Shown here: positions 1-64,000 of the stretch, piece after piece
How positions within the stretch are numbered: the first letter of the stretch is position 1
How the letters are laid out: every line of letters begins with the position of its first letter
Source: Physcomitrium patens
Lineage: Eukaryota > Streptophyta > Bryopsida > Funariales > Funariaceae
Direction: 5' to 3'
DNA: 64,000 nucleotides
Assembly: GCF_000002425.4 (NCBI RefSeq)
Contig: NC_037270.1
Coordinates: forward strand, 5,561,450-5,625,449
The notes under the pieces: model-generated
Databases searched by the model: none
The model's input: the letters and a program-made list of their open reading frames with translations, nothing else
Told to the model about the DNA's origin: nothing
Made by a program: the position numbers and the translations under genes

Positions 1-1165
1 TCTTAAAAAGAATCTATGATTGGAAGAAGTTCTTTGTCATGAATCTCATAATTAATCTTAGCTGCTGAAAATTTTCTTGAATGAAAAGCTACTAGATGGA
101 GTTTGTCATCTGCTCTTCTTTATGACAAGACTGCATCCAATGCAAAGTTAGATGTATCTATCTCCATAAAAAATGCTTTGGAGAAGTCAAAACGAAGTAG
201 GATTGGTGCAAAAATAAGAGCTTTTCTCAAAGCTTCAAATGATATTTTTGCTTCTTTACTCTATTCAAGCTTGTCTTTATAAATTAAGCATATAAATGGC
301 TTTGTAATTTGAAAAAAAAATTTGATAAAGATTTGATAGTAATTGACAAATCCCAAAAAGCATTGTACATTTTTTATTGTTTTTGAAATCTTCCAGTCCA
401 TGATTGTATGAACTTTTTTAGGATCCATCATTAGACCATTGTTTGAAATGATGTATCCTAAGAAGTCATCTTGAATAGTATAAAATATATACTTTTCCAT
501 CTTAGCATACAATCTCGCATCTCTAAGTTTTTGTAATACACAACGAATATAAACTTCATGTTCTTCTATGTTTTCAAAGTTGATTAAAATGTTGTCTAAG
601 TAACAGACAACAAAATCATCTAAAGATTAAGAAAAAACATCATTCATAAGATGTTGAAAAGCAACTGGTGCATTTGTGAGTCCAAAAGGTATGATATTAT
701 ATTCAAAATGTCTATATCTTATTTGAAATGTAATCTTCTATTCATCTCCTTCTTTAATGTAGACTAGATTATATGCTCCGTGTAGATCTATATTTGTATA
801 TATCTTAGCTTGATTTAATTGATCAAGAAGTCTAGATATCAAATGTAGAGGATACCTATTCTTCATAGTAATCTTGTTGAATCCTTGATAATCCACACAT
901 ATTCGCAATGATCCATCTTTTTTCTTCCTAAATAGGATACGAGCTCTTGCAGGAGATTTTGAATGGCATATAAAATTCTTGGCCAAATTCTCATCAATGT
1001 AATTCTTGAATTCAGCCAACTCATTTTGTGATAAATTATAGATTGGACCAAATAGCGGCTAAGTTCTTTCTTTCAGATCAATTGAGTAATCATATGGACG
1101 ATACTTTGGAAGAATATTTGCATTATTTTTTTGAAAAATATCTTGAAAAGCTTGATATTAACTTG
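1..1165 (-). pseudogene. Chromovirus-like Ty3/gypsy pol fragment (RT to RNase H)
   Basis: This is a broken reverse transcriptase and RNase H fragment, cut by the window start. Read on the minus strand from 1,160 downward it gives the linker before RT (ending [19 protein letters not shown]), the RT fingers ([20 protein letters not shown]), palm residues [17 protein letters not shown], then the thumb and connection (DDFLGYIISNNGL, IMDWKISKTIKNVQCFLGF at about 512-300). Below 260 follow RNase H residues EIDTSNFALDAVLS and VAFHSRKFSAAKINYEIHD. Stops and frame changes break it. It closely resembles the pol of elements A and C here, so it belongs to the same chromovirus family. No LTR, gag or protease was found on its right side, so it looks truncated near 1,165. 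Confidence 0.85.
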
Positions 1166-1873
1166 AAATTTTAATATAAGTATTTATAGTATGACAACAG
1201 AATATTATTCAAGTTTCAACGAACCAAAAATTGGATTGCTTGAGAAGTTTGATGGCATAAGATCTAAGTTTTGAAGACTCATTAATTGGGTATAACTAAT
1301 AATTGAACTACAACCTCAAAGTTATTCAACTAAAGGATTACAAGTCATGTTTATTGGAACACTACTTTCAAGTTTTGCTTTATCAAGGTTTTCATCATTT
1401 CTTGAATGATGTGATCTAATATTAGATAATTTAGAAGCTTCTTAGTAGAGGTTCGATCTATATATGGAAAACATGATGCAATCCATATTGCAACCAATAA
1501 GATTTGTATCTTATGATAGAGCAATCGATCAATGATATTATATGCTTCATAATTTTGATAATAAGTGACAGATATCAAGGAAGATGATGCAACACTCATC
1601 ATCCAATTTCTCTACAAATTATGATATGAAGTAAAGAAATTGATGTTCAATTTATTTGATCTTCAAACATTGAGTTAAGCAATTGACTTTACTATGAAAT
1701 ATGATAATCAGCTTTTTGAATTTTGGTTTAAAAATTACACAAGAAAACCTCAACATTATTACTTGATACAAATTTTACTTGATATTAACTTGAAAAAATT
1801 ATAAATTTAACAAAGATCTAAAGTTATATTTTTATAATAATAATATTACAATTTTCTTACTTGTAACATGTTA

Positions 1874-1875
<2 letters not shown>

Positions 1876-1906
<31 letters not shown>
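1876..1906. repeat. (TA)n microsatellite
   Basis: About fifteen uninterrupted TA dinucleotides, read directly from the sequence. Confidence 0.95.
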
Positions 1907-1909
<3 letters not shown>

Positions 1910-2636
1910 AGAGATTATAAGTAAAATATGAAGTATATATTCAATCTATATATTATTTTTGAAGTAGATAATGTTAAAATAATTATTTTGGAATAGAATA
2001 TCTTCCTAAAAAATTTGATTAATATATTAGTACATTTGTAATTTTTTCAAATATGGTTTGAGAATAACTTTCTAAATAAAAGGTTTTCAAGTCAGATTTA
2101 CTAGAAAAAATGTGAATTTTAAAATTTTATAGTTCTTCCTATTTAATGTATTGAAATTTTGTCACAAATTTAATTTTTGGTGACAGACTGCTTTGCCATG
2201 ATTTTGCCACGTCTAGCTCAGGTGTTTTATAGATTATAGTCTTTATCAAACATTTAGGCAAATTATAGCTCTTATTAAGAAGTCTTTAATATTACTGAAT
2301 CATCACTATTTCAGAATGTAATTCTACAAAAAGAATCTTAAGAATTAAATTATACAAGAACTTTAGAATGCATGATTTTTTAAAATTATATATGTAAACA
2401 TCTTTGTACATGATAACTAGACGTAATAAAAATTATAAATATTTAGAATAGATAGTTGTTTGTACTAAAGAACTTTTTTTCTTTTTTATCACATTACTAA
2501 AATTAGTATCTATATTTACATCCATTTATTTATAATATATTTATACAAATGTGTCAAGGATTCATTTTGTTATATTCTATCTTTAATTTTAATATACCTT
2601 TTATTTCAAATCATTACTAAATACTAGTTTTTATTA

Positions 2637-2660
2637 AATAATAATAATAATAATAATAAA
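2637..2660. repeat. (TAA)n microsatellite
   Basis: About eight tandem AAT/TAA trinucleotides, read directly from the sequence. Confidence 0.93.
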
Positions 2661-3380
2661 TTTTTCTTTCTATAATTATTCTTTAAAAAATATTTTTATA
2701 AATGTTGATATTTACAAATAAAAGATCTAAAGTTGATTTTTTAAAGATGGTAATAAGTCCCAATTTTTGATAGTTTAATTTACCAAAAGGTATTTAATTT
2801 TTATATTGCCACAACAAAACCAAAATCTAACTCTAACTTTAAATTAATGGTTGTTTGTTTATAGTCAACATTTTTATAGAAAAACATAATACATCTAATA
2901 GGTATATACAAAAATCACAAAGTTCAGTGATCTTTTATTAATTTTTACTTGAAATTAAGAATAAGCTTATTGCCATATATTATCATATTGGTTCGTTTAT
3001 ATTACATATAAAATAAAATAAAAAATTAAATACATTTTTTAGATGAATAGTTTTAGGAAAAAAAACAACAAATAGTATAAAAGAGAAGATGTAGGATATA
3101 TACAACAACAATTGTTATTCATAAAATTTTTAAAAATGCATCTTTGAATAATTTATTTTTGTTAATAGAAGCAATAATATTCAATTGAATTTAGAAATTT
3201 TTCAAATTAGAATAAAGAGTAAAATGATTTATAAAGAATTCTTATTAAATTTTAAGAGAATCTTAATTATATTTAGAAACATTTGTGCATCTCTAAAAAA
3301 CCAATACAACTCATTGTATAATAAGTACATTTCAACTTTCTTGCGAATAAACATTATAGATACAACTAGACATTAGAGTG

Positions 3381-4050
3381 AGTTTCTTGGAAGGCTAAGA
3401 CTACAAACACACTTCAAATTGCTATATGCACACCCATTATATCTATACACACACCTATGACTTCTAATTGATTGATCCAAATTCCTTTTTCTTTGTTCCA
3501 ATACAAATCCCAATCCCCTCTCCCCTTCTTTGTTCCAATCTCCTCTCCCCTTCTGCCTTATTCCAACACAAGTCTCACTCCTCTACTCTCTTCGTATTGT
3601 GCCAAAATTAGAAAGAAGAAATTTGAATTAACCAATCAAAAGTCTTGGGTGAGTGTATAGACATAATAAGTGTATATATGAGACAATTTGGGGTGTGCTT
3701 ATAACCTGCCTTCTTAAAATTATTGAAAGAAACAAAGATGGAAGATAATTATACAACTTGCAAAATAAACTTATTAAAATTTACATTCATTGCGTAACCA
3801 ACAGTTTAGTGGGAATTAATTACCATTTCTGGAGTATTTCCCAATTAGATTCACAACACAATCAGCCATGTGTTGCTCACTGGATGCACCATTTACTCTT
3901 GCGTTACTATAACATCACTTATCTAAGACTTGTCAGTAAGATGTCGTACACACGGAACAAACTTTCACAGAAATCGCTGAATCATACACCGTACGCATGA
4001 TGCTGTCCGTCACTAGATCCTGATGCATGATTGAAAGAATAGTTTATCTC
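3381..4050. other. Pyrimidine-rich, moderately GC-richer flank of the GC island
   Basis: The composition rises from the AT-rich surroundings and the stretch contains CT-rich runs (about 3,480-3,600). The plus-strand frame at 3,472-3,660 is proline and serine rich only because of these runs. No family was recognised. Confidence 0.4.
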
Positions 4051-5575
4051 GATACAATACCATAGTCTTCAAAAACCCCACCCCACTCATTTCATTACAA
4101 CCACAACTTCGAACCAAATTTCAAAAGCTCAGTTGTATACCAATCCATCAGATTCAGCACAATCTGCAACACAGTGAGTTTTATTGCAACCCTCAGTGTT
4201 GCAGGTAAAGATGGTCTAAACACAAAGGACATGAACTGATCACATGCATTCGGCGTTTCTGATGTGAGTCGCCGTGAATTAGTCAATTAGTGAGTCAGGA
4301 GAATTCGATTTACATGGGTTAGTTTCTACGAGGCGCTGAAACACAGGATCAGTTCACACTTTCTAAACTCCATCACTAGGTTGTAGCACAGTGCTTCATC
4401 GCTATGCAGCCGCCGGCGGATGCTACACAACTTGGTAAGAGCCAGGCAATGACGACACCCTGTCCAAACCCCAGTGATGTCTAGGATCGATCGGGTTGCT
4501 TCATCAGAGGGGATGTGGTGCGATTCACAGTACATCTAAAACATTACAAGTGCAGACCGAAGTACTCCATATAGGGGAAGATCCTGGCGTAGGTATCCAA
4601 AGTCGAGTAACCGTACTCGTGCAGCCAAGCGTCGCCGACAGCCCACACCAACACCGAAGCGACGACCAAAAGAATCGACACAGTGTAGGCCTTCACAACC
4701 AGTGAGGAGACCTCGCCGATGTTGTCCAGCCTCTGCCAAGCGTCTCGTCTCATCATCCGAAGGCGTCCACTGATCATCTCCTGCGCAGGGTCATTTCGAA
4801 CCAGGGGGACGCAAGGCACAGAAACAAGATGCCGATCCATACGCGTCAGCCACCCCAATTCAAAACCCCTCCATAACCACCCGATCCAAACTACAAATTT
4901 AACCAAAACTCACTCTACATGGCGCACAAAGCTCCAATTCTACCCAACTCCTCTACAACGCATCTGATATCTAGCTCAACAGAAATGCACACAGTGGCAT
5001 GCAGTCTAGTAATCACAAGAGCAGAAACAGATTCGTTACTAGAATCCCTAGAGCCACGAGGTGAAACTGGGACGATTTCATGCAAGTTGCAGAGATGAAG
5101 TAAAACACGGCGAGGTTGGGAAGGGGCCATATTTGGTGAGAGAAAGGGAGAAGAGCGATGGGGATCCAGTTAGGGGAGCTGCATCCAGTTGGGTGCTAAG
5201 CACCCGAGTCTGTTGGGGAGGTGCCCAGATTCATAAAGCCCTATTGTCCACTGTTCAATTAAGCGCCAAGTTAGCTGAACCTGGCCAGCTTACAGTATTG
5301 TACAGATGAAGACCCAGCTTGCCAAGGCAGCCCATGCATCCCAAGTAACGCCTCCTCCTCCATCTCAACAGACGATGATTCTCCAGACCCCGCCTGCCTA
5401 AAGCTAGGGGATTCGCAAAACTCTGAGGTTGGTGCCACATTGACATACATTCGTATGAGTGATTGCAGCGGACGAACGGATGGTGTTTCAAATGTTGATG
5501 ATTGTGGGGCCTGCTGCCAAGGAGGGTGCGAGAATCATCTAGGGAGCGAGAAAAACACAATATAAAGTTTCAAAC
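4051..5575 (-). other. GC-rich island, possible unidentified host gene or gene fragment
   Basis: This is the only clearly GC-rich segment outside retroelements, and it contains many CpG. On the minus strand, an open frame at 4,915-5,130 begins with an ATG in good context (AAATATGGCC) preceded by a CT-rich leader like a plant 5' UTR. A second minus frame at 4,544-4,906 has one hydrophobic segment (SSLVVKAYTVSILLVVASVL) and could end in or abut a splice site. Further upstream, about 5,320-5,540, a minus frame contains GESSSVEMEEEALLGMHGLP and lies after a good splice-acceptor-like tract (CTCCTTGGCAG). I could not link these pieces into a convincing gene or assign a family. It may be a diverged host gene, a captured gene fragment, or chance open frames in GC-rich DNA. 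No retroelement motifs were seen here. Confidence 0.3.
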
Positions 5576-7900
5576 ATAACAGTACAGAAACGTCACAGAT
5601 TTGCATGTTTTAACAAAGAAAACAAATATAAAAGCAAAAAAAAGAAAGGGACACCTAGTAGATTCAAGCTGAATTCATATCTTGCCCTAATGTATAATGT
5701 ATAAAATTATGCACGTTTTCAGGAAGCTGTTTCTTTCATTAAAATATATGCTCATTGCTTTTATAATTTAAATGTTCTCCCTAGAAAAAATTACGAATTA
5801 TATCAATATATAAACTACTAATTTTCAAATCTTACCATTTCTTACAATGAGGATTATTTCTAAAAATGCAAGCTTCCTACTTTTAACATGTAATTTTTAA
5901 AAGGCGGTATGATAATAAATATCATAAAATAAGAAACATAATATTATATGAATAGTTATATAAATTTTTTTTAAAAAAAATACCAAAGTAATCATTAAAA
6001 ATCGTGTAATGATACTTAATGAAAAAGTACAGAAGGAGAAACCTTAGTTCCAATATTTAATATTTTTTTCAGATTATTTTTCTTTTATGCATGAAAATAA
6101 AATATAAAACTTGTTTTTAAAACATTTAGTGAATTAATGAAGTGAAGTTTGTTGAGTCATATATTATCATGCATTTGGTGTATAATACATTGTATATTTT
6201 GAACATTTGGATTTAATACAACATTTTTTGGTAGTCCATGATTTACTTATTTTAATTAATTTTTATGAGTAATTATTTTGTATTAAATCTCAATTAAAAT
6301 TCATGTGACTAATTTAATATACTAATTCATAATTTGTACATTAAAAAAATTAAGAAATCTTGTTATATTTTTTAAAACTAAAATGCCATAGACTTGATAA
6401 AATCCACAATGGTTCCAAAATTTTAGCTTAATTTTATAAGTAGATTTTGTTTTATTAGCATTTTACACTAGTTTTAATAAACATACTATTGTATTATTTG
6501 TTTCCAAAAAAAATTATTTATTTTATTATAAATAATTTACTTATTTATTTTTTTATAAAAAAAATTAAAAATAAGATGGTTTTTTAAGCATAAAGTTTCT
6601 TAATTTTTTTTAAGTACATAAATATAATTTTTTAAAGAAAAAATATCATATATATCCCTGAAATATGTTGAAATATAAAAAATACCAATATATTCTTGAT
6701 AATATCAAATCTATATTTCAACCTCATAAGGTATTATAATTATTCTTTTTTAAACGCAATTAGGGCCCAACTTTCAAGTTGTAGAGAAACTGGTGGGGCT
6801 TTTTTAATACTTTTTTTTATACAATCAACCCTTTTAGTTTCTGCACTTATAGTGCTCCTGAAACGGGATTAGACTATTTCAAAAATCTAAGATCTTTCCA
6901 ATCCACAGCAACATAAATTCTATCACAATTTAAGACTAAGCAGACTACAACAAAAAAAAATAGAAGAAAACTAAACAAGAAGATGCAAATTCAAACTTTA
7001 CTAAAAGAAAGGGTCCAAAGTCATATTTGACCAGATGCCCAAATGGCCATGGCCAATCTTATTTATACTTTGTTTGACTATCTTGGAACTTTTTTAAATA
7101 TTTCTAATAATAGACTCTATCTAGATAACTATCATATTTTTTTTTTAGAATATTTTATAGTAGTTCCTACTTAGATAATCATCCTAAGCTCTTTCTAAAA
7201 TGATCCATGGTGGATCCTACATAGCCTACTAACCTAGCTTCAATTCTAAAAACTTCTATAAACTTCTCAAACATAGTTCCAACTATCTATTCCTATGTAT
7301 CAATAATACAAATATCTTATCTATACTCCATTATAGCCCCTAATTGAAATGCAAAATTTCACATTAAGGTTTTAAGATATCTCAATTGCTTTCTACTACA
7401 CTGCACAAAAATACTTAGTACAAAGAACAACATGAAGGGTATTTTCAATCCTTTGTCATCTTAAACATAACATATAGTCATTTTTTATTTGTATTTTTTA
7501 AAGAGTACATAGTGCCAAATTATCTTTATTAATTGACCTAAATCAAATTTATATCTATTATCCAAAGTCATTGTAATTTAATGTTATTAGCTATATGGGC
7601 TTGCAATTAATTCACCAAGACAACATTGATTCTAAAGCCAACATATTGAATTCTCTAGTTACTTTTTATAGTTGTGGTAATGGTTGTGGCCCTCTTAAAT
7701 GCATCACAATTCTTTAATCTGTTGTATGGCATAATTTTCTATCTCGAAATACACCGGGTACCTAGCTGAAGAGAATTTAGCTTTAACTTATTGGACAAGT
7801 TCCAATAAATGATGTATTCTTATTTTAAATACTAAAGAAATATAATAATATCTAAAGATTTTCTATTAATCAAATCTTTTTATATTCAAAATGCTTTATA
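5576..7900. other. AT-rich stretch without recognisable genes
   Basis: Dense short stops in all frames and many A/T homopolymers. No family motif or tandem array was seen. Part of 6,740-7,900 has the mixed base use of old LTR sequence, but no second copy was found in the window. Confidence 0.5.
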
Positions 7901-9230
7901 TATAAGGCTTTCTAAAACATCTAGAAATATCCGAACATCCTTGGTTACACCAAATCATAACTAACTTTTTGTTAGTAAGTTTGATTTTCTATAAGCTCAA
8001 AGAAAATCCATAATCTTCTTATAAATATCTATCTTTATATCATAATTTTGCAATAGCTCCATATCTCCATCTTTAAGATATATATAAAGTCTTGGCTCCC
8101 AAAAATCCCTATGCTTTACAAAAGATGTACAAATTGCAACAAAACTCCTTCAAAACTTTTTTTTCTCGCAAAAGATTTTTACTTCTTTAATTTTAAAAAT
8201 TCATATTTCTTCATGCAACTGTTAGATTTTTTTTCAAATTTCTAGATAATATAGAATTTATCTTTAAGCTTTGTCATTAAAAAAATGAACTATAATTCTA
8301 TTATAAATCATTTGACATCTTAGAAACTCTAGCAAGTGCTTTAAATCCTAATTTATAAGTACTTAAATACTATTTTTTCCATATCTCAAAAATCCAAACT
8401 CCAAATACTACAAAATTTATATATAAAGTTTATTAACATAATAATATATATTCTTAAAAAAATTTAGCCAAAATCTTGTCAAATCGCTTAAGTTATGGCT
8501 CAATACACAACCACTAATAAATCAAGTCACTTACTACCCTTAGATTGTAAGCACTGACTTTAACTTTCTATAAATCCTTCATTTTAGCTTAAAATTCATC
8601 AAGTAGTATGTAAAAAGTATAGCCAAAAAGTGCTTTCTTCAATCCCATTTGTCAATCCTTCATTGCATTCTCAAAACATGTGATAGGTTCAAAAGAGTTA
8701 CGATAGTTACAAAACCCATATCTTAACTTTGAGTGCCTACAACTTTTTCTTAATAATTCCAAATCATCCAAAATTTTTACCAAAACCATGGCCAAAAACC
8801 TAAATTCTTTGATCCTAATCTCTTAAGTTCAAATGACTTCGAAAAAATAACCCTAATTCCTAATAAGGCCTTAGAGAGCCTCCTTAAAGTCTATTGGGCA
8901 TGCCTTTTGGCCAATAGCAATAGAAATTTTTATCATCCATCCCCATTCATCCATATGGATGCCCTAACTATTCTTTTTTGCTATCAAAATTTCTTTTCAA
9001 TATTTTTTCTAGTACGATTTATATAATAATTGCCCTAAACTCCAAATAAAAGAAACAAAATAAGATTTCAAGAACCACGAATATCTAATAAAGTTGACTC
9101 TAAATATATAAAACTATTATCAATATAAAATCAACTTCAATAATAGTCTTTTCAAATAACCATTTCAAAGTAGTAATCTAATCATATTTTGTGACTAACT
9201 AAAATTTAATAATGTGGTTCTTATCACATT
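7900..9230 (-). repeat. S0: decayed solo LTR of family S (minus orientation)
   Basis: The reverse complement of S2 (44,725-45,977) aligns here in order over several blocks. Examples are the stretch around CTTAAGTTATGGCTC and CACTTACTACCCTTAGATTG near 8,490-8,545, the block CATATCTCAAAAATCCAAAC near 8,380, and the block around TCTATTGGGCATGCC near 8,890. Divergence is much greater than between S1 and S2, so this copy is older. Ends are approximate because the termini have decayed. No internal retroelement sequence lies on either side, so it is a solo LTR or a fragment. Confidence 0.6.
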
Positions 9231-9847
9231 ATATAATAAATTATATATTAAATATTTATGTGCATTATTTTCATATAATAGCCAAATCACAAGACAATCA
9301 TAGTCAAGCTCTTTATGTCATCACTCTATGCTCCAACCATTGCAATATTAGAGTATGGGACCACCTCAACATGTAAGAAACAACAAAATTTGGAGGTGGC
9401 CAAGTTATAGTGAAATGTGTTGTTGTAGTTGGCAATGTAATCATTAGTATGTACTTAGACCACAAAATTAGAATATGGTATAGATTGAAGAACTAACCTG
9501 AAGAGCATTGCTTTATCTTTCATTATCCATTCATTTCTCGTGAATTCATTCATTTGTTGAAAATGATTGTGCCATAGTTTATAAGGCATAAGGTAGTATA
9601 TTATTCTAAAAAGTACTAAAGAAGGCTTGTTAATTTCTTTGTAGTATGTAGATTTTGGCTTAGTTACATTTAAAAAAGAATTGTTGTGATACCTTATTAA
9701 ATTGAAGAATAGATTTGATATTATCACAAAAATTAAGAATAGATTTATTATTATTAAGAATATATGGATATTTTTTATATTTCAACATATTTTAGATTGT
9801 CACATAATATTACATTAGATTCCAAATCCTATCAAATATATATAATT
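9231..9847. other. Non-coding stretch
   Basis: A 90-residue minus-strand open frame (9,455-9,727) is present but has no family resemblance and an AT-driven composition. I see nothing else here. Confidence 0.5.
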
Positions 9848-10150
9848 TAGTTTAATTAATAATTTTTTATCCATGGATAATTTTTTTGTTAGTTGACTTA
9901 TTTATGTCAATTAGAATTTCATTACTTAAGTGGAAAAAAATCCTTGACTTAACATACTTGTCAAGCCATGTCTTGTGAGTGATTTTAAGAGTCAGAGAAC
10001 TTGTTGTAAGAGTTTGTTTAGCTATGGTATTTTAGCCATTTTAGTAAAGCTTTTGGATTTTTTTTATTTTTATACTTGCATTCTTGGATTTTTCTTTGTG
10101 GTATGAAAGATAGCTTGACTTAGTTTGGTGTAGATTTCTAATCTTTCACT
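9848..10150 (+). repeat. X1: dispersed repeat, inverted copy at 57.7-58.0 kb
   Basis: About 300 bp that aligns end to end with the reverse complement of 57,745-58,045. Shared blocks include the region around ATCCATGGATAA, the TTGACTTATTTATGTCAATT block, and the block ending GTGTAGATTTCTAATC. It is probably LTR or MITE sequence, but no termini or target duplications were recognised. Confidence 0.65.
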
Positions 10151-11602
10151 TGATAAGAATCTCTCCTCCTCTTTAATTTGTAATATAGCAAGTTAGAATG
10201 AAGTAGATAAAAAAAATAAAATAAAAAATAAAAAAAACTTATAATTTGGATTTGTTTTGTTACTAGGTTTCGGTCATCATTATGCTAGGCGTCAGAACAA
10301 GCTAGGTTGTATTGCTGCACTATTATATATGATCATATTCATCATTGTAGGTATTTTACAATATAGGGTATTGAATTAAGACTATGATCAGATAAAGTGC
10401 ATCAAGGCGGAATTGTAATGCTGCATAAGATAAGAACTCTGATCACAACATTAGATAATTATAAGTCATGGTTAAGGAATAAAAAATTGTAAGGTGAAGC
10501 TACATTGCCGAGTTGTAATAAAGAGCTATTGGCTCACCTTATAAGACGATACAGAAACATTATCATATAGGATTTTGGTTATGAAAGTTTTGTGATACAA
10601 GAAAATTTTGGTGCGACACCTTTTAATGCAAAGTGCTTAGTACAAGGCACTTATACTTATAAAAATCAATGTCCTATAGTAGCTAACAACAACCAATGGT
10701 AGAACACAATGGTAAAGGAGTGTCTTCTTGTGGCTTAATGCGTCAAGCTACAGTCTTAGGTGAGTTTAATTACAAGCCCCCCAAATATAGAACCCATGGT
10801 GACATAAGTTTGTAATGACTAAAGTGTGTGGTCACAAGATCCATAGTGAAAAGCTTTCTACAATCAAAGAGTCTATTGTGTCAAAAACACCATGATCATA
10901 GGCCTCATTGCATAATTATAAGGTATTAAAAAAAAAAAAAAAAAAAAAAAACTGATTATTTAGATTTCTTAAGTATCAAATTTAGAAACTCACTCTAAGT
11001 GCATATGTAGTCTAAATCTGATTATTTTTGAGTCAATTTTATATAAAAGAGGCCAAAAAATTCATTGGCATACTCAATATTTAGAGTGGAAGTCATTTAT
11101 AGCATTGAAGTGGTATTACTAAATGCCAATTGATTTCTAAATGAGTTTTTGATTTTTTTTTCACTTTTCTATATTTCATTTTATTGTAATTATCTTTTAT
11201 TGTCATAAGTTTTGTAATTTGTGACCATCAACTATAAGCGAGTGCTGATTAATCTAATTCACTTTTGATTTTTGCTTATATATTGTTGGAGATAAGAATT
11301 TAGTATAGATTTTTAGATTTTATATTTGATACCTTCTTCTAATTGTAGATATTATTTTTGGAGATTTTAAATATAAATAAAGGAAAAACATCTAAGATCT
11401 CCCACTTTTAATAAGTGGTATACCTTTGAGCTCTTATTACAACATTTAGAGCATGAGATGCTCCAAATCTATAGAAAATAGAATGAAGAATATGTACTTG
11501 AACTCTGTGAAGTAGAACATTATTGAAAGGCATATTTAGAACTTATTATAGCTTTTAAGGAAGATGCTATGTCAAGCTTTATATCTACGTTGTCGTATTA
11601 CA
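10151..11602. other. Unassigned non-coding stretch
   Basis: No coding frame with family resemblance. It contains a long poly-A run at 10,928-10,951. Base composition between 10,260 and 10,900 is less AT-rich and may be old transposon sequence, but no second copy was identified. Confidence 0.45.
10928..10951 (+). repeat. Poly-A tract
   Basis: About 24 consecutive A residues. It might mark the 3' end of a retroposed sequence, but no coding or SINE body was recognised upstream. Confidence 0.9.
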
Positions 11603-12550
11603 TGTTGTCATATTTGGAAATGTACTAGGCATATGGCTGTAGAAGGTGGGATTGTATTTTACAAATATTCAAGAATCCTAATATGTTTTATTCTTATAAG
11701 AAAAATATAATTTGAATTTTAATTCAAAAGTATTTGAATCTAATACAAAGTACTCAAAAAAAAATCTTCTTAGTAATTTCAATTCTATATAAATTCCAAT
11801 TGCCTTATTACTTTTTTAGTTAGGTAATTCTGAATTTTTTTTGCAATCCTTAACTCTAATCAATAAGCTTTAGTGAGCTGTAGCTCATAATCTAATTATC
11901 TAATTAAAGCAAAATTTTGCATAAAAATGCCACTATAAGTCTTTTATATGCTCAAAAAAATTCACTCTAATTCAACTTATAGATCATGTAAAAACGAACA
12001 AAAAACCACATTGATATTACTTGGCTGCCAACTTGAAAGTTGATATAAATGTTCGAGTAGTGATTTCTCCTTCTTCAACTATTAACTTCAACTCAAAATT
12101 GGTATGTAGCTTAATCTTTAAGTCTTCTAATACTATGTCAAATTTCATCTTGATCCAACTAGTAGATCTTTAAATATCATAGAAACTCTATTTAATTTCA
12201 AACTGCCAACTTTTGATATTGTCTTATATCAAAACCTAGATATCTCTCAAGTGTACTATTATATTTTTACAAATTTTTACACACTTTTAGTTCATCTAAT
12301 TGACCATACACTTTCAAATTTTCAACCATAGATGTGAAACCAATTTCATGAACCAGACGAGACTGCTAGCTCTAAATATATTGCAAATATTCCAAGTTGC
12401 TAATACAAACCTTGACTTTAAATAATAATTGCCAAGTCTAAACAAATCTTACAAAAACAAGTCTTACGTTCTTAGAACAAGCTCTAAGCTAGCTCTTGAA
12501 CCCTAATCTCTGATCTTCAAATGCAATCCTATTTTGTCTTAGGTTATCAT
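11603..12550 (-). repeat. Z0: family Z LTR-like repeat, first part (minus)
   Basis: The left end (TGTTGTCATATTTGG, then a GGCTGTAGAAGGTGGGA block) matches the left end of Z2 at 26,643. The right side, near ATTTTGTCTTAGG, matches the ATTTTGTGCCTTAGGATCTG block of Z2 at 40,617. Z1 is inserted into it at 12,551. The remainder continues as a short piece at 14,097-14,119 and probably after element D from 18,993. Orientation follows Z2. Confidence 0.5.
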
Positions 12551-14096
12551 TGTCATATTTTAATATGACCATATGGTGAAAGGTAATAATATGGATCTTA
12601 TTATAAAAGAGCCAAGTTAAAAGTTAAAGTAGAAAAAAATAGATAAAAGATAGAAAGGTAATAAATTTTTTAATAGTAATGCTATCTTTTTTAAAAAGTA
12701 ACTTCTATTTACTTTGTAGGACCATAAATAAGGTAAAATAAGATAGATTAGAAAAATAAAAGATACATGCATATATAAGAGGGAGTTAGCAATGGGTTTT
12801 AGTAAAAATTACTTAAAAAAACTAGATATTAATATCTAAAAATGGCCAAATATAAACTTGGATTGAAAATATATCCTAAGGCACAAAATCAAGTCCCAAT
12901 GATAATTCAGGGGTTCTTTTATTGATCAAAGATAAATGTTAGAGAGAAGACTTGATAGGATTTGTATAAGAACTGATTTTGAGGGATTTGAATAGGTAAT
13001 GACTTTGTAAAAGCTTTGCAAAGTTGATATTATTTTTGGTGACTTTGATTTTTGGAAAATAAAATAGAGTTGACGTTTTGGATGATTTCAAGAGTTTGGT
13101 AATAGATCTATAGATAATTTTTTTTAGATTTGTGGTTGTAGTTGTGTAAGATGTGTGCTGTGAATTTAGATTTGATCAAATAGCTAGATTGAAAGGCATG
13201 AAGGTTTTTATGGATTATGGTCTCGGACTTCAAGTTTTTAAGGACTAGTGAGAGTTTTTTAGGTATTTGTCAATGTGCCAATTAGATTGAGGCAATATTT
13301 ATCATAGAGGTGGTCAATTTGATTCCTAAAAAGTGTGTAAAATTTAAAATCAAAATAACAATTCAATTATGAGTAATTAGCTCTAGAAGATTGGCATTAA
13401 GATCAGAGAATGAGGCTCGCCAATATTTGAGTACATATTTGAGACTATTGTCTATTTGGTAATTTTGTTCATCTTCAATTTTTTTGTACTTATAGTTAAC
13501 TTAATTAGTGAAGAATATAAAAAATTTGATTTGAAATCAATAGTTCAAATATTAGTTATTGAATTTCAAAATCTATTTTAAAGTTTTTAGAATTTTATTT
13601 GAGATTTAATATTTGATTAAGATTTGATTTAGGATTAAGATTAGGATTTGATTTGATTTATGATTTGATTTGAATTAGGATGTGATTTGAATTAGAATTT
13701 AATTGGAATTAGAATTTGGTTAGGATTAGAATTTGATTAGGATTAGGATTTGGTTAGAATTAGGATTTGATTAGGATTTAGGATTTGGTCTAAGATTTGA
13801 TTAAGGTTCTTGATTTTTATTTTTAGTATTTAAAGATATATTTTTTATATTTTTAGGATTAATTTTTTATATATGTATTTCTTTAAGGTTAATTTATGAT
13901 TTTTTCATGTTTCTTTTTCAATATCTTTAAGATTTCTTTTAAATTTGATTAAAGCTTGATTAATATTTTTAAGGTTTAGTTAGAATTTATTTAAAATTCT
14001 ATTAGAATTTTTAAGATCTTGTTTTTGGAATTTCTTTTTACCTTTCATAGCCATGTGTCTGATGCATTTTCAACCAAGACTTCACATAATATGACA
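12551..14096 (+). repeat. Z1: family Z LTR-like repeat
   Basis: This repeat has matching inverted 8-bp termini, TGTCATAT at the left and ATATGACA at the right, as in LTRs. Its reverse complement aligns with the two halves of Z2 (26,643-27,276 and 39,728-40,962). One shared block runs around ACTTTGTAGGACCATAAATA; others are the AAGGCACAAAATCAAG block and a long array of GGATTTGATT-like units. The flanks are TCAT on the left and TTGT on the right, possible 4-bp duplicates that differ by two transitions. No coding sequence is present. It is probably a solo LTR. Confidence 0.6.
13560..13860 (+). repeat. Degenerate telomere-like tandem array inside Z1
   Basis: Tandem units of the form GGATTTGATTA and GGATTAGAATTTGATTA. 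On the other strand they read AATCCTAAATC, close to the plant telomere unit CCCTAAA but degenerate. The same array occurs in Z2, so it is part of the repeat family rather than a chromosome end. Confidence 0.7.
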
Positions 14097-14119
14097 TTGT
14101 TTTAGTAGCTAGAGATTAT

Positions 14120-14462
14120 TGAAGAAACACAATAAGCAAGACATAAGTAAGTAGAAATTAGCAAGATTAGACATAAGAAAATTCTGGAATGAGATACCTC
14201 TCACTTACAACATCATTTATTTATAGGTAGAATTTACATCTATTGTGGCTCAACTTCATTTTCATTCATCTTTACTTCATCCAACTGAATCTTAGATTTC
14301 ATTTAACCTAGCTGCCACTCCAAATCCTAGCCACCACTTAATCTAGATGCCACTACAAATCCTAGCCACCACCTTGATAACTTTCCTATTATCTTTTGTT
14401 GTCTTGGCATTAGCAACTTACGTTAAGTAATATCTTTTATTTGTCCAACATTTATTTTATCA
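14120..14462 (-). repeat. Element D 3' LTR
   Basis: Aligns over its whole length with 18,647-18,992. Both share GAGATACCTCTCACTT and TAATATCTTTTATTTGTCCA. The two copies differ at many scattered positions, which shows age. Confidence 0.9.
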
Positions 14463-14475
14463 CTCCCACTTTACT
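14463..14475 (-). other. Element D polypurine tract
   Basis: The minus strand reads AGTAAAGTGGGAG directly before the 3' LTR start TGATAAAAT. This is the expected primer for plus-strand DNA synthesis. Confidence 0.85.
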
Positions 14476-14499
14476 ATTAGTTAAAGGTTTTTAATCCTA

Positions 14500-15900
14500 A
14501 TGCCTTTGTCAATTTGTAATGTCTATCTTTCTTTAATGCTTTTGTAAGCAAATCAACAAGCACATCTTTTGTTGTACAATACTTCATGTCAATCACTCCT
14601 ATTTCAATCTTTTCTCATATGAAGTGATGTTGAATGTCAATGTGTTTTGTCCTTGAATGATGCTTTGCCTTATCTTTGATTGTCACACTTCATTGGAATT
14701 GCTTCCAATTGCATAAGTCCAATGTCTTCTAAAAATTGTCTTAGTCATATTGCCTCCATTGCACCATGACTTGTTGTCATGTACTCTGCATCTATTGTTG
14801 ATCTTGCAATTATTGATTGTCTCTTATAATTCCATAAAATTGCTTGTACTCCAATAAAGAACACATATTCTTTTATTGACCTTCTATCATTTGCATCTCC
14901 AACCCAATCCGCATTACAATAACTATGTAATGCAATATTATCACCTCCAAGGCACAATTTGATCCTTGTGCCAACCATTGTATATATAAGTGAGCCTACT
15001 ACTGCCTTATATAGAACATCTTTTATTTCATCTTTAACTTTAGTAAACTCCTCATCCGTGAACTTCATCAACTTCATATTGGCCTCTAATGGTGTTCCAA
15101 TAGGCTTATATTCTTTTATATTGAATCATTTCAATATTTCTTTAATATACTTCTTTTGGCTCAACATAATGATCTTCTTAGCTCGATCTCTCACAAATTC
15201 CACTTCTAAGCAATAGTGGAGCTCTCTCAAATCACTCATCTCAAATTCTTTTACTAGCTTTATCTTCAATCAATCTATCTTTTTCAAGGTGTTGGTCAAG
15301 ATGATTAAATCATCAACATTGAGAATAACAATCAGTAAGAAGACTTTTGATTGCATCACATACATGGAATGATCAACATTGCTTCTCACAAATCTCTCAT
15401 TCACAAAGAATGTATCGATGTATTGGTATCATGTCTTTGATGATTGCTTGAGCCCATACAAGGATTTCTTCAATTTACAAAGAAAGTATTGCTTACCTTC
15501 TTCAACAAATCCTTAAAGTTGATCCATTTAGATGTCTTCTTTCAACTCTCCATTCAAAAAATTTGTCTTCACATCCATTTAATGTATTTCCAAGTCCATT
15601 GCTGCTTCAATTCTTACAATGATTCTAATAGTGGTGAATTTGGCTATAAAAAAAATGTCTCATTAAAATCAACACCAACAACTTATAAATAGCTTTTGAC
15701 AAGCAATCTTATCTTATACTTCACAACTTTATCCATTGCATCCTTCTTGGTTCTTAATATCCACTTACAATCAATTGAAGCTCAATTTGGTGGAAGTTGA
15801 GTCAATTTCCATGTTCCATTGTCCATGAGTGATTGATATTCTTCTTCCATGGCTTTCTTCTACTTCAAAGCATCCGTGGACTTCATTGCATTACACAAAC
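14500..15900 (-). pseudogene. Element D reverse transcriptase and RNase H
   Basis: The RT is read from about 15,900 downward: an N-terminal part with KYKIRLLVKSYL, a fingers region with MDVKTNFLNGELKEDI, and LKKSLYGLKQS. The active-site segment is VILNVDDLIIL, where the usual copia YVDD has become NVDD. The clearest open stretch, 14,745-15,077, is RNase H. It shows SYCNADWVGD, where copia elements normally have a Cys-Asp-Ala-Asp core, so one acidic residue is lost. It also keeps RSTIDAEYM with its Glu. The C-terminus can be followed to about 14,500. Several stops and shifts make it non-functional. Confidence 0.88.
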
Positions 15901-16036
15901 TCAATGGATCAATAAGAAGTGAAACATTCGCATGTTCTTCACTTATTTGAAGAAAGATGTGATTCTTCTATCATTTGCTACATTGTTTTCTATCTCTCAA
16001 AGGATATCTCTTTTCATTTGAAGAAGAATCAACTTG

Positions 16037-17340
16037 TTATATTCTATGGTCTCCTCCAACCTTCTTTTCTTTTGTAGATAGTCTTTTTTCATTCAAAGGT
16101 TGACAATCCTCATCACCATCATTATTAACATCTTCATACTCTTCATTGCTGGTCTTAGCATTTTTAAAGGCCTTCTTTCCTACCTTCTTTACTTTTTCAT
16201 CTTCATTTCTACCTTTACAACTATAGTTGTCTTCATCTTCTTCTTTCTTTGTTGGATTTGAAGATGTTTCCATAAACACACTATTACTCCTACTTGAACA
16301 CATCTCTAAGTGCTCACAAACACTCTTGTATTCCAAAAATTTAACATCACGACTTTTGATGATCTTTTTGGTCTCCACACACATGAGCTTATAAGCCTTT
16401 GTACCTTCGCAACATCCAATAAACACACATTTTGTACCTTTTGCATCAAATTTTGATCTCATACAATCTGGTGTCTTTACATATGCTATGCATCCAAAAG
16501 TCTTCATGTGTAAAATAGAAGGTTTTTTTCCACTCCAAGCTTCTTCGGGAGTTTTTGATGTAAATATACTTATAAGGCACCTATTTCTTGTACTCACTGC
16601 TATTACCATGGCTTCCACCTAATATTCAAATCTAAGGTTTTCTGCATGTAGCATACTCCTTGCCATCTCCACAATGGTACGATTTGCTCTTTCAGCAACT
16701 CTATTTTATTCTGGAGTATAAAGAGTGGAGGTTTGTCTTGCAATACCATGCATCTTCAAAAAATCATTGAATTACTTTGACATATATTCACCTCCATTAT
16801 CCACATGCAATATCTTAATTTTACACTAACATTGCTTCTCCAGAAGCACCTTAAACTCCTTAAATCTTTTGAAACATTGATTCTTTACTTTCAGGATGAA
16901 AATCCACATATTCCTTGAAAAATCATCAATGAATGTGACAAAGTATCTTGCACCTCCTATTGATGGCATCTTTATACGTCTACAAACATTAAAATGGACT
17001 ATCTCCAATAACTTGGTTGTACGTATTGTAACTTCACTTGAAAATATAGTCCTTTGTTATTTACCTTGAATACAACCTTCACAAGCAAGTGTCATAGCAT
17101 TATGGCTTATATGACCAAGATCTAAGCCACTTACTATGGATTGGAGCTCTTTCATGCTCTTGGCATTTAAATGACCAAGGCGTCAATGCCAAATGCCAAA
17201 CTTATTTTGATCTTTAGGAAATTTAAGAAATGCTGCCACTTCAACTCTATTTATCTTCTTACACTTGATGAAGTAGAGGTTGCCATCTCTAAAGTCCTTT
17301 GCAACATCATCTCCTTCGAATGTCTTCACAAAACACCCAT
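16037..17340 (-). pseudogene. Element D integrase
   Basis: Integrase inserts the DNA copy into the genome. The catalytic core begins near 17,008 with MEIVHFNVCRR and GGARYFVTFIDDFSRNMWIF. The first catalytic Asp, normally in a His-Ser-Asp-Val context, reads Asn here. The C-terminal region at 16,037-16,618 shows the copia landmarks TPEEAWSGKKPSILHMKTFG, KGTKCVFIGC and KAYKLM, followed by an acidic linker toward RT. Stops separate the core from the C-terminal part. Confidence 0.88.
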
Positions 17341-17350
17341 TCTTATCAAA

Positions 17351-17620
17351 TTATACTTTACAACCATGTGAAACAAGTTTATACACAAAGAGGAGGTTTT
17401 TCTTTATCTTTGGCACATATAAGACGTCATTCAATTTGATCCTCATAGTTTGGCCTTTTACAACAATCTCTACTATAATAGAGCCCATTCCAATAGCTTG
17501 TACTAAACCATTATCTTCGATAAGTATATTTGTTGTTGAAATTTCTTTATAAGTATCAAATAAATACTTGTGTGGAGTCATGTGCTTGGTGGCACCCAAA
17601 TCAACAATCTACTTGGAAAT
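17351..17620 (-). pseudogene. Element D aspartic protease
   Basis: Retropepsin-type protease that would cleave the polyprotein. The active site reads IVDLGATKHMTPH, where copia proteases carry Asp-Ser-Gly-Ala; here Ser is Leu, and a stop lies just upstream. Downstream residues LNDVLYVPKIKKNLLFVYKL match the copia signature around the flap. It sits between the zinc knuckle and integrase as expected. Confidence 0.88.
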
Positions 17621-18434
17621 AACAGCCATGGAAGTACCTTCACTTGCCATGAATGCATAATCATCACTTTCATATTCATCACGAGTATTGTTTGAACTTT
17701 TTCTATCTCTTTTCTTAACCTTGTAGCAATTCTTAGCAAAATGACCTGATTTTCCACAAATGAAGCAAGTTCTTGCATTGCTATGTTGAATAAAATAACT
17801 CCCCTTGCCTTGTCTTGAAAAGAAAGCCGAATCTTCACTTTGAGGCTCTTTTTCTTTCTTCTTGGTCACTTTATGAGTAAGTCTTGTCATCACATAATTC
17901 ATTGTAAGTTCTTTTAGTTTGATGAACTCCAATGCCACAATGATGTAGTAATTGGACTCAGAAAGGTTTATAAACAAGGTAATGATAATATGAAGGCTTG
18001 TCAACAATTGCAAGTTGATTAGCAAGGACTTTTACCTTATTGATATGAGCCATGACGTCATCACCTTCTTCTATCTTATAAGTAAAGAATTTTCTCCTTA
18101 TGAAGATGATATTGGATAAATTCTTATTGTCATATACGTTGCAAAGGATCTTCCATGCTTTTTCTGGTCCTTTACAAGAGATGATGTGAAAAAAATTGGC
18201 TTCATTCAAATTGGTGGCAATCATGCCAAAAGCCTTCTTTTCACATCTTGTAAAGTCCTTCCTCTCTTTAGCATCAGCATGCATGCTTGGAGGCTCTTCA
18301 CTTTCATCTACAATATTTCAAAGATCCAAAGATACCAACAAAAGTTCCATTTTTACCTTCCAATAGTAGAAATTATCAACTTTAAACTTTTCAATCACTC
18401 TCAAACCTTCACCCTCATTAGAAGCTATATTTAA
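17609..18434 (-). pseudogene. Element D gag with zinc knuckle
   Basis: The N-terminal gag core (UBN2-like) reads from about 18,434: FKVDNFYYWKVKMELLL, then AFGMIATNLNEANFFHI and AWKILCNVYDNKNLSNIIF (17,958-18,284). A single CCHC zinc knuckle, CFICGKSGHFAKNC, follows near 17,725-17,770 and is intact in all four metal ligands. Frame changes separate the core from the knuckle. Gag would form the virus-like particle and bind the RNA. Confidence 0.88.
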
Positions 18435-18630
18435 AAATAAGTCTATCAAAAAATATCAAGAAAAGGAGTCTCTATGTGCTTAAAATCACCAAAATAATTT
18501 TGTACTAGCAAAATCTCAGAATGCCCTCTTGTGAACAAATGAGTGTTTCTTCACTCCAAACACTCCCAACTCAACTTTCAACAACCAGAAAATAACTTCA
18601 ACTTACTTGAGAAGCACAATTAAGCGTATA

Positions 18631-18643
18631 TGGGCCCATAACC
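18631..18643 (-). other. Element D primer binding site (initiator tRNA-Met anticodon arm)
   Basis: The plus strand reads TGGGCCCATAACC three bases from the 5' LTR. This is identical to the anticodon stem-loop segment of plant initiator tRNA-Met (GGGCCCAUAACCC), so the element RNA could pair with an internal tRNA region rather than its 3' end. Half-tRNA priming of this kind is known from copia of Drosophila. Confidence 0.8.
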
Positions 18644-18646
18644 TAT

Positions 18647-18992
18647 TGAAGAAATACAATAAACAAGACACAAATGAGTAAAAATCAGCAAGATTAGACA
18701 CCAGAGAAGTATGAAATGAGATACCTCTCACTTCCAACATCCTTTATTTAGAGGTAGAATTTACATCCATTGTGGCTCAACTTCATTTTCATTCATCTTT
18801 ATTTCATCCAATTGAATCTTAGATTTCACTTAACTTAGCTACTACTCCAAATCCTAGCTACTACTCAACTTAGTTGCCATTATAAATCCTAGCTACCATC
18901 TTGGTGACTATCCTATTATCTTTTGTTACCTTTTAACCATTAGCAACTCATGTTAAGTAATATCTTTTATTTGTCCAATATTTACATTATCA
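18647..18992 (-). repeat. Element D 5' LTR
   Basis: Partner of 14,120-14,462. On the minus strand it begins TGATAATGTAAATATTGG and ends TTTCTTCA next to the primer site. Confidence 0.9.
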
Positions 18993-19358
18993 AAGGTTTA
19001 ATTTTTGACCTTGTGTCACAAATAGTCAATCCTTGGATATCAAACTAATCTATCTTAAGAATTTTTTATCCCAACCCTACCTTCAACTTAATTGTAGTTT
19101 CAACCATGTTAATTACTTATTTCTTTTAACCTGATTTTATCAATTTATAGTCTTGTTAAAGTAGTAAAAGAGTCTCTACAACTTAGAAGGTAAAATTACT
19201 AATCAAACTAATTATTAAGACAAGAAAATAAATTAAGATGCTTTTATAAAAGTCACGCTTAAATATCTTAAATTATTATTGAATCAAGATAAATAGATAT
19301 TAATTAAAAATTTATTTTTGATTATATTTTTACCATATATTCATATTATATCACAACA
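18993..19358. other. Non-coding flank between element D and M gag
   Basis: Probably the remainder of repeat Z0 (the block around ATCTTAAGAATTTTTTATC resembles 40,880-40,905 in Z2) and the leader of element M. No LTR or primer site for M could be recognised. Confidence 0.35.
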
Positions 19359-20460
19359 ATGGTGAAGGAAGAAGATTCAATCTAAGAAGAAGTTGGCACA
19401 TCTTTAAAAGATACCAGAGAAAAATGAGTAGTTACTTTTGTAACTAATATTTCAACTACTTTGTCTTGTATGGCTCAAGCAATGAAGGCAATTTTATTTA
19501 TAATAGTATAGCCACCATCATTTGAACCTCTTCAAATATTTATTAGTACTTAAAATATAAGTATGGAGATTTTAGCGATAGTAAAATATAATGCATTCAA
19601 GACTTCCATCATAAAAATGAAGATATTTCATGTACCATATATATGCATTTGGCTTGATTTGCAATTAAGTCAAGAGGTATATTTTCTGAGAGCCAACTTG
19701 TTAAGATTTTCTTATCTAAAATTGATAAGAGACTCTTAGATTTAGCTGCATTAAGAATTATTTGCAACTATGACTTTAGAGCAAGGTTAGCTCAAGCATT
19801 TATTAAAGTTGAGAAATGCAATAAAATACTTTGTCAATATGATGTTATTAATATGGTAGCTTGGATGATGGATGTATTTAAATCTAAGAAGATGGCAACT
19901 ATTATAAGTGGCTTGATAGAAATTCAAAAAAACAAAGATTATGTATTATTAGGCATATAGAGAATTAGGTCACATCAAGACTAATTTTAATTTTTCTAAA
20001 AAAAATAAAAAAAATAAAAAAATAAAAAAATAAAAAAGCTTACACATAAAAGTCTAATCCAAAAGTTGAAATGGCTTAAATAGGAGATAAATCTAAGAAG
20101 AATTAATTGAAGTAGATTCATTGTGATAAATTTAATCACAATAAAGATAATTGCTTTATATTACATCTCTACAAAAAAATTGGTTTGAATAAAGAAAAGG
20201 CCTTAGAAGCTAAAATTCTTGAGTTAGAAAAGAGATTCAATAGTGTAGCTTCATTAAGCTAAGTCAATGAATTTCATGTGGCTTTTAGAAGTAGAACAAG
20301 TTCTTCTTCAAAAAAAATTATTTGTTTGGTGCATTGAAACAAATGGTGGTTGCAACTGCTACACATGTTCAAACAATAGTTAAGAATATGACACCTATTA
20401 TAAGTGAGGTATTAAAATCTTTGTTTGGTCATCCAAGCAATCATGGAGATCGTAGCTCTC
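19359..20460 (+). pseudogene. Element M gag-like region with degenerate zinc knuckle
   Basis: Starts at an ATG (MVKEEDSI, then a stop). After a frame change it reads SKIDKRLLDLAALRII, RARLAQAFIKVEKCNKIL and VINMVAWMMDVFKSKKMATI, a helical gag-like pattern. Near 20,120 it gives HCDKFNHNKDNCFILH, a zinc-knuckle-like motif with one ligand lost. It is followed by LEKRFNSVASLS and NEFHVAFRSRTSSSSK. Many stops. Assignment as gag rests on position ahead of the protease and on the knuckle. An A-rich (AAAAAAT)n run lies at 19,998-20,037. Confidence 0.5.
19998..20037 (+). repeat. (A5-7 T)n low-complexity run
   Basis: Several tandem A-rich units ending in T. It lies in the M gag region and probably grew after the element died. 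Confidence 0.85.
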
Positions 20461-20880
20461 ATAAATGATTCCTTTTATCTTTTGATCTTATAGATGTTAA
20501 TTTTATAGCAAAGCCTTCTATTTCAACTTCAATATAAGATAAAAATACTAGTGTTAAAAATACAATATATCCTTTGGCTTATAAAATATTGAATATACTT
20601 ATATTTTTTAGAATCAACTTATTGGCTTCAAAATTTAAATAACAATGATCTTTCAATTAATAAAAAAATATTAAAAGGCAAAGTATATATATTATTATTA
20701 GAAAGAACTCAAGTAGTAACAAAGCATCAAATATAAAAGGATTTAAGTAAGTTATAAGCAAAACTTGCAACTGAAGCTATTGCCATATTTGATAAAGGTC
20801 ACTTAAAAGCCACAAACATAAATCCTTCAAATGAAGTGCTATTAATTCTAAAGATAGCATATCTATTTGATATTATAGCT

Positions 20881-21340
20881 TAATATACTGAAGAATGTTA
20901 AAATTTATATCCAAGAGTTGTAAGATTAATTAATGACAATAATATGATGATTGTTAGCCATGCTAATGGAAATACCACTCGTGCTACACCTTTGCATATT
21001 ATGCTAGATTTTAGAACTCAACCAATTATGATTGATAAGCGACTTCTTTAAGAATTAAATTTCAATACTATAGACCTAGAATCTTGTCCTTTTATCATTG
21101 TCGCTTTAGTAAGGAGTACAAAACAAACTATTGGCTATATCAAGTAATCTTTGCAATTAATATTTTATATTAGATTTAGTCCACTTTATTCACATTCATC
21201 TCTAAAATATGTAGTGATTAGTACCACCAACTACAATATTTTAGTGGTTCAACAAGTCTTTTATTCATTTGATTTTGGCATAGATAATTGGATTGAAGAA
21301 GCATGGATTCGACCAAAATAGTCTACTGGTGATGAAAGGA
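20881..21340 (+). pseudogene. Element M retropepsin-like region
   Basis: Read in the frame that starts at 20,761, in which no frameshift occurs up to 22,383. It gives ATPLHIMLDFRTQPIMI, where retropepsins have a hydrophobic pair then Asp-Ser/Thr-Gly-Ala; here Gly is Arg and Ala is Thr, both explained by G-to-A changes. Further on, VVISTTNYNILVVQQVFYS resembles the second conserved segment (Asn-Tyr-Asp-Ile-Leu-Leu-Gly type) of gypsy proteases. Then comes WIEEAWIRP, which leads into the methyltransferase domain. Stops are TAA, TAG or TGA in positions that look like former Gln, Trp or Arg codons. Confidence 0.65.
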
Positions 21341-21639
21341 AAGAATTCATTTGAATTACATTTATAACTATTACTATGATTATGTCAGCAAAAATTTTAT
21401 TTGATTATAATGTATTGGTATTTTATTTACCTTGTAGAATGGTCCTATTAGAAGAAAAATTAGCCTTTATGTTTCATTCTGTAGGACCAACTAATCTACC
21501 ATCTTTAAAAATTTATACCAAATATAAGAAGGATTTATCTCATCTTTAAAAAACTTATGTAGGACTTTTTTGCCCATGTGATGAGATTTTATCTTTATTG
21601 GATATATTGAAGATACCAAAATCTTCTTTTTTATCTATT

Positions 21640-22390
21640 TTTATCCAACCTATTCATTGGAATCTAAAAAATGAAGATATTATTTTTATTGAGCTTTTTA
21701 CAAGCATTGATATAAGTTTGGTAGCAGTATTGAAGGTTGGGCTTATTGTTTGACATTACATTCACATGGATACTAGAATTATACCTAATCAATCAATCGG
21801 ACATCATCTCCAAAGATTTTTGACTATGTATCTTAAATAATTATAACTTCTTGCCATTCTTAATTATTTTAGCAAACTTTGTCATAATGTCACCTTTATT
21901 AGTGATGAAGATTTCAAGAGATTAGGCCACATAGACTTATTGATTGATAGATGGCCTTATCAAAGTCATTCACATACTTGAACAAATTATAGGTTAGATG
22001 ATCTTCAATCCAATTTATTTATAGACTTAATGCATTTCATACAATGATAGTTTATGCATCAAACTATATTATTTGGATACAATTTTGAAAATGTACCACC
22101 ATCGAGTGATATTTGAACATAAATGTTGAAGAATTATGAATATATCAACTAATTCTTTGGACTTTCAACCCTTGTAGATGTGGTAGCTTTTGGCTCCTAT
22201 GTCCATTGATTTCATTTAATTTGAACCAATCTGACATTATTTCACATACTTACAAAAATAATTTTTAGAGTTAAATGATCTTTTGGATACTATATTGATG
22301 ATATCTTAGATAATAATTAGATTTCTTTGATTTTCACTAAGGCTAATGAACCTCCTCTTGCCTTATTTAATAAAATGGTGTGAGCTCTTA
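21640..22390 (+). pseudogene. Element M cytosine-C5 DNA methyltransferase domain (decayed)
   Basis: Such enzymes move a methyl group from S-adenosylmethionine to carbon 5 of cytosine in DNA. The frame shows the ordered motifs of the family. Motif I is at about 21,685: IFIELFTSIDISLVAVLKVG, with the Phe-x-Gly-x-Gly glycines changed to Ser and Asp. YIHMDT follows at motif II. Motif IV is at 21,928-21,966: HIDLLIDRWPYQSHSH, where the catalytic Pro-Cys-Gln reads Pro-Tyr-Gln, a TGT to TAT change. Motif VI is FENVPP at 22,084, with the Glu-Asn-Val triad intact. A motif VIII-like segment, GSYVH-stop-FHLI-stop-TNL, begins at 22,192. The C-terminal motifs IX and X were not found; the unassigned block after 22,400 may have displaced them. 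About twenty in-frame stops but no frameshift from 20,761 to 22,383. It is dead, but the family assignment is well supported by motif order and spacing. Confidence 0.78.
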
Positions 22391-22399
22391 ATTATGCTC

Positions 22400-24840
22400 T
22401 AAAATTTAAATTTTTATTATTTCTTTATTTTATGATAATTAAACATATTAGATTAAGATTTACATAATTAGAATTTAGTTTTATAAAAAATTTAGGATTA
22501 CAACCTTTGATGGTATAAATCATAGCCTAATTTCTTAAATTATTCTAATTAGAACCAAAGTGATAAGAATTAGAAAACTAGAATTGTAACTTACTTAGTT
22601 GTAATAATTTAGAGGTTGTTAGGTATGGTATTTCCATCTTTGGTACAACCTCTATGAGGCAAATCCATAGGCTTTTAGTCAATCCTCATAGTAGTGAGTC
22701 AAAATTATAATTTCCTAAAAATTCTAGTGAAGTTTAGTAGTGATAGTTTTGAGATTTCTTCTAAATTCAACAAATTCAAGTGGTATAGTAGTTCTTTTAA
22801 TTAATGGAAGCCTTTTTAATGCAATGGTGGCACCAAATTCACCTCATGAGTGAAGAAAATAAGATCAGCACCCTCTCCTTCAAAATACAAGTAGAGCAAT
22901 AAAATTCTCATTTTGAAGAATTTTACAAGAATTGCTAAGATCCTTGTAGGTAAAAACTTTCATAAAAATTACACTTGAATATGGATTGAGGCATGTGAGT
23001 AATTGATCTTAGCATACAAAAGTGTTTTGAACACAATGGTGAAGTTAGATTTACCAAAAAGTTCTTTTTTGACCACTTACAAGAGCCATCAGCCTTGGTA
23101 ATGAAATTGGGTCTTGGATGAATGAAGGCCATAAATCTACATTAGGGATCTTAGAGATCAAGGGTGGAGATGTGGCCGCCCTTCCTTAATCCACCACTCA
23201 ATTGTATGAGAGTGGCTTAGTTTTCCAAGCCCTCTCTCTCTGCTCTTTGGTGAAGCTATGCCAAATTTTGGCCCTAAATCCTAATCTTAATTTTGTTTTT
23301 GATTTTTAATCTCATTGAGAACTTTTGATTGTGTATGCATTGGATCTGGAGTAGTGAATGATGGTCATTGGGTTTTAAGACATAGGTCATTGTAATAGAT
23401 AGCTCCCTCGGCCTTCCAAATACCCCAAGGATTCAAGAGCCTTGGATTTCCCTCAATTAGGCATTAATTTTTTTGAATTTCAATATGAAATATTTTTTGG
23501 TTGTAGCTTTTGGTATTAGCTTTCCAACAAAGAATGGATTTCTTAATTTGGAATAAGGGGGAAATTTTGGTAGAATTTTGAGTGCGTGGGGGTCGGCTGC
23601 CTTGGCAGTTTAGAACATCCACTTTTGAAAAGGCATTTCTCAGTGTTAATTAATTTGATTATTGTGAAATTTTGAAATTTTGTGAATCTTTAATCTGGTC
23701 TTCTAATGGCTTAAATTTCACTGAATTTAAGGATTAATTGAATTTTTGGTTAATTTTCAAATGGAAGGAGGTTTCCTATCATGGTAGTCTTGGTCACTCA
23801 ACTTTGAAGGAGCATTTCTCATGGCAAAGATATTAGATTGAATTTAAATTTATTGGAACAGGAGCGCCTTTAAGTTAACTTTGAAACAAACTAAAAATAA
23901 TTCAATTTGGAATTAATTACATTTCTTGGAAAATTTTGGAGTAGAAAGGATTTGTTGCCCTCAATTCTTGGGCATTATCAATGTACCTTCGCTTTTATCT
24001 CTTTTTCGTCCCACTTTTACTTTTATTTTACAATAATTCGTAACTTTCATATTTCAACTTTTAGATTTTAATTTTTCTATTTTAACCTTTAATCTTTTCT
24101 ATTTTACTTTTAACTTTTACTTTTGATTTTGACTTTTGACTTTTAACTTTTACTTTTAATTCAACCTTTAAGATTTTTTTTACATTTACTATGGATTAAT
24201 GGTAATAATTTGATTGATTAATTTTACCTTCAGTTATTTAAGAAATAATATTTTATAAGTTTCAACTAATTAATTATACTTTTGTAATTATATAAAAATT
24301 AGTAATTAAGGACTATATAAATAATCTTGAACAAACCATTGAGACTTAAGTGGAGATCATGCAAATAGCCTTGAAGACCATTGTAATTTTATTAAATCTT
24401 TTTTTATTAATATTGTTAATCATTGCTTAGAAGACTTAAAATTAATTGAATTACTAATACTAAGTTTTAAATCAACTTAGCAATTACATAATTGAGAGTT
24501 CTTCCATTCTACCTCTTGATCTTATTGTGTGGCATCAATTTCATTGAGTGGTAAAATTTGGGCTCATAGATAGAGGCACCTTGTAACACATTTCTTACAT
24601 TTGTGACATTTTTAGCATTCTTTTGCATTTTGAGTATGTGGACTTGATGTGATTTGGAATATTAATTCATAAGCGTGTGAAGAATCTAATGCCAATGAAA
24701 AATAGCATTTCATGGATTTTTTAATTGAACCATAATTGAAAGACAATGTTGTTTTTTCTTAGACTAAGCTCTAGACCTCAATACTTTAATATGGATTTTT
24801 GGCATATATCTTATTATTTAAATATATTATTATGACCATG
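22400..24840. other. Unassigned block interrupting element M
   Basis: About 2.4 kb without recognised coding sequence between the methyltransferase part and the next M coding piece. A minus-strand open frame at 22,935-23,132 has no family resemblance. Mixed base use and GC-richer patches (about 23,150-23,650) suggest an old insertion, perhaps a solo LTR or a non-autonomous element. No termini, target duplication or second copy was identified. Confidence 0.4.
24000..24180 (+). repeat. Degenerate pyrimidine-rich tandem array (TTTTAACTTTTGAC-like)
   Basis: Repeating short units such as ACTTTTAACTTTTACTTTTG and GACTTTTGACTTTTAACT. A simple-sequence array inside the unassigned block. Confidence 0.8.
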
Positions 24841-24856
24841 CTAGTATTCAAAAATC

Positions 24857-25181
24857 AGAGAACAATGATCAAGAAATAATGGATGCTAAATTTAATAAGG
24901 TTGAAGAATTTAAGTTATTTCTTTGCTTACAGAGGCATGTAATTAATGAGCTATAAGCTCAATATGTCTTTGCGGTTTTTATTGAATACTTTGAAAAAAT
25001 AAATACTCAAGAGATTCTTTCACAAGATTTATTATTAAAAGACACTTCATGTTCTACCAACTTTTTTAATTCATAAAAAGATCATGGTGATGAAGTCCTT
25101 CATTTGGTTAGAAGAAAAGATGGTAATGGCATAGAAATTATTTTTTCAACAAATTAACAATTAAAGACCGTGCCAACATAT
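24857..25181 (+). pseudogene. Element M coding piece of unknown function
   Basis: A plus-strand frame with few stops (MDAKFNKVEEFKLFLCLQRH, FAVFIEYFEKINTQEI, DEVLHLVRRKDGNGIEIIF) runs up to the 5' LTR of chromovirus A. It lies where a spacer between the methyltransferase and RT would be. I do not recognise the domain. Its in-frame stops look like former Gln codons. It ends at the CATAT copy of the target duplication of A. Confidence 0.5.
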
Positions 25182-25342
25182 TGTCATGGATATATATAGG
25201 TACTCTAGTAAATACCTATATGATTACATAGAAGTAGATAAAAATAGATAAAAGTAGGTAAATTTCATACAATCTTCTAGAAGAGCTTTTTAAAAGCTTT
25301 ATAGATGTTACTTTGACTTTACATGTCCTTGTAATCAATTGA
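25182..25342 (+). repeat. Element A 5' LTR, first piece
   Basis: Matches the start of the 3' LTR at 55,916 (TGTCATGGA, then a GTACTCTA block, the AATTTCATA block and TTTGACTTTACAT). It ends at the TTGA copy of the target site of S1. Confidence 0.82.
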
Positions 25343-26589
25343 TGTCATATTAGAATTATTTATAGTATGTAAAAATTAATTAAAATAGATAATAAATTTA
25401 TAAATATTGATGTACTTTAGAGTGGTTAGTAAGCTAATTTAAGAAGAGTTGATATAAGAAAATTTATTTTGAGATTTATTTATATTGATTATAGTATTTA
25501 AAATATATAAGATTTAAATATTTAGTATAAAATTTAAGGAGAAGATTGGAGCTTGAAGATGAAGATCTAAACTTCTAAGAAGCTTATTTGGAGGGATGAA
25601 AGTAAAGTACAGATGGATGAAGGCTAAAAGAAAAAGTCTTCATTCCTATTGATCAAAGGCCATGCCCAATAAGCATTTAGTAGGCTGTCTACAACCATAA
25701 TAAGAGTTTTGACGACTTTAGAAAGAGCATTAAAGAATCAAAATAAAAGATTGTAAGGTTTAGGATTTGAGCTAAATTTTTTGTGTAAATTTTAGAAGAT
25801 TTGGAATTAAGAAGATGAAGTTATAGTCATTTGAAGTTAAGGTGTCTTTTTAAGACATATTGTTGCTACTTTGAAGGTACAAGGAATTTTATGATAGATT
25901 TTGGAGATTAAAAAAGATAGCTGCAAAGGTGATTTTAAGATCTACATCTTTTATAAAAGAATTGCTACATTTGGAGTTTATATGAAGTAGATATTGAGTA
26001 TTGAAGATAGCATATATAATTCAAAGGTAGTAAGTGAGTCATTTTATTGATAGTAATGGTTGGAGCCATATCATGAATTTCCAAGTGAATTTTTGGTTAA
26101 AAATTTCTAGATGTATTATTAGGTTAAAAAATTATATATCAAAGATTTATGGTGTTTAAGTACTTATTTTATGAAATATAAAGAAATTTATACATAGGTA
26201 TATGTAAGTAAGGATTTGAAGCTATTATTAGGATTTTGTAGATATCTCAAGTTTTGTAACCAATTTGTAGATGAAATTTGTTGTGGTAGTTTTTAAAAGT
26301 ATATCAGTACTTTATATAAAATTTTGGTATGTTTGGATAGTCCAATTCTGAAATATAAGCTATTGAAGTTTGGAAAAAATTCACCTTAAAGATATACAAG
26401 ATTTTATTATATTTTTATGACTTTTTAGTGATCTTTGATACTTAGAGCTTATATATTGATGTAATTTCCTTTATAAGGACAATTTTATATATAAACTTTG
26501 TATTTTTTTTTATGTCGAGGCTTAGATGAGCAATTAGTGACAAATAAAAGCCCAACAATTTTTTAAGACAAATTCTTTCTACTTTGACA
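25343..26589 (+). repeat. S1: solo LTR of family S inserted in the 5' LTR of A
   Basis: About 1.25 kb starting TGTCATAT and ending CTTTGACA, flanked by TTGA and TTGG. It aligns along its whole length with S2 at 44,725-45,977: TATAGTATGTAAAAATTA near the start, the GCCATGCCCAAT block, the GTTATAGTCATTTGAAGTTA block, and GAGCAATTAGTGA near the end. The 3' LTR of A has the same site uninterrupted (GATTGATAGGTTAGAAAC at about 56,073), so the empty site is present in the window. No internal retroelement sequence is attached. Confidence 0.85.
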
Positions 26590-26642
26590 TTGGTAGGTTA
26601 GAAACTTGGTCAACAAGTTAATTACGTATTGATAGCTTATGG
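26590..26642 (+). repeat. Element A 5' LTR, second piece
   Basis: Contains GGTAGGTTAGAAACTTGGTC and continues to GATAGCTTATGG, matching 56,077-56,130 in the 3' LTR. Repeat Z2 interrupts it at 26,643. Confidence 0.78.
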
Positions 26643-26879
26643 TGTTGTAATACATAAAGTCTTGCTTGAAAATACTCTGAGCACCTGACTATAGAAAGTA
26701 GAATGGAAATTACAACAATAAAATCCTAAATTTAATAGAATACTAACTAAACTCTAATTAGACCATAATAATGCTAAACAAGCTTTAATCAAATTCAAAG
26801 AAACCTCAAAGAAATTACAAAGAAATAATAAGAAATCTTAAAAAAATATTAGAATAATCACAAATATATCTCAAATATA

Positions 26880-27276
26880 TCTCAATTCAATCTTAATTTA
26901 ATCGTAGTTAAAATCCTATTAGACTTCATTCAAATTTTAGGCCAAAAACTAACTAAATCTTAAATCCTAAATAAATTCAAATAAAACTCTAAATCCTAAA
27001 TCAAATCCTAATTAAATTCTAAATCCTAAATCAAATTCTAACCAACTTAGAACCAAATCCTAAATCCTAAACCAAATTCTAATCCTAAATCAAACCCTAA
27101 TCAAACTCTAAATTCTTAATCAAATCTTAATCAAATCTTAATCCTAAATCAAATCCTAACCAAATCTTAAATCCTAAACCAAATTCTAATCAAATCCTAA
27201 CCCTAAATCAAACCCTAATCAAATCCTAAATCCTAAACCAAATCCTAATTCTAAATCAAGCCCTAACCAAATTCTC
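26880..27276 (+). repeat. Degenerate telomere-like array in Z2, left part
   Basis: Tandem AAATCCTAAACC and AACCCTAATC-type units, variants of the plant telomere unit CCCTAAA. It continues beyond element C at 39,728-39,930, which shows that C inserted inside the array. Confidence 0.8.
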
Positions 27277-27631
27277 ATGAATTTAGAATATTAACTGGAA
27301 ATTTAAATAAGAAGCTCAAGAAGAATTGACAAGAAGTAGATTAATCAAATGAGTACATGAACAACACTAGAGAGGTGAGCTAGAGCTCCAAGAGGTGTGT
27401 TGTCAAGACTGAGGATCCCTTCAGTCTCGGCTCCTATATATACTACAAGCTAGGAAGCTTCTCAAATAGCTTCTACAAACTAGAAAGCTTCTCAAGCAAC
27501 TTCTACGAATTAGAAAGCTTCTCAAGCAACTTCCACGAGCTTAAAAACTTCTCAAGTAGCTTCTATAAACTACAAAGCTTCTCTAAAACCTTCTAGAATC
27601 TTCTATAACTTCTTAGTGTATGTCCTCGACA
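27277..27631 (-). repeat. Element C 3' LTR
   Basis: Aligns with 39,317-39,727 (shared AGAAGCTCAAGAAGAATTGA, ACTAGAGAGGTGAGCTAGAG and the 30-bp repeats). On the minus strand it begins TGTCGAGGACATACAC. It carries five 30-bp repeats where the other LTR carries six, and it lacks the outermost part of the 5' LTR partner. Confidence 0.88.
27432..27603 (-). promoter_or_regulatory. Element C LTR promoter: TATA box plus heat-shock-element-like repeats
   Basis: On the minus strand the order is upstream TTC-GAA-TTC modules, tandem 30-bp repeats, then a TATA box. TTC at 27,591, GAA at 27,596 and TTC at 27,601 are spaced exactly as in a three-unit heat shock element. The 30-bp repeats (27,447-27,596) contain GAAGCTTC, a GAA-nn-TTC pair, in at least the first unit (27,454-27,461). 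TATATATAGG lies at about 27,432-27,444. The match to heat shock factor binding sites is exact in form; activity is inferred. Confidence 0.6.
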
Positions 27632-27650
27632 TCACCTCTCCCCCTCTTTA
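27632..27650 (-). other. Element C polypurine tract
   Basis: The minus strand reads AAAGAGGGGGAGAGGTGA directly before the 3' LTR start TGTCGAGG. Confidence 0.88.
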
Positions 27651-28517
27651 GTTTCGAGGTCTCGGAGAAGCACTCCTATTGCGAGTCAATATCAACATAA
27701 GAAGTTAAAAATTTATCGTATAATATCCACAATATATCCCAATTATTGTTTGTACGATAAGTAGTTTATTGGTCCTTGTAATCAATGATAGTGTTGTATG
27801 CCTTCAATTTCTGACCATGCATGAACTTCCATGTCTTCATTGTAAAAATGCCCTACAAATATTCCTTTGAGAAGATCACCATAGGCAGGTTCTATGTCAA
27901 ACACAATCACTAGCGACTTACTACTAGGTATCCTTTGTCGTCTTTATAGTGCAAGTAGTTCTTCATCTCGGAGTCATCTTTGTGAGATACTTGGTTGAGA
28001 GGACATGACTGATATGGTATCTATTTCTTGGCTATCCATATGAGACCAAAAAAATAAGCACTAAATATGGATGAATGAGCTTAGGTTATAGATTTATAGT
28101 TTCTAACTATATCTTTTAGAGGTTCTTTCTCTCCCTTCTTTGTAAAGCCAAGGATTAAGAGGCTTCAAAGAGAAGGGACTTCACTAAAAAACTTTCATTG
28201 AAAGAGCTTAGGTTTCTGAGGATAGCGTCAATGAAACTCCTGTACCTTTTGTAATGCATTGATAAGATTTTTTGTTAGTTTTCATGTGCACTCATTGATA
28301 TCATAGCCGCTCCAATGCACTAGGTACTCCAATTTCTCCCACTTACACTATAAATCTAGTACCTTTTCCACTTCATATTCCTCATAGTTCTCAATTTCAA
28401 TACTTGCTGACAAACATTGCACTCTTCCAAGAAAAGATGATTCTTGATAAGGCTCCAATAAAGAAACATGAAAGATTGGGTGTACCTTCATAGTAGCCGA
28501 TAATCCTGGATGGTACG
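27651..28517 (-). pseudogene. Element C chromodomain and 3' region
   Basis: The minus strand near 28,420-28,280 reads YEEYEVEKVLDL, then a stop, then EKLEYLVHWSGYD and NECT. This is the chromodomain fold found at the end of chromovirus integrases, which steers insertion toward marked chromatin. The signature Tyr-Leu-Val-x-Trp-x-Gly-Tyr is intact; the Trp after Glu-Cys-Thr is a stop. Below 28,250 the coding signal ends, with stops in all frames. The GTACG copy of the target site of B ends this piece at 28,517. Confidence 0.78.
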
Positions 28518-29279
28518 TGTAGAATAGATATTAATTCATTTTTGAAAGATATTGGTAAAATATATTAATAGTCATATAGTAGAAAATTTAGGAGGACAGA
28601 TGAATGATTTAGTTATTAAAAGCGATTAATTACAAAATTACGGTTGGAATCTGGAAAATCAAGGAAAAGTATATAGAAGTTGTAGAAGTTAATTAGGGTG
28701 CCATCGTTGTGATAGTGTGAGTCGGGGTAAGCTTGGTGCTACCTCTTTTCTTTTGTTTGTTATTTTCTTTGAATGAGAGGATTGAGAGTTTCTGAATATT
28801 GTGAAGTGAATTATGGAATGGAAATGTGATTGGTATTATTTGAGAAGAAGAAAGATTGAATGCTGAAATCTAATTGTAGTTCAGCAGAGAGAATGAGTTT
28901 GTATTTGTGTGAAACACCGTAATGTGAATGGCAGTTCTGTATGAAGAATTCCAGTGATTGGAATGAGGGTAATTGTGTACTGAAAGCTATTAGGGCACAG
29001 TATTACAGTTGGAGATTATGAAGGTGAATATATTGGTGGAAATAGCAGTTATTGGTAAGACTGAATTGTTGTAAGGAAGAGACCGATAAGGTAAAGGAGG
29101 AGATTATAGTTTCCTTGTGTGTTCAGATATTAAAAATAGAGACAATACATTTAAGAGATAATTGATTGTGTGACCCTAACGTGAACGCTTAAGCAACTAG
29201 TCATTTCTCGTATTCGAATCCCCCTGTACGAGTTTATTCCCATTAGATTAATTTGGAATAAGTAAAACAAATAATCACA
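28518..29279 (+). repeat. Element B 5' LTR
   Basis: Begins TGTAGAATAGATATTAATTC and ends AATAATCACA. It matches 34,114-34,876 closely. It contains GTGAGTCGGGGTAAGCTTGG, a single copy of the sequence that is tandemly repeated in the LTRs of element E. Confidence 0.93.
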
Positions 29280-29280
29280 T

Positions 29281-29300
29281 TTTAGCACCGCTGCCGGGGA
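29281..29300 (+). other. Element B primer binding site
   Basis: Contains AGCACCGCTGCCGGGGA just after the LTR, close to the TGGCGCCGTTGCCGGGGA site known for Athila-type elements and complementary to the 3' end of tRNA-Asp. Confidence 0.82.
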
Positions 29301-29593
29301 GTGATAATAGCTTTGAGTGTTAGGAATTAATTACCAAACGTGTGAAAAAATTGGCAATGGAAGACGATTTCAGTAGTGTTTGAAGCAAACTTATGGTTAA
29401 TAAGAACGAGAAGATTGCATCAAAGAAAATAAATCAGTTGAGAAAAAGATAGGGAAGAGCGCAAGGAAGGAACTTGCTTAGAGAGGAGCAAGAACATAAT
29501 TTTAAAAGGAAGCATCAACAGAATAGGATTAAACCATAGTTGCAAGCTTGTCTGTGCATCTAAATATATCAAAAACCGGATAGACTGTTAATT

Positions 29594-32014
29594 TTGCAAT
29601 TATATGTACCATTAGAAAAACTGCCAAGAACACTCACGGAAAATTTTGTTAACATTCTAGTGGAAATCTTTAGGGCATTAACTGAAAGAGAAGGAGGCGT
29701 AGAAGAATTTGGTACTCTATTGGGTATTTTTTTAGTAATGGGTACCGCTGAAACAAGCAATAGTTGCTCTTCAGATTGGCACAAATTGGTCGCCAATAAA
29801 GATAACTATATTGTATTTCAAAATCTGACGTTTTCACCTACAATTCAACCAATAAAATTATTTGCAAAAAATAATAGTAAATCGAGGAGCACTGAGAGCT
29901 CAGAAATTAGAATAAAGAAAAGCAAAGATTATTTTAAAATGGAGTTTAGCAGAAGAAGAAATTCAATGGCATCAGGAGGACTAGTCATTCCGATTGCAGT
30001 ACAAATAGATGCAGTAGGCAATCATACGACTAGTATTGCACCACTACTTACTTTTCGGGGATTTTCGGATGCAGATCCCGATCAACATTTATCTGAGTTT
30101 CTTACAGCATGTATAGCTAATAATGGCAGAATTGAAGATATTTGGTTGCAATAGCTGCCAGTGACCTTAAAAGACACGACGTTTAAATGGTACAACCGCC
30201 AACTAGTGGATCAATTTCTGAATTGGGAAGCATTGAAGAATGCATTTTTATCTCATTTTTGGTCAATTAGTTTTGAAGACCGCCTTTGAGAGAGGTTAAT
30301 GAACAGCAAAATGATTCTAGGAGAGGCGGTGGAATCGTACTATGGCCGAGTGGCTGATATACTTAGTAAGTGACCGAATCACCAAATGTCGGAGGCATTT
30401 ATCATATCCATATTAATCAATGGTTTGCACCCACTAGAGCTAAAAATGTTTGTAAAGGAAGCTCAACCCGTTACGGTGGCTGCGTCCCTTACTAGAACCA
30501 AGGTTTGAGAGGAATGCCATTATGATCAGTTTTTAACTATGAGAGCCACGATGATTCCAGTTCAAGGTAGATATCAAAATCTGACTTGAAACGAATCAGT
30601 GGGTAGTTATCTATGGATGTTAGAAACAGGGGCCAATTCCAATACCAATATTCAGGGACCAGTTAATGTCACCCCATTGCAAGCTATACCATCGAACATG
30701 ACAATAGTATATGCTCCATATTTTCCATATCAACAACAAGTGTTAACTATGGCAGAGATATCAATAATGCCAGTCCTAAAAGATTCCAATGAAACCTTGT
30801 TATTGAATTTGATGAAGAAAATAGAGGAAATGGCCGTCAATATGGCCAAAGATAAGGAGAAGAGGCAAAAGCCTACCAATACTAGGACCAATGTATGGTG
30901 TAGTAATTGTAAGGGCCACGGTCATTCTATAATAGAATGTCCCTCACCCTCACAAATAATGGGTCAATGTACATTTTACAGAGGAAAGCACCTAACAGCA
31001 AATTGTTGGAATTGGTAAAGACAATAACAACAAAAATTTAGTAATCAGACCATGATTCCACCAACCTAGTAGGACATCAATCCAGTACAAATGAGAAATA
31101 TGTTTGGATGGAATGGGAATCAATTTAATTAACAAAATCAAGCATTGAATAACTTTCAAAGTTCCAATTTTAATCAGGGGTCTGCATCGAACCCCCAGAA
31201 CTATGGTAAGGAGCAGCAGAGGTATCAACAATATGCTCTATCGATGTCATCAAACCAAGTTCCTTTAATACCAATGGGACAACCAAGATTATTTTCTAAT
31301 CCTATATGGAATAAGCCTAGTAAGTATATACCGGTGGAGACACCCAATATGCCTGATGGGGTTACAAGAAGACCACTTCGTTGTTTTCGTTGCAGACAAA
31401 TTGGTCATTATGCCAATGAATGTCCCAATCGCAGAGCCAATGACGATTATGCATTAGTTTGTGGGAATTGCAAGCAATCGGGGCATACGTATCAGCAATG
31501 TAATGCTCCGTTCAATTTCAATAATGGAGATCAGTAGATCCAAAGCTAAGGAAAAATTGAGGAGATAAATCGAGGTCCTCAAGATTCTCTGATAAATCAA
31601 GTGGAATGTGTCCAAGCCGTTCTTACCCGGAGTCAGCAAAAGGGAAAAGGACCAATTCAACATTTGAATAATCTCGATGCGAAAGACCAATTTGACCCAA
31701 TTAGGGGACCATCCAATCTAGGTCCTGTTACAGGCTTCGTACCCTATATGAGACCTGACTTGGTGGCACAACCCAATGAGGTCCCAATTACGGAGGCTTT
31801 GGTTCCATTCCAAGCAGTTCCGATCTCTACACAGTTTCGAGAAACGTCCTATCCGTTGAAAGATCCTCTCGGAGGCCGAAATTCCAAAGAAGCCCCGACT
31901 GCTGTTCCAATTCCAAGTCTAGGGCAGAAGAATATCTTACCTCATGGAGTTAAAGTCAAACCAATGAAAAAAAAAAAGGCATTGGAAATTATCCTAAATA
32001 TGGAATCCTATTGA
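29594..32014 (+). pseudogene. Element B gag with four zinc-knuckle motifs
   Basis: One frame persists from 29,594 to 32,014, broken by stops at 30,152 and a few later places. The capsid-like core begins near 30,040 (LLTFRGFSDADPDQHLSEFL), followed by LKDTTFKWYNRQLVDQF and ILGEAVESYYGRVADIL. Four CCHC-type motifs lie in two pairs. The first pair, near 30,895-31,010, is CSNCKGHGHSIIEC and CTFYRGKHLTANC; its second member has a Cys changed to Tyr. The second pair, near 31,380-31,505, is CFRCRQIGHYANEC and CGNCKQSGHTYQQC. A linker rich in Pro and Gln follows. Gag packages RNA; four knuckles are more than the one or two usual in gypsy gags. E has the same arrangement. Confidence 0.88.
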
Positions 32015-32305
32015 AACATAGAAAGCATACTCCACATAAGTAAGTTAGGACCAGCAAGGTTGCACTTTAACAAATAGAGTGTGGTATGAGATAATTCTTT
32101 CCATGCCAACCCTTTCCTTATGTATTAGTACCAAGGTACCAAGTGCTACAACCCATATGGGATATTTCTTAGGATCAGCCCTCTCCTTGTACTCTAATGC
32201 ACTATAGACCAGCACCTAACCTTATGGGATATCCCTAACAACACTTGTACTCTATTGACCATTAGCAACTACTTAAAGAGTTCTTTCTTTCAACACTCTC
32301 ACTGA
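32015..32305 (+). other. Non-coding stretch between gag and protease of element B
   Basis: The gag frame ends at 32,012 and the next family-like residues (AIAPEYRSTLN, near 32,360) come after about 300 bp without recognisable coding sequence in one frame. This may be a small insertion or simply decayed sequence. Confidence 0.4.
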
Positions 32306-33146
32306 TATTTTGAAGGATCTGGATGCTATTTGACCTTCTATTACTATAAAGCAACTTCTAGCGATCGCACCAGAGTACCGTTCTACATTGAATTCATCGT
32401 TAATATGGCATAGGCACTGTAATAAAGAAGTTTATGAAGTCAGTTTGAACCCTGACCCAGGTGCACCAACCATCGATGTTTTGATTGACAGTGTTATAAT
32501 TTCGGATATTTAGATAGATGGTGGTTCCAGCGTCAATTTAATGAACGTTGATATAATGGATGCTTTAGATTTGCAACCTTTAGTACCCACGACATTCGTA
32601 TTATGGATGGCAGATCATAGCCGGGTTAAACCAATGGATATCTTACGGAGTGTTCAAACTATGATTGCCGATATTGCACATGAAATCGACTATATCATCT
32701 TTCGATTACAACGTTTGACTTTATCATATTCAATTTTATTGAGACAACCCTGGCTTTATCAAGTAAAGGCCAAGAACGATTGGAGTCGAGGTACTTTGAC
32801 AATTGGCAAGGGCAAAGACAAAATGGTATTACAAATGTACTCAGTATACTATCATGGGGAATCTCAATTGCCAGTATCTGAATTAACGTCGGACGATGAG
32901 CTTAACTCCGATGAGAATGTAGTAGCATCAATTACGGAGGCGCTCGTGGAGGCAGCACTACACCTTAGAGTGGTGTACCAATGTAGAGGTCCAAGGAAGT
33001 ACTTGATATATCCGACGGACTCAAAAAACTCAGATTATGTTAGTACTGATTGGATGACCAAGTATGATGTGTACCATATTAGTGCCCTGGACACAGGATT
33101 CAGTACTTCGTACATGTTGAACTTACTGACTGACTTTAAATGCTGA
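32306..33146 (+). pseudogene. Element B aspartic protease
   Basis: Retropepsin domain of the Athila/Tat type. The active site region reads IDGGSSVNLMN near 32,515, the usual Asp-Gly-Gly-Ser form of this lineage. It is followed by FVLWMADHSRVKPMDIL and the second conserved segment LSYSILLRQPWLYQVKAKND (32,541-32,780). An acidic linker leads toward RT. A stop lies just before the active site and the frame changes near it. The same segments are found in E at 49,290-49,960. Confidence 0.85.
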
Positions 33147-33149
33147 AAT

Positions 33150-33658
33150 AAAACATCGCCATTGCACCTTTATATCAAACTATCAACTTGGCGACCACAG
33201 CAGAACCTCGGACAATTAAGGTCTACAAAGGTATTAAAGAACAAAAATTGACCTACTAGACCAAATTTTTCTTGCATCATAAATCCACTTTTGTTTGGAC
33301 TTATGATGATTTAAAAGGTATTCCCGCTGAAGTCTGTGAGCATCGTATCTTTTTAGAGGAGAACGCTAAACCGGTATGGCAGAGGCAACATCGCCTTAAT
33401 CCTAAATATTTCTTCATGGTGAAGGAGGAATTGAATAAGCTTCTTACTATTGGTTTTATTTATCCAGTACCAAATAGTAAGTGGGTTTTTCCAATCATCA
33501 TGGTGTCGAAAAAGAATGAGAAAATCCGAATTTGTCAAGATTTTTGGAAACTTAATGTGGCCACCAAGAAAGATTACTTCTCATTACCTTTTACAGATAG
33601 TATGGATAACAAGTTGTCATTATCACCAGGTAGTAAAAGAATAGGAGTGGGATACTAG
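33150..33658 (+). pseudogene. Element B truncated reverse transcriptase
   Basis: The N-terminal part of RT reads HHKSTFVWTYDDLKGIPAEV, EENAKPVWQRQHRLNPK, LLTIGFIYPVPNSKWVFPI and VSKKNEKIRICQDFWKLN. It stops after DSMDNKLSLSPGSKR, where E continues into the palm. The catalytic palm, thumb, RNase H and integrase are absent. The junction near 33,630 joins directly to the 3' region, so this is an internal deletion, not a point break. Confidence 0.88.
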
Positions 33659-33659
33659 T

Positions 33660-34013
33660 TAAAGTCATTCTGTGGTGTTGTTTTGGATTAGTTGGAGTAC
33701 TATTTTCTTATATTTCTTATATTTTTGAGAGTAGTAGTTCCAAATAAAAGTTAACAATGAGGAGCCAGTCATAAGTATCAATTGAAGATATTCTAGAATG
33801 GATGAGTCAGCAGTAGCAACAATTGGAACTTCGGGATGTTTAGATCTTGAAATTGGAGGTTCAAGTCCATAAACTGGGCGAGTACAATGAAGACCTTTCA
33901 GCTCAGTTGAGGCAAGAGCCGATGGAAGGATTGGAGGAGGACGAAGATTTGCAGTTGGAACTAGAATCGGTAGAACCAATGACAGATACTACGGTAATTG
34001 ATTAATTAGATAG
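33660..34013 (+). pseudogene. Element B 3' coiled-coil and acidic tail
   Basis: The plus frame reads QQLELRDV, then after a stop ILKLEVQVHKLGEYNEDLSA, then QEPMEGLEEDEDLQLELESV and a stop after TDTTVID. Heptad-like leucines and glutamates suggest a coiled coil with an acidic end. E has a comparable helical segment after its integrase (45,978-46,330). The role of this tail is not known to me. Confidence 0.55.
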
Positions 34014-34100
34014 GCCAGAGGGATCGTAATTTTTGTAGAGTTTTGTTAGATAATTTTTAGATAGGTATCAATTGAGTGTTCGCGAGGATGCTTCACAGAT

Positions 34101-34113
34101 AGGAATGGGACTA
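34101..34113 (+). other. Element B polypurine tract
   Basis: AGGAATGGGACTA directly before the 3' LTR start TGTAGAATAG. Confidence 0.8.
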
Positions 34114-34876
34114 TGTAGAATAGATATTAATTTATTTTTGAAAGATATTGGTAAAATATATTAATAGTCTATATAATAAGAAATTTAGGAAGACGAATGA
34201 ATGATTTAATTATTAAAAGTGATTAATTATAAAATTATGGTTGGAATCTGAAAAATCAGGGAAAAGTATATAGAAGTTGTAGAAATTAATTAGGGTGCCA
34301 TCGCTGTAATAGTATGAGCCGGGATAAACTTGGTGCTACCTCTTTTCTTTTGTTTGTTATTTTCTTTGAATAAGAGGATTGAGAGTTTCTGAATATTGTG
34401 AAGTGAATTATGGAATGGAAATGTGATTGGTATTATTTGAGAAGAAGAAAGATTGAATGCTGAAATCTGATTGTAGTTTAGCAGAGAGAATGAGTTTGTA
34501 TTTGTGTGAAACACCGTAATGTGAATGGCAGTTCTGTATGAAGAATTCCAGTGATTGGAATGAAGATAATTGTATGCTGAAAGCTATGAGGGCACAGTAT
34601 TACAGTTGGAGATTATAAGGATGAATATATTGGTGGAAATAGTAGTTATTGGTATGACTGAATTGTTGTAAGGAAGAGACCGATAAGGTGAAGGAGGAGA
34701 TTATAGTTTCATTGTGTGTTCAGATTTTGGAAATAGAGATGATACATTCAGGAGATAATTAATTGTGTGATTCTAACGTGAACGCTTAAGTAACTAGTCA
34801 TTTCTCGTATTCGAATCCCCCTATATGGATTTATTTCCATTAGATTAATTTAGAATAAGTAAAATGAGCAATCATA
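34114..34876 (+). repeat. Element B 3' LTR
   Basis: Closely matches 28,518-29,279. The last two bases read TA rather than CA (C to T). It is followed by the GTACG target copy. Confidence 0.93.
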
Positions 34877-34881
34877 GTACG

Positions 34882-36130
34882 CCACTAGATTGATTTGTTT
34901 CTGGATGAGAAATGGTCCCAATCTCTTATAGTCCAACTTATTACATAGCCACTTGGTTTTGATATTTCGTCGAAGTAGTCATACTTTATCTCCAATTTTG
35001 AAAGTAGGTGCGTGATTCCAAAATTTATCTACGGACGCCTTGTAAGCTTATTGGACGGTTTACAATTGAAGCTTTAATGTAGTTTGAAGCTCTGATAGTT
35101 GTTTCACAAATCTTTGAGCTATTAGATTGTTATTGGTTGATGGAATCAACAAATCAAGCTTTTGATGATAGCCATAGTTGGAAAAGAATGGTGTTTGTTG
35201 AGTCAACACATAAAGGGTGTTGTTATATACAAACTCGGCTAACAATACATATGCAGTCCAATCATCTTCTTGATAATTGATGCTGCATCATAAATATTAC
35301 TCCAAAGTTTGATTCACTCATTCTGTTTGGTTGTCAATTTGAGGATGGAAAGCCGAAGAAAGTTTGATATCTACCTTCAATATCTCAAAGAGAGATGTCT
35401 AAAACTTTGATATGAATTAGGTTCCTCGATCCGACATGATATCATTTAGTAAACCATGATATCAATATATACTATCAAGGAAGAGCCTTGTTGTATCTTT
35501 GCTTGATGATGCTTTCTTGCAAGGATCAAAATGTGCCATCTTTGTAAATTGATCTACCACAATAAAGATGCTGTCAAATGAATTCGATGGCGATAGGTCT
35601 ATTATGAAGTCAATGGAAATTGAAGACCATGGCAGACATGAAATAGGCAATGGCTGAAGAAGACTATAAAGACGATGTCGAGGGTTCTTGGATTTTGAAC
35701 AAATGTCATAGGAGAGGACAAAATCCTTGATATCCTTCTACATTTGGGGCCACCAAAAATCTCGGGAAATAAGTTCCAAGGCCTTATTGAATCCAAAATG
35801 TCTCACAGTTGAAAAGTTGTGTTGAGATTAGAGAACTCAGAGTCGTGTTGGTCCCTTTGGAATATACAACCGCTCTTCAAAATATAAAAGATCTTCTTCT
35901 AGCTTGAACTTATCATTTTTACTATGTTGCGTGATATCGAGGGCTATAGAATCTTTAATAGTCGCAGTACGTACCTGGTTGAGGAAGTCAGCATCAATTG
36001 ACAATATAGCAGACCAAAGCCTGAATTGTTTCGACTTCAATAATGTTGTACACTGTTGATCAAACGCTGCTTCTCTAGCCTTTGGCACTAGATACAAACT
36101 CCTTGATAATACATCAGATAGTCTTTGTTG
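34882..36130 (-). pseudogene. Element C integrase
   Basis: Minus strand from about 36,130 downward. The N-terminal part, DNDKFKLEEDLLYFEERLYI in outline (35,837-36,097), leads to the zinc-binding region. The core begins near 35,650: CLPWSSISIDFIIDLSPS with the first catalytic Asp intact, then FDSIFIVVDQFTKMAHFDPC. The last core and C-terminal part (35,245-35,060) reads LAEFVYNNTLYVLTQQTPFF and FFSNYGYHQKLDLL. The piece ends at the right target copy of B (34,877-34,881); its continuation lies at 28,517 and below. Confidence 0.88.
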
Positions 36131-36553
36131 CTTTCCAAGTCAATAAGTAATAACAAAGTCAAACTTGGATAGCAACATATTCCATCAAGCTTGACGACAA
36201 TTCATGATCCGAGCCAACATGAAGTACTTTAAATTCTTGTGATTTGTGTATACAATCACCGGATGTGCAGCTCATTTGAGAAAGTGACGCCACTCTTGGA
36301 AAGAATCCACTATCGCAAGAAATTCTTTATTGTAGATCTCATAGTTGATCTCGACAGCAGAAAACTTTCGAGAGTAGAACGCAACTGTATGAAGCTTTTG
36401 GTCTATGCCTATCTGTGAAAATACAACTCCCATAGCAAAATCTGAAGCATCAGTCTCTAAATAGAAGGCCTTTGTAAAGTTCGGATGTACCAAGTTTAGA
36501 GACATAGTAAATGTCGTCTTAAGATTCTGAAATGCTTTTTTTGCTAGAAGACT
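36131..36553 (-). pseudogene. Element C RNase H
   Basis: RNase H removes the RNA strand during reverse transcription. The open stretch at 36,272-36,505 reads FYLETDASDFAMGVVFSQIG with its first Asp, KLHTVAFYSRKFSAVEINYE with the expected Glu downstream, and LAIVDSFQEWRHFLK. The last part below 36,270 shows VIVYTNHKNLKYFMLARIMN with Asn where the last catalytic Asp of the tether is common. Confidence 0.88.
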
Positions 36554-37380
36554 CTATTCGAGCTTATTTTTATATATCAATCGAGTGAGCGGAGCAACAA
36601 CTTGAGAACAATTCTTGATGAAGATTTGATAGAAGTTAGCAAGGCCAAGAAAGCATTGTACATTTCTAATTATCTTTGAAACTTCCCATGATACAATTGC
36701 TTCCACCTTCTCAGGATCCATCTTCAAGCCTTCTGTAGTTGCAATGAATCCCAAAAATTCCTTTTCAATTTGGTTAAATAAGCACTTCTCTAACTTGGCA
36801 TAAAGTCCTTACTCACGGAGTTTTTCAAGGACCAGACGAACGTATTTCTCATATTTTTCTATGTTCTTAGAAAATATCAAAATATCGTCTAGATAGATGA
36901 TAACAAAATCGTCAAGGTGCTTCCAAAAGATGTCATTCATCATGTATTGAAAGATCACCGGAGCATTGGTAAGACCAAAAGGCATAACATTATATTCAAA
37001 ATAGCCATATCTTATATGGAAAGCTATCTTCCATTTGTCTCCTTCCTTGATTTGTACAAGGTTGTAAGCTCTCCTTAAATCAATCTTTGTAAAGATCCTT
37101 GCACACCCAAGTTGCTCTAGAAGACTTGATATTAAGGGTAATGGATAACGATTCTTCTTTGTTATCTTATTGAGACCTTGATAATCCATGCACATCTATA
37201 GGGAGCCATCTTTCTTCTTCACAAATAAGATTGGTGCTCCAATTCGCAACTTCAAATGACAAATGAAGTTTTTGGCTAGATTCTCGTTAATGTACTTTTG
37301 CAACTCCACTAACTCCATCTGCAACAAATTGTAGATTAGGCCAAAAGGTGGTTGTGCTCCTTCCTATAAGTTTATGGCAC
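36554..37380 (-). pseudogene. Element C reverse transcriptase
   Basis: RT copies the element RNA into DNA. A long open part (36,809-37,195) carries [55 protein letters not shown] and the active site [13 protein letters not shown] with Tyr-Leu-Asp-Asp intact. The thumb (36,554-36,754) reads GLKMDPEKVEAIVSWEV and NVQCFLGLANFYQIFI. Stops occur in the N-terminal part and before the thumb. This is the best preserved RT in the window. Confidence 0.9.
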
Positions 37381-37576
37381 AATCGTATGGTCAATGCTTC
37401 GAGAGCATGTCAGCATTTTTCTTTTGAAACATGTCTTCAAAATCTTAATATTGCTCCGATATATTTGCTATCAAAATCTTCTCTCCTCTAGTTGAAGTGA
37501 CATAAATGACAAACGGTGTGCCTTCCTTGGACGATGTTATAAACGCTCTTGCTCTAATAAATAAGGGTTTTTTGAT

Positions 37577-38140
37577 TTAGGATCTTCTAACATGCTTACT
37601 CTTGGAATGTTCTATAGGAAATGTCATCTTTCGTAACTTCCAATCTATGGATGGATTATGCATTTCTAACCAAGAAAGACCAAGAATAACAAGGTTTGAT
37701 GGAGTTCTAATAATATTAAAAATAATATAATTACTATGGTCTTTAAACATCACCTCTATAGGTTTTGATTCATGGATGATACTACCACACAATAAAGGTC
37801 ATCAATCTATTACTTCTACGTGAACGGGTTTAAATTTTTATACTAGAAGAATCTCATGATGCTTAACAAATTCTTTGTCTAAAAAACAAGCAGATGCTCC
37901 AAAATCTAATAACGCTAAGGTTTTTATTTTCTGAGGGCCAAAAGATAAAAGAATAGTAAAGTAATGGACAGGTTGAGCAAAAAGAGAGGACCTGATTGTT
38001 GTTGTGGTATTGAATTGTCCAGCTGCATGGTCCCTATTGTGGCTGGGCATCTTCATTTTTCTAAACAAACACACCTCAAGTCTTGACAATGCATTGATTT
38101 TGCTTTTTAGGATAGTTTCCAGCTCTGTAGCCTTCTTCAT
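37577..38140 (-). pseudogene. Element C aspartic protease
   Basis: Minus-strand residues TLALLDFGASACFLDKEFV contain the retropepsin active site, with Phe where Ser or Thr is usual in Asp-Ser-Gly-Ala. The second conserved segment lies at 37,577-37,792: NLVILGLSWLEMHNPSIDWK. The spacing is typical of chromovirus proteases. Confidence 0.88.
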
Positions 38141-39060
38141 TGCAATACAAGCATAGTCCTTCCTCCATACGCCACTTTTTTTCTTCTAGAGGTAAAAATT
38201 TGACACATACCATGTCAATTTGTATGTCTTCCACCTCGGAATGTGAATTCAAGCTGCTTGCTGACCTAGTTGGAGCGTGGTGAGTCGTATGTTGTCTTGA
38301 ACGTTGGTCTTAGCAACGTTGGAACAGGTGGTTATCGTACTTCAGAGCTTAGCTAATGGCTTCGTTGAGGGTTCACAGATCGAGAAGAAATAATAACAAA
38401 TCCTTTAAATCGTCCCTCAAGTCCCAATAAAATTGACTCATCAATGCTTTGTCGTCTTAGTTGATGTTGCACGCTAATTTTTTAAAATTTGATGCGTAGA
38501 CTAATGCTTAGCGTATCCCTTGTAGTAGCAACCGGATCTTTATTGTAGTCCATCGCACCTTATCATGTTTGCTAAATGCTTCTGCAAACGCCTCCAAAAA
38601 AGTTTTAAAGTTGTTCAAAATTGATGATCTTTTCTAAAACAAAGGAGCAAACCATGATAGAGCTTGCCCCGTGAGCAAAGTTCCAACCAGTCCAACACAT
38701 GACTCCTCCGTCGCATAGCGTTCGGGCTATAAAGCTGTTATCAATCTAATTTGATTGACAAAACCTCGAAACTTGGAACACATACCATCGAACCTGTCTG
38801 AAAAGCTAATTCGAGGCTCTTTTCATTATAAGACCAATGGTCCTTGTTAAATTAGAGGCAAAGCTACTTCTCTTAGTATTGAAGCTTAAGGCTGGTGAAT
38901 CCCTAATTGTGTCATCCCAGATGCTCCATCATTATGAAGTCTTGCAATGGTTTCTTCAATCTCTACAGTTCTCTGTAATAATATAGCAAGAACATTCATA
39001 ATGGCGTCCAAGTTGGACTCCGAACTTTCAGCCATACTAATATCTTGACCTCTGGCCATT
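38141..39060 (-). pseudogene. Element C gag
   Basis: Starts near 39,060 with MARGQDISMAESSE. It continues with RISFSDRFDGMCSKFRGFVN, GTLLTGQALSWFAPLF and FSKHDKVR, the pattern of chromovirus capsid domains. A zinc knuckle near 38,150 reads CLYCNEEGYRAGNYPKK, with His and the last Cys both changed to Tyr. Many stops. Confidence 0.8.
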
Positions 39061-39290
39061 CTAAGAGAAGAAAAGAAATGACTCTATAAAAAGGCAGTAT
39101 TGGTTTAGTGGAGGATACTCCACAACCTCTAAAATGCCTTAAAACCTTCAAGAAGAGAGGTAATCTACTCTCTCCAAGAAAGATAAGACTCTAATATTAT
39201 AATAGAAGAAATATCAATTTAAAGGAGGGTAATTTGCAACCTCTAAAATACCAACATCTTCAAACAGAGGGATAATCCACATTCTAACAA

Positions 39291-39310
39291 GAAAGAACTA
39301 GCTCTGATAT
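39291..39310 (-). other. Element C primer binding site (initiator tRNA-Met 3' end)
   Basis: The minus strand reads ATATCAGAGCTAGTTCTTTC next to the 5' LTR. This resembles TGGTATCAGAGC, the usual site complementary to the 3' end of initiator tRNA-Met, with the GG changed to TA or AA. Confidence 0.78.
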
Positions 39311-39316
39311 AAAAGA

Positions 39317-39727
39317 TGAGTGTAGTCTCGACACACTATCACAAATTTAGAATACTGACTAAAAATCTAAACAAGAAGCTCAAGAAGAATTGACAAGAAC
39401 TAGATTAATCAGATGAGTATATGAACAACACTAGAGAGGTGAGCTAGAGCTCCAAGAGATGTATTGTCGAGACTGAGGATCCCCTCAGTCTTGGCTCTTA
39501 TATATACTAAAAGCTAGGAAGCTTCTCAAGTAGCTTCCACAAACTAGGAAGCTTCTCAAGCAACTTCTACGAGTTAGGTAGCTTCTCAAGCAGCTTCTAT
39601 AAGCTAAGAAGCTTCTCAAGCAGCTTCCACAAGCTTAAAAACTTCTTAAGTAGCTTCTACAAACTACAAAGCTTCTCTAGAATCTTCTAGAATCTTTTAC
39701 AACTTCTTAGTGTATGTCCTTGATACA
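39317..39727 (-). repeat. Element C 5' LTR
   Basis: Partner of 27,277-27,631, about 411 bp. It has six 30-bp repeats (39,511-39,690), a TATA-like TATATATAAG at about 39,497-39,509 (minus strand), and GAA-TTC-GAA spaced as a heat shock element at 39,680-39,692. The outer end reads TGTATCAAGG on the minus strand, against TGTCGAGG in the other LTR. Confidence 0.88.
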
Positions 39728-39930
39728 AATCCTAAATCCTTAACTAAATCCTAATCATAAATTAAACCCTAACCAAATCCTAATTCTAAACCAAATCCTA
39801 ACCAAATCCTAATCTTAAATAAAATCCTAATCAAATATTAATCCTAAATCAAACCCTAACCAAATCCTAATCCTAAATCAAATCCTAACCAAATCCTAAA
39901 TACTAAATCAAATCCTAATAATTCCTACAA
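39728..39930 (+). repeat. Degenerate telomere-like array in Z2, right part
   Basis: AAATCCTAACC and AACCCTAACC-type units, a direct continuation of 26,880-27,276 across element C. Confidence 0.8.
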
Positions 39931-40962
39931 TAGATTTAGACCTCAATTACTAATAAATGAACCGTTGATCTTAACTCAAAATTTGCATTCTTTTCAACAA
40001 TTAAGTTGACAATAAGTATAAAATTTTTTGAAAGAGATCGGTTTTATTAAATAGATGATAGCCTCAAAAACGTGCTTGGATATTGGCCGACCTCCTTCTC
40101 CGATCTTAATACCAATCTCATAGAGCCAACATCTCTCTTTTTCACCATTCGATTTATCTCAAAATTTTCATATACATAGAAAAATAAGTCTAATATTCTC
40201 TTACATAAATTTTACTCTAATCCAATTAGTAGATTGCAAGAAATCTTAAAAATCCTCAATAGACCTAAAATTCTACTTTCTTAGACCTTGACTCACTTAA
40301 ACCTCAATAATCCTTAATTCAACCGTTAGATTGAGCTAAGATTCACAATATATATTAAACACAACTATGACCATTAACTTACAAAATTTCATTAGTAGAT
40401 CTATTACAAAACTCTTGAAATCACTAGAAATATCAACCCTGTTTTATTTCATAAAATCCAAGTCATCCAAAAATAAACTTAATTTTGTAAAGTTCTTACA
40501 AAGTCATTACAAATCCAAATTTCTCAAATATAATGCTCATAAAAATCTTACTCAGTTTGCTATCAAATTCTATTCTTTGATTTGCAAAAGAACCCTGAAG
40601 TCATCGTCAAGATTCAATTTTGTGCCTTAGGATCTGATTTCGATCCTAGTTCATAACTGGCCCTCTCCAGATATCAATGTCTAATTTTTCTAAGTAAATT
40701 TTGCTAGAATTTACTCTTAACTTCCTCTTAAAGATGCCTATATTATTTATTTTTCCAATCTACTTTGTTTTGCCTTATTTATGGTCCTATAAAGTAAGTA
40801 GAAGTCACCTTTCTGAAAAGGGAGCATTGATACCTTTTAGTTTTACTATCCTTTTGACTATCAACTATATTTCTTAAGATAATTTTTTCTAATACTTTGA
40901 AGTAAGATCTCCTACATTATAATAATTTCCACACTCTTTCACCTATTAGTTGTGTTATATCA

Positions 40963-41301
40963 TAATAGCGGAATAAGCTAATTATTTGGCATATATATAG
41001 AAAACTTATCTTACAAATTAAAATATATGTCTTATAAAGTCAACATGTTTTGGAGGTCCTATAAGACATCGCCACATAGCTCCTAATTAAGAATATATAT
41101 AGAAGCAAGTGTGAAGCCTTCTTCATTCTTATCAATGCCTTTTTAGTCTTTAGTCTTATTTCAAGTCTTTCTAGTCTTTTTGTTTTTAGCAATAGCCATT
41201 TTAATTCAATATTATATCATCTTTGAGTGACTTTTTAGTTCTTTTTAATAATACAAGAGTGTATTGAGGATTTTCTTTCTTTGAGATTTATGCCTTTGAC
41301 A
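40963..41301 (+). repeat. Element A 5' LTR, third piece
   Basis: Matches 56,135-56,455. Both share AAAGTCAACATGTTTTGGAG, ACATCGCCACATAGCTC, TCTTATCAATG and GAGGATTTTCTTTCTTTGAG. It ends TTTGACA like the 3' LTR. No typical primer site was recognised after it (ATTTTGACAAGAGTACTAAC follows). Confidence 0.85.
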
Positions 41302-41516
41302 TTTTGACAAGAGTACTAACTTAGTATTTTTGTCTTGTTTTAAAAGTGAGTGGATTACTTTACTTCTATTGTTGTATTTTGAAGATTACGAACTATCTAT
41401 CTTTAAATAAAAAATCTTATTTTTAATACTAATTTTTTCCTTAAAAAGAATAGATTATCCCTCTTTGTGGAATTTCTTATTAGAGATTATAGATTATCTT
41501 CCTCTAATTTAACATT

Positions 41517-42523
41517 TTGGATTTGTTTGAATTTTTTATTGAAGGAAAGATTATGGATGCTACTTCTAGTACAAGTGAGAATAGATTTGCAACTATTGCA
41601 AATCTTCATGAGCTAATTAATACTTTAAGAGTGGAAATCTTATATATTTTCAACGTGAATCATGGAAGTACCATGCCTAAATCTATGGAAGAAGTTCAAA
41701 GTTTGCACTAAGAAGTTGTGTAGTTGAAAGAAGCAAGTAGATCGACCTCACAACCAAATCCATAAAGTTTTACTTCTACAAATGTGATTGGGACAAGAAT
41801 TAGTATGCCTAAAAAGTTTCATGGAACAAGATCAAAATTTCAATGACTTTTGCAATAGGTCAAGTTTTTTCTAAGGTTGTATCATTTCCAAAACCACATT
41901 GGATTTACTCAAGTCAGATTCATAGGTGCACTTCTATTAAGAAGTGTTCTTTCTTGATTTACACCTTTAACACAAAAAGATTCGTAACTCCTTTATGATT
42001 TGAATTCATTCTTAGAAGCATTTTTAGCCACATTTAGAGAAAGTAATCAAGAAAAAGTAGCAAAGATCAAGTTCTTATCTTTATAAAAAAAATCACAGTC
42101 AGCTAATATATATATTGCTAAATTCCAAAACCTCGATTGTAATGTGGACTGGAATGACAAAGCCTTTATCAATTAATTTTGATATGGATTGAAGGATAAT
42201 GTCAAAGATAAAATCTTTGGAATAATTTATTGCTTAAGCCATTGTATGTGGCAATTGATTATTTGAAAGATATCAAGAACAAAAATATGTCTAAAGAAGA
42301 ACAAATCAAATAATGATAGAAGCTCTTAAGTTTTAATAAACTTATTTATCAAGGCCAAAAGCAATACAAATTGATACGATACATTTTAAATTTCTCACAA
42401 AGCAAGAAAAGAATCGACAACATCAAGAGGACTAATGCTTATATTATGGAGAAGCTAAATGCACTATTCAATATTTTCTAAAGAAACAATACAATTATAA
42501 AATAAAAAGCATGGTTACTAAAA
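41517..42523 (+). pseudogene. Element A gag
   Basis: The N-terminal part reads MDLFEFFIEGKIMDATSS and NLHELINTLRVEILYI, and a capsid-like region follows to about 42,350 with frame changes. A degenerate zinc knuckle lies near 42,435: CLYYGEAKCTIQYF, in which only some ligands remain. It corresponds in position to the gag of C. Confidence 0.65.
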
Positions 42524-43080
42524 ATGATGAGGTGTCAAAAAATAAGTTTCTTAGCTACAATAGGGACCGTGCGGCTAGAATCTTGCATAATTCTTAATAA
42601 AGGTCTTATTCTTTTCTCAGATCTTTCACCTTATTTTATAATAGAAGTTTATTTAGGACCAAAAAATCACAAAGTCTTAGCTTTGTTAGATTCACGAGCC
42701 TTAGCCTATTTTATAGACGAAGATTTTGTCAAAAAATAAGAGATATTGTTAGTCAAAAAAACTAAACCTATATATGTAGAATTCATAGATGGTCGTTTGC
42801 TATCTTTTGGAGATATTACATATGAGATTGTTTCTTTAGCTGTAGCAATTAAAGATCATAATAGCATCATAATATTTAATGTAATACAATATTTATTTTA
42901 GGATTATCTTGGTTAAAAAAATATAATCTTAAGATAAATTAGATTTTTTATAATCTTAATTTTTTTAATAGTTTAATCCAAAATCTTGTTAATGAAGTAG
43001 AAATATATAAGTCTAGTATATGTACTATCATAATTTGGATATATTAAACTTATATATTTCTAAGTCCAAAAGCTTTTATG
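42524..43080 (+). pseudogene. Element A aspartic protease
   Basis: KVLALLDSRALAYFIDEDFV contains the active site with Gly changed to Arg (Asp-Ser-Arg-Ala). Residues upstream (LSPYFIIEVYLGPKNHKVLA) and the second segment near 42,895 match the protease of C. Confidence 0.8.
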
Positions 43081-43873
43081 CATGTCACAAAAGAAGGATT
43101 ATCCTTTTTTTTATATGCCATGCCCATTTTTTATGGTGAGAAGATATCAAGTGGTATTCCTAATCAGCATCAAGATTTCTAAGATGTTTTTGAAAAGAAG
43201 AATTCAGATATTCTTCCATAGCATTGTCATTATGATTGTTCTATTAATCTTCACAAAGCATTTCAACCACTATTTGGACCAATCTATAGCCTATCACAAA
43301 ATAAATTGGTTGCACTCAAGGATTACATTAATAAAAATCTAACTAAGAATTTCATATGTCATTCTAAATCTCCAATCAGGGCTCCTATCTTATTTGTGAA
43401 GAAAAAAGATAAATCTTTGTAGATGTGTGTAGATTATCAAGGACTCAATAAGATCACCATTAAGAATAGGTAACTTCTATCTTTGATTTTAGGACTTCTT
43501 GACAAATTGAATCAAGCAAAGATTTATGTAAAAATAGATTTACAAGGACTATAAAATGTGCTACATATTAATGAAGGAGATGATTATAAAACTGCATTTT
43601 GAATTAGGTATGAATATATTTTGAATATAATATCATACATTTTGAATTCACGAATGCACCAATTACTCTTTAACATTTAATGAATGATATCTTTTGTGAG
43701 TTTCTTAATGAATTTATTGTCTATTATTTAGACAATACCTTAATCTACTCTAAAAATACAAAAAAAAATGAAGTCTATATTTGTTGTATGTTACAAAAAC
43801 TTAGAGATGCAAGATTATATGCAAAGTTAGAAAAGTATATATTCTATACTATTTAAGTTGACTTCTTAGGATA
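43081..43873 (+). pseudogene. Element A reverse transcriptase, first part
   Basis: Linker and fingers: [34 protein letters not shown] and [15 protein letters not shown]. The palm active site near 43,711 reads FIVYYLDNTLIYSKN, so the Tyr-Leu-Asp-Asp box has become Tyr-Leu-Asp-Asn, a G-to-A change. It runs to VDFLGY, where element E is inserted (GGATA target copy at 43,869-43,873). The thumb resumes at 53,165. Confidence 0.88.
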
Positions 43874-44542
43874 TGTTACTCTCGTTGTGTTCAAGCTTCA
43901 ATATACCAAAGCAATTGAACTAATAGAGGTGGGTTCGAACACGAAGAAAGACTGGTTATATGAATTGGGTCTATTAGTATCACAATTGACTGTATTCTCG
44001 CTATCAGAAATTAAGTATCAAACTACAAAACACTGAGGCTTACTACTTCCATTTTAATTCAACCCATAATCCATTCTACAATTATCAATTCAAAAATACT
44101 CCTCTCAATCACAATTCTTCATAAGCAAATAATAAAGAAAACAAAGAAGTAGCACCAAGCTTACCTTGGCTTACGACTCTCACAGTTTGACTCTCGACTT
44201 ACGACTCTCACAATCTGGCCCTCGGCTTAGAACTCTCATAGTCTGACTCTCGGCTTACGACTCTCACAGTCAGGTCCTCGGCTTATGACTCTCTTAGTTT
44301 GGCTCTCGGCTTACGACTCTCATAGTCTGGCTCTTGACTTACTTTCCTCAACCTATTTATCCTACCAAAAAGATGATCCATCGGCTAGCAGATTCTAAAT
44401 GATATGACCCTTTGAATTCTTAACCATTTATTCCACTAACAACCTATTGTTACCAACTAAACTGCCTAACCATAAGTCTAGTTCTCAAGGTTGTCAATAA
44501 CCAACCAGTAACTTATCACAAAGTTTATTTACCTATTCTATA
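43874..44542 (-). repeat. Element E 3' LTR
   Basis: Aligns with 52,498-53,164. Both share GTGTTCAAGCTTCA, AACTAATAGAGGTGGGTTC, a 28-bp tandem array and ACCATAAGTCTA. The outer end reads TATA instead of TACA (C to T). Confidence 0.92.
44169..44349 (-). repeat. 28-bp tandem array in the 3' LTR of E
   Basis: Six full units and a partial one of GGCTTACGACTCTCACAGTC followed by TGGCTCTC, with scattered changes. The same array is in the other LTR. In element B the homologous LTR position has only one unit. Confidence 0.9.
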
Positions 44543-44557
44543 TAGCCCCACTCCTAA
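44543..44557 (-). other. Element E polypurine tract
   Basis: The minus strand reads AGGAGTGGGGCTA directly before the LTR start TATAGAATAGG. It resembles the tract of B (AGGAATGGGACTA). Confidence 0.82.
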
Positions 44558-44724
44558 TTGTGTAGCATCCTTGCAAACATTATTTAGTTTCAACTTATAA
44601 AGACGTAGCAGTGTTGGCTTCTTCAGTTAATGGCCTTGGCTTACCACCCTTTCAATTGGTGACCTTCTCCTTTGCTACATCTTTGTTGTCTACCTCGGTA
44701 TTCAAGTGTTCTCTATCCAAATGC

Positions 44725-45977
44725 TGTCGTAGTATAAATGCTTATAGTATGTAAAAATTAGTTAGAACACATTAAATTTTAATAAATCTAAATGTATGTT
44801 AGAGTGGATAATAGATTAAATTAAAAAGAGTTGGTATGAAAAAACTTTATTTTGTTTTCCTTACTTAGTTTGATTATAGTAAATAAAAGTTATAGAACCT
44901 TAATGTTAAGTATGAAGCCTTGAGAGGAGAGAGGGGCCTAAAGATGAAGATTTAAACTAATAGGAGGTTAATTGGGAGGGATGAAACCAAGGCATGGTTG
45001 GATGAAGGTAGAAATAAGGATCTTCATCCCCATTGGTCGAAATCCATGCCCAATGGACTTTTAGGAGGCTGCCTGCGACCTTGATAAGGGTTTCAGCGAC
45101 TTCAAAGAGGCCATCAGGAAATCAGAGGTGAGAGTTGTAAAGTTTAGGGTTTTGACTACAATTTTTGTGCAAATTTTATAGAGTTTGGAGTCAGGGTGAA
45201 TAAGTTATAGCCGTTTGAAGTTAAGGTGTCAATTTGAGACCTACTGTTACTCTTTTGAGTTTAAGAGGAGTCTTACGGAAGCTTTTGGAGATCAAAAGGT
45301 GCGGCTGGAAGGGCAACTTCAAGACATATATCTTTTGCGAAGGAAATTTTGCATTTGGAGTTTATGTGAAGGAGTTATAGGGAGTTAAAGACAGTGCATT
45401 CAAATCAAAGGCAGTAAGTGAGCGGTTTTGTTTAAAGTAGTTTTAGGAGCCATAACTTGAGTTTTCGAACGAAATTTTGGCTCAAACTTTAGGAGAATGT
45501 AAACATTTGTGTTAAGAAGCTATCTATACAAGTTTCGTGGCATTTGGACTTATGATTTGTGAGATATGAAGAAAATTGTACGCGGGTATGTAAAGATTAG
45601 GGATTGAAGCGATTGTTAGGGTTTTGAAGATATCTCATGATTTGCGACGAATTTGCGGTTGAAATGTGTTGTACAAATTAATAACAACATATCAGTACTT
45701 CATGTAAATTTTGATCTTATTTGGACGGTTGGATCAAGAGTTATGAGGTGTTGAGGTTCGCGAGAATTTCCACACAACGATATATAAGGTTTTAGAGTAC
45801 TTCTACCATATTTTGGATGTTGTTGATTATTTAAGACTTAATTATTTGGTGTAATTGTCCCAAAAAGAGAACTTATATATATAAAATTAGAATTTCCTTA
45901 TTTTAAGCTTGATTGAGCAATTAGTGAGAGCCAGAAGCCCAGTGCTTTCTTGAGGCAAAACTCTCTCTACCTCGACA
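44725..45977 (+). repeat. S2: solo LTR of family S inserted in element E
   Basis: About 1.25 kb from TGTCGTAG to CTCGACA, flanked by ATGC and ACGC (4 bp, one transition apart). It aligns along its length with S1 (25,343-26,589) and, in reverse, with S0. It keeps more CpG than S1, so it appears younger. No coding sequence. Tail sequence of E continues on the right side. Confidence 0.85.
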
Positions 45978-46480
45978 ACGCATTATCAGATCTTCATTCA
46001 ACAAATCCAATTCCCATACCAGAGACTCACGTCGGGCAATTTGGTTGTTATGCTCCTCTAACATCTTCTGTCATTCTTCTGTCGGTTTCAAAGGTATCTC
46101 TGAAGGTGTTATTGCTGAAACTAGCGTATTGGTTTGCACTAAATTATTAGCCTCTTTTGATATTGTGGCTAGTTTAGTCTGTACCATCGCAACCTCTACC
46201 TGCAGCTATTCTTGCCATTCCTTCCAATCAGTCTCAATCCTTACTTTCTCAGATACCATGTTCACCATCTTCTCCTTAACCACAAAAGAAAACATGATGC
46301 TTGTCAAGAACCTCCCTCCTACTTCTTACTATGGTCCAATTAATTGGGTCGACTCCCCCTTTTGTAAGAGAAAACTCATCTTGGGTTTATGTATAGTAAA
46401 GTTTAAGCTGATTGCCATTGATCCGTGTTGTAAATTTAGTACCCATAAAATCTTCCAATTATACTAAATCATTTGGAAAT
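45978..46480 (-). pseudogene. Element E helical tail after integrase
   Basis: The minus strand reads MVSEKVRIETDWKEWQE, then after a stop LQVEVAMVQTKLATISKEAN, NTLVSAITPSEIPLKP, and MLEEHNNQIARRESLVWELD. The pattern of Leu and charged residues suggests a coiled coil. S2 separates it from the polypurine tract. The tail in B (33,660-34,013) is comparable in position and character. Confidence 0.6.
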
Positions 46481-47520
46481 CCTTCAATAACTCAATATGG
46501 CCTATGCCATCAAACTTGAAATTTTCTTAAATTTTTTTTAAATCGACTATCATAAAGAAGTACCAAATCATTTGGCATAAAAGCATTTGGTCTAAGCTTA
46601 CTATCATAATAAGTCTTCCTTCGTTTTTATGTAGTTTCTATTATCATTAATGCATTGGTTCTAGTTTCATCCAATTTTTTCAATTCTTCTAAACGGTGTC
46701 GTAATGAATCCTGATCTCTCAATCTAGTATCTATAGCAATTCATAAACTTTGGACTTCCAATTCAATAGGTAATATTGCTTCCTAGCCATAAACCAATTA
46801 GAAAGGGGTAGCATTGGTAGTAACTTTAAACGCAGTACAGTATGCCCATAAAGCTGCAAATAACTTAGTGTCCCAATCTGTTCCCGCTCTTAAAAGTATT
46901 TTTGTTAAGATTTTACATAAAATTCTATTAGTCTTTTCTATTTTTTCATTGGCTCTAGGATGATATGGTGTAGTCTTTCGATGTTTTATCTCTTATTTAG
47001 CCATGAGTGCTTCGATTGTACTATTTATAAAATGAGTTCATCGATTACTAACCAATTCTCATGGGTAGACGAATCGTATAATAATATTTTTATACAAAAA
47101 GATTACTACTGTACTTGCACTATCGGTTTTTGTAGCTACGGCTTCAGCCCATTTTGTTACATAATTTGTTGCTACCAGTATATACCATTTTTGTCTATTT
47201 CTCGAGGTTGGTGCAATTGGTCCCACAAAATCAATTTCCTATTTTTCAAAAGGTGCTTGAGCCAGAATTGATACCAATGGCATTGCTAAAGTTCAAGTAG
47301 GTCGACCTGTTCTCTAACATGGATCACAATGACGGATGAATTGGTGGGCATCTACAAATATTGTTGGCCACCAATAACCAGCCTATAAAGCTTTATGAGC
47401 TGTGCTGTCCTCCGTAAAATATCCACCACAACTGTCCAAGTAGCAACCTTCCAATATATTATGCACTTCAGTCTGATAAATACAGCATTGCAAAATTCCA
47501 TCCTTACCTTATTTATATAA
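46481..47520 (-). pseudogene. Element E integrase
   Basis: The zinc-binding part near 47,480-47,290 includes AGYWWPTIFVDAHQFI and HCDPC. The core reads EIDFVGPIAPTSRNRQKWYI with the first Asp present, then WAEAVATKTDSAS. The second Asp region reads VSNR-stop-THFIN (Asp to Asn). The Glu region YHPRANEKIEKTNR keeps Glu. The C-terminal part near 46,560 reads RPNAFMPNDLVLLYDSRFKK. Several stops. Confidence 0.88.
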
Positions 47521-48250
47521 AGCTTCACCAATCATCGTATAAGGTGTACATTTTAATATTAAGTGTTGTTTAAGCTTTTTATTGAAATTGGATGAGAAGG
47601 TTTGAAATGTCAAGTATTGAATTATTTCACTATATTCTAGAGTAATTACATCTACTACAAACAGTTTCGCATTGGGTAGTGCATCGTTAATGGATTTATT
47701 ACCAAATATACTGGATAATCGAGATAAATGGTCCGCATTGGAATGTGATTTTCTTGATCTTACCTGAATAATAAAGTAAAATTCTTGCAAGAGTAAAATC
47801 CATCGTACAATATGACCACTCAATTGAGGCTTATTAATCATATATTTTAAAGCATGATGGTCGACATAGAAAACAAATTTATAACTAAGAAGATAATGTC
47901 AAAACTTTTGTACAAAATAAATCATCCTCAATGCTTCTTGTTTGATTTTTGTATAATTTCTTTTAGCTGCTACTAATTGACCACTTACATAATAAATAGG
48001 GTGATCAAAACCCCGATCATCTTTCTGGCTTAGCACAGAACCAATCGCAACATTAGATACATTCACATAAACTTGGAATGGTTTTGTCTAATAAGGTGCC
48101 ACCAATATTGGTGCTAAAACCAATTTCTATTTCAATGTTTCGAATGCAATTGTACATTTCTTTGTCCAAAATGGACTAGTCCCATTGGTTGGTGGTTTCT
48201 TCAAGAGATTTGTCAAGGAAAGGCATATAATTGCAAATAGATAGATAAAT
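47521..48250 (-). pseudogene. Element E RNase H
   Basis: The minus strand reads PFQVYVNVSNVAIGSVLSQK, where the first Asp is Asn, then GFDHPIYYVSGQLVAAKRNY, FVFYVDHHALKYMINKPQLS with Asp present, and RSRKSHSNADHLSRLSS with the last Asp. Confidence 0.88.
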
Positions 48251-49260
48251 CATCGTTAATAATTGACATGGCCGACAAATGCTTGAACACCCGTAACAGT
48301 GTCTTGTTGCTTTAATTCTACTATAATCTTTATTTTATTCGGATCTATAGCAATGCCTGCCATCAAAACTATATGACCCAAAAATTTACCAAAAGGCATA
48401 CCAAATTGGTAGTTTTCCAAATTTAAAGAAATTCCATATTTGGCATATTGATTCAAAAATTGACCTAGACATTCTAAATGCCTTGCTCTCGTACTAAATA
48501 TACAGAAATCATCTAAAAATATTTCCATTGAAGTTTGTAGATAATCCTGGAATGCTTACGTCATTATCCTTTGAAATGTAGTTGGTGCATTATAAAGTCC
48601 AAACGGCATAACCTTATAGGCAAAGGTCCCCCAATCCATAGTAAAAGTAGTTTTTAACTGGTCTTCTTTTGTAATCTTAACTTGATTATAACCGGAGAAT
48701 CCATCAAGAAATGAATAACATTCATGATCAACGACAACATCCAATATACTATCCGTGAATGGTAAAGAAAAATAATCCTTCTTGGTAGCCGCATTTAATT
48801 TTTGGAAATCTTAACAAATACAAACTTTTCCATTCTTTTTCGGTACCATAACAATTGTTGAAACTCATTCACTGAAAGGAACCGGATAGATAAATCCAAC
48901 CTCCAAGAGTTTATCTAATTCTTCTTTTATCATAAGTGAGTATTTTAGATTGAGTCGATGTTGTCTTTGGCGTACTGGTGTAGCGTTTTCCTCCAATATA
49001 AATTGATGCTCACAAACTTCAGCTGGAATTCCTTTCAAATCTACATATGACCATGTAAAAGTAGTTTTATGTCGTAAAAAGTAATCCATCCAAATTTCTT
49101 TCTCTTCGCTTTTTATATTGTCATAAATCTGGATGATTTGGAGAGCCTCTCCTATACCTAAATTAATTGGTTGACATCGTGGAATTTCACTAGTCTCCAA
49201 AATAATGTTCTGCTCTATTCTAAAATCTTTCATAAAATTCAACACATTAGAACTTTCCAA
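48251..49260 (-). pseudogene. Element E reverse transcriptase
   Basis: The N-terminal part at 48,865-49,260 reads MDYFLRHKTTFTWSYVDLKG and EENATPVRQRQHRLNLK, matching B. The palm reads FLDGFSGYNQVKITKEDQLK, FAYKVMPFGLYNAPTTFQRI and the active site MEIFLDDFCIFSTRARH, with Phe-Leu-Asp-Asp. The thumb region ends VTGVQAFVGHVNY. A stop precedes the active site. Confidence 0.9.
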
Positions 49261-49289
49261 TTCCAGTTCAATAATACTAACGTGATTAA

Positions 49290-49960
49290 CATCCTATCTA
49301 TTTATCCAATATGCAATCATATGATCAGAATCGTCAATAACATCTGGAGGAATTAAGTACTCTCCTGATCCGTTGTAGTGATAGTTCATTCCAGTGTACT
49401 CCACAACTTGCCTTGTATCAGTATAAATTAGGACAGATGTACTAATTTCTTCTTCTATAGACTCATCTTCACAATCCGAAGTGAATTTTGAACTGACAAC
49501 TTGAATTTCTCCATGATATTGGACAGGGTACATTTGAAGTACAATTTCATCATTACCTTTTCCAATTATCAATGTACCGTGGTCCCAGTCATTTCGAGCT
49601 TTAGCTTGATACAACCATGATCATCTCAATAAAATTGGATATGACAATATAGAGCTTCATAATCAAAAAATAATATAATGAATTTTATAGGTAATTCCCA
49701 TAATTACTGTATCAATACTTCATAAAATATCCATAGGTTTAACTCGATTAGAGTTAGTCATTCTCAAAACTACTATAGTAGGCAATAAGTGATCCAAATC
49801 CAACTCCTCCATTGTAGTAATATTCATAAGATTTACACTAGATCATCTATCTACTTGCACTCCCGATACTAACACTCTATCAATTGAGACATCAATCGAT
49901 GGTGCACCCAGATTGAGATTCAAACTTACTTTTCAGATTTCTATATTTTAAGATCTGCGA
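49290..49960 (-). pseudogene. Element E aspartic protease
   Basis: The minus strand near 49,850 reads VQVDR-stop-SSVNLMN, where B has IDGGSSVNLMN; both glycines of the active site are lost. The rest, LRMTNSNRVKPMDIL and WLYQAKARNDWDHGTLIIGK, aligns with B. An acidic linker follows. Confidence 0.85.
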
Positions 49961-52285
49961 CGAATTAATGAGGAATTCAAGATAGTTTGGTACTCAGGTG
50001 CTACCGCCAATAGTTGCTTCATAGAGATCATGGACTATATGGTATCCAAATCTTTTAGAATATCATATAGTTTTGTATTAGTAGTAATTTCCAATGTCCG
50101 TTTCTTCTTCCCAGTCTTAGACGCTGACGCAGGTAAATTAGTTTTCTCTATATTGGAAATTGGTAAAGCTATTGGAACTAAATTTGACAAAGCTTGTAAA
50201 ATCATTTCTTTCAATGGATAAGATTGTTATCCCAATTGGGCTGATATTGGTTCATTGAAATTCATACTTCTTAGAAGATCTTTCAATGAAAAGGATGTTT
50301 TCCAAAACTGTGTAGTAAATAGAACAGCTCGACACGGAACCGAAGCCTCCGTAATTGATACCTTATTAGGGTGCACAACCAATTCAAGTCTTATACTGAG
50401 TAAGGAGCCCATGTCCGGACCTGGATTGGATGGCCCTATAATTGGGTCCAATTGGCCCTTCGCTTCAGGAACACCAAAATATTGAATTGATTCTTTCTTT
50501 TTTTGCTGACTTCTTGTATGGATAGCTTGGATTACTTCTATCCGATGAATTGGTGAATCTTGACCTTGATTTATCTCCTCCATTTTTCTTTGGCTTTGGA
50601 TCTGCTGATCTTGATTATTGAAATTGAACGAAGCATTATATTATTGATAAGTATATCTCGATTGCTTATAATTTACACATACTGGTATATAATTCTCATT
50701 GGCTTTAAGATTGAGACATTCACTCACATAATGACCAATCTGTCTGCAATAAAAACAACGAAGTGGACTTCTTGCACCTCCATCTGGCATATTAGATGTC
50801 TCCACTGGTATATATCTATTAAGCTTGTTTCATGTAGGATTAGAAAATGTTCTTGGTTGTACCGTTTGTATGGATGGTACTTGGTTCGATGACGCAAGTG
50901 GAGCATATTGCTATTATCTTTGCTGCTCCTTCCCGTAGTTGTGGGGGTTTGATGCACACCCCTGATTAAAATTGGAACTTTAAAAATTATTGAATGTTTC
51001 ATTTTTTGGATTAGTTCGATTTCCATTCCATTTATATGTATTTCCTGTTTGAATTTGATTGACTTTCCACTAAGTCGATGGAATCATGGTCTGATTATTG
51101 AATTGTTGTTGCTTTTGTAAATGCCAACAATTTTGGGTAGAGTGCTTTCTTTCGCAAAATATACATTGAACACCCGTTTGTCTGGATGATGGACATTCCG
51201 TATCAAAATGACCTTGTTCCTTATAATTATTATACCATACATTAGGTCTCGTATTAGAAGGCTTATGTCATTTTTCCTTATCTTTAGCTAAATTCGTAGC
51301 CAATTCTTCCATCTTCTTTGTTAGATTTAATAACAAGGCTTCATTTAGATCTTTAATAGTCGCATTTGTAAACAACTCCGATTGTTGATGGTTGGTGATG
51401 TAAAATAAGGTGTCATCATTATTGGCACTATTGCTTGGAGTGGTGTAGCATTAATTAATTGTTGCAATATAACATTCTTTACATTGGAGGCAGCCATTTG
51501 TGGATAATTACCCATCGACATATTTCTCGGTTGTATTTGTTGGCTTCTGAACTTAGAATCATCGTGGCCCCCACTATTAACAATTGGTCATAATGACATT
51601 CTTCCCATACCTTTGCTCGTGCCAACGATGCCTCTACCATAGCTGGTCGAGCCTCTTTTACAAACATTTTCAATTCTGGTGGATGCAAACCATTGATTAA
51701 TATCGATAATATAAACGCATCTGGCATTTGATTATTTGACCATTTACGAAGTATATCCACAATCTGGCCATAATAGAACTCTACGAATTCTCTTACAAAT
51801 ATCCTGTTATTCATAAAACTTTCTCAAAGCTGATCTTTAAATCCAATTGGTCTAAAATGAGTTAGGAAGGCATTCCTCAAGGCCTCCCAATTGGAAAATC
51901 TACCCACTCGTTGCCGAATATACCATTCAAAAGCTGTATCTTTTAAAATTACTGGGACCATCTCAACCAAATATCTTTAATTCTACCATTATTAGCCACA
52001 CAGGCTGTCAAGAATTGAGATATATGGTGATCGAGATCAGAGCCCGACCAACCACTAAAAGTAGGTAATGGTGCCACACTTGTAGTTTCGTCTCCTACTA
52101 CTCCCATTTATACTACAATTGGTACTTCTGGCACTCTCGCGGCCATTGATGTTATCATTGGTCTCCTTACTATTTGAATCTGAATTTTTCTTCCTTTGGT
52201 TTTTCATGGACCTACAATTCCTTTTTGTCGTTCCCGTAGGATATTTCTTATGCATAATCACTCTTGTCTTTCTTTCGCTTGTCAA
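49961..52285 (-). pseudogene. Element E gag with four zinc-knuckle positions
   Basis: Capsid-like core at 51,479-52,000 (FVREFVEFYYGQIVDILRKW, MPDAFILSILINGLHPPELK). First knuckle pair near 51,220-51,120: WYNNYKEQGHFDTEC has both first Cys changed to Tyr, and CIFCERKHSTQNC is intact. Second pair near 50,770-50,640: CFYCRQIGHYVSEC is intact and CVNYKQSRYTYQ is degenerate. A linker (50,583-50,227) with THTRSQQ-type and PIIGPSNPGPDMGS residues matches B. Frames are broken by stops. Confidence 0.85.
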
Positions 52286-52477
52286 TTAATTCTTTGATAA
52301 TCCTCCCCTTCATAATTATTACTCATAATCTTTCATTCTTCCTAGCAAAATTAATACTGCCTTGAATTATAACTCACATATTTGTAACCCTAAAATTGGT
52401 TCTTTTCACGTTCTCATTCAATATATAATTCCATCTCTCATACAATCAATTTCTAACATTTCATATTGTTATCATTT

Positions 52478-52497
52478 CTCTGGCAGCAGTGCCAAAA
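52478..52497 (-). other. Element E primer binding site
   Basis: The minus strand reads TTTTGGCACTGCTGCCAGAG just after the 5' LTR, a diverged form of the Athila-type site TGGCGCCGTTGCCGGGGA seen in element B. Confidence 0.78.
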
Positions 52498-53164
52498 TGT
52501 TGTTCTTGTTGTGTTCAAGCTTCAGTATCAAAACAATTGAACTAATAGAGGTGGGTTCAAACACGGAGAAAGACTAGTTATATGAATTAGGTCTATTAGT
52601 GTCACAATTGACTGTATTCTGGTTATCTGAAATCAAGTATCAAACTACAAAACACCGAGACTTACTACTTCCATCTTAATTCAATCCATAATCCATTCTA
52701 TGATTATCAATTCAACAATACTTCTCTCAATCACAATTCTTCATAAGCAAATAATAAAGAAAACAAAGAGGTAGCACCAAGCTTACCTTGGCTTACGACT
52801 CTCACAGTCTGATTCTCGACTTACGACTCTCACAGTCTGGTCCTCAGCTTAGAACTCTCATAGTCTAGCCCTTGGCTTACAACTCTCACAGTCTGGCCCT
52901 CGGCTTATGACTCTCACAGTCTAGCTCTCGGCTTACGACTCTCACAGTCTGGCTCTCGGCTTACTTTCCTCAACCTATTTATCCTACCAAAAAGATGATC
53001 CATCGGCCAGTGGATTCCAAATATTATGATCCTTTGAATTCTTAACCATTTATTCTATAAACAACCTATTGTTACCAACTAAACTGCCTAACCATAAGTC
53101 TAATTCTCAAGGTTGTCAATAACCAACCAGTAACTTACCACAAAGTTTATTTACTTATTCTATA
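52498..53164 (-). repeat. Element E 5' LTR, with 28-bp tandem array
   Basis: Partner of 43,874-44,542. The 28-bp array lies at about 52,790-52,970. The inner end borders the primer site and the outer end reads CTATA before the AGATA target copy. Confidence 0.92.
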
Positions 53165-53420
53165 AGATACATCATTTCTAATGAAGGACTAAAGATGGAT
53201 CCAAAGAAGGTCAAGACTATCATAGATTGGACGATTTCAAGAAGAATAAGAGACATGCAATATTTTTTGTACTTTGCCTACTATTATTGAATCTTCATTA
53301 AGATTTCTTTTCAAGTTGCAACTCCACTTATACGTTTGACTTGTTAAGTTAAATTTGAGTGGAGTAAAAAAGCCAAAGCATCGTTTGATGTTTTAAAAAG
53401 GAGTTTACTTCTGCAATAAT
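53165..53420 (+). pseudogene. Element A reverse transcriptase, thumb and connection
   Basis: Continues the RT of A after element E: IISNEGLKMDPKKVKTI in outline, then IDWTISRRIRDMQYFLYF. The join across the E insertion is in register once one copy of the target duplication is discounted. Confidence 0.85.
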
Positions 53421-53760
53421 CTTATATTGTATTGACTTTTTTAAGATATTTTTTATGAAAATAGATGTATTAGACTTTGCCTTGAGTGCAATATTATCAC
53501 AAATAGAAGCAGATGAAAAACTCTATTTAGTAGCTTTCCATTCTAAAAACTTTTTAGCAGTTAAGATTAATTATGAGATCCATGACAAAGATTTCTTTTT
53601 AATCATGGATTCATTTCAAGAATGGCATCATTATTTAGAAGGCGCCTTGAGTTTAGTCATCGTATATACAGATTACAAGAACCTCAAGTATTTTATGCCA
53701 ATATGTATTTTAAATTATTGCCAAGCTTGTTGAAGCATGTCCTTATGAAGATGACTTATT
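53421..53760 (+). pseudogene. Element A RNase H
   Basis: The open stretch 53,455-53,733 reads MKIDVLDFALSAILSQIEAD, LVAFHSKNFLAVKINYEIHD, LIMDSFQEWHHYLEG and VIVYTDYKNLKYFM. The first Asp and the last Asp are present. It aligns with the RNase H of C and of the fragment at 1-260. Confidence 0.88.
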
Positions 53761-55120
53761 GACTTGGAAAACAAGAAGGTTTATCAAACATCCTTTTTAG
53801 ACATTCTTATCTTGCATCAAAAGAAGGAGATGAATTTTTTAATTAACAAAGAATAATTTTCTTGAAGTCAAAACATTTTCACCTTTGAGCAACAAAATCA
53901 ACATTAATTGTTGATTCAATCTTTGTTAAGCAAATTCAATTGAGTACATCTTTTGATCTTCTTATCTATAATATTAAGAATAATTCTTCTAAATCTCATA
54001 ATACTTCCAAGTTTCAGTTTAATAACAACCTACTTTATTTTGAGGAATGATTATATATTACAAATAGTGGGGCATAATTACATATTCTTTAAACTTATCA
54101 TGACTCTTTAACAACTTGATATTTTAGATACAATAAGACTTTGGAGCTTATATTGAGAGATTTTTGGTAGCTTCAAATATGGAAGGCAGTCAAAGACTTT
54201 GTACAATCATATCATATTTATTCAAGATCCAAAATTCCTTGCCATCAAATTTATAGACTTCTTCAGCCATTACCTATTCCAAAACAACCATGGTCTTTCA
54301 TTTCTATGGCTTTTATCATGGATCTTCTACTCTCAGATTAGTATGATTTTATGTTTGTGGTAGTAGATCATTTTATGAAAATGATACATTTTTTACTATA
54401 TACAAAATCTATTACAAGTGAAGAAATTGCTAAGTTTTTTTTTTTAACTACATCTATCACTATCATGGATTGTCTAAAAATATTATATTAGATAGGTGGA
54501 CTCAATTTGTATCAAGATTTTAGAGAATCTTTTTTGAGATTTTAAAGGTGGATATAAAATTCTCTTTGGCTTTTCATCCTCAAACTAATGGGCAAAAAAA
54601 ATAGGTGAATCAAATTTTGGAGCAATACTTGAGGTATATGATCAATTATTATCAAGATGATTGGATAATTCTTTTACCATTGGCAGAGTTTGTATACAAT
54701 AATTTGATATATTTTTTTACCCAAAAAATACCTTTTTTTTTCAACTATGGTTATTATCTACAACTTGATACTTTTGACTTTTCAAAAGTTGATAATCATG
54801 CAGTGGAAGATTTGGCAAATTGTTTGTTTAAGCTACATGCAACAATAAAGGTGCAATTAAAAGGAGCTCAAGAGCAATAAAAAAATTATTGCAGATACCT
54901 ATCACAAGGAACAACCATAATTCAATGTACGTAACAAGGTATGGTTACTTCGTTATAATATCAAGTCTACTTATCTTTGTCATAAGTTGGACTATTATAA
55001 GCTTGGATCTTTTTTATGAGTAAATAAGTCAATCTTATTGCTTATTGATTATATCAACTGAAATCTATAAAGATCTACCTTGTATTTTATGTGTCTCTTT
55101 TTGAGCCATATAAACCAATG
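53761..55120 (+). pseudogene. Element A integrase
   Basis: The core near 54,270 reads WSFISMAFIMDLLLSD; the first catalytic Asp position (Met-Asp-Phe-Ile in relatives) is Ala here. VVVDHFMKMIHFLLYTKSIT follows. The region 54,605-54,880 reads NYYQDDWIILLPLAEFVYNN and FFFNYGYYLQLDTFDFSKVD, matching C. Several stops and frame changes. Confidence 0.85.
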
Positions 55121-55340
55121 AATATCTTGGAAAAAAGACAAATACCACCTCCTTCTATAAAAATAGATAATAATCAAGAATTTAAAGTAGAAGAAGTCTT
55201 AGATTTAAGGTAGTATTGAAATAGGTTGGAATATCTTATTCATTGGCATAGATATGATATTGGTGAATACACATAGAAGCCAGCAAAGAATCTTGCAAAT
55301 ACAACAAAGAGAGTTGAAGCTTTTCATCAATGATATCTAT
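55121..55340 (+). pseudogene. Element A chromodomain
   Basis: EFKVEEVLDLR, then stops, then RLEYLIHWHRYDIGEYT near 55,177-55,300, followed by KPAKNLANTTKRVEAFHQ. It aligns with the chromodomain of C, with Gly changed to Arg in the Trp-x-Gly-Tyr box. It marks A as a chromovirus. Confidence 0.8.
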
Positions 55341-55898
55341 TAAAATCAATATAGAAAATAATAAATCTTTGCTATAAAAGAAAAAAGATGAATAAAAGAT
55401 AACACTCTACTTTCTATCCTATTTTGTAGCTTCTATGTATTTAAGGAGATAGAGAATCAACAACTAGTAGATTCAACTTAAAAGCTTTTATTTACGGACT
55501 TACGAGACAAGACATTGTGATTGTCACAATCTTTAAGATGATGAAATCAAGATAAAGATCTATAATAATAACATATTCTTCCTTGAATAGATGGCGAGAT
55601 ACAACATATTTGGTATCACAATCTTGGAAGAGACTCCCAATGTTTGATAATTTTATTAGAGATAGAAACAACACTTGACAGTATTCTAAATATTTTATTT
55701 GAAAAAAGTTATGAAAGCATCAACAATGATCAAATAATAGGGTGGTCTTCTCTCTCTAGTATAGGATACTGTTGGAGGCTGAAAGTGCCTATCAACCATC
55801 TTCAAAGAGAACAAAGTTTGGAATATGTGGCAAATATAATTTGATGCATTTTGGATTTCTTAAACATATGAAGATCGCTCATTGTCAAACTTCTTCCT
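55341..55898 (+). other. Element A 3' untranslated stretch
   Basis: No coding signal. Open frames at 55,492-55,674 (minus) and 55,644-55,844 (plus) have no family resemblance. Confidence 0.5.
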
Positions 55899-55915
55899 AA
55901 AAGGGAAGAGGGTAA
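55899..55915 (+). other. Element A polypurine tract
   Basis: AAAAGGGAAGAGGGTAA directly before the 3' LTR start TGTCATGG. Confidence 0.88.
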
Positions 55916-56455
55916 TGTCATGGACATACATAAGTACTCTAATAAATATTTATATGATTAAGTAAGAATAAATAAAAGTAAATAAAAATAGATTAATTTC
56001 ATAGGACCTTCTTGAAGAGCTTCCTAGAAACTTTATAGACATTGCTTTGACTTTACATATATTTATAGTTGATTGATAGGTTAGAAACTTCATGAACAAG
56101 TTAATCACATGTTGGTAGCTTGTAGAACAAGCTAACTATGTGGCCCACATATAAAAAACTTGCCTTGCAAGTTAAGATACGTGTCTTGTAAAGTCAACAT
56201 GTTTTGGAGGTCTTATAGGACATCGCCACATAGCTCTTAATTAAGAGTATATATGGAGGCAAGAATGAAGCCTTTTTCATTCTTATCAATGTCTTTTTAG
56301 TCCTTATTCTTGTTTCAAGTCTTTCTAGTCTTCTTGTTTTTGGTAATAGCCATTCTATTTCAATATTACATCATCTTTGAGTATCTTTTTAGTTCTTTTT
56401 AGTGACACAAGAGTATATTGAGGATTTTCTTTCTTTGAGATTCATGTCTTTGACA
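55916..56455 (+). repeat. Element A 3' LTR
   Basis: About 540 bp, TGTCATGG to TTTGACA. It is the uninterrupted version of the three 5' LTR pieces and so provides the empty site for both S1 and Z2. The CATGT target copy follows. Confidence 0.9.
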
Positions 56456-57730
56456 CATGTAGTAGTGCCTTATTGAAAAAAAAAAGAGACTACAAAGTTT
56501 AATGATTGGCCATTAAAGTTAGGGCCACATCTTACTAATGTTGAAGTACAAAGGATACAAGCTTTTATTTGCTTGTATCACAATTAATTTTGCTTTTAAT
56601 CTTGAAGATCTTAAAATTTATAAAAGAAAACATATTCATATCGAATTGGAAGATGATTATTCAATCTTTCAACAATCTTATAAGCTTAGTGCCTTAGAAA
56701 AAGCTAGTATTTAAGCTTGTTACCAAGAATTATTGGCTACATATTTCATTGAGCTTTCTAATGGAGAATAAGCTTGTACTACAATCATGCCTTTAAAGAA
56801 GGATGTTTTTGACAGTTGAACAAAGAAGTGGATGTATGGAGGTTATTGTCCAATTCACTATAAAATATTAATTTTAAAATTAAAAATTATAACATTATCA
56901 ATGTAGCATTGGATTCAATTCTAGTACTTTTTTTATCTAGATGCCAATAGACCTTTCTAACTACACACAGATTGAAGTGCAATAGGATTGGGAGTAGTCT
57001 TGACACAAAAAGATGATGTAAGATGGAAATATGTCATTGTATTTTCTTTTAAAAGTAATAATAATGCAAAGTTAAATTATTCATCTTATAAAAGAGAAGC
57101 TTTTGTAGCAATTTGGATCATTGCTCACTTTCAATCTTACTTATATGGTCAATATTTTATATTGGTAATTGACCATCAACCTTTGAAGTGGCTTATGTAG
57201 TCAGACAAGCTTGCAAGATGGGCTTTGTTGCTTCAAAAATACAACTTTGAGGTTGTCCATTGGGCAAACATTATCAATTTAGATGCTAATGGACTTTCTC
57301 ATTATCCATGTCTTTTAAAAGAAAACTTAACCAAAGATTAGTGGCATAGAAATTGTGATCAAGAAGCAAACTTTAGATGGCAAGCAACCACATACTTGAC
57401 TTTAATATCAGATTTTGCAACCATGGTTCTTGACCAAAATTCAAATGAAGAATTAGATAAGAATCATGTAATTAGCAATGTGTAGAGAGATCTTGTAGTC
57501 TTGTATAAGCTTCAATAAAAAAACATCTCTTTCAACTATCTCTAAAATAGAAAGATATAGGATTATTCACTAAATAATAAGATTTTGTTAAGAGAACAAT
57601 TTTTTTTTATATATATATGGTCTGATGGAGCTAGGCATTTAGTGTTGGATGTATATTTGTATTTCGTTTAAATTACATACTTTATAATTGGTTGGTAGTA
57701 TTTCATGTGTTGTATGTAATGATCTTTGTT
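56456..57730 (+). pseudogene. Element M reverse transcriptase, RNase H and integrase start
   Basis: The N-terminal RT region reads FNDWPLKLGPHLTNVEVQRI, IELEDDYSIFQQSYKLSALE and ACTTIMPLKKDVFDS. The RT palm is deleted: sequence passes to the RNase H start near 56,960. RNase H reads AIGLGVVLTQKDDVRWKYVI, NNNAKLNYSSYKREAFVAIW and FILVIDHQPLKWLM, with the last Asp in LDANGLSHYP. The integrase start is suggested by SDGARHLVLDVYLYF and CVVCNDL near 57,620-57,730. This RT type differs from A, C, B and E, so it is the host into which A inserted. Stops are frequent. Confidence 0.75.
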
Positions 57731-57744
57731 TACATGATAGAAAA

Positions 57745-58045
57745 AGATTAGAAATCTACACCAAACTAAATCAAGCTATCTCTGAAATCGTAAAGAAAGA
57801 ATCCAAGAATAAAAATGTGAAAATAAGAGAAATCCTAAAGCTTTACTAAAATGGCTAAAACACCATAGCCAAGCAAATCTTTACAACAAGTTTTCTCACT
57901 TTTAAAATCAATCACAAGATTTGACTTGAGAAGAATGTCAAGTCAAGAGTTTTTCTCTACTTAAGTAGTCAAATCCTAATTGACATGAATAAGTCAACTA
58001 ATGGAAAAACTATCCATGGATGAAAAACCACTAACTAAACTAAAC
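57745..58045 (-). repeat. X2: dispersed repeat, inverted copy of X1
   Basis: Reverse complement of 9,848-10,150, with the matching blocks in opposite order (AGATTAGAAATCTACACC to ATCCATGGATGAAAAACC). Confidence 0.65.
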
Positions 58046-58120
58046 TAATGCCATATCATGTAACATGTCTTTATCAAAGATTTGGCACCTAATGCCATAT
58101 CATGTAACATGTCTTTATCA
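58045..58120 (+). repeat. 32-bp direct duplication with 44-bp period
   Basis: CTAATGCCATATCATGTAAC with the next 12 bases occurs twice, at 58,045-58,076 and 58,089-58,120, with 12 bp between. The two copies are identical. Confidence 0.9.
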
Positions 58121-58264
58121 TTTGAACATTTGATCATGACTTTGTTGTTTAAAAATAATTCAATAAAGTTAGAAGATATTGATGCCACACTTGCTTTCAA
58201 TGAGATTGAAAAGACACAAAATAATTACATCCAATATTATAAAATCCTATTTGTGAGAGGTTAA
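58082..58264 (+). pseudogene. Ty1/copia gag fragment
   Basis: A 60-residue plus-strand frame reads SFEHLIMTLLFKNNSIKLED followed by IDATLAFNEIEKTQ. This resembles the end of the copia gag core. It has no stop but also no neighbouring protease or knuckle. It is not a fragment of the part of element D seen here in the same orientation. Confidence 0.6.
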
Positions 58265-61200
58265 AAAATTAAACAAAGGAAATAATAAGAAAAAATATAA
58301 ATCAAAATTCAAAGCTTAATTTTATAAATTAAAGTTAGATGTAAAAATTTATAAATATTGAAAATATAATATATAATTAAAAAATAAGATAAAACATAGA
58401 AAAAGTTTGATTATGTAAAAAAATAAGTTTTAAAGATTAAAGTGAAGACTTAAAAAATATTCTTACATTTCTATAAAAATTAATAAATTTAAAAACATAT
58501 ATAGATTATTAATTCTAGTTTTTTATATTTTATATATGTTTAAAAATATTAATTTTAAATTTATAATTTATATGATGATAGAACCATATTAGTAGAAAAT
58601 AATATCTTATGCAAAAATATAAAAAATGGCACAGTGTGCATCAAGATATATGATATAGCTACAAGATCATTAATTGATGTTTGGTGTTTTTTTAATTTAC
58701 ATATAAGTTGATTATTCTTTGTGCATCAGTTTCATTTGGTTAGAAATAAGCATTAAAAGGCAAACTTCTCAGTAGTTATAAAATCACTTGTGTAGTAATA
58801 AAGAACAAGAGAATTAGAATTCTATATGAATTTGTTTAAAAAATTGTCACAAGTATAGTTACTATTATACCTAATTACAAAGAAAATTTTAAAAAGTCAA
58901 TTAAGGAATGCTTGATTGAGTTATATAAATATAAAAAAATAAAAAAATAATAATAAAAAAAACTTTTAGAACTACACAAGCACCAATTTGTAAAAAAAAT
59001 GCATTCTTGTAAAGCTGATTTTTGATAATATTGTATATTAAAGAAGAATTTTAATTTAATTTTTAATATTATTGTTTATTTAATTAAAGAAACGGGAAGT
59101 TTGATTTTTTTTAATTAAAAATAATAATTTTTTTAGCCTCAGGATCTAACTTTGATTATTTCTTCATTGCAAATAAATACAAACTATGCATATAAAATAT
59201 TTTTGGAATAAATTATAAGTTATTACTTCAAATTTCTTTAAATCTCTAGTACTTAATATTAGATAAAAAGATGTTTATTAAAGCACTTCAAAAAAATAAG
59301 CTTTAATATTAGTAGCTTTTTTTAATAAATCTAGTTTGATGCAATATCTAATTATTTTATGTTATAATAATCAAATTTTTATATAATTAGAATATATATA
59401 TATATATTTATATATGCATGAAAACAAAGTACATAAACTGGTATCTTTAAATTCGAAAAAATACCAATTTGGTGTGTCGTATATATATTTTCCTTTACCA
59501 TTCATGGATAGTATATTATAACAGATACTGTTAATCAATTTCAGGATCTGGATAAATTAATTAAAAAATTTAATTAAAAAAACACTATAATTAAAATATT
59601 TAAATTTTAATACTATAAAAATTCTAATCATATTAAATTATTTTATTTATTATATACAAGAATAACATTTGTTTGGATATTTTAATATAATACTTTTTAC
59701 AAAAATCTTATGTACATAAATCATATTACAACTTTATTTTGGCAATAAAAACTAATATGTTTGAGTTGAATTTTGTATACCTTAATAATAAATATGACCT
59801 TTAATTGTAGTGAAAATAAAAATTACTCAATTGGAATTGAAGAATATTTATAAAAATAATATTCTGATATAACTATTCTAGTATGAAATATTCTAGTATG
59901 AGTGTTTCAAACAGGAAAGATTAAGAAATAGCTTTAGTGTACTTTGATTTTTTTTTTTTGGCTTTTTATAATTGCAATATAATTGAATGAATCTTACAAA
60001 GAAAATTAGAAACCAAATTATACAGTATCTATTATTAAAAATTTCAAATAGTATAATATTAGAAAATGGAGGATTTTTTTTTTCTTCTTTTTTTTGCAAC
60101 AAGCTTAAGCTTGCTTCAAGGATGAATAAATGATAAAAGATTATCATAATGTGAAAATATTAATAAATTTATCCTACATTAGATTGGATCTTATAAGTTT
60201 AATGTGGGTAACAAAACTTAAATTATTCGTAAAATATTTTTAGTCCTGTATAATATAAGTAGGTTGGATTCTGATAATACTTAATATTTATCTACATTTA
60301 TGCATAAAAATTAGTTTAAAATCCTAAAACACTAATTGACAACTTTTTTATCAATTGAAAGAAAATGTGTAATAAGATTCAATTTTTGAACAGAATATTA
60401 AAAAATTTAAAATGTAAAATCTATAGTTATTCAAATAAATAACTCAAATTTATTTAAAATGTTTTAAGCTATCTATACACCATAATTCAGTAGTTTATAA
60501 GTCAAGAATGACAGTTATTTCTCATAGAAGGATAGTCAAGAAAAGATATAATATTTCAAAATCCTTCAAATAATGTTTAATAAATAAAATTATTTTCAAA
60601 TATTAATTTCAATAATAAATTTTTATTTAAGATCAAACCAAGAACTCAATAACCATGGAGAGTCTTCTTTGCTATTTAATCTAATCTCTTTAACATTTTA
60701 ATGCTATTCTTGATATCAATAGATTTTTAAGAAATAGAGTTTTATTTCTATCTTCTATTACTATCCATTGCCTACAGACTTGTTAGTCAAAGTGTAAAAT
60801 ACATACATGAAAAAAATCCTATATATAGATTGGATCCTCTTTGTATGATAACCTAATAGTAGATATTTTTGTGTAAGTCAAATTCAAAGATGGAACTACA
60901 AAACTTTAAAAATTGGCCACAAAGAATATAATATTGACATAGATCTAAATCTAATTAATTCATATATATATATATATATATATATGTATATGGATAAGAC
61001 TCTAGATTTATTAAAGGTTGTATCTTTTGAGTAGTGCCACTACAAAGGACATTCTTTGTAAATTCATTTTTATTCTAAATATAAATATTATTCAATTAAG
61101 TTCTTTATTTATGATATTGAAGCAATGGTGGTTGGTTTCAAATAGTAGAAGTCTCTTTAACATGTGGTTTGCATCTCATAACAATGTGCCTACAAGGAGT

Positions 61201-62588
61201 CCATGTTATCAGACCTAAAATTTGAGTCAAAAGTATTTGAACCAAAACTTCCTTTTCAATAATTATCTTTTGACCTTAAATCAAATCTCATATTAATCAC
61301 ACCATTCTGTTTATGCTCTTTTAGATTTTCTTGAAGAATATTTTTCAAAATTTAATCACTTGTCTAACTCTAATGAAAAAAATTATTTATCAGAAGTTCT
61401 TTGTTTACTATCTTAAAAATAGTTATATCCAGAATATAATACTTAAGGTAATTAAAAATTTCATTAACACCAGCAAAAAATTGACTACTGTCAAGTTCAA
61501 GTTTATTATCAATTACATCCCAATCTAAATTTGTTGTGGATCATAAAATTTTGATACTAAAAAATTAGTTACAGTTTTTTTTTTCAATTTCAAAAATTAA
61601 AAATTAAAAATATTTTCCTAAAAAATGATGTTTCTACAATTGCCAATGGTACTTTGCTTAAACTTGCCAGTACAGATGGTGCAGGCCAAAAATCATGACT
61701 GCAATAGATAAAATTGCTGGTATTAACATTCTGTTGAATGTAGGTAAATGACAATTAAAAATATTCCATAGGTTTTAAACCTCTCATAAATTGTGTTCTA
61801 AGCTTTTAAAATTCGACTATGAAAGAAGAGGAAAATATTCCATCTTAATTAGAACATTTTTACAACTTCCTTAACCAATTGGCATGAGAAGAGGTTGTAG
61901 TGGATAATGAAGCTGTAATTAATTGATCATAAGAAGGAATATTTGAATCATATACAATCTTTACTACATCTTTTGGTAAGTTATCAAATTTAATATTATC
62001 TATGTAAACAATCAAACTGTTACGTTACTAATCAAACTAATCAGTACATTATATTAAACACACTTAACACATCAATTCATCTTATTCAGTAATATATAAT
62101 AAAATTTGATTTTGCATTAATTACTTTAAAAGAAGAAATTCAAGACCTTATACACAATCGCCTTTAGCTTTAAAAAGCTACTTCTATTTCTCACAAAGGT
62201 TTCTAAGACGTGATATATAAAGATAATATGCTTTAATTTTTAATTTTAAAAAAATTCTCAACAAAGATTTGTTAAATCTAATGGTCTTGATAAAAATAAA
62301 ATAAGATGCTAAATTAGTAATGTTTATGATTGGGTTGCCTCAAAATTTTCAAAGACTCAATTTAAGACTAACTGTCAACATAATCAAATTGATTTTAGTA
62401 GTACAAGACAAGATGTTTTTAATATTAAAAAAAAACATTCATCTACTTTTTTTTATAATTATCTATTTATCAATAATTAATTTAGAAAATTATTTGGTAG
62501 ACATCCCTTCTTTTAATGTGTGGACACTCCTTATGCCATGCATTCCCACATTAATATAGTAAAACCTTCTTTTACATTAGAAGCCTTT
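58265..62588. other. AT-rich stretch without recognisable genes
   Basis: Very AT-rich, with dense stops. Open frames at 59,893-60,147 (minus), 61,018-61,218 and 62,320-62,559 (plus) have simple composition and no family motif. A TA microsatellite is annotated separately. Confidence 0.55.
60962..60985. repeat. (TA)n microsatellite
   Basis: About twelve TA dinucleotides, read directly. Confidence 0.95.
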
Positions 62589-62589
62589 A

Positions 62590-62730
62590 GATAAATTTAG
62601 GCAGTTATTAATGCAACACTCCCATGTTGTTAATGCAACACCTTCTTGGATTTTATGATTAATTCTACCTCGAGATGTTGTGTTAACAACATACGGGTGT
62701 TGAATTAAAAACTTTCTAAATTTTTATGTA
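62590..62730. repeat. Imperfect inverted repeat (hairpin, MITE-like)
   Basis: The left arm contains TTAATGCAACACTCCCATGT then TGTTAATGCAACACC. The right arm, in reverse complement, reads TTAATTCAACACCCGTATGT then TGTTAACACAACATC. The similarity extends outward to an AAATTTAG block on both arms. The loop is about 30 bp. It could be a small foldback element or give a hairpin RNA. Confidence 0.65.
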
Positions 62731-62756
62731 AAATATTCGTGTGCAATGACTTATAA

Positions 62757-62783
62757 TATTTATTATTATTATTATTATTATTT
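62757..62783. repeat. (TTA)n microsatellite
   Basis: About nine tandem TTA units, directly beside the hairpin. Confidence 0.93.
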
Positions 62784-64000
62784 TAGCTGAATTTGATAAA
62801 ATTTTATATTATATTTAATGCTATTCTTTTATTCATTTAAAATAACTTATCAAGTTTTTTAAAAAATATTTTACTAAAAACATTTCTAAATGTTTTTCGC
62901 AAAAATAAAATTTTACTATGTATATGCAAGGATGTATGGCAAAAGAGTGTTTATGCAATAAAAAAATGGTATCTATTTGGCAATATTCTTTATTTATTTC
63001 TAAGACTTTTTTATTAGACTTTAGTTACAAATGAAATATAATACGTCATAAGGAGTGGTTTCAATCCTACTAACCTTATTAATATTCTAATTTAAAGCAA
63101 TAATAATATTCCAATAGTTTTTAATATAAGTTGTTTCAATACAACTTAATTTTGGTTCTAATATTCATATTCATAATATTATGTATATTCAAAGTCTTAA
63201 AAAAATCCTAATTTCACTTATATTATTTTTTTTATAAAATCAAATTTATCTTGAAGAAAATAAATATTTATTCAATTTTTAATCGTCAACTAATTATCCA
63301 ATATAATATTCTTTTAAAAAAATTCTTTATCCAATAAAAGTAAGAGTAATTTTTAAAATTTGGTGTAATTTTTATAATAAGTATTATAAATTTTTAAAAT
63401 TTGATCTTTATTTTTATAATTAAATAGTATTAATATTTAGATCATGTTTTTTTATAATATGAATAGCATTAAATAATTATTTAGTGTATAGAATTAATTA
63501 TAATTTTACATCAAATAATACATAATAATATAGTCATTAAATTTATTAAATCTATTTTTTATTTATTTAGATGTAATTTTTTTTTCATTACAAAACAATA
63601 TTACAAGAACTTCTATTTTCATATTATTTAATGATCCATAATTTTTTTAAAATTTTTGTACTTTGATTAATGTAAATCTATGGAAGCACTCCCTATATAT
63701 TGTTGTTGTGTTATGTAAAATCAACTAAAAATGCATTAGTCATCTAGCTATGGAAGGATTTAATCTTACCTCAAAGTTAGACTTATGTTCCAAAATAATA
63801 TATGAGATGTTTAAAGATGCATGTTAGTAATCTTAAACAATCAAAAGAAACTTCTAACTTTTCTAAGTACATCCTATTAACCTTACAAAAATCTTAGATA
63901 TATCTTAGCACAATCTAATAAGTTTCAAATAAATCCTAAACAATCTTAAAAATTTATTATTGGTCTTTTTTTACATCCTAATTAAATCTTAATAAATCTT
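62784..64000. other. AT-rich stretch without recognisable genes
   Basis: No coding frame or repeat family was recognised. The last 200 bp again show AATCCTAAACAATC-like words reminiscent of family Z, but too little is present to assign them. Confidence 0.45.

Follow-up and report, generated by a model that had tools for sequence, protein, structure and literature searches.

A predicted DNMT3-type cytosine methyltransferase in the polyprotein of a decayed Ty3/gypsy-like retroelement family of the moss Physcomitrium patens

Retroelements bearing a cytosine methyltransferase (MTase) have been described from dinoflagellates and from one charophyte alga (PMC5890265). In KnitGypsy-Dnmt3 of Klebsormidium nitens, as characterised in passages of de Mendoza et al. 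2018 (PMC5890265), Gypsy-type domains and a non-rearranged MTase of the DNMT3 type are combined in a polyprotein, the MTase lies in the Pol ORF, the repeats are the same as those of DIRS retrotransposons, i.e. A-coding-B-A-B, and the copies are under purifying selection (Ka/Ks < 0.2). SymbioDIRS-Dnmt3 of Symbiodinium, treated in the same source, also pairs a DNMT3-type enzyme with A-coding-B-A-B repeats, but it belongs to the DIRS class, has a tyrosine recombinase and is reported as an independent capture (PMC5890265). A passage citing the 2018 work assigns DNMT3 embedded in retrotransposons to streptophytes and dinoflagellates and names the LTR type as Copia, not Gypsy (PMC12344493), and a statement in a further article is that land plants are without such elements (PMC6338049). 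In the open-licence literature we found no land-plant report of a retroelement carrying an MTase; a report elsewhere is possible.

In this study, we analysed a stretch of 64,000 nucleotides of Physcomitrium patens DNA (contig 18, 5561450-5625449), here called the window, and searched the genome to which it belongs (470 Mb, 101 contigs). The original prediction had placed a C5 cytosine MTase inside a Ty3/gypsy-like polyprotein at 20761-22390, in a genome regarded as 'vascular-plant-like'; the host is a moss, i.e. a land plant, but a non-vascular one. With a probability of roughly 85%, the segment is the protease-MTase part of a family whose members are bounded by split direct repeats and have the order gag, retropepsin, DNMT3-type MTase, reverse transcriptase (RT), RNase H and DDE integrase; this value covers the identity and architecture of the family and excludes a role in cDNA methylation. 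By described architecture, not by sequence, the moss family is like KnitGypsy-Dnmt3 in its Gypsy-type polyprotein with a predicted non-rearranged DNMT3-type MTase and in its A-coding-B-A-B repeats. It differs in its host, in its approximately 140 or more places with no intact copy seen, in copies that, unlike those of Klebsormidium, have decayed, and in the position of the MTase between protease and RT. With SymbioDIRS-Dnmt3 it shares the predicted enzyme type and the repeats, whereas its RNase H and DDE integrase are of the Ty3/gypsy type.

The methyltransferase segment and the anatomy of the window copy

Translation of 20761-22390 gave one frame leading from a retropepsin remnant into a C5 cytosine MTase, with 21 stops in 543 codons and with motifs I, II, IV, VI and VIII present in the order originally described. 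The labels (I to X) given to these words are motif names that we presume to apply. The copy is dead, as had been stated: besides the stops, PCQ has become PYQ, and the D-S/T-G of the protease reads D-F-R. Pfam returned no family for the segment and its flanks with stops masked, even at E 10, and a direct protein search with the broken segment gave no match. The segment can be recognised as an MTase because sister copies and environmental relatives match it, and the match to PF00145 proposed as a check was likewise obtained with sister copies, above the curated cut-off, and not with the segment alone. Against a profile of 16 relatives, environmental proteins (A4), the window frame scored 376.8 bits, including a single stretch (20935-22377) of 367 bits that spans both domains, protease and MTase. 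When 20761-22390 was shuffled 500 times with its dinucleotides preserved and each shuffle was read in six frames, no score against the same profile exceeded 7.3 bits, which rules out chance motifs as the source of the signal. In a tblastn search, the environmental protein P0001 matched the window at 21598-22377 with 47% identity over 260 residues (E 6e-62).

Colinear matches to sister copies extend the window copy from about 9.8 to 57.8 kb, in pieces at 9796-10261, 10411-11588, 19359-22431, 24568-25195 and 56456-57753, all on the plus strand, with three insertions of 7.8, 2.1 and 31 kb breaking it. At the 5' end lies terminal repeat A (9796-10146, +), which shows 81% identity to its counterpart in copy L041 (353 bases) and 76% to L039 255-729; likeness to other 5' ends extends past it to about 10261. 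After an internal gap relative to the sister copies, the 5' part (leader or start of gag; 10411-11588, +) aligns by blastn to L039 1134-2381 and L040 753-2372. The first nested insertion (11589-19358) was recognised from the gap in the colinear alignment to L039-L042 and contains an LTR pair (14117-14462 and 18644-18992, 86% identical). The minus strand of the LTR element at 14117-18992 encodes a CCHC zinc knuckle and a retroviral SH3-like domain, and the latter makes the element presumably copia-like.

The gag region follows at 19359-20856 (+), recognised by its nucleotide match to L039-L042; the label gag rests on a zinc-knuckle-like stretch at 20146-20259 and a weak tblastn match to the N-terminus of P0048 (E 4e-4). 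The protease remnant (20857-21402, +) matches the protease part of P0048 by tblastn with 49% identity over 182 residues (E 1e-49), and the corresponding part of relatives matches PF13650/PF13975. The first part of the predicted DNMT3-type MTase (21598-22377, +), delimited by P0001 residues 1-260 and by A4, contains motifs I-VIII, with the altered PCQ, and the start of the target-recognition region. It is interrupted by a nested insertion of approximately 2.1 kb (22432-24567; edges good to about 30 bases), at a place where L039 and L040 are uninterrupted. The C-terminal part (24568-25195, +), with a frame change, motifs IX-X and a C-terminal extension, was located by P0001 residues 276-458 at 24619-25154 (tblastn) and by blastn against L039 and L040. 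The MTase assigned to 20761-22390 is thus real, but incomplete at 22390, since motifs IX-X lie beyond the insertion.

Between this piece and the next, 31 kb of insertions occupy 25196-56455, L040 5986 corresponding to window position 25184 and L040 5979 to 56456. The RT-RNase H remnant (56456-57635, +) aligns by blastn to L040 5979-6438 and 6989-7781, the RNase H of L040 lying at about 7003-7341; the window copy has lost the RT core (L040 6465-6809) and lacks the integrase region. The position originally claimed, between gag/protease and RT, therefore applies to the family but not to the window copy, where the RT core no longer exists and the RNase H remnant follows only after 31 kb. Terminal repeat B closes the 3' end (57642-57753, +; 81% identity to B1/B2 of L041), followed by a repeat A (57743-58047, 83% over 306 bases) on the minus strand, i.e. 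inverted, whereas it is direct in other copies; it is either a rearrangement of the window copy or a piece of another copy.

No convincing target-site duplications were found at the edges of the nested insertions. Direct repeat pairs within 25196-56455 (27268/39332, 88%; 28574/34171, 93%; 40971/56125, 87%; 43904/52526, 93%) resemble the LTRs of elements nested within each other. Minisatellite-like arrays with units of about 28-30 bp are present at 26928-27282, 44109-44370 and 52731-53020, the latter two adjoining a repeat pair of 93% identity. On the minus strand, an RT stretch at 36812-37195 (PF00078, 88.9 bits) has an open frame and is far less decayed than the MTase element, and two matches to the integrase of the environmental protein P0084 (47370-47023 and 35743-35402) belong to other elements.

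Copies in the genome, domain order and terminal repeats

A protein query from the MTase (21649-22341) gave 151 matches in its own genome, with 150 of 338 candidates scored; the matches are spread over contigs C1-C27. The 150 matches listed represent at least 139-141 separate places, the count varying with the merging distance. In-frame stops are present in every listed match except one fragment of 97 residues, and no intact full-length MTase of the element was found in the P. patens genome among the 150 of 338 candidates scored. In the MTase DNA of 24 copies, pairwise identity ranged from 71 to 81% (median 75%), no copy being more than 81% identical to its closest neighbour, and 34509 transitions stood against 12270 transversions when summed over 276 pairs. 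The CpG observed/expected ratio was 0.04-0.25 in seven stretches of five copies, compared to 0.41 for the window in its entirety. These figures fit one old burst followed by decay, and the family is probably extinct in P. patens. We infer that methylation caused the CpG decay of the copies.

A PF00145 scan of the genome yielded 12 places above the cut-off. Labelled by eye, L001 and L002 are DRM-like, L003 and L004 DNMT3-like, L005 is CMT-like with a chromodomain and L006 MET1-like; four further places are element copies (L007, L008, one on C20 and one on C5, the latter two recurring among the matches of the MTase query), one lies beside L006 and one on C4. L007 and L008 scored 28.2 and 27.8 bits at a cut-off of 22, and at E<=1 PF00145 matched 11 of 28 dead copies.

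For the neighbours of the MTase, 30 copies with 1.5 kb flanks were inspected (L009-L038, the best-scoring MTase matches; the window copy is L009). Of the 30, 26 have a protease upstream (absent in L010, L022, L029 and L031) and 22 have an RT downstream (absent in L009, L010, L021, L022, L025, L035, L036 and L038); because the RT query was taken from L012, the latter count is 21 of 29 without that copy. The three domains are on the same strand and similarly spaced in most of these copies. The genome-wide search thus shows the adjacency to protease and RT in sister copies. Among longer loci, RVT_1 was detected in L039, where MTase and RT share one frame with stops, and RNase H in L040 and L041, while the integrase part of P0084 matches L040 7911-8249 (E 4e-30), L042 (2e-13) and L041 (5e-10). 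A tyrosine recombinase (PF00589) was not detected at E<=1 in L039, L040 and L041, which are decayed copies; assignment of the moss family to the DIRS class was not adopted, as RNase H and integrase are gypsy-type.

To follow the terminal repeats through the genome, we used the best 40 of 489 candidates for A (about 350 bases) and the best 40 of 218 for B (about 100-120 bases). Where a listed MTase match lay no further than 10 kb away, A was located 5' of the MTase in 9 places and 3' in 5, and B never 5' and 3' in 14 of 14, always on the strand of the MTase; 26 of the 40 best A places and 26 of the 40 best B places had no listed MTase match within this distance. The 3' arrangement B-A-B, all direct, was found in 13 of 16 places (L041, L043-L053 and L069), a sample in which L043-L045 had been picked for adjacent A and B and L046-L054 for a B on the 3' side of the MTase (B-A-B in 8 of the 9). 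Exceptions are L054 and L042, with a single B only, and the window copy with its inverted A. At the 5' end, A without B was present in six of six copies (L039, L055-L058 and the window copy), all of which had been selected for an A lying upstream of their MTase. Repeat A was found at none of ten further predicted 5' ends, at places that were interrupted, truncated or mis-aimed. One copy on contig 18 apparently retains both ends (L055 and L069, 12.3 kb apart).

Relatives outside the genome and the class of the enzyme

Among 7998 candidates scored, a profile of 28 dead copies (A2, leaving out L008, L029, L037 and L038) found P0001 (458 aa) and P0002 (455 aa), which share 51% identity with a dead copy, and also a fragment. 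When a profile was built from these three proteins, 7996 candidates were scored and 172 of them matched at E<=1e-3; most of the 172 are environmental proteins, many are incomplete, and motifs I-VIII are covered by 28 of the 120 that were listed. One relative, P0062, originates from a 15.3 Mb contig of Sphagnum troendelagicum; a protease-like D-S-G stretch was seen in it by eye and was not called by Pfam. PF00145 was detected in all ten relatives scanned (49 bits for P0001/P0002), and in six of the ten the ORF also contains a retropepsin family ahead of the MTase, above the Pfam cut-off in P0013, P0015 and P0091 and below it in P0031, P0048 and P0053. In P0084, the MTase is truncated, and the Pfam scan placed an rve integrase behind it. 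Most relatives read keep GWPCQGHS, ENVPP, ERERAMGF and GQAMDL, the exceptions for PCQ being P0028 (PYQ) and P0091 (ECQ). The capture of an MTase beside the protease of a Ty3/gypsy-like polyprotein is therefore borne out by PF00145 in sister copies, by fused environmental ORFs and by the recurrent neighbours in the genome. The C-termini of P0001, P0002 and P0004-P0008 end alike after the MTase (PSTD/PSMD or ALSATK/ALAATK), which suggests that, in these environmental relatives, translation genuinely terminates between MTase and RT and that pol is therefore an ORF of its own.

The same recurrence bears on whether the MTase stretch might be a pseudogene or retrocopy of a host DNMT3 or DRM gene that came to lie in a retroelement by chance. 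The host apparently has two DRM-like and two DNMT3-like loci (L001-L004, labels by eye), which speaks for this reading. Against it, the stretch occurs at about 140 places and is accompanied, in most of the copies inspected, by a protease and an RT of the same strand at comparable distances; environmental ORFs contain the same protease-MTase fusion, and A4 scores the host loci at 11-16 bits. We regard the retrocopy reading as practically discounted, and the recurrent architecture refutes a chance neighbourhood of a host gene copy.

Judged by its closest sequence matches, the MTase of the element is of the DNMT3 type and not rearranged. Of 48 PDB chains matched with A4, 29 were DNMT3 (1e-20 to 1e-17); the other 19 were DRM-type (4onj, 4onq, 7l4), HaeIII and HhaI, at 6e-8 and weaker, and no DNMT1 or CMT was among the PDB matches at E<=1e-3. 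Structural comparison gave a fold match spanning the whole catalytic domain; the 50 matches listed in the structural search contained no DRM or DNMT1 chain and were not discriminating. A profile of dead copies retrieved no PDB chain at E<=1. When single exons of the host loci were scored with A4, the DRM-like L002 obtained 15.8 bits, more than the DNMT3-like loci (13.0 and 11.4 bits), so that host exon fragments do not favour DNMT3 over DRM. The catalytic domains of DNMT3A and DNMT3B, the best PDB matches, share fold and motif order with the element MTase, but identity in the structural alignment is about 25%, the relatives scanned are without Pfam PWWP or ADD domains, and the element MTase sits in a polyprotein.

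P0002, 90% identical to P0001, is from a 2,410-base contig of an assembly labelled Candidatus Obscuribacterales. This label is one reason to consider a bacterial or viral source of the enzyme instead of a eukaryotic DNMT3; others are the matches to HhaI and HaeIII, 30 matching plasmid records (Enterococcus, Listeria, Streptococcus) and a tree that was calculated without bacterial rows. In that tree, the dead copies nest with P0001, but it has only two outgroup fragments, the moss rows are long and compositionally odd, and P0062 was left out. A bacterial origin was not adopted from the label, because the contig is short, a scan of genome contigs (>=3,000 bases) with P0001 patterns found no relative, and the five plasmid matches listed reach 30% over 36% of the query. 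P0002 is probably mis-binned eukaryotic retroelement DNA, and we consider a bacterial or viral source very unlikely.

A possible role of the methyltransferase and its meaning

According to a proposal of 2018, a de novo MTase carried with the reverse-transcription machinery methylates the cDNA of the element (PMC5890265). For the moss family, a corresponding sequence of events can be imagined: live members would have made the MTase within a gag-protease-MTase polyprotein, the protease would have released it inside the virus-like particle or pre-integration complex, and the enzyme would have methylated the element's cDNA de novo, so that the cDNA entered the nucleus already bearing the mark of the host. 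An old burst in the moss genome may then have been followed by silencing and by the change of methylated cytosines to T. We advance methylation of the element's own cDNA tentatively, at rather less than even odds; enzymatic activity, cDNA as substrate and a benefit to the element are all what we infer. The role ventured in the original prediction, in which the MTase might serve to mark or mask copies of the element, is likewise conjectural. Activity cannot be read from the moss genome, because it yielded no intact full-length MTase among the 150 of 338 candidates scored. Enzymes of SymbioDIRS methylate CG in yeast, and the isolated Klebsormidium enzyme had no de novo activity there, a result called inconclusive by the authors (PMC5890265).

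Two other roles were rated less probable than cDNA methylation. It is unlikely that the MTase was kept to bind or methylate RNA, or as a structural component of the particle, and not to methylate DNA. RNA methylation has been raised for DNMTs of LINE-type retroelements, and in yeast neither these nor the Klebsormidium enzyme methylated DNA, which was inconclusive (PMC5890265). However, most full-length relatives keep PCQ, ENV and motifs IX-X, and the structural match extends over the entire catalytic domain, both of which are still compatible with an RNA substrate. Quite unlikely, in our estimate, is a function that helps the host or limits the element, with self-methylation acting as a brake on copy number and leading to silencing and extinction. 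Slower retrotransposition is named as a possibility in PMC5890265, and the moss copies are dead, star-like and CpG-depleted; yet any silenced element in a methylating genome would lose CpG, and the window as a whole is depleted too (0.41).

A broader scenario, which we regard as doubtful, starts from the split direct repeats. These would point, despite the DDE integrase, to a double-stranded cDNA that is circular or in some other way exposed in the nucleus, and de novo methylation would let this cDNA pass as host DNA. The elements would then be an old streptophyte lineage common to charophyte algae and mosses, in which A-coding-B-A-B termini go together with an MTase, and the counterpart of this pairing in dinoflagellate DIRS elements would be convergence driven by the replication route.

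The moss family, with its 140 or so places at the least and a Sphagnum relative on a 15 Mb contig, contradicts the statement that such elements are absent from land plants at large, and the relatives covering motifs I-VIII (28 of 120 listed) also count against it. Age, spread and purpose of MTase captures thereby become testable by comparing bryophyte genomes. In P. patens itself, the family is apparently extinct, and its decay may record its own methylation.
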